Positions 1 to 64,000 of a DNA stretch of 64,000 bases are shown piece by piece. Made by a program: the position numbers and the translations under genes. This DNA comes from Gambelia wislizenii (lineage: Eukaryota; Chordata; Lepidosauria; Squamata; Crotaphytidae), in the NCBI GenBank assembly GCA_030847615.1, contig JAUMIR010000015.1, positions 1,133,501 to 1,197,500 on the forward strand, read 5' to 3'. Within the stretch, counting starts at the first letter, position 1, and each line of letters starts with the position of its first letter. Under the pieces are notes generated by a model. It saw only the letters and a list, made by a program, of their open reading frames with translations, did not search any database and was not told the DNA's origin.

Positions 1-65
1 ATAACCCTCTCAGAGTGGCTTTCAAATTGTTTTTAGCAATAACATTTACACATCTACACTCTACC

Positions 66-205
66 CATCTGCTGTGGTTTCTGCAACCGGACTTGTTTAT
101 CTTGGATTGGCCTTTTTAGTCATCAGCGCACTTGCAGAAAGCGTGGGATGAGTCCTTCCTGAATCTTCGTTTGCGAAGAAAAGCCAGAGAGAGAGAGAGA
201 GAAAT
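66..205 (+). mobile_element. RTE-type LINE, 3' end
   Basis: Matches the 3' untranslated tail of the long copy at 57485-60755: the ttctgcaaccgg and cttgcagaaagcg stretches and a terminal GA-repeat. Confidence 0.8.
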
Positions 206-520
206 GCAAGGCTCATTGGTGTCTGTTTGGCTAATGGTTGGTTGATGGGCCATTATCTGGTGGTAACCCCCCTGTCCCTCGGTGGAATTCCTTTGTAAGT
301 GTTGAGTTCAACCAACCATCAACAAACCATCATCCAAACAGACACTAACGAGCATATAAACCCCAGACATCCTCCTACCCAACCATTCTCTGAGGATGCT
401 AGCCACAGATGCAGGTGAGATGTCAGAGGGAGGCTATTCCAGAACACAGCCTCACTGCCTGGAAAAAAGCCAAGGAAAATCTATGGATACCAGCCGTGAA
501 AGCCTTCGATTTCATAATGA
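206..520. mobile_element. Penelope-like element tail, inverted halves
   Basis: 206-308 is the reverse complement of the Penelope fragment at about 5930-6032, while 309-520 reads forward with the ccaaccattctctg...gatgc...ccacagatgcagg block seen at 6119, 33012, 33213 and 33395. The head-to-head arrangement is typical of rearranged Penelope ends. Confidence 0.6.
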
Positions 521-892
521 AGAGTATTTACAGATATATGCAGCATTCCAAAGAAAAACATCTTCCCTATGTGATATCCAACACAGAACTGCTTCACACA
601 GTGAGATCCAAAACAGGACTTCTTCACACTGTGAAATCCAAAGCAGAACTGCTTAGCTCTCAGCCCAGCCCTGTGCCAGCTCAGCTCCTGGGCTCAGTCA
701 ATATTAATACATTTACCTCACCAATGACTGGGAGGATTACCTGGCTGTCAAGGTGAGACCTCAGAGGCCTCCTCCGAACTGTAGTCCAACAACATCTGAA
801 TTATCCTTGGCTTTGTGGGTGAGTTGGTTTCTCCTATTCCCTCAGACTGCAGGTCAGGGCACCATTTGATCTGGTGAAAGTTATACAGAATC
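521..892. other. Stretch without recognised gene
   Basis: Contains a short imperfect tandem array near 545-660 (three units around cacactgtgaaatccaaa). No splice-supported coding sequence or known repeat recognised. Confidence 0.4.
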
Positions 893-1031
893 ACCCCTTG
901 TTTGGAGATCTTTCAACAGATCTTGGATGGGGATTTTTCAGGAATGCTTGAGTTGTTTATCCCTCCATGGCAGAAGAGGTTGGACTAGATGGCCCTTGGG
1001 GGTCCCTTCCAACTCTAAGATGCTATGAAAC
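893..1031 (+). mobile_element. CR1 LINE 3' end
   Basis: Conserved CR1 3' block (ggttggactagatggccctt, then ccttccaactctaagatgctatg). Confidence 0.85.
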
Positions 1032-1165
1032 ATCAATATTCCTCTGAGGCTGAGAGAGAGCAACTTGGCCAAGGTCACCCAATGAGTTTCCATGGCTGAA
1101 TGGGGATTTGAACCAGAGCCCTCATCCATCAACTGAAGCCACTATGCCACATTGGCTCTTCATTG
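1032..1165 (-). mobile_element. tRNA-derived SINE fragment
   Basis: Reverse complement of the MIR-like SINE found throughout (cctctgaggctgagagag, aaggtcaccc, ggatttgaacc B-box region). Confidence 0.6.
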
Positions 1166-2149
1166 AGTAGACCCACCGAATCAATTAGTGAAGATGGTTC
1201 ACCATAGTAGTAAAAATCCCATTGATTTAATGGCTCTACTGTAGTTGCAACTAAGAACAGAATCAGAGTCTCAAAACTAGGCTATTAGCTAACGAAACCT
1301 AGAAAAAGTAGAAAAGGGAGAAAGGATCAATAAAGGAAACTGACGTTGAAAAGGAAAATTAAGATGTTAAAAATGAGGAGAGAAAATCAGGGAAGTCAGA
1401 ATGGAAGAAGGAAGGAATAGAAATCAGTAACGTAAGGGTAAAAACCAACTGGTTCTGGAAAACATGTTTAAAGAAAAAACAGATATGGAATGTTACTGAA
1501 ATATGGAAAAAGAAACAGATAAAATGTTTGTGCAAAGGGAAAACAAAGCAAGTAAATAAGATGAAGATATAGAAGGGGAATGAAATATGAAATATGTAAA
1601 TCTAATGCGTTCGGGTTTTTTGTATGAAACAATTTAATGTATCTGTAAGGATACATGTTGATTGTATGCAGTACAATTTAATTTTTTTTAAAAAAAAAGA
1701 TGTAAAGAAGAATGGTTTTATTTTACAAATCAGCCCATTCCTTGATCTGCGTTGTTTCTCTCTGCCCTTGCAGCTTGCTTGCAATGGAGGTGGTCTCTCT
1801 TGGACCAGCAAGAGAAGAAGACCCCAACACCATTCAAGAGGGTCATCCGATGAATGTCCATCCTCACGTAGAAACCAAACTGTGATTCCATCAGGGCCTT
1901 CTGGTATTTCATCATAAACAGATGGTGCTGACTGATTTTTTTTAATGTGAAAGACTCAGTCTACCTTTCCGATCTTGACCTCTCTCTGAGGCTGCTCAGC
2001 AACACATGTGTTTCGTTTTCATCTGTGAAATATTGGAGGTGTGCTGAGGCGGAAGGGACTTTTAACTTGAAGGATGCTTTCTTCTATTGGCCTATTTGAA
2101 AATAATCTTTTATATTTACAAATTGCTTTTATTTCTGCTATGTTTTTGT
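1166..2149. other. Purine-rich and unassigned stretch
   Basis: 1300-1600 is purine-rich with no coding signal. 1800-1915 shares a short block (gattccatcagggccttctgg) with 4011-4033, so both belong to an unrecognised repeat. No gene seen. Confidence 0.4.
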
Positions 2150-2225
2150 GTTGTTTTAATATAAGCTGCTTTGAGTCCCATTTGGGGAAAGGGAAAGTCA
2201 AGATAAAAATGGAATAAACCAATAC
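2150..2225 (+). mobile_element. SINE/LINE 3' tail
   Basis: Tail of the type ataagctgctttgagtccc...aaagtcaagataaaaatggaataaa, as in squamate SINEs mobilised by RTE/BovB LINEs. Confidence 0.5.
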
Positions 2226-2448
2226 TCTGACAAGGGGAGTAAGGTTGGAGCAGTGGCATCTTTAGGGCTGGGGTCACCCAGTGTGGTAATTCATAGTGTT
2301 TCTCCCTCATTGCCCCCCTCCCCTACCAGACCATACAGAATTCATAATAATGGTTTTTGTACTAAAGTTACAATGGGGTGGAGCTCAGGAAGATTGCTGT
2401 TTTCCAACACCCTTCCTTTGTGCCTAGCCCTGTCCTTGTGCTCTTTCC

Positions 2449-2584
2449 ATAGAATCATAGAGTTGAAAGAGACCTCAAGGGCCATCCAGTCCAACCCCAT
2501 TCTGCCATGCAGGAAGACACAATCAAAGCATTCCTGAAAGATGGCCATCCAGCCTCTGCTTAAAAACCTCCAAAGAAGGAGGAG
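2449..2584 (-). mobile_element. CR1 3' end, minus
   Basis: Starts with catagaatcatagagttgaaagagacc and reads into the 3' coding end (ccagcctctgcttaaaaacc). It abuts a plus-strand CR1 at 2585. Confidence 0.85.
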
Positions 2585-2825
2585 GAACATCCCAGGAACA
2601 GAGATTCCACCTCAACATTAGGAGGAACTTTTTGACAGTAAGAGCTGTTCGGCAGTGGAACACACTCCCTCGGAGCGTGGTGGGGTCTCCTTCCTTGGAG
2701 GTCTTTAAACAGAGGCTGGATGGCCATCTGTCGGGGATGCTTTGATCAAGATTTCCTGCGTGGCAGAATGGGGTTGGACTGGATGGCCCTCGTGGTCTCT
2801 TCCAACTCTGCAATTCTATGATTCT
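2585..2825 (+). mobile_element. CR1 3' end, plus
   Basis: Encodes the C-terminal CR1 reverse-transcriptase region ([34 protein letters not shown]) and ends in ctctgcaattctatgattct. Confidence 0.9.
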
Positions 2826-3310
2826 AAGGAGACCACCACACTCCCAGGCAATGTGTTCCACTTACGAACAGCTCTTACCATCAGGAAGTCCTTCCTAATG
2901 TTTAGGTGGAATCTCTTTTCCTGGAGTTTGAACCCATTGCTCCGTGTTCCAGTCTCTGGAGCATCAGAAAACAAGCTTGCTCCATCCTCAGTGTGACATC
3001 CCTTCAAAGACTTAAACATGGCCTCTCAACCTTCTCTTCTCCAGGCTAAACATACCCAGCTCCCTAAGCCACTCCTCATAGGGCATCATAGCTTCCAGAC
3101 CTCCCATCATCCTGGTCACCCTCCTCTGGACATCTTCCAGCTTCTCAGTATCCTTCCTGAATTGTGGTGCCCAGAAATGGACACAATATCCAGGTGAGGT
3201 CTGACCAAGGCAGAATAGAGTGGCACTATGACTTCCCTTGATCTAGACACTGGACTCCTATTGATGCAGCCTAGAATCGTATTGGCTTTTTTAGTTGCTG
3301 GATAGGCAGC
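2826..3310 (-). mobile_element. CR1 3' part, minus, older copy
   Basis: Diverged CR1 with the same C-terminal protein region and the upstream [21 protein letters not shown] block. It forms an inverted triplet with its two neighbours. Confidence 0.85.
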
Positions 3311-3830
3311 GAAAAACATTTTTGATACATGAATGGACAGAGAATCACCACTTCCAGCGCTGAATTGAAAGCTGCCATTAGCCAAGATTCCCAGCAAACT
3401 ATACAAAGTGCTGTTTGAACAGACTATGCTCTGACCAAGTAGACCTCAAGCCTATCTAGGGTTAGCGATTAGCATGGGGAAACGGCTTGCTCTTCTTACC
3501 AAATGTGGATGAGACCTGGATGTGGAGGCAGACACAGCTTCAGTACTGACCCATTATCAGGTCCCTGGTGCTGTTTGCTATTTAGAATGCTGTTTGTACT
3601 TAGGTAGCTGGGATATGTAGTAGTTAGCATTACTAGGCCTGTGCTTCATGTTGCCAATGACCTGACATGAGCAGAAGGCATGACAATAAAGTTTTCTTCA
3701 ATGAAGCTGGTTGGGCGTGTGAGTAGGTGTTGACAGAGTTCAACCAGAGTGTACATCTTTTAAAATGCATATAAAATTTAGCATATAGTCCTCTCCTGGA
3801 CCACTAAAAGAATGCACATTGGAAACTGCT
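3311..3830. other. Stretch without recognised gene
   Basis: No open frame, splice signal or repeat that I can name. Confidence 0.3.
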
Positions 3831-3957
3831 TAATGCAGTGTAGATGTGTAAATTGCTATAGCTTAAAAAGCAAAATTGTAAGCCGCTCTGATAGCCATTG
3901 TGGCTGAAGGGTGGGGTATAAATACCTAAATCAATAAATACATAAATAAAAATAAGA
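3831..3957 (+). mobile_element. SINE/LINE 3' tail with AATA repeats
   Basis: gtaagccgctctgatagcc...gggtggggtataaatacc followed by AATA/AATAAATA repeats, the usual end of squamate SINEs that share an RTE tail. Confidence 0.55.
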
Positions 3958-4444
3958 AGCTCTGCTGGTTTGGTTTATACATGTCCATCACCACGTACAA
4001 ACCAAACCATGATTCCATCAGGGCCTTCTGGCATTTCTTCAGAAGCTGAAGAGTTTTTAAAATATGAAATGCTTCGGCTTGCTGCTGGCGGTTTAAATTA
4101 TTTTTATTTTATTTTTATTTTTAAAAAACCAACACTACAGGAAATCACAGAGAAGTCTGCAAAACAATGAGATGGGTACATACAAGGGGAATGGTCAGAA
4201 ATCAGGCCAGCAGGACATTTGGGGGAGGAGTTTTGGCTTTGTTCAGAAGAACAAGAAAGTTGGGATGAAACGGACCAACAAGCACTGATTGACTTCTCTT
4301 TCTCCAAATGGATATTTGCACTTTTTCATGGCAGCTATTGGTATTTTGCACAGAGAATGAAGATGAGCTAAAAAATCTTTTGTCTGTCTGTTCTTTAAAA
4401 GCTTTTATTGATAGTGAAAGGCCAAGAGAAATCATCTACAAAAT

Positions 4445-5101
4445 TGTTTTAAAGCATGTAACTATACTGTTATATCTGTCTATTCTCCTTTATGGGTCCG
4501 AAACATGGGTCACCTATGGCCACCACTTACAACTCCTTGAACGCTTCCATCAGCGCTGTTTATGCACAATCCTAAATATACACTGGACTGACTCTGTGAC
4601 GAATGTTGCTGTCCTTGAGCAAGCAGGGATCACCAGCATGGAGGCCATGATATTGAGAACACAGCTGCGCTGGGCAGGGTACGTTTCTAGGATGGAGGAC
4701 CATCGCCTCCCCAAAATAGTACTCTACAGTGAACTCGCCACGGGTCAGAGTAAGAGGGTCGCTCCAAAAAAGCGATACAAGGACTCCCTGAAACAACATC
4801 TCAGGCTCGGCCAAATTGATCACCAAGAGTGGTCCGCCCTGGCCTCACATCGGGAGGCATGGAGACGCACTATCCACAATGCGGCAGCCTTATTTGAGAA
4901 CTCACGCCGAACAGGTCTTGAAGAGAAATGACAATGCAGAAAGAATCAGAACCTGGAAACATCACCCAAGGAGACCTTCTGCTGTGCTTTTTGCAACTGG
5001 ACTTGTTTATCTCGGATTGGCCTTTTTAGTCATCAGTGCGCTTGCAGAAAGCGCGGGATGCATCCTTCCTGAATCTTCATTTGCAAAGAAAAGCCAGAGA
5101 T
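4445..5101 (+). mobile_element. RTE-type LINE, 3' coding end and tail
   Basis: Encodes the C-terminal block (SILLYGSETWVTYGHH, LRWAGYVSRMEDHRLPK, RYKDSLKQHLRLGQIDHQ) ending at 4931, then the 3' tail to ttgcaaagaaaagccagaga. 5' truncated. Confidence 0.85.
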
Positions 5102-5529
5102 ATAACTACACATAGTATTCATACAATATTTAATATGTAGAACTTGTATCATATAACCCAATAATTACAGAGCAATATTGACAATTGAGAAATATACAGT
5201 ATCAGTAATTACATATACAGCATCACAGTAACATTGTATGTTCTTCAAATGTTACATACAGAGAAGTAACCACAATGTTTTAGGTATAGTAATATTTAAA
5301 AATAGCGTGAGAAATCCTATACAGAATGAAGCAAAAGCCTATCACTTCACATCCACTTGGGCAGCACACTATTATTACCTTTGCATTTCAATCACCCATG
5401 CTGCTCTCGTTCCACTAGTGGGTCTTCTTATTCACAGCCAAGCCGTAAATTGACCTGTCATTCAATTTCTGTATCAGAATGATGTGCATGTGAAAAGAGG
5501 ATCTCACAGCTGTAGACCCAAACGATCTA
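5102..5529. other. AT-rich stretch without gene
   Basis: AT-rich, no coding signal; lies between an RTE tail and a Penelope fragment. Confidence 0.3.
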
Positions 5530-6256
5530 CAGAGCAACCAAGAAAATCCAATAAATGCTACGCTCAGTGAAGGACAAAAGAGACCCTCTCACAGCCGCAG
5601 GAGTTTACCGCATACCATGCAGCTGTGGACAAGTTTACATAGGGACCACTAAATGCAGTGTGCAAACATGAATCAAGGAATGTGAGAGACACTGCAGACT
5701 GGGCCAGCCAGAAAAATCAGCAGCAGCAGAACATGTTTATAAACCAACCTGGACACAAAATGTTATTTAAAAAGAGAAATTCTGGACCGGGCCCACAACT
5801 ATCATGTCAGAATGCACAGAGAAGCTATTGAAATCCACAAACATCTGGACAACTTCAACAGGAAAGAAGAAACCCTCAAAGTAAACAAAATATGGCTACC
5901 AGTCTTGAAGAACAATAGAATAAAAACCCAACACTTACAAAGGAATTCCACCCAGGGACAGGGGGATTCCCAGCAGATAATGGCCCATCAACCAACCATT
6001 AGCCAAACAGACACCAACAAGCCTTGCATTTCTATACCCAGAAACTAACCATTCAATTACACAAATTTACATACCTCCCCAACAGGGGTTCACAGCATAT
6101 ACACTCCACACACACACCTACACAACCATTCTCTGGAGATGCCAGCCACAGAGGCAGGCGAAACATCAGAAAGAAACTCTTCCAGAACACGGCCTCACAG
6201 CCCGGAAAAAAACCCAAGGAAAATCCATAGATGTTAGCCATGAAAGCCTTCGACTT
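5530..6256 (+). mobile_element. Penelope-like retroelement, GIY-YIG endonuclease region and 3' end
   Basis: Reading with frameshifts, 5575-5870 encodes a GIY-YIG nuclease module: G-V-Y-R-I-P-C-S-C-G-Q-V-Y-I-G-T-T, then E-C-E-R-H-C-R-L-G-Q and the R-A-H-N-Y-H-V-R-M-H-R-E-A-I-E-I stretch of Penelope elements. 3' untranslated sequence follows, including the ccaaccattctctggagatgcc block. The copy is degraded (in-frame stops near 5672 and 5770). Confidence 0.75.
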
Positions 6257-6293
6257 CACATCCAGCCTCTGTTTAAAAACCTCCAAAGAAGGT
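6257..6293 (-). mobile_element. CR1 scrap
   Basis: catccagcctctgtttaaaa and acctccaaagaagg, the minus-strand CR1 C-terminal block, cut on both sides. Confidence 0.5.
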
Positions 6294-6507
6294 TTTTTAA
6301 GCATAGTAGTGGGGTATCTACAAAGGAATACCTCTTTGTCAATTTCCCAAGAAACCTCTAGCAAGAGCATGCTGCAGTCTAGTACAGCCAAAACTTCTAC
6401 CATTGTAATGGAAAAGTTTTCCAAAGTCAGATCCACTTCATCCCTAACTAGATTTCTAACTAGATTTCTTTTGCTCCAGAGAACATGAACCAATGGGTAG
6501 AAATTTA

Positions 6508-6653
6508 CAAGGAACGAGATTCCACCCAAATATTAGGAAGACCTTCTTGGCCATATTTCAGGAGTGCTTTAGCTGTATATTCCTGCGTGGCAGCATGGGG
6601 TTGGACTAGATGGCCCTTGGGGTCCCTTCCAATTCTATAGTTCTATGATTACA
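6508..6653 (+). mobile_element. CR1 3' end
   Basis: gattccacccaaatattagg, ggttggactagatggccctt and a final tctatagttctatgatt. Confidence 0.8.
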
Positions 6654-6990
6654 AACACAGTTTTTATCCCTCTGTCTTGAGGAGAACCAACAGACTTCCA
6701 TACAAGCTCAGCCCATCAGTTACGAATGAGCTGCTGTGACATAAAGAGGTCTCTAGATGGTGGTAGTATCTAAGAAATCCTACCACTTTCTCTTTTACAG
6801 TCTTCTTTTCCCTTCAAAAGATGATGCTTTCACTTACTCTGCCTTGGCCAAGGCTTGTTGCTTTCTCCTGTAAATGTTGAACTGGTCCTCTCAGGGCAGG
6901 ATAAACCAGATGGATGCCATGCCTGAGAGAAGGCCCTTCTCCCCGAAAGCTCAAAACAATAACTCTACTTCCTAAATATAAAAACCTATA

Positions 6991-7182
6991 CAGTTGTCCC
7001 TTCACATTCGCTGGGGTTTGGTTCCAGGACCCCCGTGGATACCAAAATCCGTGGATACTCAAGTCCCATGATATGCAACAGCATAGCAAAATGGTGTCCC
7101 TTATGTAAGATGGCAAAATCTAGATTTGCTTTTTGAAATATTATTTTTTAAGAGTATTTTCAATTAAGTATTTCAATCCAAA
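6991..7182. mobile_element. Tigger-like MITE, right end lost
   Basis: Starts TA|CAGTTGTCCCTTCACATTCG. The internal block (aagatggcaaaatctagatttgc) is shared with complete copies at 7183 and 29740. Confidence 0.7.
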
Positions 7183-7419
7183 TATAATTGTCCCTTCATA
7201 TTAGCTGGGGTTTGGTTCCAGGACCCCATTTCATGGATACCAAAATCCGTGAATACTCAAGTCCCGTTCTATGCAATGGCATAGCAAAATGGTGTCCCTG
7301 ATATAAGATGGCAAAATCAAGGTTTGCTTTTGGGATTATTATTTTTTTAAGAATATTTTCAAGCCGTGAATTCTTAAAACTGTGAATGCCAAATCTGTGA
7401 ATGCGGAGGGACAGCTGTA
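7183..7419. mobile_element. Tigger-like MITE, near complete
   Basis: Inverted ends: left attgtcccttcatattagc, right gaatgcggagggacagctgta, with TA at the boundaries. A palindromic TcMar/Tigger-type non-autonomous element. Confidence 0.7.
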
Positions 7420-7699
7420 GTACTGGTATCCTCACTTTGCTGCTTCTGGTAGTCAGAAAAGGGTTTGGATGTTTTAAACAACAACCCTCAGTTGGCTTCC
7501 TTTTTACTAAATTAGTCAATTTATCTAATTCTGCTAAGCCTATACCTTTTCCATCCTTTATCCAGTATCTTATTCATTTTCCAATACCTGTCGTGAACCA
7601 ATCTCACAGCTATTACCATATGAGTGATCAAATTCCTATGTTCTCACTCTCTTCTGTTTTCAAGGTTTATCATATTTAGAAGATGTAACTCCAGTCTTA

Positions 7700-7923
7700 G
7701 GAGATTTTCAGACAACACTGTTATAGTGTTACTATTCCACTTTATTTGCTATGGCTGCCTCCTCTTGAATCCTGGGATTTGCAGTTTAGGGAGGGGCATT
7801 TACAACTCTCAGCCAGAGAGATCTTAGGCCTCACTAAACTACAAACCCCAGAATTCCACAGGAGGATGCCAGAGCAGTTAAAGTGGAATAGTAACACTAT
7901 AACAGTGTAGTCTGAAAATCTCC
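7700..7923. mobile_element. Harbinger-like MITE with TTA target duplication
   Basis: Terminal inverted repeats begin GGAGATTTTCAGAC and extend through the actgttatagtgttac block. TTA flanks both ends (7697-7699 and 7924-7926), the 3-bp TWA duplication typical of PIF/Harbinger. Confidence 0.75.
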
Positions 7924-8110
7924 TTAGAGCTAATTCAATTCCTCAAATATTTTGCATCCGTTCCCTGATTTTTTTTTTCTGCCAGTAATTCCTGGCTTTT
8001 TGACATCTCCACCATAAACGATAAAAAGACCTGGTTTGTTTTGTTTTTTTTGCATGAGTTGCTGTTATTTCTGAAGCAACATTTCCAAACTCGCCTCCTG
8101 TGTCTCCTCT

Positions 8111-8310
8111 TCCACTGCCCAATAATCCTGGCTGTGGAGAGGTTCCTCTTCATGCTTTGCAGAATCCTGCCTGCCTGCCATTTCTGCACTTCTTGTTCTT
8201 CGTGCTACCCACAATGTCTCCATGATGCTCAAGCGGATGCTGTTGAGAAGTTGTTGGTTTGAGGTCCCGTCTGCCACGACACCTCTGCAAGATGGTATGT
8301 GTGTGTGGCC
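8111..8310 (+). repeat. 200-bp repeat of unknown family (left edge of duplication)
   Basis: Recurs from 15511 (cut at the duplication joint) and, with few changes, at 24470-24713 beside a Gypsy LTR. It ends near the tgtgtgtgtggcc stretch. I do not recognise it; it is probably an interspersed repeat. Confidence 0.5.
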
Positions 8311-8597
8311 GCCACACCTCTCCAGCCACCCTTGTTTTGCTGCACCAGAAAGGAAAGAAACAAAGCCTCATGGTGGTAGAAGTTGTGAGAAGGGAAATGA
8401 TGCTCCTCTCATGAATCAAAGTGAGAAGGCGGCTGGCCGAGTCGAGGGCCCCATAGAGGAAAGTATTGTGGTTCGAAAGGCTGAAAGCAAAGCAGGGCTG
8501 TTCAAAGAGTACAGAAGAGACACCTAAAGACATCTGGTGGACAAGAGCCTTTCTGCTTCAGCTTGTAAGAAGGGGGTTGAGAAGACGGAGGGAGAGA

Positions 8598-8652
8598 ATG
8601 GATTTCCCCAGCTCTTGGCTTCCAATCTTGCTCTTACCTCTCCTGTCCCCAG
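8598..8652 (+). CDS. Copy A exon 1, signal peptide
   Basis: ATG followed by 17 further codons and one base (phase 1), with a leucine-rich hydrophobic core (SWLPILLLPLL), then donor CAG|gtgagt. This is the usual short first coding exon of SLAM-family genes. I took the ATG at 8598 because upstream in-frame codons belong to non-conserved duplicated sequence and the hydrophobic core follows directly. Confidence 0.72.
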
Positions 8653-11600
8653 GTGAGTGGTGGGTGGAGGAAAACAGGGACAGGGGAGAAGAATTTCAGC
8701 TCATTTCATGGTTCATGAGAGACCAGAAGCCCTGCAAGGAACAGCTGAGGGAGTTGGGAAGGTTTGGCCTGGAGAAGAGAAAAGATATTATATAATAATA
8801 ATAAAATTTTATTTCTATCCCGCCCCTCTGCAACACAATCGGGGTGGCTTACAATATAAAAACTCCATAGTTGCAGTACCCTAGCCCACCCACCCCTTAA
8901 AATAATATTAAATTATAATAATTATAATTATTGAGGTGGGATCATAGAATTGTAGAATTGGAAGAGACTCCAAGGGCCATCCAGTCCAACCCCCTTCTGC
9001 CATGCAGGAAGACACAACCAAAGCATTCCTGAAATGCCCTTCTAAATTCTGTTTCAAGACCTCCAAAGATGGAGACTCCACCACACTCCCAGGCAGTGCA
9101 TTCCACTTCTGAACAGCTCTTACCCTCAGGAAGTTCTTCCTAATAATGTTTAGGTGGAATTTCTTTTCTTGTAGTTTGAGTCCATTGCTCCATGTCCTAG
9201 TCTCTGGAGCAGCAGAAAATAAGCTTGCTCTTTCTTCCATATGACATCCTTTCAAATATTTCATAGAATCATAGAATCCTAGAGTTGGAAGAGACCGCCA
9301 AGGGCCATCTAGTCCAACCCCATTCTGCCATGCAAGAATAAACAATCCAAGCATTCCCGACAGATGGCCGTCTAGCCTCTGTTCAAAAACCTCCAAAGAA
9401 GGAGACTCCACCACGCTCCCAGGCAGCAGTATTTTCCAATTCCAAACAATTCTTACCATCTGGAAGTTCTTCCTAATGTTCAGGCAGAATTTCTTTTCCT
9501 GCAGTTTGAATCAGTTGTCAGCTGTCAGTGAATATGATATTTGTTTGTTGCTGAGTGCCTTCAAGCCATTTCAGAGTTATGGTGATCCTGAGGAAAACCT
9601 ATCACAGGATTTCCTTGGCAAGATTTCTTTTAGGGGGTTTGCCATGGCCTTCCACTGAGGCTGAGAGTGTGTGACCTACCCAAGGTCACCTAGCAGGTTT
9701 CCTTGGCCAAGCAAGGATTCGAAACCTGTTCTCCCAGAGTCCTAGTTCAATACTCAAACTATGAAACTCTCAAAATAGTTTTTCCCCCCAGCAAGATTTA
9801 TTATTCAGAATCCAGGTTTTGAAGAAACTGTAGTTGAGGAAGAGAAGATCCAGATGAACCTAAAACCTCCCAACAATGATTATCATGGCAAAGACAGACT
9901 GCTGGGTTTTGTTGTTTCATGACATGGAAACAGCCAGAAAGGAAGCAGAAAAGAGCATCATATCCATGCCAGAGAGGAAGCTCAGGAGGAGAGTGGCTGT
10001 GTTTTTAAAAGTGATGGATAAATTACCCACGAATTATAACATTATTTTTAAAAACTCGTATCTTAAGCAAAGGAGGTTCAGAGGTAGAATGCCACACCTT
10101 ATTCCTCCTGGGTTTTCCTCACATTGGGAAAACAAAGATAGCAATGGAACAACCTGATTTTGTTAGTGTTGAAAGGTCCTTTTCCCCCACCCACCCCCAG
10201 TGGCTTTGTAAAGTTGCTCAGGAGCAATGCTGCTGTTATTTAAAACTTTGTGGATTAATTTTTGGTTACATTTGTCAAGGAGAAGTCTGCTTGCAAAACA
10301 CTGGCCAGTTTGGGTCTATGGTAAGGCATTATGTATTACTTTTTTTATATAGCAATGCATAACCTAGGAGACATCCAGACTTTCCAAGGTTATACTGGTT
10401 TAAAATAAGCTAACCTGGGGAGCTGGTATGAAATGTTTCTGATTGTACCAGGAGCAGGCAGAAAAATATTTTGGGGTAATCAAAATAAAATAAAGCCAAA
10501 ATAAAATTGGAAATAAGAGGGGCGGGGGAGGAAACCTGGGATATTCTGGTTTTATTAATCTCTCTGGATGTGCCCTCGGTCTCACATTCGCATATTCAGC
10601 AGGGCTTTGGGGCAGGAAACTCTCAAGCAGAAATTTCTATCCTATCTAACATTTTTGGCTTTTCTTTTCTCTCCCCGCACACCCATTTCTACCATTTTTA
10701 AAGGTGTCATAAGTGATCCAGTACAGATGCCTCACTATCAGGTCAATGGGATGCTGGGGGGATCAGTCTTGCTGCCTGTCAGGAACATTTCCTCATCAGA
10801 AAAAGTGGAAAAAATAGAATGGAACTTCCAGCCGCAACCTGGCACAGGATTGTTCATTGCTGAATTCAGAGATGGGAGATTGGAGCGCCCTTACTCCGAA
10901 GACCGGTTTGGGCTGCGGTTGGAACTGGCTGACGAGACCACGCTGAGGATCCGAAATTTGGAGAAAGAGGATGGTGGAGTCTATGAGGCTCATGTTAGAC
11001 TTCATCCAGCAAACTTTCACAAGCACCAGTTCCACCTCATAGTCTATGGTAAGTAAATATTGCACCACAACCTGCTACTCTGTTCCTTACAGGATTTTCC
11101 CAACAGACCTCCATGGAGATTCACATCAGGATGAGAAAAACTCTCTTCTTTTCCTCATGTTTTTATAGCTAGTTTGTGAGATTATTTTTAGTCCTTCCTG
11201 CTTGGAAATTTGCACATACTTATTCCAAAAGGTACACATTTTTGTATGAGTCTTTCTCCATTCACCAAATTATGTTTGCATGCATATTTCCCCACCAGAT
11301 GTATCCCTATTTACTGGTACAGCCTCATGCCAAGGCACCATGTCTTTGAGAAATGGATAGATTTCATTAGCCCCCACTCCTGGGAGAAGTGGAATGAATC
11401 TTTTCATAAGAAAACACAAAACAGAAATACGATCTCTATTTCCATCTCTAAGTGGCTTGCTAATGCTCATATCAGGCTTCATAGAATCATAGAATCATAG
11501 AATTGCAGAGTTGGAAGAGACCCCGAGGGTCATCCAGTCCAACCCCATTCTGCCACGCAGGAAATCTTGATCAAAGCATCCCCAACTTCCATCAGCAAAG

Positions 11601-14166
11601 GTCGGAAAGCAGGCCTTCCACATCATGGTCTGTGGAGAGAAATCATGGCCCCATCCTCTTCCTTTTGTGGTGGACCTGAGCACAGAAAAGGACTCAGCAC
11701 CACTTTTTCTTCTGCAGTTCATGATGCTTGGGGAGCCACAGACAGGGACGGGGGGAATCCTCCTGTTTCTGTATCAGGTTTTTGTGCGATTTCTGCTCCC
11801 TTTGCTCTGTGTGTGAAAATTTTAAGCATATCCCCCTCTCTGATGTCCACATTTTGGTGTGCATTTTCCCATTGATTTCATTTTTTAAAAATCTATGTAC
11901 ATTTAGTTGTACTGTACATTTCAAATCCATTAGTCATCAGCGCACTTGCAGAAAGCGTGGGATGAGTCCTTCCTGAATCTTCGTTTGGAAAGAAAAGCCA
12001 GAGAGACATTTCAAATCTAGAAAAAAACACAGGGTAGCTGTGTTGACCTTATAGAAAAATGGTTTTATGTACATCCCCTAGAAACATGGGCATACAGTTC
12101 GACCCCTGTATCCATGGGGGTGAAGTTCCAAGACACCCCATGGATACCTGAAACTGTTGGTAATAGGGAACTCTCATAGAATCATAGAACTGTAGAGTTG
12201 GGAGAGACCCCAAGGGCCATCCAGTCCAACCCCGTTCTGCCATGCAGGAATACACAATCAAAGCATTCTCGACAGATGGTCATCCAGCCTCTGTTTAAAA
12301 ACCTCCAAAGAAGGAGAATCCACCACACTCCAAGACATAGAGTCATAGAACTGTAGAGTTGGAAGGGACCTCCAAGGGCCATCCAGTCCAACCCCATTCT
12401 GCCATGCAGGAAATCACGATCAAAGCATCCCTGACAGATGGCCATCCAGCCTCTGTTTAAAGACCTCCAAAGAAGGAGACCCCACCACACTCCAAGACAT
12501 AGAATCATAGGATGGTAGAGTTGGAAGGGACCTCCAAGGGGCATCTAGTCCAACCCTATTCTGACACGCAGGAATCACAATCAAAGCATCCCCGACAGAG
12601 GGCCATCCAGCCTCTGTTTAAAGACCTCCAAGGAAGGAGACCCCACCACGCTCCGAGGGAGTGTGTTCCACTGCCGAACAGCTCTTACTGTCAAAAAGTT
12701 CCTCCTCATGTTGAGGTGGAATCTCTGTTCCTGGAGCTTGCACCCATTGCTCCGTGTTCCAGTCTCTGGAGCAGCAGAAAACAAGCCTGCTCCATCCTCA
12801 GAGTGACATCCCTTCAAATACTTAAACAGGGCTATCATATCGCCCCTTAACCGTCTTTTGTCCAGGCTAAACATACCCAGCTCCCTAAGTCTCTCCTCAG
12901 AAGGCATCGTTTCCAGGCCTTTCACCATTTTAGTCGCCCTCCTCTGGACACGCTCCAATTGGTCAATATCCTTTTTGAATTGTGGTGCCCAGAACTGGAC
13001 ACAGTATTCTAAGTGAGGTCTGACCAAGGCAGAATAGAGTGGCACTATTACTTCCCTTGATCTAGACACTATACTTCTATTGATACAGCCCAAAATCGCA
13101 TTGGCCTTTTTAGCTGCCGCATCACACTGTTGGCTCATGTTCAACTTGTGGTCTACTAGGACTCCTAGATCCCTTTCGCATGTAGTCTCATTCAGCCAGG
13201 TCTCTCCCATCGTATGTCTATGCATTTCGTTTTTCTGCCCTAAGTGCAGTACCTTATATTTCTCCGTGTCGAATTTCATTTTGTTAGCTTTGGCCCAGCT
13301 CTCTAGTCTATCCAGGTCATTTTGAATTTTGATCCTGTCCTCTAGGGTATTAGCTACTCCTCCCAATTTGGTGTCATCTGCAAATTTGGTAAGTATGCGC
13401 CTAATTCCCTCATCCAAGTCATTAATAAAGGTGTTGAATAGCACTGGGCCCAGGACAGAACCCTGTGGCACCCCACTGGTCACATCTTTATAAGACAAAG
13501 AGGAGCCACTGCTGAGCACCCTTTGGGTTCGGCCGGTCAACCAATTACAAATCCATTTATTTTCAATGAGACAGAAAATGGATGTTGACCATAGAATCAC
13601 ATTGGAGGACCTAGAAATGCCTAGAGAGAACATATGTTTTCAGATGTGGATCAGTGAAACCATGGATACTGAATCCGTGGATACGGGGCTCGACCTGTAC
13701 ATCACGAGCCTCAAAAATGCGAGGGCCTCTGATGAAACACTGGCTGTCAGTTCTCCAACCTCTGGAGCCATGATGCAGATATTTTCAAAGGAAAATAGAA
13801 ACCCAGTGAGTTTATTTTCCAATTTCTTGGAACTGATGACTGGAATGTTTTCTCCATTGTTAACAGATCCCGTTCCAGTGCCGCAAATTCTCCACCGCGG
13901 AGCCACCAACTCTTTTGCTGGGTGCAATGTGACCTTGGAGTGTTGGGTGTCCGAAAAGGCAGGACTCAGCATCTCCTGGAGACTCGGGGATGCTCTCAGG
14001 CCCTTGGAAGAATATTCGGACTGGTATCATCTCTCTTCGGATGGCTGGCGTCTCCACGTGTACATGTGGTCCATCCCATTGGACTCCAATTTCACCTGCC
14101 TGGTTAGCAATCCAGCCAGTCAGAAGAGCACCTCCTTCGACTTGCTCAGTGTCTGCCCCCCTAAAG
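8598..14166 (+). CDS. SLAM-family Ig receptor, copy A (leader + IgV + IgC2; no membrane exon)
   Basis: Spliced gene fragment with exons 8598-8652, 10704-11048 and 13867-14166; all junctions are AG/GT and all are phase 1. Joined, they give 233 codons plus one base: a hydrophobic leader, an IgV domain without cysteines and an IgC2 domain with four cysteines. That pair is the hallmark of SLAM/CD2-family cell-surface receptors, which bind family members on other immune cells. No transmembrane exon lies between 14166 and the leader of copy B at 15975. Three outcomes are open: splicing into copy B (phases fit), read-through of the last donor to a stop at 14202-14204 (a secreted form of about 245 residues), or a non-functional copy. 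The family call is strong; the exact orthologue (Ly9, CD48, CD84 or a lineage-specific member) cannot be decided here. Confidence 0.8.
8797..8935 (-). mobile_element. SINE tail, minus; copy in unit B at 16174-16312
   Basis: ttttatttctatcccgcccc and tgcaacacaatcggggtggc, the reverse of the usual gcgggatagaaataaaa SINE end. The same repeat occurs at 46134 and 47832. Confidence 0.6.
8941..9515 (-). mobile_element. Two head-to-tail CR1 3' ends, minus (unit A)
   Basis: Two partial CR1 copies, 8941-9261 and 9262-9515, each starting with a catagaat tail block and reading into the C-terminal protein region. Same in unit B at 16318-16885. Confidence 0.85.
9540..9770 (-). mobile_element. tRNA-derived SINE, minus; copy in unit B at 16917-17147
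   Basis: Full-length reverse SINE: gccttcaagccatttcagag...caggatttccttggcaaga...ctgaggctgagag...aaggtcacc...ggattcgaaacc (B box). Confidence 0.7.
10704..11048 (+). CDS. Copy A exon 2, IgV domain
   Basis: 345 nt, phase 1 at both ends, acceptor after TTTTTAAAG and donor TATG|gtaagt. It encodes an N-terminal IgV domain with a G-G-S-V-L-L-P strand B, an I-E-W core tryptophan, the R-L-E-L/L-R-I-R-N-L strands and a D-G-G-V-Y version of the usual D-x-G-x-Y motif. There is no cysteine, as is typical of SLAM-family V domains, which lack the canonical disulfide. One N-glycosylation site (N-I-S) is visible. It differs from the copy B exon at 12 positions, 11 of them amino-acid changing. Confidence 0.85.
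11481..11578 (-). mobile_element. CR1 3' tail, minus; copy in unit B at 18849-18948
   Basis: catagaatcatagaatcat then gttggaagagaccccgaggg, with nothing upstream of the tail region. Confidence 0.8.
11928..12005 (+). mobile_element. RTE LINE 3' tail, 78 bp, with 12-bp target duplication; copy in unit B
   Basis: Only the last 78 bp of the RTE tail, flanked by acatttcaaatc at 11916-11927 and 12006-12017. A real 5'-truncated insertion, shared by unit B at about 19284-19361, so older than the duplication. Confidence 0.8.
12092..13702. mobile_element. Tigger-like MITE split by CR1 array (unit A); copy in unit B at 19448-21220
   Basis: Left MITE half about 12092-12172 (cgacccctgtatccatgggg), right half about 13568-13702 (gatactgaatccgtggatac), with a minus-strand CR1 between them. 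Confidence 0.7.
12174..13562 (-). mobile_element. CR1 LINE with tandem 3' ends (unit A)
   Basis: Encodes the RT palm-to-C-terminus ([43 protein letters not shown]) in one open frame down to 12581, followed on the minus strand by two further 3'-end copies (12333-12499, 12174-12332). 5' truncated. Confidence 0.9.
13867..14166 (+). CDS. Copy A exon 3, IgC2 domain
   Basis: 300 nt, phase 1 at both ends, acceptor TTAACAG, donor AAAG|gtgagt. It encodes an IgC2 domain with four cysteines ([13 protein letters not shown] and S-V-C near the end), matching the two-disulfide C2 domain of SLAM-family receptors. N-glycosylation sites N-V-T and N-F-T are visible. The exon is identical to that of copy B except for one base (Pro to Leu near the end). 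Confidence 0.85.
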
Positions 14167-14449
14167 GTGAGTCATTCTGTGTCCTCCATCCCCTTTCCTT
14201 GTAACACAGGTGTCGTTTCCTGAATACACAACACAGAAGTGGGGAAACTTTCTTTTCCCCATTAGAAGTGCCATTGACCCAGATTAAAAGACCAGTCACC
14301 AATGGGGTCTTTTGGACTGCCCCGTGTGTGCTGTCATCTTCCATTGGTTAGGCAAAATCTGGCAACGTGGAACAACAGCCAGGATATCACTCACACACAC
14401 AAAACACACACACACAACACTTTTCATCCTCTGTCACTGCTTTGGGAGC

Positions 14450-14675
14450 CAGTGTGGTGTTGTGCTTTGAGCATTGGACTAGGGCACGGGGAGAACAGGG
14501 CACAAACCCCCATTCCGTCATGGAAAACCATTGGGTGAACATAGTTCGGTGACACTTTCTCAGCCTCAGAGAGAGATGGAGGCAAAGGGAAACCCCCTTT
14601 GAACAAAACTTGCCAAGAAAACCCCATGATAGGTTTGCCTTAGGGTCGCCATAAAACACACAACAACAATGACTG
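14450..14675 (+). mobile_element. tRNA-derived SINE; copy in unit B at 21970-22197
   Basis: gtgctttgagcattggacta, a diverged B box, cagcctcagagagag, cttgccaagaaaacccc and an acacaacaacaa end. Confidence 0.7.
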
Positions 14676-14897
14676 GTCTCTTCTGGGCGGCCTATCCAGA
14701 TAGTTTTTAAATTATGAGTTTTAAAGTATGAATTAATCATTTTTAATATGTATGGATTTGATATGTTCTTTTAATGGGTGTTGCTTTTTTTAAAAAAAAA
14801 TGGTGGTATGTGTTCGTAATGGATGTTAAGTGTCCAGACTATGATATCTTTTAATCTCTTGTTTTTCCATGCCTGAAAGCGAGAAGTGGGTAAGTAA

Positions 14898-14934
<37 letters not shown>
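14676..14934 (+). mobile_element. SINE-like tail and ATT microsatellite
   Basis: ggtctcttctgggcggcc...gagaagtgggtaagtaat followed by ATT repeats (14900-14932). The same block lies at 22198-22446 and, diverged, at 39946-40190. Confidence 0.5.
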
Positions 14935-15510
14935 CTCTCTCTCTGGCTTTTCTTCGCAAACGAAGATTCAGGAAGGACTCATCCCGCGCTTTCTGCAAGC
15001 GCACTGATGACTAAAAAGGCCAATCCGAGATAAACAAGTCCGGTTGCAGAAAGCACAGCAGAAGGTCCCCTTGGGTGATGTTTCCGGGCTGTGATTCTTT
15101 CTGCATTATCGTTTCTCTTCAAGATTTGTTCGGTGTGAGTTCTCAAATAAGGTTGCCGCATTGTGGATAGTGCATCTCCATGCCTCCCGATGTGAGGCCA
15201 GGGCGGACCATTGTTGGTGATCAATTTGGCCGAGCCTGAGATGTTGTTTCAGGGAGTCCTTGTATCGCTTTTTTGGAGCGCCCCTCTTACGCTGACCCGT
15301 GGCGAGTTCACCGTAGAGTAGTATTTTGGGGAGGCGATGGTCCTCCATCCTAGAAACGTGCCCTGCCCAGCGCAGCTGCATTCTCAATATCATGGCCTCC
15401 ATGCTGGTGATCCCTGCTTGTTCAAGGACAGCAACATTCGTCACATACTCAGTCCAGTGTATATTTAGGATTGTGCGTAGACAGCGCTGATGAAAGCGCC
15501 CGAGGAGGCA
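14935..15510 (-). mobile_element. RTE-type LINE 3' part, cut by the duplication joint
   Basis: Minus-strand C-terminal region and tail of the RTE. It ends abruptly at 15510 where unit B starts. Confidence 0.9.
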
Positions 15511-15974
15511 GTGGAGAGGTTCCTCTTCATGCTTTGCAGAATCCTGCCTGCCTGCCATTTCTGCACTTCTTGTTCTTCGTGCTACCCACAATGTCTCCAT
15601 GATGCTCAAGCGGATGCTGTTGAGAAGTTGTTGGTTTGAGGTCCCGTCTGCCACGACACCTCTGCAAGATGGTATGTGTGTGTGGCCGCCACACCTCTCC
15701 AGCCACCCTTGTTTTGCTGCACCAGAAAGGAAAGAAACAAAGCCTCATGGTGGTAGAAGTTGTGAGAAGGGAAATGATGCTCCTCTCATGAATCAAAGTG
15801 AGAAGGCGGCTGGCCGAGTCGAGGGCCCCATAGAGGAAAGTATTGTGGTTCGAAATGCTGAAAGCAAAGCAGGGCTGTTCAAAGAGTACAGAAGAGACAC
15901 CTAAAGACATCTGGTGGACAAGAGCCTTTCTGCTTCAGCTTGTAAGAAGGGGGTTGAGAAGACGGAGGGAGAGA

Positions 15975-16029
15975 ATGGGTTTCCCCAGCTCTTGGCTTCC
16001 AATCTTGCTCTTACCTCTCCTGTTCCCAG
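15975..16029 (+). CDS. Copy B exon 1, signal peptide
   Basis: Same structure as the copy A leader, 55 nt and phase 1 out, with two substitutions, both amino-acid changing (D to G at residue 2, S to F near the end). Donor CAG|gtgagt is intact. In a four-domain transcript starting at copy A this exon would have to be skipped. Confidence 0.72.
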
Positions 16030-19000
16030 GTGAGTGGTGGGTGGAGGACAACAGGGACGGGGGAGAAGAATTTCAGCTCATTTCATGGTTCATGAGAGAC
16101 CAGAAGCACTGTGAGGAACAGCTGCGGGAGTTGGGAAGGTTTGGCCTGGAGAAGAGAAAAGATATTATATAATAATAATAAAATTTTATTTCTATCCCGC
16201 CCCTCTGCAACACAATCGGGGTGGCTTACAATATAAAAACTCCATAGTTACAGTACCCTAGCCCACCCACCCCTTAAAATAATATTAAATTATAATAATT
16301 ATAATTATTGAGGTGGGATCATAGAATTGTAGAATTGGAAGAGACTCCAAGGGCCATCCAGTCCAACCCCCTTCTGCCATGCAGGAAGACACAACCAAAG
16401 CATTCCTGAAATGCCCTTCTAAATTCTGTTTCAAGACCTCCAAAGATGGAGACTCCACCACACTCCCAGGCAGTGCATTCCACTTCTGAACAGCTCTTAC
16501 CCTCAGGAAGTTCTTCCTAATAATGTTTAGGTGGAATTTCTTTTCTTGTAGTTTGAGTCCATTGCTCCATGTCCTAGTCTCTGGAGCAGCAGAAAATAAG
16601 CTTGCTCTTTCTTCCATATGACATCCTTTCAAATATTTCATAGAATCATAGAATCCTAGAGTTGGAAGAGACCGCCAAGGGCCATCTAGTCCAACCCCAT
16701 TCTGCCATGCAAGAATAAACAATCCAAGCATTCCCGACAGATGGCCGTCTAGCCTCTGTTTAAAAACCTCCAAAGAAGGAGACTCCACCACGCTCCCAGG
16801 CAGCAGTATTTTCCAATTCCAAACAATTCTTACCATCTGGAAGTTCTTCCTAATGTTCAGGCAGAATTTCTTTTCCTGCAGTTTGAATCAGTTGTCAGCT
16901 GTCAGTGAATATGACATTTGTTTGTTGCTGAGTGCCTTCAAGCCATTTCAGAGTTATGGTGATCCTGAGGAAAACCTATCACAGGATTTCCTTGGCAAGA
17001 TTTCTTTTAGGGGGTTTGCCATGGCCTTCCACTGAGGCTGAGAGTGTGTGACCTACCCAAGGTCACCTAGCAGGTTTCCTTGGCCAAGCAGGGATTCGAA
17101 ACCTGTTCTCCCAGAGTCCTAGTTCAATACTCAAACTATGAAACTCTCAAAATAGTTTTTCCCCCCAGCAAGATTTATTATTCAGAATCCAGGTTTTGAA
17201 GAAACTGTAGTTGAGGAAGAGAAGATCCAGATGAACCTAAAACCTCCCAACAATGATTATCATGGCAAAGACAGACTGCTGGGTTTTGTTGTTTCATGAC
17301 ATGGAAACAGCCAGAAAGGAAGCAGAAAAGAGCATCATATCCATGCCAGAGAGGAAGCTCAGGAGGAGAGTGGCTGTGTTTTTAAAAGTGATGGATAAAT
17401 TACCCACGAATTATAACATTATTTTTAAAAACTCGTATCTTAAGCAAAGGAGGTTCAGAGGTAGAATGCCACACCTTATTCCTCCTGGGTTTTCCTCACA
17501 TTGGGAAAACAAAGATAGCAATGGAAGAACCTGATTTTGTTAGTGTTGAAATGTCCTTTTCCCCCACCCACCCCCAGTGGCTCTGTAAAGTTGCTCAGGA
17601 GCAATGCTGCTGTTATTTAAAACTTTGTGGATTAATTTTTGGTTACATTTGTCAAGGAGAAGTCTGCTTGCAAAACACTGGCCAGTTTGGGTCTATGGTA
17701 AGGCATTATGTATTACTTTTTTTATATAGCAATGCATAACCTAGGAGACATCCAGACTTTCCAAGGTTATACTGGTTTAAAATAAGCTAACCTGGGGAGC
17801 TGGTATGAAATGTTTCTGATTGTACCAGGAGCAGGCAGAAAAATATTTGGGGGTAATCAAGATAAAATAAAACCAAAATAAAATTGGAAATAAGAGGGGG
17901 GGGACTGGGATATTCTGGTTTTATTAATCTCTCTGGATGTGCCCTCGGTCTCACATTCACATATTCAGCAGGGCTTTGGGGCAGGAAACTCTCAAGCAGA
18001 AATTTCTATCCTATCTAACATTTTTGGCTTTTCTTTTCTCTCCCCGCACACCCATTTCTACCATTTTTAAAGGTGTCATAAGTGATCCAGTACAGATGCC
18101 TCTCCATCAGGTCAATGGGATGCTGGGGGGATCAGTCTTGCTGCCTGTCAGGAACATTTCCTCATCAGAAAAAGTGGAAAAAATAGAATGGGACTTCCAG
18201 CCGCAAACTGGCACAGGATTGTTCATTGCTGAATTAAGAGATGGGAGATTGGAGCGCCCTTACTCCGAAGACCGGTTTGGGCTGCGGTTGGAACTGGCTG
18301 ACGAGACCACACTGAGGATCCGAAATTTGGAGAAAGAGGATGGTGGAGTCTATAAGGCTCGTGTTAGACTTCATCCAGCAAACTTTCAAGAGCACCCGTT
18401 CCACCTCAAAGTCTATGGTAAGTAAATATTGCATCACAACCTGCTACTCTGTTCCTTACAGGATTTTCCCAACAGACCTCCATGGAGATTCACATCAGGA
18501 TGAGAAAAACTACCTTCTTTTCCTCATGTTTTTATAGCTAGTTTGTGAGATTATTTTTAGTCCTTCCTGCTTGGAAATTTGCACATACTTATTCCAAAAG
18601 GTACACATTTTTGTATGAGTCTTTCTCCATTCACCAAATTATGTTTGCATGCATATTTCCCCACCAGATGTATCCCTATTTACTGGTACAGCCTCATGCC
18701 AAGGCACCATGTCTTTGAGAAATGGATAGATTTCATTAGCCCCCACTCCTGGGAGAAGTGGAATGAATCTTTTCATAAGAAAACACAAAACAGAAATACG
18801 ATCTCTATTTCAATCTCTAAGTGGCTTGCTAATGCTCATATCAGGCTTCATAGAATCATAGAATCATAGAATTGCAGAGTTGGAAGAGACCACGAGGGCC
18901 ATCCAGTCCAACCCCATTCTGCCACGCAGGAAATCTTGATCAAAGCATCAGCAAAGGTCGGAAAGCAGGCCTTCCACATCATGGTCTGTGGAGAGAAATC

Positions 19001-22000
19001 ATGGCCCCATCCTCTTCCTTTTGTGGTGGACCTGAGCACAGAAAAGGACTCAGCACCAGTTTTTCTTCTGCAGTTCTTGATGCTTGGGGAGCCACAGACA
19101 GGGACGGGGGGAATTCTCCTGTTTCTGTATCAGGTTTTTGTGCGATTTCTGCTCCCTTTGCTCTGTGTGTGAAAATTTTAAGCATATCCCCCTCTCTGAT
19201 GTCCACATTTTGGTGTGCATTTTCCCATTGATTTCATTTTTTAAAAATCTATGTACATTTAGTTGTACTGTACATTTCAAATCCATTAGTCATCAGCGCA
19301 CTTGCAGAAAGCGTGGGATGAGTCCTTCCTGAATCTTCGTTTGGAAAGAAAAGCCAGAGAGACATTTCAAATCTAGAAAAAAACACAGGGTAGCTGTGTT
19401 GACCTTATAGAAAAATGGTTTTATGTACATCCCCTAGAAACATGGGCATACAGTTCGACCCCTGTATCCATGGGGGTGAAGTTCCAAGACACCCCATGGA
19501 TACCTGAAACTGTTGGTAATAGGGAACTCTCATAGAATCATAGAACTGTAGAGTTGGGAGAGACCCCAAGGGCCATCCAGTCCAACCCCATTCTGCCATG
19601 CAGGAATACACAATCAAAGCATTCTCGACAGATGGTCATCCAGCCTCTGTTTAAAAACCTCCAAAGAAGGAGACTCCACCACACTCCAAGACATAGAGTC
19701 ATAGAACTGTAGAGTTGGAAGGGACCTCCAAGGGCCATCCAGTCCAACCCCATTCTGCCATGCAGGAATACACAATCAAAGCATTCTCGACAGATGGTCA
19801 TCCAGCCTCTGTTTAAAAACCTCCAAAGAAGGAGAATCCACCACACTCCAAGACATAGAGTCATAGAACTGTAGAGTTGGAAGGGACCTCCAAGGGCCAT
19901 CCAGTCCAACCCCATTCTGCCATGCAGGAAATCACGATCAAAGCATCCCTGACAGATGGCCATCCAGCCTCTGTTTAAAGACCTCCAAAGAAGGAGACCC
20001 CACCACACTCCAAGACATAGAATCATAGGATGGTAGAGTTGGAAGGGACCTCCAAGGGGCATCTAGTCCAACCCTATTCTGGCACGCAGGAATCACGATC
20101 AAAGCATCCCTGACAGAGGGCCATCCAGCCTCTGTTTAAAGACCTCCAAGGAAGGAGACCCCACCACGCTCCGAGGGAGTGCGTTCCACTGCCGAACAGC
20201 TCTGACTGTCAAAAAGTTCCTCCTAATGTTGAGGTGGAATCTCTGTTCCTGGAGCTTGCATCCATTGCTCCGTGTTCCAGTCTCTGGAGCAGCAGAAAAC
20301 AAGCCTGCTCCATCCTCAGTGTGACATCCCTTCAAATACTTAAACAGGGCTATCATATCGCCTCTTAACCGTCTTTTTTCCAGGCTAAACATACCCAGCT
20401 CCCTAAGTCTCTCCTCATAAGGCATGGTTTCCAGACCTTTCACCATTTTAGTCGCCCTCCTCTGGACACGCTCCAATTTGTCCATATCCTTTCTGAATTG
20501 TGGTGCCCAGAACTGGACACAGTATTCTAAGTGAGGTCTGACCAAGGCAGAATAGAGCGGCACTATTACTTCCCTTGATCTGGACACTATACTTCTATTG
20601 ATACAGCCCAAAATTGCATTGGCCTTTTTAGCTGCCGCATCACACTGTTGACTCATGTTCAACCTGAGGTCTACTAGGACTCCTAGATCCCTTTCGCATG
20701 TAGTCTCATTCAGCCAGGTCTCTCCCATCCTATATTTATGCATTTCATTTTTCCGCCCTAAATGCAGTACTTTACATTTCTCCGTATTGAATTTCATTTT
20801 GTTAGCTTTGGCCCAGCTCTCCAGTCTATCCAGGTCATTCTGAATTTTGATCCTGTCCTCTAGGGTATTAGCTACTCCTCCCAATTTGGTGTCATCTGCA
20901 AATTTGATAAGTATGCCCCTAATTCCCTCATCTAAGTCATTGATAAAGACGTTGAACAGCACTGGGCCCAGGACAGAACCCTGTGGCACCCCACTGGTCA
21001 CATCTTTCCTAGACGAAGAGGAGCCACTGCTGAGCACCCTTTGGGTTCGGCCGGTCAACCAATTACAAATCCATTTATTTTCAATGAGACAGAAAATGGA
21101 TGTTGACCATAGAATCACATTGGAGGACCTAGAAATGCCTAGAGAGAACATATGTTTTCAGATGTGGATCAGTGAAACCATGGATACTGAATCCGTGGAT
21201 ACGGGGCTCGACCTGTACATCACGAGCCTCAAAAATGCGAGGGCCTCTGATGAAACACTGGCTGTCAGTTCTCCAACCTCTGGAGCCATGATGTAGATAT
21301 TTTCAAAGGAAAATAGAAACCCAGTGAGTTTATTTTCCAATTTCTTGGAACTGATGACTGGAATGTTTTCTCCATTGTTAACAGATCCCGTTCCAGTGCC
21401 GCAAATTCTCCACCGCGGAGCCACCAACTCTTTTGCTGGGTGCAATGTGACCTTGGAGTGTTGGGTGTCCGAAAAGGCAGGACTCAGCATCTCCTGGAGA
21501 CTCGGGGATGCTCTCAGGCCCTTGGAAGAATATTCGGACTGGTATCATCTCTCTTCGGATGGCTGGCGTCTCCACGTGTACATGTGGTCCATCCCATTGG
21601 ACTCCAATTTCACCTGCCTGGTTAGCAATCCAGCCAGTCAGAAGAGCACCTCCTTCGACTTGCTCAGTGTCTGCCTCCCTAAAGGTGAGTCATTCTGTGT
21701 CCTCCATCCCCTTTCCTTGTAACACAGGTGTCGTTTCCTGAATACGCAACACAGAAGTGGGGAAACTTTCTTTTCCCCATTAGAAGTGCCATTGACCCAG
21801 ATTAAAAGACCAGTCACCAATGGGGTCTTTTGGACCGCCCCGTGTGTGCTGTCATCTTCCATTGGTTAGGCAAAATCTGGCAACGTGGAACAACAGCCAG
21901 GATATCACTCACTCACACACACAAAACACACACACACACCACTTTTCATCCTCTGTCACTGCTTTGGGAGCCAGTGTGGTGTTGTGCTTTGAGCATTGGA

Positions 22001-22419
22001 CTAGGGCACGGGGAGAACAGGGCACAAACCCCCATTCCGTCATGGAAAAACATTGGGTGAACATAGTTCGGTGACACTTTCTCAGCCTCAGAGAGAGATG
22101 GAGGCAAAGGGAAACCCCCTTTGAACAAAACTTGCCAAGAAAACCCCATGATAGGTTTGCCTTAGGGTCGCCATAAAACACACAACAACAATGACTGGTC
22201 TCTTCTGGGCGGCCTATCCAGATAGTTTTTAAATTATGAGTTTTAAAGTATGAATTAATCATTTTTAATATGTATGGATTTGATATGTTCTTTTAATGGG
22301 TGTTGCTTTTTTTAAAAAAAAATGGTGGTATGTGTTCGTAATGGATGTTAAGTGTCCAGACTATGATATCTTTTAATCTCTTGTTTTTCCATGCCTGAAA
22401 GCGAGAAGTGGGTAAGTAA

Positions 22420-22450
<31 letters not shown>

Positions 22451-23502
22451 CTCTCTCTCTGGCTTTTCTTCGCAAACGAAGATTCAGGAAGGACTCATCC
22501 CGCGCTTTCTGCAAGCGCACTGATGACTAAAAAGGCCAATCCGAGATAAACAAGTCCGGTTGCAGAAAGCACAGCAGAAGGTCTCCTTGGGTGACGTTTC
22601 CGGGTTGTGATTCTTTCTGCGTTGTCGTTTCTCTTCAAGACTTGTTTGGCGTGAGTTCTCAAATAAGGCTGCAGCATTGTGGATAGTGCGTCTCCATGCC
22701 TCCCGATGAGAGGCCAGGGCGGACCACTGTTGGTGATCAATTTGGCCGAGCCTGAGATGTTGTTTCAGGGAATCCTTGTATCACTTTTTTGGAGCGCCCC
22801 TCTTACGCTGACCCGTGGCGAGTTCACCGTAGAGTACTATTTTTGGGAGGCAATGGTCCTCCATCCTAGAAACGTGCCCTGCCCAGCGCAGCTGCGTTCT
22901 CAATATCATGGCCTCAATGCTGGTGATCCCTGCTTGTTCAAGGACAGCAACATTCGTCACATAGTCAGTCCAGTGTATATTTAGGATTGGGCGTAAACAG
23001 CGCTGATGAAAGCGCTCGAGGAGTCGTAGGTGGTGGCGATAGGTGACCCATGTTTCAGATCCACAAAGGAGGATAGACAGTACAATGGCTCTATACACAC
23101 TGATTTTTGTGTTTATTAATAATAACAATAATAATAATAATGCCAAGTGCCAGGTATCTGAAGGCCCATATACTCCCTCATTAGCTTGCCTCATCTTTGG
23201 TATCTTTGGGAGAGGCCCTTCTCTTGTGATTCTCCAACTTCCAGAATCCCCCAGCCAGTGGGAGTTGTAGGCCAAGAAAGAAACATTTTCTGATTTCTTA
23301 AAGGTATTAGCCCAATAAGGAACTTCTCCGAACTCTTCAGCCCTCCCTTCTACCTCAAGAGGTCTTCCTCCCTGGTTTCTCTGCAGAGCCGTGGAACTGT
23401 TTCTCGTGGGTCAGAATCGCCTTCGCTGTGGGCCTCGCGGTAGAGATTGCCACCATCACATTAGTGAACCTTCTGGAAAGAAAAGACCGGGATCAAACCT
23501 GA
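15975..23502 (+). CDS. SLAM-family Ig receptor, copy B, short cytoplasmic tail
   Basis: Four exons (15975-16029, 18073-18417, 21385-21684, 23387-23502), all phase 1, give 816 nt and 271 residues: leader, cysteine-free IgV, four-cysteine IgC2, one membrane helix and about nine cytoplasmic residues. No ITSM tyrosine motif is present. The layout resembles CD48-like or short-tailed SLAM members, but the charged residues after the helix argue for a true transmembrane segment and not a GPI signal. If exon 1 of copy B is skipped, copy A plus copy B would encode a V-C2-V-C2 receptor of about 486 residues like Ly9. I found no frameshift or internal stop. Confidence 0.82.
18073..18417 (+). CDS. Copy B exon 2, IgV domain
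   Basis: 345 nt, phase 1/1, same splice sites as copy A. Cysteine-free IgV domain. At the positions where A and B differ, B often matches copy C (for example K-A-R-V near the C-terminal strand and Q-T-G-T in the middle), so many of the A changes look derived. Confidence 0.85.
18849..18948 (-). mobile_element. CR1 3' tail, minus (unit B)
   Basis: Counterpart of 11481-11578; catcagcaaagg follows directly, with a short deletion relative to unit A. Confidence 0.75.
19531..21080 (-). mobile_element. CR1 LINE with four tandem 3' ends (unit B)
   Basis: Same element as 12174-13562 but with one additional about 162-bp 3'-end unit, so four head-to-tail ends in place of three. RT frame open from 21151 to 20099. 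Confidence 0.9.
21385..21684 (+). CDS. Copy B exon 3, IgC2 domain
   Basis: 300 nt, phase 1/1, four cysteines as in copy A, from which it differs at one base in the penultimate coding stretch. The donor at 21685 is intact and leads in phase to the transmembrane exon at 23387. Confidence 0.85.
22447..23120 (-). mobile_element. RTE-type LINE 3' part (unit B and beyond)
   Basis: Same LINE as 14935-15510 but continuing past the breakpoint to the KISVYRAIVLSILLCGSETW block, then an AAT microsatellite near 23118-23140. Confidence 0.9.
23387..23502 (+). CDS. Copy B exon 4, transmembrane segment and stop
   Basis: The acceptor CTCTGCAG follows a pyrimidine tract. Joined in phase 1 it reads a short stalk (EPWNCFSWVR), a hydrophobic helix (IAFAVGLAVEIATITLVNLL), a charged tail (ERKDRDQT) and TGA at 23500-23502. 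A glutamate sits near the middle of the helix, which is unusual for a membrane anchor. The region lies just beyond the right breakpoint of the A/B duplication, so this exon exists only once. Confidence 0.65.
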
Positions 23503-23697
23503 GTTGGTACAAAGGGCTGGAAGCAACCCTGGGAGCTGGGTCTCTACCTGGGCTGTCCATGGAAAGGACTTGGAAGAAGAACTTGGAAGAAATCTTCAAA
23601 ACCTTCTCTAGAAGGTTCAACACTTTATTTTGTCTATTTCTGCAAGAACTCCCTGCCCTGGTTGTTTCATTTTACATGTGCATATTCTTAGTTTCCA

Positions 23698-23703
23698 ATT
23701 AAA
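23698..23703 (+). terminator. Candidate polyadenylation signal for copy B
   Basis: ATTAAA, a common variant signal, about 195 nt after the stop of copy B in otherwise repeat-free sequence, followed by T/G-rich sequence (ttgctgaaacttgttgacc). It would give a short 3' UTR. Confidence 0.4.
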
Positions 23704-23834
23704 TATTTGCTGAAACTTGTTGACCTGTTCTTCTTTATTGTAGCATGGTAACCCTTCCCTATCCTTTCCCCTGTTCTTTCCCCTTGTGTTACCAACTTTT
23801 CTGCTAAAGAAGCCATGCCCCCTCGTTATTTGTT

Positions 23835-24057
23835 GCGGTTGTGTGCCTTTAGGTTGTTTCCAACTTATGGCAACCCAAAGGGGTTTTCTTGGCAAGATTT
23901 GTTCAGAGGGAATTTGCCATGGCAGTCCCCTGAGGCTGAGAGAGTGTGACTTGCCTAAGGTCACCCAGTGGCTTTCTAGGGCTGAGCAGAGGAGATAAGA
24001 ACGCTGGTCTCCCAGAGTCTTAGCCCAGCACTTAAACCACTGCACCACACTGCCTCT
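23835..24057 (-). mobile_element. tRNA-derived SINE, minus
   Basis: gtgcctttaggttgtttccaac...ctgaggctgagagagtgtgac...taagaacgctggtctccc...accactgcaccacactgcc. Confidence 0.75.
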
Positions 24058-24089
24058 TAAGTAAGTATACCTGCACATTAGTAGAGCCG

Positions 24090-24311
24090 GATTTTGCAAC
24101 TATAGATTCCACCATCTACAGCTTGAAAACATTACCCACCCATCCACCCGCCCAAAAAAATTCTAAAAAGCAAATCTTGATTTTACTATTTTAAATAATT
24201 GACACCACTTTACTACACCATTGTATGTAATGGGACTTGAGTATCCACAGATTTTGGTATCCACGGGGGTCCTGGAACCCAACCGCAGTGGATACCGAGG
24301 GTCCACTGGAA
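24090..24311. mobile_element. Tigger-like MITE, degraded
   Basis: Internal block caaatcttgattttac, then gggacttgagtatccac and gtggataccgagggtccac. Confidence 0.6.
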
Positions 24312-24469
24312 AATCTTTTCTTGACACTTCCTGACTGCAACAGTAGGCAGTTGGATAGATGACCCACCCCTTTGCTCAGAAAAAAATAACTTTTTGGGAA
24401 GCTACAACTTTAAGTATCCACCACATGGGCAAGGGATTCTGGGATTTGGTGTGTGTGTGTGTTTTAAAG

Positions 24470-24713
24470 TAACTTTTCTAAATTCAGCTCCTGAATCTCT
24501 GCTCCCACTGCCCAATAATCCTGCCTGTGGAGAGGTTCCTCTTCATGCTTTGCAGAATCCTGCCTGCCTGCCATTTCTGCACTTCTTGTTCTTCGGGCTA
24601 CCCACAATGTCTCCATGATGCTCAAGCGGATGCTGTCGAGAAGTTGTTGGTTTGAGGTCCCGTCTCTGCCACGACACCTCTGCAAGATGGTATGTGTGTG
24701 TGGCCATCACACC
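24470..24713 (+). repeat. Third copy of the 200-bp repeat, abutting a Gypsy LTR
   Basis: Nearly identical to 8111-8310 (one CT insertion near 24665 and a few substitutions). It stops exactly where the LTR starts (TGTGATGTCC at 24714), so the LTR element inserted into or beside it. Confidence 0.5.
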
Positions 24714-25082
24714 TGTGATGTCCAGAGAACACACACTCACATACAATCAATAAGCTTCTTTATTGATGAGGAATCATGTGTCAGGAACATAGCCAAAGCT
24801 GCAACTGAGGCACAGAAAGACAAAGCTACAGATAAAAGGCATCCAGCATGAGAAAAGCCGGGAGGACATCAAAGTCAGGGGGGGAGTGAAAAGAGCCCTT
24901 AAACCATCTGGCCGGTCGTGGCCTTGAGCTCCTGGTAGGACCAGCGTGACCATGCCAACCAAGAGGCCTGGCTCGACTCCCAGACATTCTAAGGCCTGAG
25001 AAAGTATCAAGCCCAAACTAACTACTTGTCAGGGCCTCCATGAATTCCACTCCAAATCCCAGAATTCAGGGATGTCCTGACA
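24714..25082 (-). mobile_element. Gypsy-type LTR (3' LTR of the minus-strand element)
   Basis: Begins TGTGATGTCC and ends GGGATGTCCTGACA on the + strand, so the LTR starts TGTCAGG and ends ACA on the minus strand. It is related in sequence and ends to the solo LTR at 54817-55162. C-runs at 25089-25120 mark the polypurine-tract side. Confidence 0.7.
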
Positions 25083-27846
25083 TACTGCCCCCCTGAAGAC
25101 AAACTCCCCCCCCCCCGGTGTCAGCCGGGCTTATTGGGAAAGCAGGCATGGAACTTTCGCAACAAGCGCGGGGCATTAACATGCTCAGAGGCAACCCATT
25201 CGGCACGACCCAAAGGCAGGTGTTTCCATTTCACCAAATATTGTAACTCTCCCCGATGAACCCTAGAGTACAAGATCTCAGAGATTTCAAAATGCTGGTC
25301 TTGGTCCACCAGGATCGGCTGAGGTGCGGCCTCCGGGGCCGGATGGTGTTGGTCAGGAGAACTCGCGGGTTTGAGTAAACTGGAATGAAATACAGGATGC
25401 ACATGTCGGTACAACTTAGGTAAAGACAATTCAAATGCTACAGGATTTATCACTTTTACAATAGGAAAAGGACCAATATACTTGGCACCCAACTTAGAAT
25501 CATAGAATCATAGAATCATAGAATTGCAGAGTTGGAAGAGACCCCGAGGGCCATCCAGTCCAACCCCCTGCCATGCAGGAAATCTTGATCAAAGCATCCC
25601 TGACAGATGGCCATCCAGCCTCTGTTTAAAGACCTCCAAGGAAGGAGACCCCACCACGCTCCGAGGGAGTGCGTTCCACTGCCGAACAGCTCTTACTGTC
25701 AAAAAGTTCCTCCTCATGTTGAGGTGGAATCTCTGTTCCTGGAGTTTGAACCCATGGCTCCATGTCCTAGTCTGTGGAGCAGCAGAAAACAAGCTTGCTC
25801 CATCCTCAACGTGACACCCCTTCAGATACTTAAACAGGGCTATCATATCGCCTCTTAACTGTCTTTTTTCCAGGCTAAACATACCCAGCTCCCTAAGTCT
25901 CTCCTCATAAGGCATCGTTTCCAGACCTTTCACCATTTTAGTTGCCCTTCTCTGGACACGCTCCAATTTGTCAATATCCTTTCTGAATTGTGGTGCCCAG
26001 AACTGGACACAGTATTCTAAGTGAGGTCTGACCAAGGCAGAATAGAGTGGCACTATTACTTCCCTTGATCTAGACACTATACTTCTATTGATACAGCCCA
26101 AAATCACATTGGCCTTTTTAGCTGCCGCATCACACTGTTGACTCATGTTCAACTTGTGGTCTACTAGGACTCCTAGATCCCTTTCGCACGTGGTCTCATT
26201 CAGCCAGGTCTCTCCCATCCTATATTGATGCATTTCATTTTTCTGCCCTAAGTTACATTTCTCCGTATTGAATTTCATTTTGTTAGCTTTGGCCCAGCTC
26301 TCCAGTCTATCCAGGTCATTCTGAATTTTGATCCTGTCCTCTAGGGTATTAGCTACTCCTCCCAATTTGGTGTCATCTGCAAATTTGATAAGTATGCCCC
26401 TAATTCCCTCATCTAAGTCATTGATAAAGATGCTGAATAGCACTGGGCCCAGGACAGAACCCTGTGGCACCCCACTGGTCACATCTTTCCAAGACGAAGA
26501 GGAGCCACTGCTGAGCACCCTTTGGGTTCGGCCGGTCAACCAATTACAAATCCATTGAACAGTTAACTTGTCTAGCCCACGTTTTACAAGCTTGTTTGCA
26601 AGAATGTCATGGGGAACCTTGTCAAAGGCCTTTCTGAAATCAAGGTATGCGATGTCCACAGCATTCCCTTCATCTACCAAGCTGGTAACTTTATCAAAAA
26701 AAGAGATCAGATTAGTCTGGCATGACTTGTTTCTCTGAAACCCATGTTGACTTTTTGTGATTCTGGCATTGCCTTCTAAATGTTCACAGACTCTCTGTTC
26801 AATGATCTGCTCTAGAATCTTCCCTGGTATTGATGTCAGACTAACTGGACGATAATTGTTTGGATTCTCTTTTTTCCCCTTTTTGAAGATGGGAACTCCG
26901 TTTGCCCTCCTCCAGTCTGCTGGGACTTCTCCTGTTCTCCAGGAGTTCTCAAAGATTATCGCCAATGGCTCTGAGATTATATTTGCCAGCTCTATTAATA
27001 CTCTTGGAATACTTCTTGGAGGGTTGGGGGCTTTTAAGAAACTTAGTGGACAAATAAACCATGTCCCCTACAGCATATTCCGGGCTGGGGTCCCGCTTTT
27101 GATCAGCATAATGTTTGTAGCGCGATTTGGCAAAGTCCAAAGCCGAAATCACATGAGGCCAGGCGTCCTGGATCTTTTGACTCCACAGGGAGACCAAGAC
27201 GGGGCCCGAGGAAGACCCCTTCATCAAAGGCAGGGGACCGAAGTCCTGTCCAGTGACAACCTTGAAAGGCGAAAAGCCTGTGCTCTGGTGGGTAGCATTA
27301 TTATAAGCCACCTCAGCAAAAGGTAAAAGGTCAACCCAGTCAGTTTGTTGGAAATTCACATAACACCTTAGGTACTGTTCAAGTGTCTGATTCAAGCGTT
27401 CCGTTTGTCCATCCGTCTGGGGATGATGGGAGCTGCTGAGGCCCAGCTCTACCCCCAGAAGGTTGGTAAAAGCTCTCCAAAACTGAGAAGTAAATTGGGG
27501 CCCCCGATCAGAGACAATCTTGGCAGGAATGCCATGGAGGCGATAAATATGCTGGATGAACAATTTGGCCAATTGGGAGGCAGTGGGGACTTTCCTGCAG
27601 GCTACAAAATGCGATTGTTTGGAGAACAAATCAGTAACTACCCAAATAACTGTCTTTTTCCTACTTTCAGGTAACTCTACTATGAAATCCATGCTGATGA
27701 CCTCCCAGGGCTTGGTTGGGGTGGGCAGAGGTTGGAGCAGGCCTTTGGGCTTCCCGGACCCTCCCTTTGCCATGGCACATGTGGGACACCCCTTCACATA
27801 CTCCTCCACCTTCTTCCTCATTCACATACTCCACCTTCTTCCTCAT
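25083..27846 (-). mobile_element. Ty3/Gypsy chromovirus-type pol 3' part, split by a CR1
   Basis: Minus-strand integrase (27821 down to about 27014): zinc-binding C-P-T-C, then catalytic D (V-V-T-D-L), D (V-S-D-R-G-P-Q-F) and E (Q-T-E-R-L-N-Q), all present. After the CR1 insertion the frame resumes at 25492 with the G-A-K-Y-I-G-P-F-P-I-V-K segment and a chromodomain (ILYSRVHRGELQYLVKWKH). The 5' half (gag, protease, RT) and 5' LTR are not seen. Chromodomains target integration to particular chromatin. Confidence 0.85.
25495..27013 (-). mobile_element. CR1 LINE inserted in Gypsy pol
   Basis: Minus-strand frame 26965-25589 covers most of the RT (NNYRPVSLTSIPGKILEQ, DFRKAFDKVPH, SGVPQGSVLGPVLF, F-A-D-D), with a small deletion near 26252. 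The 3' end has three catagaat repeats at 25497-25520. Confidence 0.9.
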
Positions 27847-28745
27847 TATATTTATATACATTTATATATATATTTATATATATTTCTCTTGGGTATGTTG
27901 CCGTTTTCAGTGTGCTGATTGTCTGCTTAGGTGTCAGGATCTGCCTCTCCTTGCAGGACTAGGCTCCTGGCTGCACAGCCTCTTTGCAGAGTCAGGCCCT
28001 GGTGTGGGAGTCTTGGAAGAATTGGGGCCAAGCGATCAGATGCAGCTGGGTACAATCATGCAGCATGCCTGAAGCAGCCCGGGGAACGGCTATTTAAGAG
28101 CGGCATTTGGCCCTCCGTCTTGGCCACCACAACATGGTCTTCTGTGCTGTCTGTAGCTGCTCCTTGCTCTTGGACCCCGGATATGTGGAATGTGCTCTGA
28201 CCCTGGACTGTTTTTGGACTTGACTTATCGTTGATCCTGTCTGGACTTTGGATGTTGTCTCTTGTGTTCCTGACCCATCCTGGTGCCTCTGCTCCTAGAC
28301 CTTTCTGCCCATGCCCTGGACCCTGCAATGTATTAAGAGCAGCATTCGGCCCTCAGTCTTGGCCACCACAGCATGGTCTCCTGTGCTGCCTGTCTTGCTC
28401 TTGGACCTTGATCCCTTGCCTTGCTGCTTGTGTTGGGGCCTTTGCTTGCCCCTTGGACCTGCCTCTGGGTACCTGGTCTGTGCCCTGACCCTGGACTGCT
28501 TTTGGACTTTATTGATCTCTGATTCCTGTGTTCCTGACCCCCGGCACTCCCTTCCTGGACCTCACTTTGCCTCTGGATGCCTAAGTACCTGCTCTGACCC
28601 TGGACAGTGTTTGGCTTATCTTTGACCCTGCTTGGGCTTCGGACACTGTCCCTTGTGTTCCTGCCCTGCCCTGGGGTCTCTGCTCCTAGACTTTGCCACC
28701 CACCTCCTGGACCCCGATGATAGGAAACTTCCCAACCCATCAAAG
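27847..28745. repeat. LTR-like sequence with about 240-bp tandem repeats
   Basis: 27931 begins TGTCAGGATC. CTATTTAAGAGCGGC at 28089-28103 looks like an LTR promoter. Afterwards a C/T-rich unit (ttggccaccacarcatggtc...ctgaccctggactg) repeats about 2.5 times. Not identified further. Confidence 0.4.
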
Positions 28746-29490
28746 CTTCCCGTTGGGCAACTAGTCAGCACACTGGGGGTGGAAACAGGTGGAAAGCTTC
28801 AAGTCCTATCTAAACATGGCGGTGGCGGATGGGCTCTTGCATCTTGGTGTGTGTGTCTGTGTGTGTGTGTGTGTGTAGCATGGGGTGTGGAGTGTATGTG
28901 TGGCATATAGGGTGCAGCATTGGGGTGTAGTGTGGGGTGTATTTGTGCGATTGCATGGCAGTGGCGGAGGGGCCCTTGCATCCTGGCATGTGTGGTGTGT
29001 GTGTAGTGTGTGGTGTGTTTGTGCGATTACATAGTGGTGGCAGAGGAGCTCTCTTATACTGGTGCATATGGTGTGCATGGTGTGTGTGCCAATCAGCACA
29101 CTGGGGGTGGAAACATGTGGAAAGCTTCAAGTCCTTTCTAAACATGGCGATGGAGGGCTCTTGCGTCCTGGTGCGCCTGGTGTGTGTGTGGTGTAGGGTG
29201 TTTGTGTAGTGTGGGGTGTTTGTGTGTTTGTGTGATTGCGTGGGAGTGGCAGAGGGGCTCTTGCATCCTGGCATGTGTGGTGTGCATGTGTATGCACGGT
29301 TGCATGGTGGAGGCAGAGAGGCATTTTCATCCTGCTGTGTGTGTGTAGCGTGGTGTGTTTGTGTGTAGGCATGGTTGCATGGCAGCAGGGGAGGGGCTCT
29401 CACATTCTGGCATGTATGGTGTGTATAGTGTTGTGTGTGTGTGTCCACATGGTTGCATGGCGGGGTCAGAGGGGCTTATCCCCACTGAGA
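28746..29490. repeat. GT-rich minisatellite
   Basis: Units of about 100-120 bp built on cttgcatcctggcatgtgtg, gtgtttgtgcgattgcatgg and GT runs, from about 28826 to 29480, with two copies of a longer block (28761-28828 and 29092-29155). Confidence 0.75.
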
Positions 29491-29738
29491 ATGGCCAATG
29501 ATCAGGGATGATAGAGGCTAGAGTACAGCAGCAGCTTTTACTCTCAGGTCTTCAGTTTAAATGTTGTGTTGTCCATGTGTAAAGCACCAAAATCCCCTTC
29601 CTCCAGGAGGGCACTCAACGTAGTGAATGTAACTTTGAATATTCTCTTATCACATACTTTGCCACTGCTGTTTGAAAGATTTGTGTGGTTACAAAGAATT
29701 TCCTTGCAGACACCACAAGCAAGAGGAGTGATACATTT
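29491..29738. other. Short stretch without recognised gene
   Basis: No coding or repeat signal seen between the minisatellite and the following MITE. Confidence 0.3.
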
Positions 29739-29739
29739 A

Positions 29740-29969
29740 TAGTTGTCCCTTCATCTTCGCTGGGGTTTTGTTCCAGGACCCCCGTGAATACCCAAATCCA
29801 TGAATACTCAAGTCCCATTCTATGCAGTGGCAGAGCAAAATGCTATCCCTTATATAAGATGGCAAAATCAAGGTTTGCTTTTTGGATTATTATTTTTTAA
29901 GAATATTTTCAAGCCATGAATACTTAAATCCACAGACACCAAATCTGTGGATACGGAGGGACAACTGTA
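29740..29969. mobile_element. Tigger-like MITE, near complete
   Basis: Inverted ends TATAGTTGTCCCTTC and ggagggacaactgta; the best-preserved copy of this family in the window. Confidence 0.75.
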
Positions 29970-30232
29970 TTTACTTATCTCTCTTCCTCCTAAGGAAACT
30001 GAGGGCACTGCACAATAAATATATTTTTGTGTATAATAATTTAAAAACTAACCTTTTATTTACAGTACTTTATTTTTGTATATATGTAGTGTGTTAATTT
30101 AGCTTATGTACACATTCATAAGTGACATTTACAGTTTTCAACAGGCAAAATTTATTTGGAAGCTAAAAATACTGGGTTCCCCATGTCAACCAATGCCACT
30201 TTTCAACCAATTCCAATTTCTGACAATAGTCT
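29970..30232. other. AT-rich stretch without gene
   Basis: AT-rich; no open frame, splice signal or repeat recognised. Confidence 0.3.
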
Positions 30233-30352
30233 ACTCTTTGGGGGCTCAGGATTTGAATCCCCACTCAGCCATTGAAACACTGTAGGTGACTCTGGGTAAG
30301 TCACACTCTTCTCTCAGCCTCAGAGGAAGGGGAATGTGGCAAACCCTTCCCA
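30233..30352 (+). mobile_element. tRNA-derived SINE fragment
   Basis: aggatttgaatccccactcagcc (B box), then gtaagtcacactcttctctc and cctcagaggaag. Confidence 0.7.
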
Positions 30353-31170
30353 ATCTCTGGCTTTTCTTCGCAAACGAAGATTCAGGAAGGACTCATCCCG
30401 CGCTTTCTGCAAGTGTGCTGATTACTAAAAAGGCCAATCCGAGATAAACAAGTCCGGTTACAGAAAGCACAGCAGAAGGTCTCCTTGGGCGATGTTTCTG
30501 GGTTGTGATTCTTTCTGCGTTGTCGTTTCTCTTCAAGACTTGTTCGGTGTGAGTTCTCAAATAAGGCTGCAGCATTGTGGATAGTGCGTGTCCATGCCTC
30601 CCGATGTGAGGCCAGGGCGGACCATTGTTGGTGATCAATTTGGGCAAGCCTGAGATGTTGTTTCAGGGAGTCCTTGTATGCTTTTTTGGAGCGCCCCTCT
30701 TACGCTGACCCGTGGCGAGTTCACCGTAGAGTAGTATTTTTGGGAGGCGATGGTCCTCCATCCTAGAAACATGCCCTGCCCAGCGCAGCTGTGTTCTCAA
30801 TATCATGGCCTCCATGCTGGTGATCCCTGCTTGCTCAAGGACAGCAACATTCGTCACATAGTCAGTCCAGTGTATATTTAGGATTGTGCACATACAGCAC
30901 TAGTGGAAGCGCTCGAGCAGTCGTAGGTGGTGGCGATAGGTGACCCATGTTTCAGACCCATAAAGGAGAATAGACAGTATGATGGCTCTATACACACTGA
31001 TTTTTGTGCTTCGCCTCAGGTGTTTGTTACCCCAGACTCTTTTGTGAAGTCTTCCAAATGCACTAGGTGCCTTTGCTAATCTGTGATCGATCTCTTTGTC
31101 AATCTTGGCATCTGAGGAGATGATGCTTCCCAGGTAGGCGAACTGCTGAACGGACTTCCCAATACAATCC
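30353..31170 (-). mobile_element. RTE-type LINE 3' part, minus
   Basis: Tail and C-terminal RT region; upstream it reaches the LGSIISSDAKIDKEIDH block at 31085-31135. Frameshifted near 30685. Confidence 0.9.
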
Positions 31171-31189
31171 CTAGAATAGGGTTGGGTCC

Positions 31190-31345
31190 CACATAGTGTA
31201 TTGGTTTGAGTGTGGGGCTAAAATTTTGAGAGACCAGGGTTCAAATCCCCACTCAGCCCTGGAAACCCACTGGTGGAGTCACACTCTGTCAGCCCCAGAG
31301 GAAGGCAATGGAGGCAAACCTCTGAAGAAAGCTTGCCACAAACAA
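31190..31345 (+). mobile_element. tRNA-derived SINE fragment
   Basis: tagtgtattggtttgagtgt, ggttcaaatccccactcagcc and ctgtcagccccagaggaagg. Confidence 0.7.
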
Positions 31346-31558
31346 AACAAAAAACATGCAGCAGGAGAAGACAAATCGTGCCTCTGAACAGAGACTGGTG
31401 AAATGGGCCCTTCCCTTTGGTCTGCCAGGGATGGGGTGGGAATCAACCCCTGGCCCTCCATAGCTGGCTGGGGGATTCTGGGAGTGGCAGTCCAAAAAAG
31501 AGGAACCTTCCCCAAGCCCAGAAGGACTGCCAAGGAATCCCAGGTGCTGGAAGCTCTA

Positions 31559-31715
31559 CAGTTGTCCCTCCATATTCACGGATTTGGTATCCATGGATTT
31601 AAGTATCCACGGCTTGAAAATATTCTTTAAAAAATAATAATCCAAAAATAAATCTTGATTTTTGCCATCTTATATAAGGGGCACCAACCCCAGCAAATAT
31701 GAAGGGACAACTGTA
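31559..31715. mobile_element. Tigger-like MITE with internal deletion
   Basis: TACAGTTGTCCCTCC at the left, atgaagggacaactgtata at the right. Confidence 0.75.
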
Positions 31716-32514
31716 TAACAAAAATCAATGAGATAAGGTATGAAAAAATTAAGCTAAAAGTTAATAGTAGACTAGTTTTTCAAATAAGATAATACAAAAA
31801 CCATACATTAATAAGTTATCATCTTGCAGGTGGATAAAAATAATAAAATATAAAGGCATTAAGAGCTTTAAATAAGTTCATCTGCTTTGCATGCAACCCC
31901 GATGTGTTCAATAAAATGAGATCTCAGTCGTACAGCTTTGGTTATAAACTTAGCCAACCTAGTGACTACATAAGTATTTGTACTCTGTTAACTGTTCGTT
32001 GCATGTATACATTGTATCCCAAAGTATTTCACTCTTTTGGAAAAATTTTGCTATCATTATGACCTCTACAGGCCATAACTATAGCAAAAGGGGTTACATG
32101 TTAACCAGGTAAAAACAATACTTACCTAACACTCATTCCTGTGTACATTATACAGTTATTTCCTTAAAACAGTGAATTATTGAATTACCTTAAATCAAGA
32201 ACATATACATTAACGTTCCACTCCAGTTTTGCTTCACAGCTCTGGTCGAGGAGCCTGGCCTCCATGTCACCACCAAACTATGTCTCCCCGTGGTATAGCA
32301 CATGCACTCAGGTGTGGCTGTGTATTCCTGGCTGTGTCTCCTTCCCTGAGAATCACTCACGCCAGGCTGGATACTTCTTGTTAAAAAAATAACATTTAAA
32401 TGAATAAACCATGTAACTGTGTAACCAAGTTATTGGGCCTGCACAAACGTTTGCTCTTTCTCCAAGTGTCTAACTTCCAAGGAAGTCAAACTATCTTGAA
32501 TCAATGTGAAGTCA
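31716..32514. other. AT-rich unassigned stretch
   Basis: No gene or known repeat recognised; AT-rich to 32400. Confidence 0.3.
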
Positions 32515-33600
32515 AAGGCTTTCATGGCCGGCATCCATAGATTTTCCTTGGGTTTTTTTCCAGGCTGTGAGGCCACCATGTTCTGGAAGAGTTTCTTTCT
32601 GATGTTTCGCCTGCATCTCTGGATGGCATTTTCAGAGAATGGTTGGGGATGTGTAAGGTTTATATACTAGGAGTCCCTGTTGGAGAGGGTATGTACCTTT
32701 GTGTATTTGAATGGTTAGTTCAGTAAATATCTTGTGCATGAATACACAGGTACATCAACTTGAGATATGCAGTCAGGGGAGTAAAAATAGGAGTTCTACA
32801 TCCTACGGACCCATAGTAAAAGAAAGGGTGTCTGCCCCACATGGGCATCTCCCAAGAAATTCCTTGGGAAATGTAGAACTCCTATTTTTACACCCCTGGT
32901 TGCATATCTCAAGTTGATGCACATGTGTATTCATGCACAAGATATTACACAAAGGTACATATCCTCTCCAACAGGGACTCATAGTATATAAACCCTATAC
33001 ATCTTTACCCAACCATTCTCTGGAGATGCCAGATACAAATGCAGGTGAAATGTCAGAAAGAAACTATTCCAGAAGATGGCCTCACAGCCCAGAAAAAAAC
33101 CATGGAAAATCCATGCACAAGATATTTGCTGAACTAGCCATCTAAATGCACAAAAGTACATATCCTCTGCAACAGGGACCATAGTATATAAACCCCAGAC
33201 ACACTCCTACCCAACCATTCTCTGAAGATGCCAGCCACAGATGCAGGAGAAACGTCCGAAATATTTTTTTCCAGAACACGGCCTCACAGCCTGGAAAAGA
33301 ATTCAAGGAAAATCCATGCACAAGATATTTACTGAACTGTACAAATCCTCTCCAACAGGGATTCATAGTATATAAACCCTACACATCCCTACCCAACCAT
33401 TCCCTGAAGATGCCAGCCACAGATGCAGGCGAAACGTCAGAAAGAAACTCTTCCAGAACACAGCCTGGAAAAAAACCAAGGGAAATCCATGCCCAAGATC
33501 TTTGCTAAACTAGCCATCTAAACACACAGAGGTACATAGCCTCTCCAACAGGGACTCACAGTACATAACCCCCCCACACCCACACACACAGACACACTCC
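32515..33600. mobile_element. Penelope-like tails in inverted and tandem array
   Basis: A minus-oriented tail (32515-32760) and a plus-oriented one (from 32915) flank a hairpin whose arms are 32759-32801 and 32872-32914. Then come about three direct repeats of 165-200 bp (starting near 32945, 33145, 33340) and a partial fourth at 33485-33600, each with the ccaaccattctctg...gatgcc...gaaacgtc...cagaa block. Confidence 0.7.
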
Positions 33601-33609
33601 TACCCGACC

Positions 33610-34215
33610 TAAAGGCGTTAGGAAGAAGGCATGGGAGGATCCAGAGGATCAGGCGATGCTGGGAGGCGGAGGAATGGGCGGGTGCCTCCCAACCTACTCC
33701 AGCCGGTTTTGATTCCCAGCGCCGGAAGCTACGCTCGCTTTCTTGGCTGGCTCCCTTCCTCGCCCGCCGGGCTCCTCGCAGGTAAGGGCCAACCAGACTG
33801 ACCCCTCCGGGCTCCTGAGGGCGGGGGGGGGGCGGGAAGAGTCCCTCTCCTGCATGGCAGAATGGGGTTGGACTGGATGGCCCTCGTGGTCTCTTCCAAC
33901 TCTGCAATTCTATGATTCTATGATTCCTCCCCCTCCCCAAGTGGGAGCGCAGCGCAGCGCTCTGCCCATGCCCAGGGGCACCCGCGTCAGCGCTAGCTGG
34001 TGTCTGGTCCGGACCCAAAGAGGGGGGGGCTGCTGGGGGGAGGAGGGGGTAAAAAAGGGGGGAGGGTTTCTGTGAGGGGGGAGCCCTATGTCGGGAGGAG
34101 GGGGCGGGGGACTGGGGCGACCACCCACCCCTGCGGGTCAAAAGCCCGGCCGGAGGCTGAGTTTCCCGTCCAGACCCCTTGGTGTCCCTTCCCCCCCACA
34201 CACACACACAAGCGC
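33610..34215 (+). promoter_or_regulatory. CpG-rich block with splice donor, candidate promoter/first exon of copy C
   Basis: The only strongly GC- and CpG-rich stretch of the window. It includes GCGCCGGAAGC (an ETS-type core) at about 33719-33729 and CTCGCAG|gtaagg at 33781-33782, a good donor for an untranslated exon. The acceptor at 38449 before the copy C start codon needs such an upstream exon. A short CR1 3' end (33848-33929) is inserted in it, and G-runs follow to 34090. The link to copy C is inferred. Confidence 0.4.
33848..33929 (+). mobile_element. CR1 3' tail
   Basis: tgcatggcagaatggggttgg through ctgcaattctatgattctatg; only the 3' end, inserted in the CpG-rich block. Confidence 0.85.
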
Positions 34216-34217
34216 GG

Positions 34218-34940
34218 GCTGCATCCATAGAAGTATAGTGTCCAGATCAAGGGAAGTCATAGTGCCGCTCTATTCTCACTTAGAATACTGCGTCCAGTTC
34301 TGGGCACCACAATTCAGAAAGGATATGGACAATAGGAGGGTGACTAAAACGGTGAAAGGTCTGGAAACCATGCCTTAGGAGGAGAGACGTAGGGAGCTGG
34401 GTATGTTTAGCCTGGAAAAAAGACGGTTTAGAGGCGATATGATAGCCCTGTTTAAGTATTTGAAGGGGTGTCACGTTGAGGATGGAGCAGGCTTGTTTTC
34501 TGCTGCTCCAGAGACTGGAACACGGAGCAATGGATGCAAGCTCCAGGAACAGAGATTCCACCTCAACATGAGGAGGAACTTTCTGACAGTCAGAGCTGTT
34601 CGGCAGTGGAACACACTCCCTCGGAGCGTGGTGGGGTCTCCTTCCTTGGAGGTCTTTAAACAGAGGCTGGATGGCCATCTGTCGGGGATGCTTTGATTGT
34701 GTCTTCCTGCATGGCAGAATGGGGTTGGACTGGATGGCCCTTGGAGGTCCCTTCTAACTCTACCATTCTATGATTCTATGTCTTGGAGTGCGGTGGGGTC
34801 TCCTTCCTTGGAGGTCTTTAAACAGAGGCTGGATGGCCATCTGTCAGGGATGCTTTGATCATGATTTCCTGCATGGCAGAAGGGGGTTGGACTGGATTGT
34901 CCTCGTGGATGGCCCTACAATTCTATGATTCTATGATTCC
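34218..34940 (+). mobile_element. CR1 3' part with an extra tandem 3' end
   Basis: 34218-34780 encodes the CR1 C-terminus with a deletion near 34270 and a stop at 34377. A second 3' end follows at 34781-34940. Confidence 0.9.
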
Positions 34941-35555
34941 CTAAAGATCAGTAGTTTCAAAATACTGGATTTGAACTGAGGTTTCTTCTAGCAGAAAGCC
35001 TTTTACATTAGCCAGTATTTTACAGTACCCTAGTACAGATATCCTCCCCATTGATGCCCCCTTGTCGTTGGGGAGAGGCTTGCGTACCCTAATGATGTTT
35101 TGAGCTATGCTGGCGGTGGCACAATAGCCACTGGTAGGGTCTCCCATGCCAGACAGGTCAAAACCGAAGGGACTGACAAAGAGCGTCAAAGGGCAGGATG
35201 GGCTCTCTAGCCTTGTGGCAACCGTCCTAGGAGAAGGAAAACTCCAATCCCAAACCCGGGCAGATGGTGCTCATCCAAGCCTGTAAGGTCAACCATCTAA
35301 GAGAAGGAAACTCTAACCAAACCTACAACCCGAGGACCTCGCTGCTACCGTCCATGCTTGCAAAATTAACCTTTGGTTTAAAGGGTGGGGCCAGTTCTAT
35401 GCACGCTGCACTCCACCAGAAAAATCCATTGCACAGGCTCGAAGGGCAAATCCAATTCCAGACGACTATAGTACAGCCGACTTTATTGCCCCGTGGAACC
35501 CTGGGGTTTGTAGTTTGGCGAGGCCACCAAGAGTTCCCTTGTTTAAATAAAGGCA
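34941..35555. other. Unassigned stretch with a MITE scrap
   Basis: 35460-35560 resembles a short MITE scrap (ggggtttgtagtttgg). The rest is not recognised and shows no coding signal. Confidence 0.35.
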
Positions 35556-36472
35556 GAGCTCTTTGGGCTGGAAGTCAACCTGAAGAAAACGGAAGTTCTC
35601 TACCAGCCTGCACCACAGGACGAACACCACCATCCCCACATTGCCGTCGACAAATCTGTGCTCAAGTCCGTTCAGCAGTTCACCTATCTGGGAAGCATCA
35701 TCTCCTCAGATGCCAAGATTGACAAAGAGATCGATCACAGATTAGCAAAGGCATATAGTGCATTTGGAAGACTTCACAAAAGAGTCTGGAGTAATAAACA
35801 CCTGAGGTGAAGCACAAAAATCAGTGTGTATAGAGCCATTGTACTGTCTATCCTCCTTTATGGATCTGAAACATGGGTCACCTATCGCCACCACCTACGA
35901 CTCCTCGAACGCTTTCATCAGCGCTATTTACGCACAATCCTAAATATACACTGGACTGACTATGTGACGAATGTTGCTGTCCTTGAGCAAGCAGGGATCA
36001 CCAGCACTGAGGCCATGATATTGAGAACACAGCTGCATTGGGCAGGGCACGTTTCTAGGATGGAGGACCATCGCCTCCCCAAAATAGTACTCTACGGTGA
36101 ACTCGCCACGGGTCAGCGTAAGAGGGGCGCTCCAAAAAAGCGATACAAAGACTCCCTGAAACAACATCTCAGGCTCGGCCAAATTGATCACCAACAATGG
36201 TCCACCCTGGCCTCACATCGGGAGGCATGGAGATGTACTATCCACAATGCTGCAGCCTTATTTGAGAACTCACGCTGAACAAGTATTGAAGAGAAATGGC
36301 AATGCAGAAAGAATCACAACCCGGAAACATCACCCCAGGAGACCTTCTGCTGTGCTTTCTGCAACCAGACTTGTTTATCTCGGATTGGCCTTTTTAGTCA
36401 GCAGCGCGCTTGCAGAAAGCACGGGAGGAGTCCTTCCTGAATCTTCGTTTGCGAAGAAAAGCCAGAGAGAGA
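35556..36472 (+). mobile_element. RTE-type LINE 3' part
   Basis: From the GLEVNLKKTEVLYQPAPQ block through the C-terminus (frame 35826-36278) to cgtttgcgaagaaaagccagag. A stop replaces a codon near 35808. Confidence 0.9.
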
Positions 36473-36606
36473 GAAAGAGCCATGCACACGCGGGGCCAAG
36501 CGGATCGGATGGTCTCAGAGAGACTGCGCTGCATCCATACTCGGGGGAAAGTGGGGTATAAAAGCTGCCCAGGCTTTGCACTTCTTCCCAATGCCTCCCC
36601 TTCCTC

Positions 36607-36778
36607 CATCTTCTGGGGAACAGACTGCCTTGGAAAGTGGTCTAATCCCCTTCTTTGGAGATCTTTCAACAGGGGTTGGATGGGGTTTTTCAGGAATGCT
36701 TGAGTTGTTTATCCCTCTATGGCAGAAGAGGCTGGACTAGATGGCCCTTGGGGGTCCCTTCCAACTCTAAGATGCTAT
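36607..36778 (+). mobile_element. CR1 3' end
   Basis: gaacagactgccttggaaag, ggagatctttcaacaggggttgg and aactctaagatgctatg. Confidence 0.85.
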
Positions 36779-37010
36779 GCTATGGCAGAGAACTCTGGGG
36801 CCTTGCCAAAACTACAAAGACCAGGATTCCATTGAACAGAACTATCCATATATGGTGGTGCCGCACCACTGGAGGCTGATTGGTTGGTTGTGGGGGCGGG
36901 GTTCCCTGGTTCCCTCCCTCTCATGTTTACCTTTCCCACCCACCTCCATGTGTCCTTGTTTCATTCTTGAAATGGATAGTATACTTTGTATTCTTCCATT
37001 GTCTCTGTTT

Positions 37011-37014
37011 AAAA

Positions 37015-37046
<32 letters not shown>

Positions 37047-37350
37047 GTTTATTTATATAACGCCATCAGCTTTACCTAGCACTTTACAAAAAAGAAAAAC
37101 AGCAATCCACAATAAAGACAAGAACCTGCCTCCAGTGCACAATCTAAAACTGCAGACAAACGTATAAAATTAATAAAATATTAGTATAACAGGATTAAAA
37201 CAATACTATAAAAGTGTAAATTAATACAAATAATAAGGACATAACATCAAAATGAAAGTTGGAAGGCTTCCCTAAATAGAACAGCCTTTAATTTGGTGGT
37301 GGTCCACAAATTCGTGGGAAGGAGATTCCAGAAATAGGGGACAGCATGGG
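37011..37350 (-). mobile_element. Repeat with ATT microsatellite, LINE/SINE 3' end
   Basis: (ATT)n at 37015-37046, then tatttatataacgccatcag and cctagcactttacaaaa, a common vertebrate repeat end that I cannot name with certainty. Confidence 0.45.
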
Positions 37351-37351
37351 A

Positions 37352-37988
37352 ATCATAGAATCATAGAATTGCAGAGTTGGAAGAGACCACGAGGGCCATC
37401 CAGTCCAACCCCATTCTGCCACACAGGAATCACGATCAAAGCATCCCTGACAGATGGCCATCCAGCCTCTGTTTAAAGCCCTCCAAGGAAGGAGACCCCA
37501 CCACGCTCCGAGGGAGTGCGTTCCACTGCCAAATGCTCTTACTGTCAGAAAGTTTCTCCTAATGTTGTGGTGGGATCTCTGTTCCTGGAGCTTGCACCCA
37601 TTGCTCCGTGTTCCAGTCTCTGGAGCAGCAGAAAACAAGCCTGCTCCATCCTCAGCTTGACATCCCTTCAAATACTTAAACAGGGCTATCATATCGCCTC
37701 TCAACCGTCTCTTCTCCAGGCTAAACATACCCAGCTCCCTAAGTCTCTCCTCATAAGGCATCGTTTCCAGACCTTTCACCATTTTAGTTGCCCTCCTCTG
37801 GACACTCTCCAATTTGTCAATATCCTTTCTGAATTGTGGTGCCCAGAACTGGACACAGTATTCTAAGTGAGGTCTGACCAAGGCAGAATAGAGCGGCACT
37901 ATTACTTCCCTTGATCTAGACACAATACTTCTATTGATGCAGCCCAAAATCGCATTGGCCTTTTTAGCTGCCGCATCACACTGCGGCA
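37352..37988 (-). mobile_element. CR1 3' part, minus
   Basis: Starts at a catagaatcatagaattgc tail; the protein region reaches the [20 protein letters not shown] block, where it is truncated. Confidence 0.9.
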
Positions 37989-38059
37989 AATGTGTGTTTG
38001 CCGCAGTTCAACATCACACTGCAGTTCAAATGTGTGCTTTTTAAGGTGGGTGGCCAGGA

Positions 38060-38290
38060 CTGAATAGGGATTCTGCTAGTATACTGCCCACCCTGCTGCT
38101 CAACATTCTCCCTGCTTGAGCTGGCTGAGTTGGTCTCAGTGGTCATGTTGGAGTCCCCTCGTCTTGTTGTACTGGGGGGCTTTAACATCCATGTGGAGAC
38201 TCCTCTGTCAGAGGCAGCTCAGGACTTCATGTCTGCCATGACAAGCATGGGGCTGCCCCAGGCAGTATCTGGTGCCACTCGTGTTTCAGG
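38060..38290 (+). mobile_element. L2-type LINE endonuclease fragment
   Basis: Translates with few breaks to an apurinic-endonuclease-like segment: LESPRLVVLGGFNIHVE (canonical G-D-F-N with D changed to G), then F-M-S-A-M-T-S-M-G-L-P-Q-A-V-S-G-A-T. This matches the L2/CR1-group endonuclease. Very short. Confidence 0.6.
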
Positions 38291-38308
38291 GCCTGTTTTT
38301 TTCTCCCT

Positions 38309-38410
38309 CCGTATCCATGGATTTGGTATCCGCAGATTTAAGTATTCTCAGCTTGAAAATATTCTTTAAAAAATAATAATCCAAAAACCAAACCTTGATT
38401 TTGCCATCTA
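38309..38410. mobile_element. Tigger-like MITE fragment
   Basis: gtatccatggatttggtatcc through caaaccttgattttgccat, directly upstream of the copy C leader exon. Confidence 0.65.
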
Positions 38411-38449
38411 TGATTCTATGACTCTATTTTGTCTCCCAACACCTTGCAG

Positions 38450-38530
38450 GAAGGAGGCCAAAGATATCACTCATGGGGCCAAGTGGAAACCTGCAGCTCT
38501 TCCTAGGGATGTTTTTCTACGTACTCTATG
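38450..38530 (+). CDS. Copy C exon with start codon and signal peptide
   Basis: The acceptor ACCTTGCAG at 38449 opens an exon with 23 untranslated bases, then ATG at 38473 and 58 coding bases with a hydrophobic leader ([13 protein letters not shown]), ending at donor TATG|gtgagt (phase 1). The acceptor implies an untranslated exon upstream. Confidence 0.65.
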
Positions 38531-41500
38531 GTGAGTTAACCCAAGGTTTTCCTAAGGAGGTTTTTCATGCTTGCACATGCTAGCAACATCACTCCTCACT
38601 GGTCTCGCTGGTCCTTTCTGGCACAAGGATGAAACACTGCTGTTATTCTCCTGGCCTGAAAGATCCCTTCTGAATGAGAATTGTTTACATTGTTCACATT
38701 ACTTAGTTGTATGACCATGGCTGCTTCCTTGTTGCACAGACTTTGAAAAATGAGTTAATTCTCTGCCATCTCATTTTCTTTTAAAATGTCCTGGTTCCCA
38801 TCTCGTCCTCCCACCTTTTTCCTTTGTCCTGAGCTTTCTTCCATTGCTGCAAAATGAGTTCAAATTACCAAATGAGTTTGCACTTAATTCTCAGCAGTGG
38901 GAGTGGGGAGAGGAAGGGGCAGAGGCTTACTCTTCCCAGGAGGCTCAGGCAAAAGCTAACTGCTACAGACTGCCTTGTCTTGTGTGTTCTCCACCATTCA
39001 TGACTTTTGCCCTCTTCATGACACTGATGTTATTTGGCCACACGTGTCCCTGATTTGGAAAGTGTCATAATGCTAGAATTGTGTAGTGTGAAAGGGCCCA
39101 TACAGAGTTAAGTACATACTGAAATTAGAAGCAGTAAAACTAATGAAAAATTGAACTGAATTGCCAGTGCAGATCCTGAATGTACAAAGACAGATCCTAA
39201 CAAACAGAACCAGCTTTCTGAAGGCAGTCAATGTGTTTGTCTGTCTGTGTGTGTGTGGTCGCATCTATATTATGTTGCCCGAAGGATGTCTCTATCTCCC
39301 CTCTCTCTTCCTTTTCAAAATTAGTCTCTGGAACATATCCGGTACAGAAAAATTGTCTCCTTCAAATGATTGGAATTGCTGGGAAAGAAGCTCCTTTCCT
39401 AATGAATTTAACGTCTGGAAAAATGTTGCAGACCATTAATTGTGTGCCTTGAAGCCTTTCCCAACTTACAGTGACCCTATGATGGGATATACCGTATATT
39501 TTTTTGCAAGATTTACTCAGAGGGGGTTTTGCCTTTGCCTTCCTCTGAGACTGAGAGAGTTGGCTCTGACTCCTTAATTATATGTCCTGTTTTAATTAAG
39601 ACACCATGCTCTACATGGGGCTGCCTTTGAAAAGTGTCTGGAAACTTCTGCTCCAAAAGAGATTCAATAGCTGGAGAAACTGCCTGAGTTGAAAACAGCA
39701 GTAAAGACTGTGGGTGAGCATAGGCTAGTGGTGTGAACTTTGGACTATGACTCTGGAGACTATGGTTTGAATCTCTGCTCAGCCATGGAAACCCCCTGGG
39801 TGAATCATGCTCTCTCAGCCTCAGAGGAAGGCAAAGGTAACCCCTCTCTGAACAAATTCTGCCAAGAAAACCCTGCAATAGCTTCACCTTAGGTCACCGT
39901 AAGTCAGAAACAACTTGAAGGCACACAGTCACAACTACTACTACTAGTCTCTTCTGAGAGATCTGTTCAGTAGCTTTTAAATTATGAGTTTTAAAGTGTG
40001 AATTACACGTTTTTAATATGTATTGGTTTTATATGCTCTTTTAATTGGTATTACCTGGGTTTTTTAAATTGGTGGTATGTGTTTGCAATTGATGATGTTA
40101 AGTGTCCAATCTGTTGATGTCTTTTAATCTCTTGTTTTTTACTGCCTCCATCCATAGGGAAAAGTGGGTAAGTAATATTAATAGTAATAAGGCTAAGTAC
40201 CAGCTATCTGAAGGCCCATATACTCCTATAGTAGCTTGCCTGATCTTTGGGGGATTCGCTTCTCTCGGTGGTGTCAGTTTTGCTGCCATGTTTGGTGGGG
40301 ATGCAGGATGGAGCCTCCTCAGTGGCTGGTCCCTTGCACTGGGCTGGCCTTTGTAATGTTTTTGTAATGGAAGGGAAATACTTTCTCATTCAAGGAGGAC
40401 CATGGCAGTAACAGCTGCTGTTGCTGTTCTCTTTCTTCCATGTCTTCCGGTCAACTCCAACTTAAGACCACATTATTTTACGGTTTTTTCTTGAGCAAAT
40501 GTCTTCATAGGAGGTTATCCATGACTGCCTTCCTCTGAGGCTGAGAGAATGTGACTTTTCCAAGGCTGCCCGGGGGGTTCCTGTGGCTGAGCAGAGGGGA
40601 TCCGAACCCTCCTCTCCAACAGTACCAGTCCAAGACTCAAACAACTTCTCCCTGCTCTGAGGGGACTTCAAGTCAGTTCCAAGTTACAGCGAAACCCTCC
40701 GAGCGAAGGTTTTCTTGGGAAGATTTATTCAGGAGAGATTTGTCATGGCTTTCCTCTAAGGCATATTCTCCAACTTGCCCAATTTGTAATGAAAGACAAA
40801 AACCAAAAGAAAAAAATAGTGTTCTACCTTTACCGATCCAGATAAATAAATTGACTGAGATTACTAATAATCATAACCACAAATTATTATGCCCTTAGGG
40901 TTCTTGTTGCTCAAAAAGGCCTCACGAGGTATCCAATCTGTCAAAGCATCTTCAGTTGGTTTATCTTTTAAAACCCAAGTTAATTTGGGCTATTTACTTA
41001 ATTCATTACTTTCTCTTGAGGGGTTGGGGGGATTATAACGTTATTTTTAAAAACTCTAAAGCAAATGAAGCTCAGAGGTAGAATGCCACACCTTATTCCT
41101 CCTGGTTTCTTTCATATCGTGAAAACAAAGACGAAGATAGAACAAACTGATTTTGTTACTTGTGAAGTTGAAGGCTTTCACGGCCGACATCCATAGATTT
41201 TTTGTGGGTGTTTTTTTCCAGATGGTGAGGCCATGTTCTAGAAGAGTGAAACACTGCTATTATTTAGGACTCTGTGAATTAATTTTTGGTTACGGTTGTC
41301 AAGAACAACTTTCCTTGCAAAACTCTGGCTGGTTTGGGTTATATGGTAAAGCATTATGTAGTACATAATTATGTTTTTACAGCAATACATCCAGATTTTC
41401 TGATGGTTAAAATTAACTAACTGGGGCTGGTATCAAAAGTTTCTGATCGTACCAAGAGCCAACAGAAAATATTCTGAGATAAATAAAATGTGTATGGATT

Positions 41501-44500
41501 TTCAAAGTAAAATCAGAAAGAACAGAAGCAAAACCTGGTGTTTGAATCCATCTGGATGTCTCACATCCACACCTCCAGCAGGGCTTTTTGGTGGGAGCCT
41601 CTCAAGCAGAAACGTCTATCCTCTAATCTTATTGCTGAGATTTTTGGCTTTCCTTTTCTCTCCCTGGACACCCATTCCCATTATTTTTAAAGGTGCTGTA
41701 AACGGTTTGGTAAAGATGCCTCACCATCAGGTCAATGGGATGCTGGGAAGATCAGTCTCGCTGCCTGTCAATAATATTTACTCATCAGAAAAAGTGGAAA
41801 AAATCGAATGGCGCTTCCAGACACAAACTGGCACAGGATTATTCATTGCAGAAGTCAGAGATGGGAGATTGGAGCGGCCTGACCCTGGAGACCAGTTTGG
41901 GCGGCGGTTGGAACTGGCTGATGAGACCACGCTGAGGATCCATAATCTGGAGAAAGAGGATAGTGGAGACTATAAGGCTCGTGTTAGACTTCATCCAGCA
42001 AAGATTCAAGAATACCTGTTCCGCCTCATGATCTACGGTATAATATTGATGGGTTTATTACCACCTTGCCATGTAGGGCAGGAGGGGTGAGAGGGATGTC
42101 AGAGGAAACAGCCACTTACTTGCATGATTGGTCCCATATTTGCATGATGGATTTAGGATGCTCTGGGTATAGGATTAGCATAAGCCCCTACTTTGAGGAC
42201 TTAGTCATTAGCATAGTCTAGGAGCCAGCTCAGGTTTTCATGCCCTTATGCGGCATATCCATCTCTCAGGTCCTCGTGGCCTTATACTGCGTTACATGAT
42301 AGCCACTCTAGCAGCCAGCATGGCCTTGGATATGTCCAATATTGCCAATTTATGGAATGTCTTTATGACACCTTGTGGGAGGGGTAGTAGGGTATAGTAA
42401 TGTCTGATGGAAAACACCTGCTCTCAGGAGATATGATGCAGATATTTTTAAAGGAAAATAGAAACCCAGTGAATTTATTTCCCTTCCTCTTGAAACTGAT
42501 GACCGGGATGTTTCTTAACAGATCCTGTCCCAGTGCTGCAAGTTCTCCACCGAGAATCCTCCAACTCTTCCGCTGGGTGCAACGTGACCTTGGAGTGTTG
42601 GGTGTCCGAAAAGGCAGGACTCAACGTCTCCTGGAGAATCGGGGATGCTCTCAGGCCCTTAGAAGGAGGTTCGGACTGGTACCAGCTCTCCTCCAACGGC
42701 TGGCATCTCCACGTGTACATGTGGTGCAAGCCATTAGACTCAAATTTCACCTGCCTGGTCAGCAATCCAGTAGATCAGAAGAACGCCTCCTTTGACTTGA
42801 TCAGTGTCTGCTACCATAACGGTGAGACATTCTGTGTCCTCCATCCAAACCAAGCCATGTTGAACAAGTACAGTCAGATCCCCATATCCATGGGTATCTT
42901 ACCACGGATACCAGAAACCACAGATAACAGTGAACCCTATTAAAAGTAATGGACTTCCAGTAAAAAAAAAAAAAAAATACCATAGAGTTGTCTTGGAGGG
43001 CTCAGAAGTTGCCTAGAGAGAATGCCCCTCTAGGCATTTTCTAGGCTGACTCTATGGTAGGTATCGCTGTTTTGGGTCCCACAGATAACTGAAACTGCAG
43101 ATATTGGTTCCGTGAATAGGAGGGTCTGACTATGTGTCTTTTTTCTTTAGAGGCCCCAAACACCCTTATGTTAGAACAAACCCCATTAAAATCCACTGGA
43201 TTCATTTCTAAGGCAAGATGCTGAAGCTCAACCCAGTTTTGCCACAGATCCAGAAGAAGTTAATTGCACTCAATCTGTGCTAATGATGGTTATGGTTAGG
43301 GTGCTGGTAGGGTGGTAGATCTGACTCCCCATCCACCCCTAAAAATATTGTTTTCCTTTTCAGTGGCTTTTGAAGCATCCCATATGTGCTTTCAGTTGGG
43401 CAAAATCTGGCAATGGGGAGCAAGTGGTTTGAACCTTGGACTAGGACACAGGAAGACCAAGGGATCAAATCCCCACTCGGCCATAGAAACCCACTGACTG
43501 ACCTTGGGTATGTCACACTTTCTCAGCCTCAGAGGAAGTCAAAGACAAAAATCCCTCTGAATATATTCTCCCCCCCCCAAAAAAAACCCCACCTGCAATA
43601 GCTTTCGCTTAGGGTAGCCATAAGTCAGAAATGAGTTGAAAGCACACAACAACAGCAACAAGAAATCACTGCTTTAAATCTAACTCATACCCTTCATCTG
43701 TCCCAGTTTGTCAGGGACAACCCCAATTAATCCTCTGCCATCTCACTTTTTCACCTGATGTTAAAATGTCCTGGTTTCTTTCTCCTCCTTCTCCAGCTTT
43801 CCTCCTTTGTCCTCAGCTTCTTTCAATTGCTGAAAACAGTGTTCAAAATGCAAAAAAAAAAAACAGTTTGCATTCAGTTCACTCAGCATTGGGGACAGAA
43901 GAGGACAAGGAGGACTCTTCCTCTTCCCAATCGGCTTAGGCAGAAGCAAACTGCTGCAGCCTCTCCTTGCTTGTCTTGTCTTCCTCATCAATAACTTTTG
44001 CCACCTTGGCCACACTCTTGTCCACATCTGGCACATCTGGCCTGGTTTTCTTCTGTGAAATGTTGGAGGGGCTACTAACTGTGCTGAAAAAAAAGTTTCT
44101 TTAGAAAGTGGTGGGAACCATAATGTGACCCTCCACCTAGACTTGTTATCTACATAAACTTTGCAAAACTTTTTTCAAGATGATTAGGGTAGTCTGTGGT
44201 TAATGCTCTCAAGAGCAAAAAGACCAAAAGTTGCACACTTCACTCTGTGCTGGAGTCAAAGAAAATTTGCTTTCTCCAGATGTTTGGCAGCACAGTTACA
44301 AGCTACATCTTAAAAATACCTCTTCTCTGCCATGTCCTCCATCAAACTATGGATTTTCCCTTCCTAGCACATGCACAGGTTGTACTACAAAGATTTAGTG
44401 GCTTTCCCATGCAGTAATTTTTCTTTTAAAGATACAGTGCCACCCCTGTATCCAGAGATTCAGTATCCACGGTTTTGCTTATGTTCTCTCTAGGCATTTC

Positions 44501-47500
44501 TAGGTCCTCCAGTATGATTCTATGGTCACTGTCCGGCATTGGTCTCATTGAAAATAATAGGGTTCCCTATTATCCAGGGTTTCAGGTATCCACAGGAGGT
44601 TTTGGAACATCTCTCCCACGGATACGGGGATTGATCTGTAATTCTTTTCCAATAACCTTCACTGTAGGTTTTGTTTTCCTTGCAGACAGCAGCGGAGGGA
44701 TGAGTCTGTGGTGGCTGGTCTTTCCCATTCTGGGCATACTGGTGGTGGCAGGCATAAGCATGTGGATTTGGAAGAAAAGGAGGAAATGGTGCACCAGCAG
44801 AGGTAAGGAAACGCTCATGAGAGAGGAAGGAACACCCTTCTAGACCTGGCCAAAACACACCCATGGGACCAACATCCTCTGCCTCCCCCCCCATGGTAGA
44901 GCATTTTTGCCCCCCAAATAAGAATTCTGCACCCTCAGATTATTTTTTCCCCTCAGCCCCCAGACTTCAAGCACTTCAGGAACTTAACACTTCAGCTGCA
45001 TTTAGAAATACAGTTTAGGTGTCTGTCAGGATCATGAATCCTACCATGGCCATGCGTATTAACCGTATCTTTGTTTATATGCTGATTATGCTGGATGGTG
45101 GGAGTTGCACCACACAAAAAAAATGTGAACGGATACTAAGGGTTTGTCTGAACAGTAAAAATACTCCTCATAGAATTCGGGGACAATACAATTTGTCTTC
45201 ATGGGATGGCACATCAACTTGCCATATTCAGAAAGACGGTTAAGAGGCGATATGATAGCCCTGTTTAAGTATTTGAAGGGATGTCACATTGAGGATGGAG
45301 CAAGCTTGTTTTCTGCTGCTCCAGAGACTGGAACACGGAGCAATGGGTGCAAGCTCCAGGAACAGAGATTCCACCTCAACATTAGGAAGAACTTTTTGAC
45401 AGTAAGAGCTGTTCAGCAGTGGAACGCACTCCCTCGGAGCATGGTGGGGTCTCCTTCCTTGGAGGTCTTTAAACAGAGGCTCGATGGCCATCTGTTGGGG
45501 ATGCTTTGATTGTGATTTCCTGCATGGCAGAATGGGGTTGGACTGGATGGCCCTTGGAGGTCCCTTCCAACTCTACCATTCTATGATTCTGTGTCTTGGA
45601 GTGTGGTGGGGTCTCCTTCCTTCCTTGGAGGTCTTTAAACAGAGGCTGGATTGCCATCTGTCGGGATGCTTTGATCAAGATTTCCTGCATGGCAGAATGG
45701 GGTTGGACTTGGATGGCCCTCGTGGTCTCTTCCAACTCTGCAATTCTATGATTCTATGAAAGAGGGGGCCCCAAAACACCAAAATCTACACAGGAAAAAT
45801 CTTCGCAGCTTTTCTCATATCTTTTAAGAAACTCTGAAGGAAATGTACATTCCTGTTCGTTGGGATACCAATTCACTTTGCAGGAATGGAAACCTATTTG
45901 GTCAGCTGTGCACAGGGGGCAGAGCTTGCTAACAAGGCAAGCACTTTGAACCGCCATGTTGGATTTTTGCCATGCGCTTGTGCGCTGAGGCGATGAAACA
46001 GCCTTTTTTCTTTTTTCTATTTATTTAAACGGAATATTATACTTTCACACCTTAGATATGCTTTAAAAAAAACACCTGTTCAGCAGCAGCAACTGGTGAC
46101 AATAAAAATGTGAGTAATTCAAAGATGCTTATAGTAATAATAATAATAAAATTTTTTATTTCTATCCCACCCCTCTGCAATGCAATCGGGGCGGCTTACA
46201 ATATAAAAAATCCATAATCACATTACCCTAGCCCACCCAGCCCTTAAAATAATATTAAATTATGAAGGATTAAAAACATACAATAATTAAATATATATAT
46301 AAATTAGAAGAAAAAAATTAAAACATACAATCATAGCCTAGAAAGGACAGCTGAGTCTTGGGCCGGGATAATTATTCAGGAAATTTATGTATTCCAAAAT
46401 TTACCAGTAATATGTAATGATAAACTCTTTAAAGAGTGGGATAGAGATTCGTCTAGATTATTTGGCAGAACAAAAAGCCTAGAGTAAAATGGAAAATTTT
46501 ACAAGAGGATAAATACAGAGGAGGCTTAGCTCTGCCGAATCTTAAACTGTATCATCAATCGCTTGCATTGGTTTGGATGTACGACTGGTTCACTCTTAGA
46601 GATGATGGGATTATTACATTGGAAAGCTCAGATATTAGATATGGGATCCATGCCTATTTATGGTATGATAAAGTAAAGATTGATAAGAACTTTAATAATC
46701 ACTTTATCAGAAATGCCTTGATCAGAATATGGATGAGATTGAAGACCAAGATTTATTTGAAGTTACCATTATGGGTTTCCCCACAAGAAGCATTCAGAAG
46801 AACAGAGATGTTGCATTTAAAAAGTTGGTTGACATATTAATGACTTAGTAGTATTTCAGAAGGGATCCCCTAGGTTTAAAACAAGGGAGGAACAAGGGGG
46901 AACAAAGACTTGGTAATTGGTTTCAATATAGACAGATGTTGAGAGATTTAGCATGGATAAAAAATTATGGGGGATAGAAAAGTTAAAAGCAGAGCTTGAC
47001 ATTTTGATAATGGATGATAATGATTTTAAAATAGCAAAGGCATATCAATTATTACTAAAGTTAGACTTAGAATCAGAACCTATTAAAGAGTTTATGGTAC
47101 AATGGTCTCGGAATATTGGGCATAATATTCTAATGGAAGAATGGGAGATACTGTGGAAGAAAAATATGAAATTTACACTTTGTAGCGATTTAAGAGAGAA
47201 CTGCTATAAGATACAATTCCAATGGTACATGACACCGCATAAGTTGGCAAAAATGTATAAAGACGTAAAAAATGAGTGTTGGAAGTGTGGGGAGGCGATC
47301 AGTACATTTTATCATATGTGGTGGACCTGCAAAGTAACAAGACAGTTTTGGATCAATAATCATGATATAATTAGGAAAATATTGAAAATTGATTATAAAT
47401 TGGAACTGGAATTATATTTACTGAATATTTTTGACAAAGATTTCCCCAATGAATTAAGACACGTGATGTGCTATATGACAACAATAGCTAGAATAGCATT

Positions 47501-50500
47501 TGCTAGATATTGGAAGCAAAAAGCAATACCCAACATAGAAGAATGGATGTTAAAATTATAGGAGGTGGTACGATTGGAACAACTTACATGTTGGATCCGG
47601 TCTCAGTCCATAGATAAATTTAGAAAAGACTGGGAAAATTTAATTCAATATTGGAAATTGGATTGGAGCATTCACACAACAACATGGCTTGTAGATTAAA
47701 ACGTATTGTGGACATAATTAAAAATAAGAAATAAAATCAGACTTTTGGTAAGTCACCTTTTGGAGGGAGATATGGTAATAAATGTGATTTAGGGAAGAAG
47801 AATGGACAATATGCTACTGTATCGATAATTTTATTATAATAATAATAATAATAATAAAATAATAAAATTTGATTTCTATCCCGCCCCTCTGCAACGCCAT
47901 CGGGGCGGCTTACAATATAAAAATTCCATAACCACAATATCCTAGCCCACCCACCCCTAGCCCACCCAATTTTACTGTAATAACACTTTTTAAATTGTAT
48001 GTAAGAAAGCCAAAAAGAATGTAAAGAATCAAGTTCAAAGTACAGTCGGGAAGGAAGTCGATTGTATGATTTTGTGAGGTTTTAGGTGTATGGAAACTTT
48101 GTTTAAAGAAATTTTTAAAAAATGTGAGTAATTCACTCGCGCCCACGATCTTGATTCACGGGCATGCCTGTTTGAGCAGTGAATGTGTATGGCTTCTCAT
48201 GCCTGCAATATTGCCCCCCAAAATGGAGATAAATGAAAGCTGCTATGAATTGGCGTTAGTGTGCATCAATCCACATTCTTCCCCATCTTATGGACAAGCC
48301 CTAAGAATTGCTTGCCTTCTATGCTTGGGCTAAGGAGCAGTTGTCTGGGAGGGTAACAAGCTTATTTCTTTAGGGAAAAGCCTGGCACAGAAGTAAGGGG
48401 GGCCCTGGTAAAAAGGGGAGAATGTTTTGATCATCTGGCAAATGAGGAAAAAGCCAGGAAAACTGTGTATTGCTTTGCGTTTTTAATATGTGGTCTAGTT
48501 GAAAATTATATATGTGATATTCTAATTCTGTGAATGATTTTTTAAAAAATAACTACCCAGGTTATTCAGTTATCTCACCTGGGGGAGGAGTGCACCCCAG
48601 CCCAAGGGACCCATCGTCCACCCACAATTTTAACCCCCACTTTGTTTGTTTTTTCAATTTTATTTTTTATTTAATCTTATAAACCATGACAATTAAAATG
48701 AACACAGCATATATATATTAAACATCTCCACACTTATACACTTATATTCTTTGAGTGTATAGGATCTTCCAGTCTATATTTCCCATCTTTTTTCCCTGGG
48801 GAAGTAGACTTTTTGACCCTGGGATGCTCTGGGTGCAATTCATTGCTTAGAGGACCGATCCTACCCCTTGCTGTAAGGGGGGCTTTGCTAAAGGGCTGGG
48901 ATGTTTTTCTGTGTTTTAGACCCCCTGCTACATCCATTTGTCCTCAATCAAGGGTAGCAACTTGTGTCAGTTTTGGGGACCAAACTAAATCTTGGGGTGG
49001 CCTGGAGTATTAGCCTTTCCACAGTTCTACCCATTGCATCCCCCTCCAACATTTCACAGATGAAAGCCAGGAGATGTCTGGCTGAGCAAGACCAGAGAGT
49101 GGTCAGGAGGGCAAAAGTTATTCATAAGGAAGAACAGACAAGCTGGGAGACGCTGCAGCAGTTTGCTTTTGCCTGAGCTGACTGGGAAGGGAAAGGCTCC
49201 ATGCCATCTTCTCTTCTCCGCCTGCTGAATTAACATGACTATTGCAACTTTAAACTCAGTTTGCAGCAAGTAAAGTCTCTCTCTGGCTTTTCTTTGCAAA
49301 CGAAGATTCAGGAAGGACTCATCCCGTGCTTTCTGCAAGTGCGCTGATGACTAAAAAGGCCAATGCGAGATAAAGCTGAGGACAAAGTTGGAAAGCAGGA
49401 GGAGAGAGTAACTGGGACATTTTAAAATGAGCTGAAAAACCAGTGGGATGAGAGAGGATTAATTGGGACTGTCCCTGCCAAGTCAGGACAGTTGGAAGGT
49501 GTACAAGTCTGGGATGTGGGTTCTTTTTAAGTTTATTCTTGGCTCTGTGGATCTCATGGAAGGTGACGTGCTTTCTGCTACATTCTGCAGCTGACTCCAC
49601 CGTGTCAATAAAGAGTGATCCTGGACTTCAATATTCATAAGTCACAAGTCAGAGAAGCCCCCCAGAAGGGAACAATGACCAGGTGAGTTTATTATGCAGA
49701 GCTCTGCAATGCTTGGGTGTTCAGCATTCACATCTCATAATAGTAAGAGCTGTTTGCAAGTGGAATACATGGTTGCCTCAGAGTGTGGTGGAGTCTCCTT
49801 CTTTGGAGGGTTTTAAGCAGAGGCTGGATGGCCATCTGTCAGGGATGATTTGATTGTGTATTCCTGCAGTGCAGAATGGGGTTGGACTAGATGACCTTTG
49901 GGGTCTCTTCCAACTCTATGATTCTATGAATACTTTCCCCTGAGCACTCAAAGTCATTCGTGTGCATCATAACCTCCAACTGTCCGGGTCTGGCAGGGGC
50001 TCCCCCAATGAATCCTCTGCCTCCCCACTTTCTCAGCTTCTCTTTGCACCTTGCACTTTCCCCCTTTTTGTCTTCCTTCAGTTGCTGCAAACTGCATTCA
50101 AAATGCAAAAATAATTTGCGCCCCATTAACTCGGGAGTGGGAAGAGGAGAGGAGGAGGCGTCTTCCCTCTAGGCTCAGGCAAAAGCAAACAGCGGCATCG
50201 TCTCCTGGCTTGTGTGTTCTTCCCCATTGCTAACTCTTGCCATCATGACCACACCCTAACGTGGCTTGCCCACCCGTGTCCCAGTTTCCACCTGTGAAAT
50301 GTTGGAGGGCATGCATGCACAGAGCCTCAGTTTTCTTTCCAATAACTTTCTGTCCATTAGGCAAAGCTCATTATCTCCCATGTTACAAATGGAAAAGCAG
50401 ATATTTCAACACAGTCAACATTTACATCAGTCAAATAACCCATTCAGATTATAAAATAACCTAATTTGACAGCAAGTTTTAAAAGAGAAAAGCAAGATCT

Positions 50501-53500
50501 CACTGATTGAACTCGGCTCTAACACAGCTCATTAAGGCTTTGAAAAGCAGAGCAATTAAAAATTTTGATCTACCACCTGTCTGGTAAAACAAAGTACCTT
50601 GCCTAATGAATGATTATGCTATGATTCTCTCGCTTGAGGCCCTGATATACTAACTGTATATTCCTGCATGGCAAAAGGGGATTGGACTAGATGTCCTTTG
50701 TGGCCCCTTCCAGCTCTATGATTCTATGAAAATATCTGAGATTGTAATAGGAATTGTTATTGTACGTTCTTCATCAGGCCTGTTTTACTTGTAAGCTCCA
50801 CCACAGGAGTACATGAGTCAAAGTTTCAAAGACCCTCTGCGTGCTTGCTTATTTATTTGTTTGTTTATTTCATTAATAATCCCCATTAAGAGCACTAATT
50901 TAAAGCTCTTTATACTGGAGGGGGGCTAGCCACAAAAGATGGCAGACACCTAATGGATGTGCTCATCTTACCCCAATGGAAATTAACAAGAAATAGCAAG
51001 AAATAGTTTACTATTTCTAAATAGAATCATAGAATTGCAGAGTTGGAAGAGACCACGAGGGCCATCCAGTCCAACCCCATTCTGCCACGCAGGAAATCTT
51101 GATCAAAGCATCCCCGACAGATGGCAATCCAGCCTCTGTTTAAAGACCTCCAAGGAAGGAGACCCCACCACGCTCCGAGGGAGTGCGTTCCACTGCCGAA
51201 CAGCTCTTACGGTCAGAAAGTTCCTCCTAATGTTGAGGTGGAATCTCTGTTCCTGGAGCTTGCACCCATTGCTCCGTGTTCCAGTCTCTGGAGCAGCAGA
51301 AAACAAGCCTGCTCCATCCTCAGCGTGACATCCCTTCAAATACTTAAACAGGGCTATCATATCGCCTCTTAACCGTCTTTTTTCTAAGCTAAACATACCC
51401 AGCTCCCTAAGTCTCTCCTCATAAGGCATCGTTTCCAGACCTTTCACCATTTTAGTTGCCCTTCTCTGGACACGCTCCAATTTGTCAATATCCTTTCTGA
51501 ATTGTGGTGCCCAGAACTGGACACAGTATTCTAGGTGAGGTTTGACCAAGGCAGAATAGAGTGGCACTATTACTTCCCTTGATCTAGACACTATACTTCT
51601 ATTGATACAGCCCAAAATCGCATTGGCCTTTTTAGCTGCCGCATCACACTGTTGGCTCATGATCAACTTGTGGTCTACTAGGACTCCTAGATCCCTTTCG
51701 CACGTAGTCTCATTCAGCCAGGTCTCTCCCATCTATATTTATGCATTTCATTTTTCCGCCCTAAATGCAGTACTTTACATTTCTTCGTATTGAATTTCAT
51801 TTTGTTAGCTTTGGCCCAGCTCTCCAGTCTATCCAGGTCATTCTGAATTTTGATCCTGTCCTCTAGGGTATTCTAAAAGGGTGGCAGATTATTCTTCCTA
51901 ATGCAGCTCCCAGCATGCCTCGCTATGGCTTATGCTGTCTTCCGGGGATGCTGAGAGTTGCCATCCAACAATATCTGAAGGGCAGCACAATGATTCATCG
52001 CTCTATCTTAGCACGCCACCCACGCCAAGGCAGTATGAGGGGGCATTTTAGAAGAGGACAAAATTTTGCATTTGCAAAAACCAAAATTGCATTTGCTGCC
52101 AACTCCCTGGCTCTCTTGGAGTCACATGCCGGGAGTGTGCAGTCGCAGGTTGCAGGTCCCCTTCCATGAAAGCCACTGGGGGACCTTGGGACAGTCACAC
52201 ATTCTCTCAGCCTCAGAAGAAGGCAAGGGCAAACTGCTTAAGAAATCTGGCCAAGAAACCCCTAAGAGAGGCAGTGTGGTGTAGTGGTCTTGGGCAAGCC
52301 CGACTCTTCTCTCAGCCTCAGCAAAAGGCCACGACAAATCCCCCCTCTGAAGAAATTTGGACAAGAAAACCCTGTGATAGGATCACCATGGGTTTGCCAT
52401 TAGTCAAAAATACACAACAGCAGCAAAGGAGGCTGAACTCAGGAGTGTATTTAATGAAGCAGCACTCAGAGAAGCAGAAAAAACCCCAAGAGGATTCTCC
52501 CCAGTGTGGGGTAGTGGTTCGTCACACCGTCTCCGCCTCAGAGGAAGGCAATGGTGGCCAAAGTCTTCTGAATACATCTGGAGAGCCAGCATGGAGTAGC
52601 GATTATAGTGTCAGAGTGGAGTATGCCAGGCCAAAATTCAAATCCTCACACAGTCCCAGAAGCCCACCAGGTGGTCTTGGGCAAGTCCCATTCTAAGGGC
52701 AAACTTATTTATTTTTATTTATTGGATTTCTACGCTGGGTTTCTCTCAAAATGAGACCCAAAGCAGCCCAAACTCCCTTTGAGTAAATCTTGCCAAGAAA
52801 ACCAAGGAAAACATCCAGATGGTTTTAAAGTTGTATAAATATGTGTCAGTTTTATTTGTTCTCTTAAATTGACTATGGTGCCAGTTAGACGGTAGTTATT
52901 GTCGCGGGGTGTCCCGGGACTTATTGATCCCATATTCGTCCCTTGTTGTTTACATGATTTTGGAGATCTCAGGATCATTGTTTACACGGCATCACGTCCC
53001 GTGTTATGTCTCCTCTCCCACTATATACTATCCCGGATTTTGTTTGTTTGTTTGTTTACACATGTTTATGGTCCTGGGATTTTTTTTTAGCTGTCAATCA
53101 AGGATGTGATTACTCATTTTTCACAACCTCGGTGACTACTTCCTGTAGAGTTTCCTGCCATGAGCAATGCTATTGGCTGGCACAAATGTTTGTTCAAGCT
53201 TCTGCATTGGTCAGAGAAGGAGGGCGAAGACACAATTGTACACAGCCCCCTGTGCACAATTGTGCACAATTTGTGCACAACCCCCTGTGCTCAATCTGAT
53301 TAAAAAAGAAACTTATAGGTATATGCCCCCCAAAATTAAAATCCATGTAAAAGGAGAATGCCAGTACAGACACACAAGGCATTTTAAAAGACAACCTCAG
53401 TTGGTGTGATTGTCCGCCCAGAGGCTGGCAGTTTTTACTGTGCCTTTAAACCCATGATGGAGGGGATGCTGCCGGGGTGGGTGGATGGGGTGGGTGGATG

Positions 53501-54674
53501 AATGAGTGATTGTCCGCCCACCCGCTTGCAGTGTTAGGACTTTTTCGGACGAAGAAAAATAACGCAAGCAGCCTCTCCAGTTTGCGAGGCTGCTGCGCTG
53601 CAAAGCGCCCCTTTCGTATGACGCTCACCCCTGCCGGTACAGTTGCAGTACCGCAAGGAGAGTTGAGCGTCATATTTCGTTGATTTTTACTCACTATCAA
53701 CTTTCGTGAGTAAAAAATCAACAAAATATGACGCTCAACTCTCCCTGCGGTACTGCAACAATACCGGCAGGGGCGAGCGTCATACGAAAGGGGCACTTTG
53801 CAGCGCAGCAGCCTCACAAGCTGGAGAGGCTGCTTGCGTTATTTTTCTTCATCCGAAAAAGTCCTAACTGTGTCTTTAAACCCATGGAGGGGATGCAGAC
53901 GGGGGATGAATGGATGATCGTCCGCCCACGATCTCTTTAAAATTTACTCTCTCTTTAAAATTTAAACCCAGCATGCAGGGGAGGGACAGGTTAAAGCTGA
54001 AGGGTTTGCAGTGTAGAAATCCATTGAACAGGGTGGATTTAGTGCAGAGACACACACACAAACCCTCGTGTAGCTGGAAGGGATGCCTTTGTTTTCAGCT
54101 GGTGAGGCTGGATCTATTGAACAGGTGACTGACCCCTCCTCTGATCTCTGAGCCCACTCCTGGTCACATCAATTTCCGGTCATCACCAAGTACCGAGATA
54201 TCTTATCCTGGGCTGTTTACATTTCCGATTTTCCAAATCCTCCCGTGGCTTTTTTAAAAATTGCTACAAAACATGGGACAGAAAGGTCCGCTGGTTGAGG
54301 GATAAAAGGTGGCCCTCCTTCCTAATAGCTCAGAACCAACACGATGTACGTGAAAACAACCAGGGTTCGACACGAATTCTTCCCACTACATTTTCATTGT
54401 GTAAACGGCACCTATGTGTTTTAACTGATACGTATTTTATCAGGTGTTGTGTGTGTTAATCGGTTGTTCCCTGCCTTGATCCATGGGGAAAGGTGGGAAG
54501 GATATGTTCTAACAACAGCAAGGGGTGTCATTCAGCATTTCACAATTTCAATGTTGATTTTTCCCCCCCTTTTCCCTTTTTCTTTTTCAGGGACTCGCCC
54601 ATCTCTCTGAGAAACTTTCGACAATCTATGCCAAAGCCCAGCCATGGGCTCCTCTTTCTGACCTGGTCAGCTAA
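38450..54674 (+). CDS. SLAM-family Ig receptor, copy C, with signalling-tail exons and an in-frame stop
   Basis: Exons 38450-38530 (ATG at 38473), 41693-42037, 42522-42821, 44686-44802, 49591-49682 and 54591-54674. The first junctions are phase 1; the last is phase 0, and both sides fit. The product has a leader, cysteine-free IgV, four-cysteine IgC2, one membrane helix followed by K-K-R-R-K, then tyrosine motifs. Read through, the coding length would be 996 nt, but a TAA at 49638-49640 ends the frame after 289 residues, before the last exon. Either the tail is truncated, the stop is a polymorphism or assembly error, or splicing differs. The extracellular exons are clearly homologous to copies A and B but much more diverged, so C split off earlier. 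Further cytoplasmic exons could be hidden in the long introns. Confidence 0.75.
38738..39060. mobile_element. hAT-like non-autonomous repeat, partial
   Basis: One of four related copies (43690-44085, 49041-49505, 49965-50325) sharing ctctgccatctca, tcctggtt..., gcaaaatg...caaa, ggctcaggcaaaagc and acttttgcc...atg blocks. Confidence 0.45.
39436..40195. mobile_element. SINE cluster: minus copy, plus copy and SINE-like tail
   Basis: 39436-39580 minus SINE; 39720-39945 plus SINE (ttggactatgactctggaga, acttgaaggcacacag); 39946-40195 tail block homologous to 14676-14934. Confidence 0.6.
40425..40765 (-). mobile_element. Two tRNA-derived SINE fragments, minus
   Basis: Both show the cctctgaggctgagagaatg/ggttttcttggga-type blocks; the second is truncated. 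Confidence 0.55.
41163..41249 (-). mobile_element. Penelope tail fragment
   Basis: gttgaaggctttcacggccg to ccatgttctagaagag, the same as the 32515-32600 tail. Confidence 0.6.
41693..42037 (+). CDS. Copy C IgV exon
   Basis: 345 nt, phase 1/1, same length as copies A and B. No cysteine; I-E-W core tryptophan; E-D-S-G-D-Y is the intact D-x-G-x-Y motif. The homology with A/B also extends into the upstream intron (about 41030-41690 against 10025-10700), showing a segmental origin. Confidence 0.85.
42522..42821 (+). CDS. Copy C IgC2 exon
   Basis: 300 nt, phase 1/1, acceptor TCTTAACAG, donor AACG|gtgaga. Four framework cysteines as in A and B, plus a fifth (W-C-K). N-glycosylation motifs N-V-T, N-V-S, N-F-T and N-A-S are visible. 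The intron before it is only 484 bp, against 2.8 kb in copy A, where transposons have been inserted. Confidence 0.85.
42871..43133. mobile_element. Tigger-like MITE, second subfamily
   Basis: Left cagtcagatccccatatcc, right gaataggagggtctgacta, internal ctaggcattttctagg. Confidence 0.65.
43408..43660 (+). mobile_element. tRNA-derived SINE
   Basis: gtggtttgaaccttggacta, gggatcaaatccccactcgg, tttctcagcctcagaggaag, atgagttgaaagcacac and an acaacaacagcaac end. Confidence 0.75.
43690..44085. mobile_element. hAT-like non-autonomous repeat
   Basis: ccagtttgtcagggacaacc at the left; gtgaaatgttggaggggc at the right. Second member of the family described at 38738. Confidence 0.5.
44432..44640. mobile_element. 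Tigger-like MITE, second subfamily
   Basis: cagtgccacccctgtatcc at the left and gatacggggattgatctgta at the right; lies just before the copy C transmembrane exon. Confidence 0.65.
44686..44802 (+). CDS. Copy C transmembrane exon
   Basis: 117 nt, phase 1/1, acceptor TCCTTGCAG and donor AGAG|gtaagg. It encodes a short stalk (DSSGG), a helix ([20 protein letters not shown]) and a basic stop-transfer stretch (KKRRKW). This is a standard type I membrane exon of a SLAM-family receptor. Confidence 0.75.
44803..45225. other. Intron of copy C, no feature seen
   Basis: No coding or repeat signal recognised. Confidence 0.3.
45226..45758 (+). mobile_element. CR1 3' part with extra tandem 3' end
   Basis: 45226-45595 encodes the CR1 C-terminus; 45596-45758 is a second 3' end. 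Same local organisation as at 34218. Confidence 0.9.
46134..46365 (-). mobile_element. SINE tail, minus
   Basis: AAT microsatellite, then tttctatcccacccctctgc and tcggggcggcttacaa. Confidence 0.6.
46366..48122 (+). mobile_element. L1 LINE ORF2 3' part and 3' UTR, split by a SINE
   Basis: Translates (with frameshifts) to the C-terminal part of L1 ORF2: [19 protein letters not shown], then [15 protein letters not shown], a zinc-knuckle-like C-W-K-C-G...T-F-Y-H-M-W-W-T-C and the terminal [11 protein letters not shown] region. The 3' UTR resumes at about 47968 after the SINE. Confidence 0.85.
47832..47965 (-). mobile_element. SINE inserted in L1 3' UTR
   Basis: Reverse SINE end (gatttctatcccgcccctct) flanked by aatttta at about 47826 and 47968, a likely target duplication. 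Confidence 0.65.
48123..49035. other. Intron of copy C, unassigned
   Basis: No repeat identified with confidence; AT-rich near 48480-48730. Examined for cytoplasmic exons; none with convincing splice sites and open phase was found. Confidence 0.3.
49041..49505. mobile_element. hAT-like repeat, inverted, with an RTE insertion
   Basis: Left cctccaacatttcacag, right aggacagttggaagg; interrupted by an RTE tail at 49275-49375. Confidence 0.5.
49275..49375 (-). mobile_element. RTE LINE 3' tail, about 100 bp
   Basis: ctctctctggcttttctttg to aaggccaatgcgaga, flanked by TAAAG on both sides. Confidence 0.75.
49591..49682 (+). CDS. Copy C candidate cytoplasmic exon 1, with in-frame TAA
   Basis: The acceptor ACATTCTGCAG and donor CCAG|gtgagt flank 92 nt. 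Entering in phase 1 and leaving in phase 0, it fits both the membrane exon and the last exon. The reading is [16 protein letters not shown], then TAA at 49638-49640, then [10 protein letters not shown] and so on. The stop falls at the +2 position of an L-x-Y-x-x-V pattern, where a tyrosine signalling motif would be expected. The exon assignment rests on splice sites, phase and motif only. Confidence 0.5.
49740..49928 (+). mobile_element. CR1 3' end
   Basis: agtaagagctgtttgcaag, ggttttaagcagaggctgg and gttggactagatgacctttg, ending in an attctatg tail. Confidence 0.85.
49965..50325. mobile_element. hAT-like non-autonomous repeat
   Basis: Imperfect inverted ends CATAACCTCCAAC and gttggagggcatg; best copy for defining the family. 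Confidence 0.5.
50645..50730 (+). mobile_element. CR1 3' tail
   Basis: ttcctgcatggcaaaagggg to cagctctatgattctatg. Confidence 0.8.
50731..51022. other. Intron of copy C, AT-rich
   Basis: Nothing recognised apart from a short TTTG/TTTA repeat near 50850-50870. Confidence 0.3.
51023..51872 (-). mobile_element. CR1 3' part, minus
   Basis: Encodes the RT C-terminal third from [20 protein letters not shown] onward without a stop to 51103. Confidence 0.9.
52105..52790 (+). mobile_element. Cluster of four SINE fragments
   Basis: Copies at about 52105-52265, 52268-52428, 52498-52575 and 52582-52790, each with ctcagcctcag-type and ccaagaaaacc-type blocks. Confidence 0.55.
52791..53405. other. Unassigned stretch
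   Basis: Contains a TTTG microsatellite (53040-53055) and a short cccctgtgcacaattgtgc duplication near 53245-53285. No gene seen. Confidence 0.3.
53408..53935. repeat. Direct repeat flanking the palindrome
   Basis: The sequence gtccgccca...ggcagtttttactgtgcctttaaacccatg (53414-53456) recurs as gtccgcccacccgcttgcagt (53515-53532) plus tgtgtctttaaacccatgg (from 53869). The palindrome thus sits inside the second unit, and the first unit is an empty site. Confidence 0.65.
53533..53868. repeat. 336-bp near-perfect palindrome
   Basis: Arms 53533-53694 and 53706-53868 around an 11-base spacer; termini GTTAGGACTTTTTCGG and its complement. High arm identity implies a young hairpin-forming element. 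It carries no coding capacity. Confidence 0.85.
53936..54590. other. Intron of copy C before the last exon
   Basis: No repeat recognised except a possible SINE tail near 54430-54510. A pyrimidine tract leads to the acceptor at 54590. Confidence 0.35.
54591..54674 (+). CDS. Copy C candidate last exon with ITSM-like motif
   Basis: A strong polypyrimidine tract and CTTTTTCAG acceptor, then 28 codons in phase 0 ending at TAA 54672-54674. It encodes [11 protein letters not shown], close to the immunoreceptor tyrosine switch motif T-x-Y-x-x-V/I that binds SAP/EAT-2, but with Ala in place of the final V/I. Position, orientation and phase fit the C-terminal exon of copy C. Confidence 0.5.
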   Translation, partial: GLAHLSEKLSTIYAKAQPWAPLSDLVS

Positions 54675-54816
54675 ATAGGGTGAAGTTGGCAAGGAGGCAT
54701 CCCTCCCTAGTGGACAATCCAGAAATTTCATATCCAGAAATAAGAATTTTAGGTGTGTCCAGACTGTACCTTTAGAATGGTTTCATAGCACTTTAACTAT
54801 CATGACTCCTCCCTAT

Positions 54817-55162
54817 TGTGATGTAGCAAGAACACACGCTCGCATTCACTCAGTAAGAATTCTTTATTGGTAAGGAAACGTGTATCAGGAACGTAGAACA
54901 AAGCCGAAACTAAACACAGACTAGCAGAATACCCAGATAAACCCTTGCAGCGTGAGAATGGCATTTGGGAGGAGAATAAACGGCCTGGCCAGCACCTGGA
55001 GCTGCGACCTTCGGAGAACAGCGTTCCCAGGCCAACCGGGCGGGCTGGCACCCCTCCAAAGGCAGAGAGGCCCAGGCAACGAAAACAGGCCAAAGCCAGC
55101 CTCATGTCAGGGTCCTCCATGAATTCTACTCTAAACCCCAGAATTCAGGGACAAGCCTGACA
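54817..55162 (-). mobile_element. Solo Gypsy LTR with 5-bp target duplication
   Basis: 346 bp from TGTGATGTAG to AGCCTGACA, flanked by CCTAT at 54812-54816 and 55163-55167. Related to the LTR at 24714-25082. Confidence 0.85.
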
Positions 55163-55167
55163 CCTAT

Positions 55168-55749
55168 GAACTCGAGATTCGTAGTTTGGAGACTTGAAAT
55201 TCTCTGCTAGAGAGAACAATGGCACATCTCCCTTGTTGCATGTATTGTGTAAAACAGTGTTTCTCAATCTTTTTCTTACCATGGCTCCCTTCTCACCTTG
55301 CTTTCTATCCTGTGGCCCCACCTTAAATAAGTTATTTACATTTTTTGTTTGTAAATAGGACATGTTTTATTTTTAATGTTTATAATTTATACAAAATACA
55401 ATTACATAAAAGTTTATGCACTAAGTATTTCCCAGTCAATGTGATCCTTGTGCTTCATCATGAGAAACAAGATTTTTTTTATATACAGTTGCTGTGAAGT
55501 ACCTCTTTTACTTCTTCAAAAATTGTTTCACCTTTAGTATCTGTTTTAAGCTTTTGAGCAAATAACATTTCTTCTTTCAATTTGTCGTCATGCAAATATC
55601 TAACATAAGCCACCAGTATTTGTCAAGATAATGGGATATGCAACCTGGTAAATATATTGTCACATCCTGGCGTGGATGCTGGCTATAGGGGTTGTTTGGC
55701 TCATGGGTTGGCCTGGCGTGTGTTAGCGAGTTCATCACATATATATTGT
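55168..55749. other. AT-rich stretch with a possible hAT end
   Basis: cagtgtttctcaatcttttt at 55255 resembles a hAT/Charlie terminus. The rest is unassigned. Confidence 0.3.
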
Positions 55750-55985
55750 AAAGAGCAAGTACAAGGGATTCCCCTATAGTGTGTGGTTTTCCTTCCTTGG
55801 CTATCAGTTTAGATATCCCCCACCTTTCTGCTAGTATGTTTACAAATAATTTGTAGTCCTAACTTAAAAGCGTGATTGGTCTGTAATTCTTAGGTTCTAA
55901 TAAAGCTTTGTCTTCTTTTGGAATCAGACAAGTAAATGAATTGTTCCAGGACAAAACTATATTTCCTTCTCTTGTCTCATTCTAA

Positions 55986-56606
55986 GGAGATTTTCACACG
56001 GGGCCAAAATGCCCCGTTACTGCCTCGCCACTTCCTTTCCCGTTCCTGCCATGGAATAACGTAAATCTTTCACACACTTACCTTAATTCCACGCAGGAAC
56101 GGGCTCCCCCTCCCCTCGCTGGCCGGCCGTAAATGCAACCGTCATAAGGCTGCTTTTACGACCAGCCGTCTGAAATGTTATCACGTTATCGCATGATAAC
56201 AGCCGGGCAGTAAATTTAAAAAATAAAACTCCCCCAAACATCAAATCAGTTCACCAAGCAAAAAAACACACTTTAAACTATACAATCAAAACAGGAAGGG
56301 TAAAATAAAGGGTGCCACTTACCTGGATGTCCAGATCGTCCCAGGAAGTGCTCGGAACGGACCTCCCCTCCGCGGCTGTCATTTCGGAACAAGAACAGGG
56401 CTCCTGTTCGCACACCCATGATTGCGTGATAGCGACGGAATGGGAGGTCTATTCACAATGAAAAATCGTGATTACATTGTTCCAGAACAGTCACGGGAGC
56501 CAGATGGATGCAGGACAGAACGGGGTCAATGTCGTCCGAAAGGGAAAACCTTTCCTGACCCTGTTCTGTTCCTACCACGGGATATATCGCCAGTGTGAAA
56601 ATCTCC
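55986..56606. mobile_element. Harbinger-like MITE inserted in L1
   Basis: Inverted ends GGAGATTTTCACAC; 621 bp. Flanks are TAA and ATA, so the 3-bp target duplication is imperfect. Confidence 0.65.
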
Positions 56607-57358
56607 ATAGTTTGCCATAATGGGTCTAAAATCTCTGCCTGTAATTTCTTATAGAAGATCGCCGTATATCCATCCAGACCTGGCACCTTATTTAACTTAC
56701 TTTTCTTTATTGCGTCTATGATTTCTTCCTTCATAATTCGGTTATTTAAAATTTCTATCTGATATAAAGTAATTTTAGCCAGTCTTGTGTTTCTAAATAT
56801 TCATCTGTATTTTTATTCATTACGTTATGTTTTTTAAATAATTCTGAATAATATCTATGATAGAACTTTTTTATTTTATCTTGTTCTGTATACATTTGTC
56901 CATTTTCTTTTATCTTTAATTTTTTTCTTTATCTTTTCTTAGCTTATAGGCAAGCCATTTTCCAGTCTTATTAGCATTTTCAAACATCTTCTGTTTAGAG
57001 TATCTAAGTTTTTTCTCTGTTACTAAGATTGTTTCATCTGACAGTTTTTTCTGCAACAGTTTAATTTCTGTATTCCACTTTTGACATATTTGATTTGAGG
57101 AGCACTTCTTTAATTCATTTTCTTTTTTACTTCCAAAGTTATCTTTTGATTTTTTTTCTTCCTTTTTTTCTTTTAACCTTTTCTTGGATAAAAAAAATCC
57201 TCTCATAACTGCTTTACTAGCATCCCAAACTGTCTTTAAGTTAGTACCTTTATTTAAGTTTTCTTTAAAATAGTGGTTCAAGTAATTTTGGCTCTTTTCA
57301 AAATCTCTTCATCATATAGTAAACTACCATCTAATCGCCATGTAAATTCCTTAACCTT

Positions 57359-60300
57359 GTACAGTTGTCCCTCCGTATCCATGGATTTGGTATCCACGGA
57401 TTTAAGTATTCACAGCTTGGGAAAATATTCTTTAAAAAATAATGATCCAAAAAGCAAACCTTGATTTTGTCATTTTATATAAGGCATACGGTCAAACCAA
57501 GGCAAAGAAACAAAGGCACACACCGGCCTCCAAAGGTGTAAATAAACTGACACTTGCATGCTGGAACATCAGAACCATGCAAGACTCTGAAGATAGTGGA
57601 CGGCCTGAGCGTCGTTCTGCCCTAATAGCCCTTGAACTATCACGGCTTAATATTGACATCGCTGCTCTTAGTGAAGTTCGCTTCCATGAGGAAGGCAGCC
57701 TTAAAGAACATGGCGCCGGCTACACACTTTACTGGTCTGGCAAACCCAAAACCGAAAAACATCTGTCAGGAGTAGGCTTTATGATTAAAAACTCCATTGC
57801 CTCCAAACTCGAAACCTTGCCAACAGGACACTCTGATCGCATTATTTCCTTACGCCTCCCACATGTTGTTCTCTTTAGTATATATGCCCCAACTATGCAA
57901 GCCAACTCTGTAGAGAAAGACAAATTCTACACAGACCTACGCCAACTCATACAAAAAGTCCCTGTAGAAGATAAAATTTATTGTCCTTGGTGACTTCAAT
58001 GCCAGAGTAGGAAAGAACTCCGAAGCCTGGAAAGGTGTCTTAGGCAAGCATGGTGTTGGAAATTGCAATGATAACGGACGCCTCCTGCTAGAGTTCTGTG
58101 CAGAACAACAGCTGACTATTACAAACACAATCTTTCAGCAGAAAGATAGCTTGAAGACAACCTGGATGCATCCCCGATCCAAACATTGGCACCTCATTGA
58201 CTACGTTCTAGTCCGTCAGAGAGACATTCATGATGTCCGTCATACCCGAGTGATGCCCAGTGCAGAATGCCAAACAGATCATCGCCTTGTCAGATGTAAA
58301 CTAATCTTCATCTTAAGTTCAAACCTAAGAGTGGTGGCATCTTAAAGAAGAGACTCCAAGTCAACAATCTTCAACAAGCTACCATGAGAGACAACTTCCA
58401 GGCAAATCTACAAACGAAACTTGAAGACCATCCTACAGATCCTTCTCCTACAGTGCTTTGGCAACATATCAAAAACAGTATCCTCCAGTCTGCAGAAGAA
58501 TCCCTCGGGTTCTCCCACAAGAAAAACCAAGACTGGTTTGATGAAAACAACCAAGAGATCCAGGAGCTGTTGGCAAAGAAGAGAACTGCTCACCAGGCAT
58601 ACCTCGCCCAGCCAACCTGTCATGTAAGAAAAGCAGCTTTCCACCTCACATGTAGCAAACTACAACAAAAACTCCGAGACATGCAGAACAAGTGGTGGAT
58701 CAATTTAGCAGAAAAGACACAACGCTGTGCAGATCTGGGTGATCATAGAGGATTTTATGAAGCTCTTAAAGCAGTGTTTGGACCTACTTATCAGGTCCAA
58801 AGCTCCTTATTCAGTACAGATGGTCAAACATTAATTACTGATAAAGCCTCCATCCTAAATCGTTGGGCTGAACATTTTCAAAGTCTCTTTAGCGCCAACC
58901 GAGTAGTCCAAGCCTCAGCTATCCAATATATGATACAAAAGCCAATGAAAAATGAATTGGACATAGCTCCCACTTTGGAAGAGACCCTTATGGCCATACA
59001 GCAGATGAAAAACGGCAAGGCAGCTGGGATTGATGGAATCCCACCTGAAGTTTGGAAACACGGAGGTCATGCACTCCACGAAAAATTCCACGAATTCCTT
59101 GTGAATTGCTGGGAAAAAGGGGAACTGCCATCAGACCTCCGAGATGCAGTCATCATCACCCTGTACAAGAAAAAAGGAGCAAAATCCGACTGCTCAAACT
59201 ATCGAGGCATAACACTGCTCCTATTGCTGGAAAAATCCTTGCAAGGATACTCCTGAACAGATTAGTTCCTGCCATTGCAGAAGAACTTCTCCCTGAAAGC
59301 CAATGTGGCTTCAGAGCCAATAGGAGTACCACAGACATGGTATTTGCCCTTAGACAACTGCAAGAGAAATGTAGGGAGCAGAACAAGGGTCTCTATGTAA
59401 CATTTGTCGACCTCACCAAAGCCTTTGACACTGTAAGTAGAAAAGGTCTGTGGCAGATCCTGGAAAAACTAGGATGTCCCCCCAAATTCCTTAAAATGAT
59501 TATCTTGCTACACGAGGGCCAGCGTGGTCAAGTCAGATATGGCGATGCTCTTTCAGAGCCCTTTCTAATAACTAATGGAGTGAAGCAAGGTTGTGTTCTT
59601 GCACCAACTTTATTTACAATCTTCTTCAGCATGATGCTCCAAAGGGCTATGGCAGAGCTTGAAGAAGACGACGGCATCTATATACGCTACCGTACTGATG
59701 GTAGCTTGTTTAACTTAAGCCGTCTGAGGGCTCACACTAAGATGCTAAACTATCTAGTCCGTGAGCTGCTCTTCGCCGATGCTGCTGCCCTTGTTGCCCA
59801 CACAGAAGCAGCTCTGCAGCGCCTAACGTCCTGCTTTGCAACAGCTGCAGAGCTGTTTGGGCTGGAAGTCAACCTGAAGAAAACGGAAGTTCTTTACCAG
59901 CCTGCACCACAGGACGAACACCACCATCCCCACATTGCCATCGGCAACTCTGTGCTGAAGTCCGTTCAGCAGTTCACCTACCTGGGAAGCATCATCTCCT
60001 CAGATGCCAAGATTGACAAAGAGATTGATCACAGATTAGCAGAGGCATATACTGCATTTGGAAGACTTCACAAAAGAGCCTGGAGTAATAAACACCTGAG
60101 GCGAAACACAAAAATCAGTGTGTATAGAGCCTTTGTACTGTCTATCCTCCTTTATGGATCTGAAACATGGGTCACCTATCACCACCACCTACGACTCCTC
60201 GAGCGCTTTCATCAGAGCTGTTTACACACAATCCTAAATATACACTGGACTGACTATGTGACGAATGTTGCTGTCCTCGAGCAAGCAGGGATCACCAGCA

Positions 60301-60874
60301 TGGAGGCCATGATATTGAGAACACAGCTGCGCTGGGCAGGGCACGTTTCTAGGATGGAGGACCATCGCCTCCCAAAAATACTACTCTACGGTGAACTCGC
60401 CATGGGTCAGCGTAAGAGGGGCGCTCCAAAAAAGCGATACAAAGACTCCCTGAAACAACATCTCAGGCTTGGCCAAATTGATCACCAACAATGGTCCGCC
60501 CTGGCCTCACATCGGGAGGCATGGAGACGCACGATCCACAACGCTGCAGCCTTATTTGAGAACTCACGCCGAACAAGTCTTGAAGAGAAATGACAACGCA
60601 GAAAGAATCACAACCCAGAAACATCACCCAAGGAGACCTTCTGTTGTGCTTTCTGCAACCGGACTTGTTTATCTTGGATTGGCCTTTTTAGTAATCAGCA
60701 CGCTTGCAGAAAGCGCAGGATTTGTCCTTCGTTTGCGAAGAAAAGCCAGAGAGAGAGATAAGGGACACCATTTTACTATGCCATTGCATATAATGGGACT
60801 TGAGTATTCATGGATTTTGGTATCCACAGGGGGTCCTGGAACCAAACCCCAGCAGATAGGAAGGGACAACTGTA
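57359..60874. mobile_element. Tigger-like MITE split by an RTE LINE
   Basis: Left half 57359-57484 (TACAGTTGTCCCTCC to ttatataagg), right half about 60756-60874 (ataagggacaccattttac to agggacaactgta). ATAAGG is present on both sides of the LINE. Confidence 0.85.
57485..60755 (+). mobile_element. RTE-type LINE, nearly complete
   Basis: Apurinic-type endonuclease (LACWNIRTMQDSEDSGRPE, N-I-D-I-A-A-L-S-E-V-R, then V-L-G-D-F-N and the terminal S-A-E-C-Q-T-D-H-R-L-V catalytic region), followed by RT (NGKAAGIDGIPPEVWKHGG, TFVDLTKAFDTVSRKG, NGVKQGCVLAPTLF) and the C-terminal domain to 60593, then the 3' tail. Frameshifts near 57975, 58310 and 59225 split it into four frames. The RT active-site F-A-D-D reads F-A-D-A at about 59773-59784. 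It is the longest copy of the family in the window. The exact clade (RTE, RTEX or other) is not settled. Confidence 0.85.
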
Positions 60875-61261
60875 TTTTATTTTTATTATCAATTGAATCA
60901 GGTTATGATCAGAGATTATTTTGGGTAAAATAGCCCTTTATATATATATTGTCCTTGATTGGGGTTTATCCACCTCAGAATAAAATTTACACTCTCTTGA
61001 ATTTCCATACTTTTGCCTCCAACCATCTATCAAAGATAAATTATCCATCATTTGAAAAAAAAAAGTTGTAGGGAATTTCCCTTGATTTTCTTGATCTTTT
61101 TTCCTTCTGTTCTTTCCAATTCATAGTCTATCTAAAGCCAGCTCTATAATCCCATTCCAATCCTCCATCATTAAATAATATTCATAGGTGAATTCAGATT
61201 TTTTTGAGAGCAATTCTTGATAGAATAAATTACAATTTTGAGAAAATACCAACTGCCAAAC

Positions 61262-61378
61262 ATTTCATACCATGGAGTACACTTCTACTCCTGTATATCT
61301 GCCACTTTTTCATAGAATCATATGAAAAAGTGGCAGATATACAGATGTAGAAGTGGTACTCTATGGTATGAAATGTTT
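61262..61378. repeat. Short inverted repeat within L1
   Basis: catttcataccatggagtac...ccactttttcat is followed after a short spacer by its inverted copy (atgaaaaagtgg...gtactctatggtatgaaatg). Confidence 0.7.
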
Positions 61379-62222
61379 CTTTCGCCGGAAAGTCTTTCTT
61401 TACATATAAAACTACACCTCTTTTCCTTTTCTTATCTGCAGCTACAAAATCTTCACCTAATTTCTTATTTTTTATTATACGCTCACCTGCTTTCTTAACG
61501 TGATTCTCTTGTATACATAATAGATCACATTTCTTCCCCTTCCCCCAAATAATAATAAAAAAATATTTTCTTTTCTTGGGACTATTATCTTCTCTTTCTT
61601 TGTGTTTCTTCTTCCTCGCCTTCTTGCTCTTCTACTTCTTTCTCTTGACCCTCTGGTTCTTAAGTTTCTTCCTCATTTTCACATTCTTCTTCGCCCCTTC
61701 TTATATCTCTGGAACTGAATTCTTTTCGATATTTTGTCCAAAAGTCTCATGCTTTCTGTACAGTGTCTATTCTGATTCTCTTCTGTTCATATCTAAAAAT
61801 AATTCACTCCAATTGTTCCCATTTATAACAGATTCCTTTTTTCATGCGTTGCATCGTCAAAAAATGATAATCTTTTCTTTTCTTTAGAATTCTATTAGGA
61901 ATGCCCTTGAACAATAATATTTGTTCTTCCTCACTCATGATCTTGTTCTCATGATAATGATATAGAACCTTCTCTCTTGTGCTGATTCTCAGAAAATAAA
62001 CCACGATGTCTCTTGGCCATTGCTGTAACTTTGCAAATTCTCAAATATACTCTAAAAATTTTATCCACCTCCCATTCAAATTGTGACTTTGTTTGGCCTA
62101 AAATGTCTACAAATACTGGGAGCAAACGATCATAGAGACTTTCATATCTTTTTTCTGATAGTTGTCGAATTTTCAAACTCATTTAAGATCCATTAGACCC
62201 TCTCATCTTTTTCTCTCTCTAA

Positions 62223-62823
62223 GGGCCCGTATACATGGTAAAAATATGTACACTGTTCGGAAGATCGATCTCCTATACACACGGCCATTCGGATTCATAC
62301 GTGTCATTCGGAAGGGGGTCTAGCGAATCCCCCGTAAACTATGTGGATTCGGCTTTCGGAAGGATTAGCAGATCTTGGCCTAAAATCCGTACAGCTGTTC
62401 GAATGGTTGATCGTCTGTTTGCACACTTCCGAACAAGCAGTGTAATCTGATTGGCTGGCCAAGCAGAGGGGGCAGGGCTAGCAAGGACGGAAATTGGGAG
62501 TGGCGGCCATGTTGGATTCCTGGCTAAGCGAGCATCCGGTAAGTCCATGAATTTTATATATTTTTATTTTTATTTTACATTGTAAATAGGAAAAACCAAC
62601 TGTCCGCAAAGCAGGCACCTTTATAAATTAAAAAAAAAAAGCGGTGGGAGATTTAAAACCGCCGCTTGGCTCGCTCGCTCCAGCCAGCCAGCTGGGGAAG
62701 GGGGTCATATGGAGTTTAGGGGGGTAAAAAATCATGTAGGCATATTGTAGGTATTCGAACGGCTGCCTATTCGTATTTTTTACCCCCAAAACAGATTTTT
62801 TTAAAAATTGTATAGATGGGCCC
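62223..62823. mobile_element. Harbinger-like non-autonomous element, TAA target duplication
   Basis: GGGCCCGTATACA at the left, TGTATAGATGGGCCC at the right; TAA at 62220-62222 and 62824-62826. The internal part has a CCAAT-type motif (ctgattggctgg) and a GC-rich block. Confidence 0.8.
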
Positions 62824-63205
62824 TAAGTCTAACATTGATCTCTCTGATGTCTCTTCCAAATATTTTGTTTTTTCTTGTAAAACCTGCATTTTTTCATTCA
62901 TCTGTCCCATATATCTTTTCATAATTCAGTTTGTAGATCTCTCATTTCATTTTTTTAATTCTTTCTGAGTTCATCATTAAATTGCTGATTCGTTTTTAAT
63001 TTCCTCTAATAAAAACATATTAGCTTCATGTGTTTTCGCAGGCTGTTCCACGGAATTTCTTCTTTGTCCTTTATATTGATATTGATATTGAGTTTAACCT
63101 TGGTGCTGAGATTGAGATGTCTTTCTTCTCATCCCAGATGCCATCATATATTTTTCCTTGTTGTTGTTGTTGTTGTTCTTCTTAGTTTAGTGTGTGTGTA
63201 TGTAA

Positions 63206-63961
63206 AGTACTGCACTTAGGGCGGAAAAATGAAATGCATAGATATAGGATGGGGGAGACCTGGCTGAACGAGACTACGTGTGAAAGGGATCTAGGAGTCC
63301 TAGTAGACCACAAGTTGAACATGAGTCAACAGTGTGATGCGGCAGCTAAAAAGGCCAATGCAATTTTGGGCTGTATCAATAGAAGTATAGTGTCTAGATC
63401 AAGGGAAGTAATAGTGCCGCTCTATTCTGCCTTGGTCAGACCTCACCTAGAATACTGTGTCCAGTTCTGGGCACCACAATTAAAAAAGGATATGGACAAA
63501 TTGGAGTGTGTCCAGAGAAGGGTGACTAAAATGGTGAAAGGTCTGGAAACCATGCCTTATGAGGAGAGACTTAGGGAGCTGGGTATGTTTAGCCTGGAAA
63601 AAAGACGGTTAAGAGGCGATATGATAGCCCTGTTTAAGTATTTGAAGGGATGTCACGCTGAGGATGGAGCAGGCTTGTTTTCTGCTGCTCCAGAGACTGG
63701 AACACGGAGCAATGGGTGCAAGCTCCAGGAACAGAGATTCCACCTCAACATGAGGAGGAACTTTCTGACAGTAAGAGCTGTTCGGCAGTGGAACGCACTC
63801 CCTCGGAGCGTGGTGGGGTCTCCTTCCTTGGAGGTCTTTCAACAGAGGCTGGATTGCCATCTGTCGGGGATGCTTTGATTGTGATTTCCTGCGTGGCAGA
63901 ATGGGGTTGGACTGGATGGCCCTCGTGGTCTCTTCCAACTCTGCAATTCTATGATTCTATA
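63206..63961 (+). mobile_element. CR1 LINE 3' part
   Basis: Open frame to 63878: [49 protein letters not shown] and [16 protein letters not shown], then the 3' tail ending attctatgattctat. Confidence 0.9.
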
Positions 63962-64000
63962 TCTTTATATCAGTCTTGGAATTGCACACTTACCAGAGCC

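What the first reader, a model, noticed from the sequence alone, without database searches (positions are those of the whole stretch)
8134..23502. Duplication of exons 1-3 without the membrane exon: possible four-Ig Ly9-like receptor
Unit A and unit B both carry leader, IgV and IgC2 exons, but the only transmembrane exon lies beyond the right breakpoint. All exons are phase 1, so A-V, A-C2, B-V, B-C2, TM joins cleanly if the B leader is skipped (about 486 residues). Ly9 (CD229) is the known V-C2-V-C2 SLAM member. This looks like a recent, independent route to that architecture, or else a way to make a secreted receptor from A.
Basis: partly seen in the sequence, partly recalled or inferred. 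Interest (0 to 1): 0.78.

Follow-up and report, generated by a model that had tools for sequence, protein, structure and literature searches.

The report
Half-duplicated lizard SLAM-type immune receptor
A lizard immune-receptor gene carries a recent extra copy of its outer half, so one membrane anchor now serves two sets of recognition domains and the locus could make a double-length receptor, though no RNA has been examined to show that it does.

Summary
Window 8130-15507 and 15507-23023 are direct copies (98.4% identical). Each carries leader, IgV and IgC2 exons; one membrane exon (23387-23502) follows. All junctions are phase 1. A-L, A-V, A-C2, B-V, B-C2, TM translates as one 486-aa protein; B alone gives 271 aa. 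A search of the genome (2.47 Gb, 68 contigs, iguanian-like lizard) found this anchor exon once more, in a single-unit paralogue. The A/B junction is a base-precise join inside a dispersed repeat, so I take the tandem as real, although no reads were available.

The Ly9 label is only half right. The four-Ig ectodomain is the expected splicing outcome, untested; but the tail is about 10 residues without an ITSM, and an arginine sits at the anchor's outer edge. The architecture has precedents among database gene models: a Sceloporus V-V-C2-TM protein with the same anchor type and a Zootoca V-C2-V-C2 protein, both with the second leader skipped.

New here: a ~700-bp tract around the V exon is nearly identical (8 of 692 differ) to a paralogue that probably has a tyrosine-motif tail, against 10-25% in 9 of 10 flanking windows. 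This suggests gene conversion of the recognition domain between putative paired receptors.

The parts
8130..15507 (+). Unit A: 5' flank, leader, V, C2 and first part of intron 3
   Evidence: Direct repeat of 15507-23023
15507..23023 (+). Unit B: second copy; complete gene together with the TM exon
   Evidence: 36 of 4736 sites differ outside V, C2 and the LINE-like block
8598..8652 (+). Leader exon A (MDFPSSWLPILLLPLLSP), phase 1
10704..11048 (+). IgV exon A
   Evidence: Pfam V-set E 3.9e-13; splice sites
13867..14166 (+). IgC2 exon A, donor AAG|GTGAGT
   Evidence: Pfam Ig matches below cut-off when scanned alone
14167..14204 (+). Intron read-through after A-C2: GESFCVLHPLSL then stop (possible secreted form; present after B-C2 too)
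14933..15507 (+). Dispersed repeat truncated at the A/B junction
   Evidence: 0-1 bp microhomology at the join
15975..16029 (+). Leader exon B (MGFPSSWLPILLLPLLFP)
18073..18417 (+). IgV exon B; 12 nt differences from A (11 nonsynonymous, 1 synonymous)
21385..21684 (+). IgC2 exon B; 1 nt difference from A
22449..23114 (+). Full-length copy of the dispersed repeat in which the right breakpoint (23023) lies
23387..23502 (+). Shared membrane exon: EPWNCFSWVRIAFAVGLAVEIATITLVNLLERKDRDQT, stop
23698..23703 (+). ATTAAA, likely poly(A) signal of the shared 3' end
   Evidence: motif scan only
10441..11140 (+). Gene-conversion-like tract around V-A (B counterpart about 17818-18509): near-identical to paralogue H
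   Evidence: B-H 8 of 692; 9 of 10 flanking 100-nt windows differ by 10-25%

Best explanation
A recent tandem duplication of about 7.4 kb, made by end-joining or template switching into a dispersed repeat, copied the 5' region and exons 1-3 of a short-tailed SLAM-family receptor gene but not its membrane exon (shown at sequence level; the mechanism is inferred from the junction). The result is a compound locus with two 5' cassettes and one anchor. RNA started upstream of A meets no AATAAA before B's start codon and meets B-V as the next standard 3' splice site, because B's leader is a first exon; so it should splice A-C2 to B-V and make a 486-aa V-C2-V-C2 membrane receptor (inferred). RNA started at the copied B promoter makes the ancestral 271-aa two-Ig receptor (inferred). 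The V exon is kept close to that of a probably tyrosine-tailed paralogue by gene conversion (pattern shown, cause inferred), as in paired receptors. The arginine at the outer edge of the anchor may recruit an ITAM adaptor (inferred).
For: Exon set, phases and single 486-aa frame. Between A-C2 and the B ATG only one ATTAAA, shared with B's intron, and no AATAAA. No stops inside the V and C2 exons of either unit. B contains the 5' region that is also conserved in paralogue D from 8153 onwards, 88% over 632 columns. Single-unit D with the same TM exon and Sceloporus P0002, 270 aa, give the ancestral plan. Leader-skipping models P0001 and P0040. One full-length match to the junction in the genome; 23 of 27 matches cover only its repeat half. 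Conversion tract.
Against: No RNA data. Four AATAAA lie in B's intron 1 upstream of B-V; A's intron 1 has the same ones, so they seem tolerated, but this is not shown. Cryptic acceptors in front of B's leader were not scored. The A copy could be silent, or end in intron 3 as a secreted form. The copies differ by about as much as two alleles might, so a haplotype placed in tandem is not formally excluded without reads. P0001 and P0040 are computed gene models; P0040 is the only one of 35 hits that covers most of the four-Ig query and shows no hydrophobic anchor in my scan. 11 nonsynonymous to 1 synonymous change is not significant on its own (P = 0.20), so positive selection is not shown.
Confidence: 0.5

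Rival explanations
1. Two alternative 5' cassettes share one anchor: A-C2 splices straight to the TM exon, skipping B-V and B-C2, so A and B are alternative two-Ig receptors with different V faces (UGT1A/protocadherin-like logic, recalled).
For: That join is also one open frame of 271 aa. A and B differ at 11 V residues, 9 of them in the C-C'-F-G part of the fold, and at 1 C2 residue.
Against: B-V and B-C2 have intact acceptors and donors, so they would have to be skipped actively; in the known cassette genes the skipped exons lack acceptors (recalled).
Confidence: 0.15
2. A makes a secreted two-Ig decoy by retaining the start of intron 3.
For: Stop after 12 more residues beyond A-C2 and an ATTAAA at 14283.
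Against: The same stop and ATTAAA (21801) follow B-C2, so nothing is special to A; no AATAAA there.
Confidence: 0.12
3. A is a non-functional leftover: a young, possibly polymorphic copy-number variant with little or no product from A; B is simply the gene.
For: Low divergence (36 of 4736); B has the conserved 5' region, leader and anchor.
Against: All A exons and splice sites are intact, though the copy is too young for this to count for much.
Confidence: 0.15
4. Assembly artefact: the two haplotypes of a one-unit gene were laid end to end.
For: Background divergence of 0.76% is within reach of heterozygosity; no reads seen.
Against: No N in the window or in the 217-kb cluster; the join fuses a repeat to the gene's 5' flank with 0-1 shared base, leaving no overlap from which an assembler could build it; the V and C2 matches at E <= 0.001 in the whole assembly (10 and 8) lie in this one cluster, with no leftover haplotig; A and B relate differently to H along the tract.
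Confidence: 0.08

Closest known systems
Ly9 / CD229 / SLAMF3
   Same: Possible V-C2-V-C2 ectodomain from a duplicated IgV-IgC2 pair (PMC4718992, passages seen)
   Different: Here a ~10-residue tail with no ITSM, a different membrane segment, and a very recent duplication that also copied 5' region and leader
SLAMF8 and SLAMF9
   Same: Members with short tails lacking ITSMs (~30 residues; PMC4718992, passages); 22 of 39 relatives (21 lizard, 1 turtle) carry these names
   Different: Tail here ~10 residues, arginine at the edge and glutamate inside the membrane segment; orthology not tested
Sceloporus undulatus P0002 (270 aa, named Ly-9-like) and P0001 (384 aa, LOC121915020)
   Same: Same short-tail anchor type (SCFSWVRI..., LLER); P0001 joins leader-V-V-C2-TM with the second leader skipped
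   Different: 62-63% identity; P0001 lacks the first C2; models from automated annotation
Zootoca vivipara P0040, 'Ly-9-like isoform X4' (639 aa)
   Same: V-C2-V-C2, joined without the second leader; halves 68% identical, each nearer to single-unit lizard proteins, 75% and 86%
   Different: Long tail region, no anchor detected in this isoform, older duplication
CEACAM paired receptors
   Same: V-domain exons of activating and inhibitory paralogues kept alike by gene conversion (PMC2832619, passages including part of the abstract)
   Different: Different family; adaptor coupling here is unproven

Membership tests
CD2/SLAM family (SLAMF) | N-terminal IgV without the canonical cysteines, then IgC2 with two disulfides (feature recalled) | tested here: met
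   V-A and V-B have no Cys; C2 has Cys at 20, 26, 78, 97; Pfam V-set
CD2/SLAM family (SLAMF) | IgV-IgC2 fold like solved family members | tested here: met
CD2/SLAM family (SLAMF) | Clustered genes with phase-1 domain exons, some with ITSM tails | tested here: met
   10 V and 8 C2 exons within 165 kb. ITSM: TIYDQI exon at C7:1244495 matches the tail of turtle P0025 (E 0.001); TVYAKV at 1311417 is by motif and eye only (2 of 44 motif matches; not returned by the Anolis tail)
Ly9 / SLAMF3 | V-C2-V-C2 in one protein | tested here: inconclusive
   Coding capacity met (486 aa); transcript not testable here
Ly9 / SLAMF3 | Cytoplasmic tail with ITSMs | tested here: not met
   Only TM exon found ends LLERKDRDQT-stop
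Ly9 / SLAMF3 | Orthology to mammalian LY9 | not tested
   No tree with mammalian members was built
SLAMF8/SLAMF9 | Short tail without ITSM | tested here: met
   B product 271 aa, ~10-residue tail; this is likeness only
SLAMF8/SLAMF9 | Orthology to mammalian SLAMF8 or SLAMF9 | not tested
   Automatic names of relatives only
Paired activating/inhibitory receptors | Near-identical ligand-binding domain shared with a differently tailed paralogue | tested here: met
   H V exon 98.0% (B) and 96.8% (A) identical, flanks 83-92%; H has another anchor type and a LQYSQV exon follows at C7:1296756 (E 4e-06 to the tail of Hemicordylus P0041). That this exon belongs to H is inferred
Paired activating/inhibitory receptors | Adaptor (FcRgamma/DAP12) association through a basic membrane residue | not testable with these tools
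   Arg lies at the outer edge of the membrane segment, present in A/B, D, P0001, P0002 and P0013

The most novel reading that the evidence does not exclude
A lizard SLAM cluster has evolved paired receptors: short-tailed, arginine-anchored members (A/B, D) whose V domain is exchanged by gene conversion with a tyrosine-motif member (H), and in which a half-gene duplication has just added a four-domain form using the same anchor, so the birth of a Ly9-type architecture can be watched at an age of under 1% background divergence.
Probability: 0.3. Interest if true: 0.62.

Novelty: new variant of a known kind. Interest (0 to 1): 0.42.

Why it matters
Mammalian Ly9 has its V-C2 pair twice. This locus shows a very young case in which the first step (copying 5' region, leader, V and C2 in front of the original) is still visible with its breakpoint, and it predicts that the longer receptor appears at once through ordinary splicing rules, before any further change. 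The V-exon exchange with a probably tyrosine-tailed paralogue would extend the paired-receptor pattern to the SLAM family.

Tried and rejected
Positive selection on V: V differs at 12 of 345 sites against 36 of 4736 background sites (Fisher P 5.9e-05), but 11N:1S is not beyond the site ratio (P 0.20), and the excess coincides with a conversion tract that includes intron, so I do not claim selection. The lean of A/B changes to the C-C'-F-G part (9 of 11, region 52 of 115 residues, P 0.012) used a region chosen after seeing the data, and the changes are clustered; weak.

Idea that the upstream V-only exons (C7:1126258, 1129577) feed into A to make a six-Ig protein: put aside after finding a likely leader (1125122) and a candidate anchor exon of its own (1130928, one of 9 hydrophobic candidates). 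A search of the own genome with PF11465 (2B4 V domain) gave 0 matches, and 0 of 14 controls rang: uninformative. In one search, 14 of 44 proteins scored below 1.5 for the best anchor window (fragments or my crude window), so no conservation rate for the arginine is quoted.

Literature, all as search listings: SLAM with lizard (1 of 1 listed), reptile (3 of 3), squamate, Xenopus (12 of 1539, 6 of 1100), Ly9 and duplication (12 of 14), fused tandem genes (8 of 13), paired receptors (8 of 77). None of the rows listed is a study of reptile SLAM genes; this library lacks most subscription journals. I recall a 2011 Immunogenetics paper on CD2/SLAM expansion in Xenopus; I have not seen it. Two papers were opened, passages only: PMC4718992 and PMC2832619.

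Full report
What is there. The window is G000:C7:1133501-1197500 of a 2.47-Gb assembly of 68 contigs. The best protein matches are Sceloporus undulatus at 62-63%, so this is a lizard, probably an iguanian (inference). Positions 8130-15507 and 15507-23023 are direct copies. Each holds a 5' flank, leader, IgV and IgC2 exon and part of intron 3. The membrane exon (23387-23502) lies only after the second copy. Splice sites are AG/GT and every join is phase 1. Four products read as single frames: A-L/V/C2-B-V/C2-TM of 486 aa, B alone of 271 aa, A-C2 to TM of 271 aa, and A-V to B-C2 to TM of 271 aa.

Genome context. Searches of the whole assembly with V-A, C2-A and the upstream V gave 10, 8 and 10 matches at E <= 0.001, all in one cluster on C7; the TM exon DNA gave 2, both there. 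Only the best candidates are scored by that tool, so these are lower bounds. Paralogue D (C7:1200657-1208602) has one copy of everything: 5' region, leader, V, C2, a 401-bp stretch of the same dispersed repeat in intron 3, and the same anchor, EPWNCFSWVRIAFAVGLAVEIATVTLVNLLERTDRDQR. This and Sceloporus P0002 (270 aa, two Ig, same anchor type) make the single two-Ig gene the likely ancestral state.

How the duplication arose. Intron 3 carries a 666-bp dispersed repeat, complete after B (22449-23114) and cut after A at 15507. With a 165-base junction query, 27 places matched: the junction itself in full; A's own 5' flank from base 42 (99%); an older fragment at window 24527 from base 46 (98%); D from base 65 (79%); and 23 dispersed places that cover only the first 35-45 bases. 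Shared bases at the join: 0-1. That fits end-joining or template switching, not recombination between repeats. Divergence is 36 of 4736 sites (0.76%) outside V, C2 and the LINE-like block 12170-13560 (this background includes the 55-nt leader and intron parts of the conversion tract); the block itself has 46 of 1391. The repeat end (24 of 574) and the V exon (12 of 345) are higher, and C2 is 1 of 300.

The V exon and paralogue H. In 100-base steps along an A-B-H alignment, B-H differences are 0, 0, 2, 1, 4, 0 and 1 between 10441 and 11140 (8 of 692), while 9 of the 10 windows on either side differ by 10-25%, the exception being 3 of 99 at 10041. The V exon alone: 7 of 345 against 75 of 966 in flanks (Fisher P 3.2e-05). 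C2 of H differs from A at 26 of 300 sites, ungapped. Parts of the tract match H in B and other parts match H in A. So the V exon has been exchanged between this locus and H; number, direction and order of events are not resolved. H has another anchor type (92% like that of gene C). An exon with LQYSQV follows at C7:1296756 (E 4e-06 to the tail of Hemicordylus P0041). A last-exon-like TVYAKV lies 15 kb further on; it was picked by eye from 44 motif matches because Anolis P0003 ends with TVYSMV, and a search with that Anolis tail did not return it. That these exons belong to H is inferred.

What it most likely does. RNA from upstream of A meets no AATAAA before the B start codon (one ATTAAA at 14283, repeated after B at 21801). 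Four AATAAA follow in B's intron 1 (16177, 16714, 17866, 17877), but A's own intron 1 carries the same sequence, so an A transcript has already passed them once. B's leader is taken as a first exon, and the next standard 3' splice site after A-C2 is B-V; cryptic acceptors before the B leader were not scored (22 AGs between the last in-frame stop at 15831 and the ATG). The four-Ig form is therefore the default expectation; this is inference. Database models show the same leader skip: P0001 joins VYS to AINDPVG, with a second V and then C2 and the short anchor, and P0040 joins CQTDEE to TLSHAVGNP. Both are annotation products whose RNA support I could not see; P0040 is 1 of 35 hits to the four-Ig query and the only one that covers most of it (92%), and it has no anchor in my scan. 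A retained intron would end the protein after 12 more residues in A and equally in B.

What it is not. It is not Ly9 by tail: SLAMF3 is described as having a duplicated IgV-IgC2 in a family whose standard tail bears ITSMs, with SLAMF8 and SLAMF9 as the short, ITSM-less exceptions (PMC4718992, passages). Here the tail is about 10 residues. Automatic names do not settle it: of 39 relatives, 22 are called SLAMF8 or SLAMF9 and 5 Ly-9-like, the closest two-Ig one (P0002) among the 5. The arginine sits at the outer edge of the membrane segment in A/B, D, P0001, P0002 and P0013, and a polar residue (E, E, K, E, Q in that order) lies near the middle. Adaptor pairing is a guess from the general rule for paired receptors (a charged membrane residue, PMC2832619 passages).

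Verdict. The four-Ig product is the leading but untested expectation. The Ly9 name should be dropped in favour of 'short-tailed SLAM-family receptor with a half-gene duplication'.

Noticed in passing
G000:C7:1125122-1131000 (upstream of the window; L011, L012): A V-only SLAM-like gene: likely leader 1125122, two V exons 86% alike (1126258, 1129577), candidate anchor exon 1130928, no C2 exon found by the profile scan.
   Followed up: partly
24467-24714: Third, orphan copy of the 5' region just after the gene (97-98% to units A and B in its core), cut off at about 24715 by what looks like a retroelement; no leader, V, C2 or anchor of that unit found in the window.
   Followed up: partly
25121-25507 (-) and 25589-27067 (-): Open frames that look by eye like a chromodomain-type integrase end and a CR1-like reverse transcriptase of 492 aa; the related 3' end seems to be the repeat in intron 2 of both units.
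   Followed up: no
38473-44801: Paralogue C with leader, V 41692, C2 42521 and anchor 44685; a tail-exon-like stretch at C7:1183114 has an in-frame stop, so its tail may be decayed.
   Followed up: partly
G000:C7:1288045 (L022) and window 10441-11140: Gene-conversion-like tract of about 700 bp covering the V exon between the short-tailed locus and paralogue H.
   Followed up: yes
12170-13560 and about 19530-21075: LINE-like block in intron 2 diverges 3.3% between units against 0.76% around it, perhaps by exchange with other copies of the repeat; B has one extra 162-bp unit.
   Followed up: no
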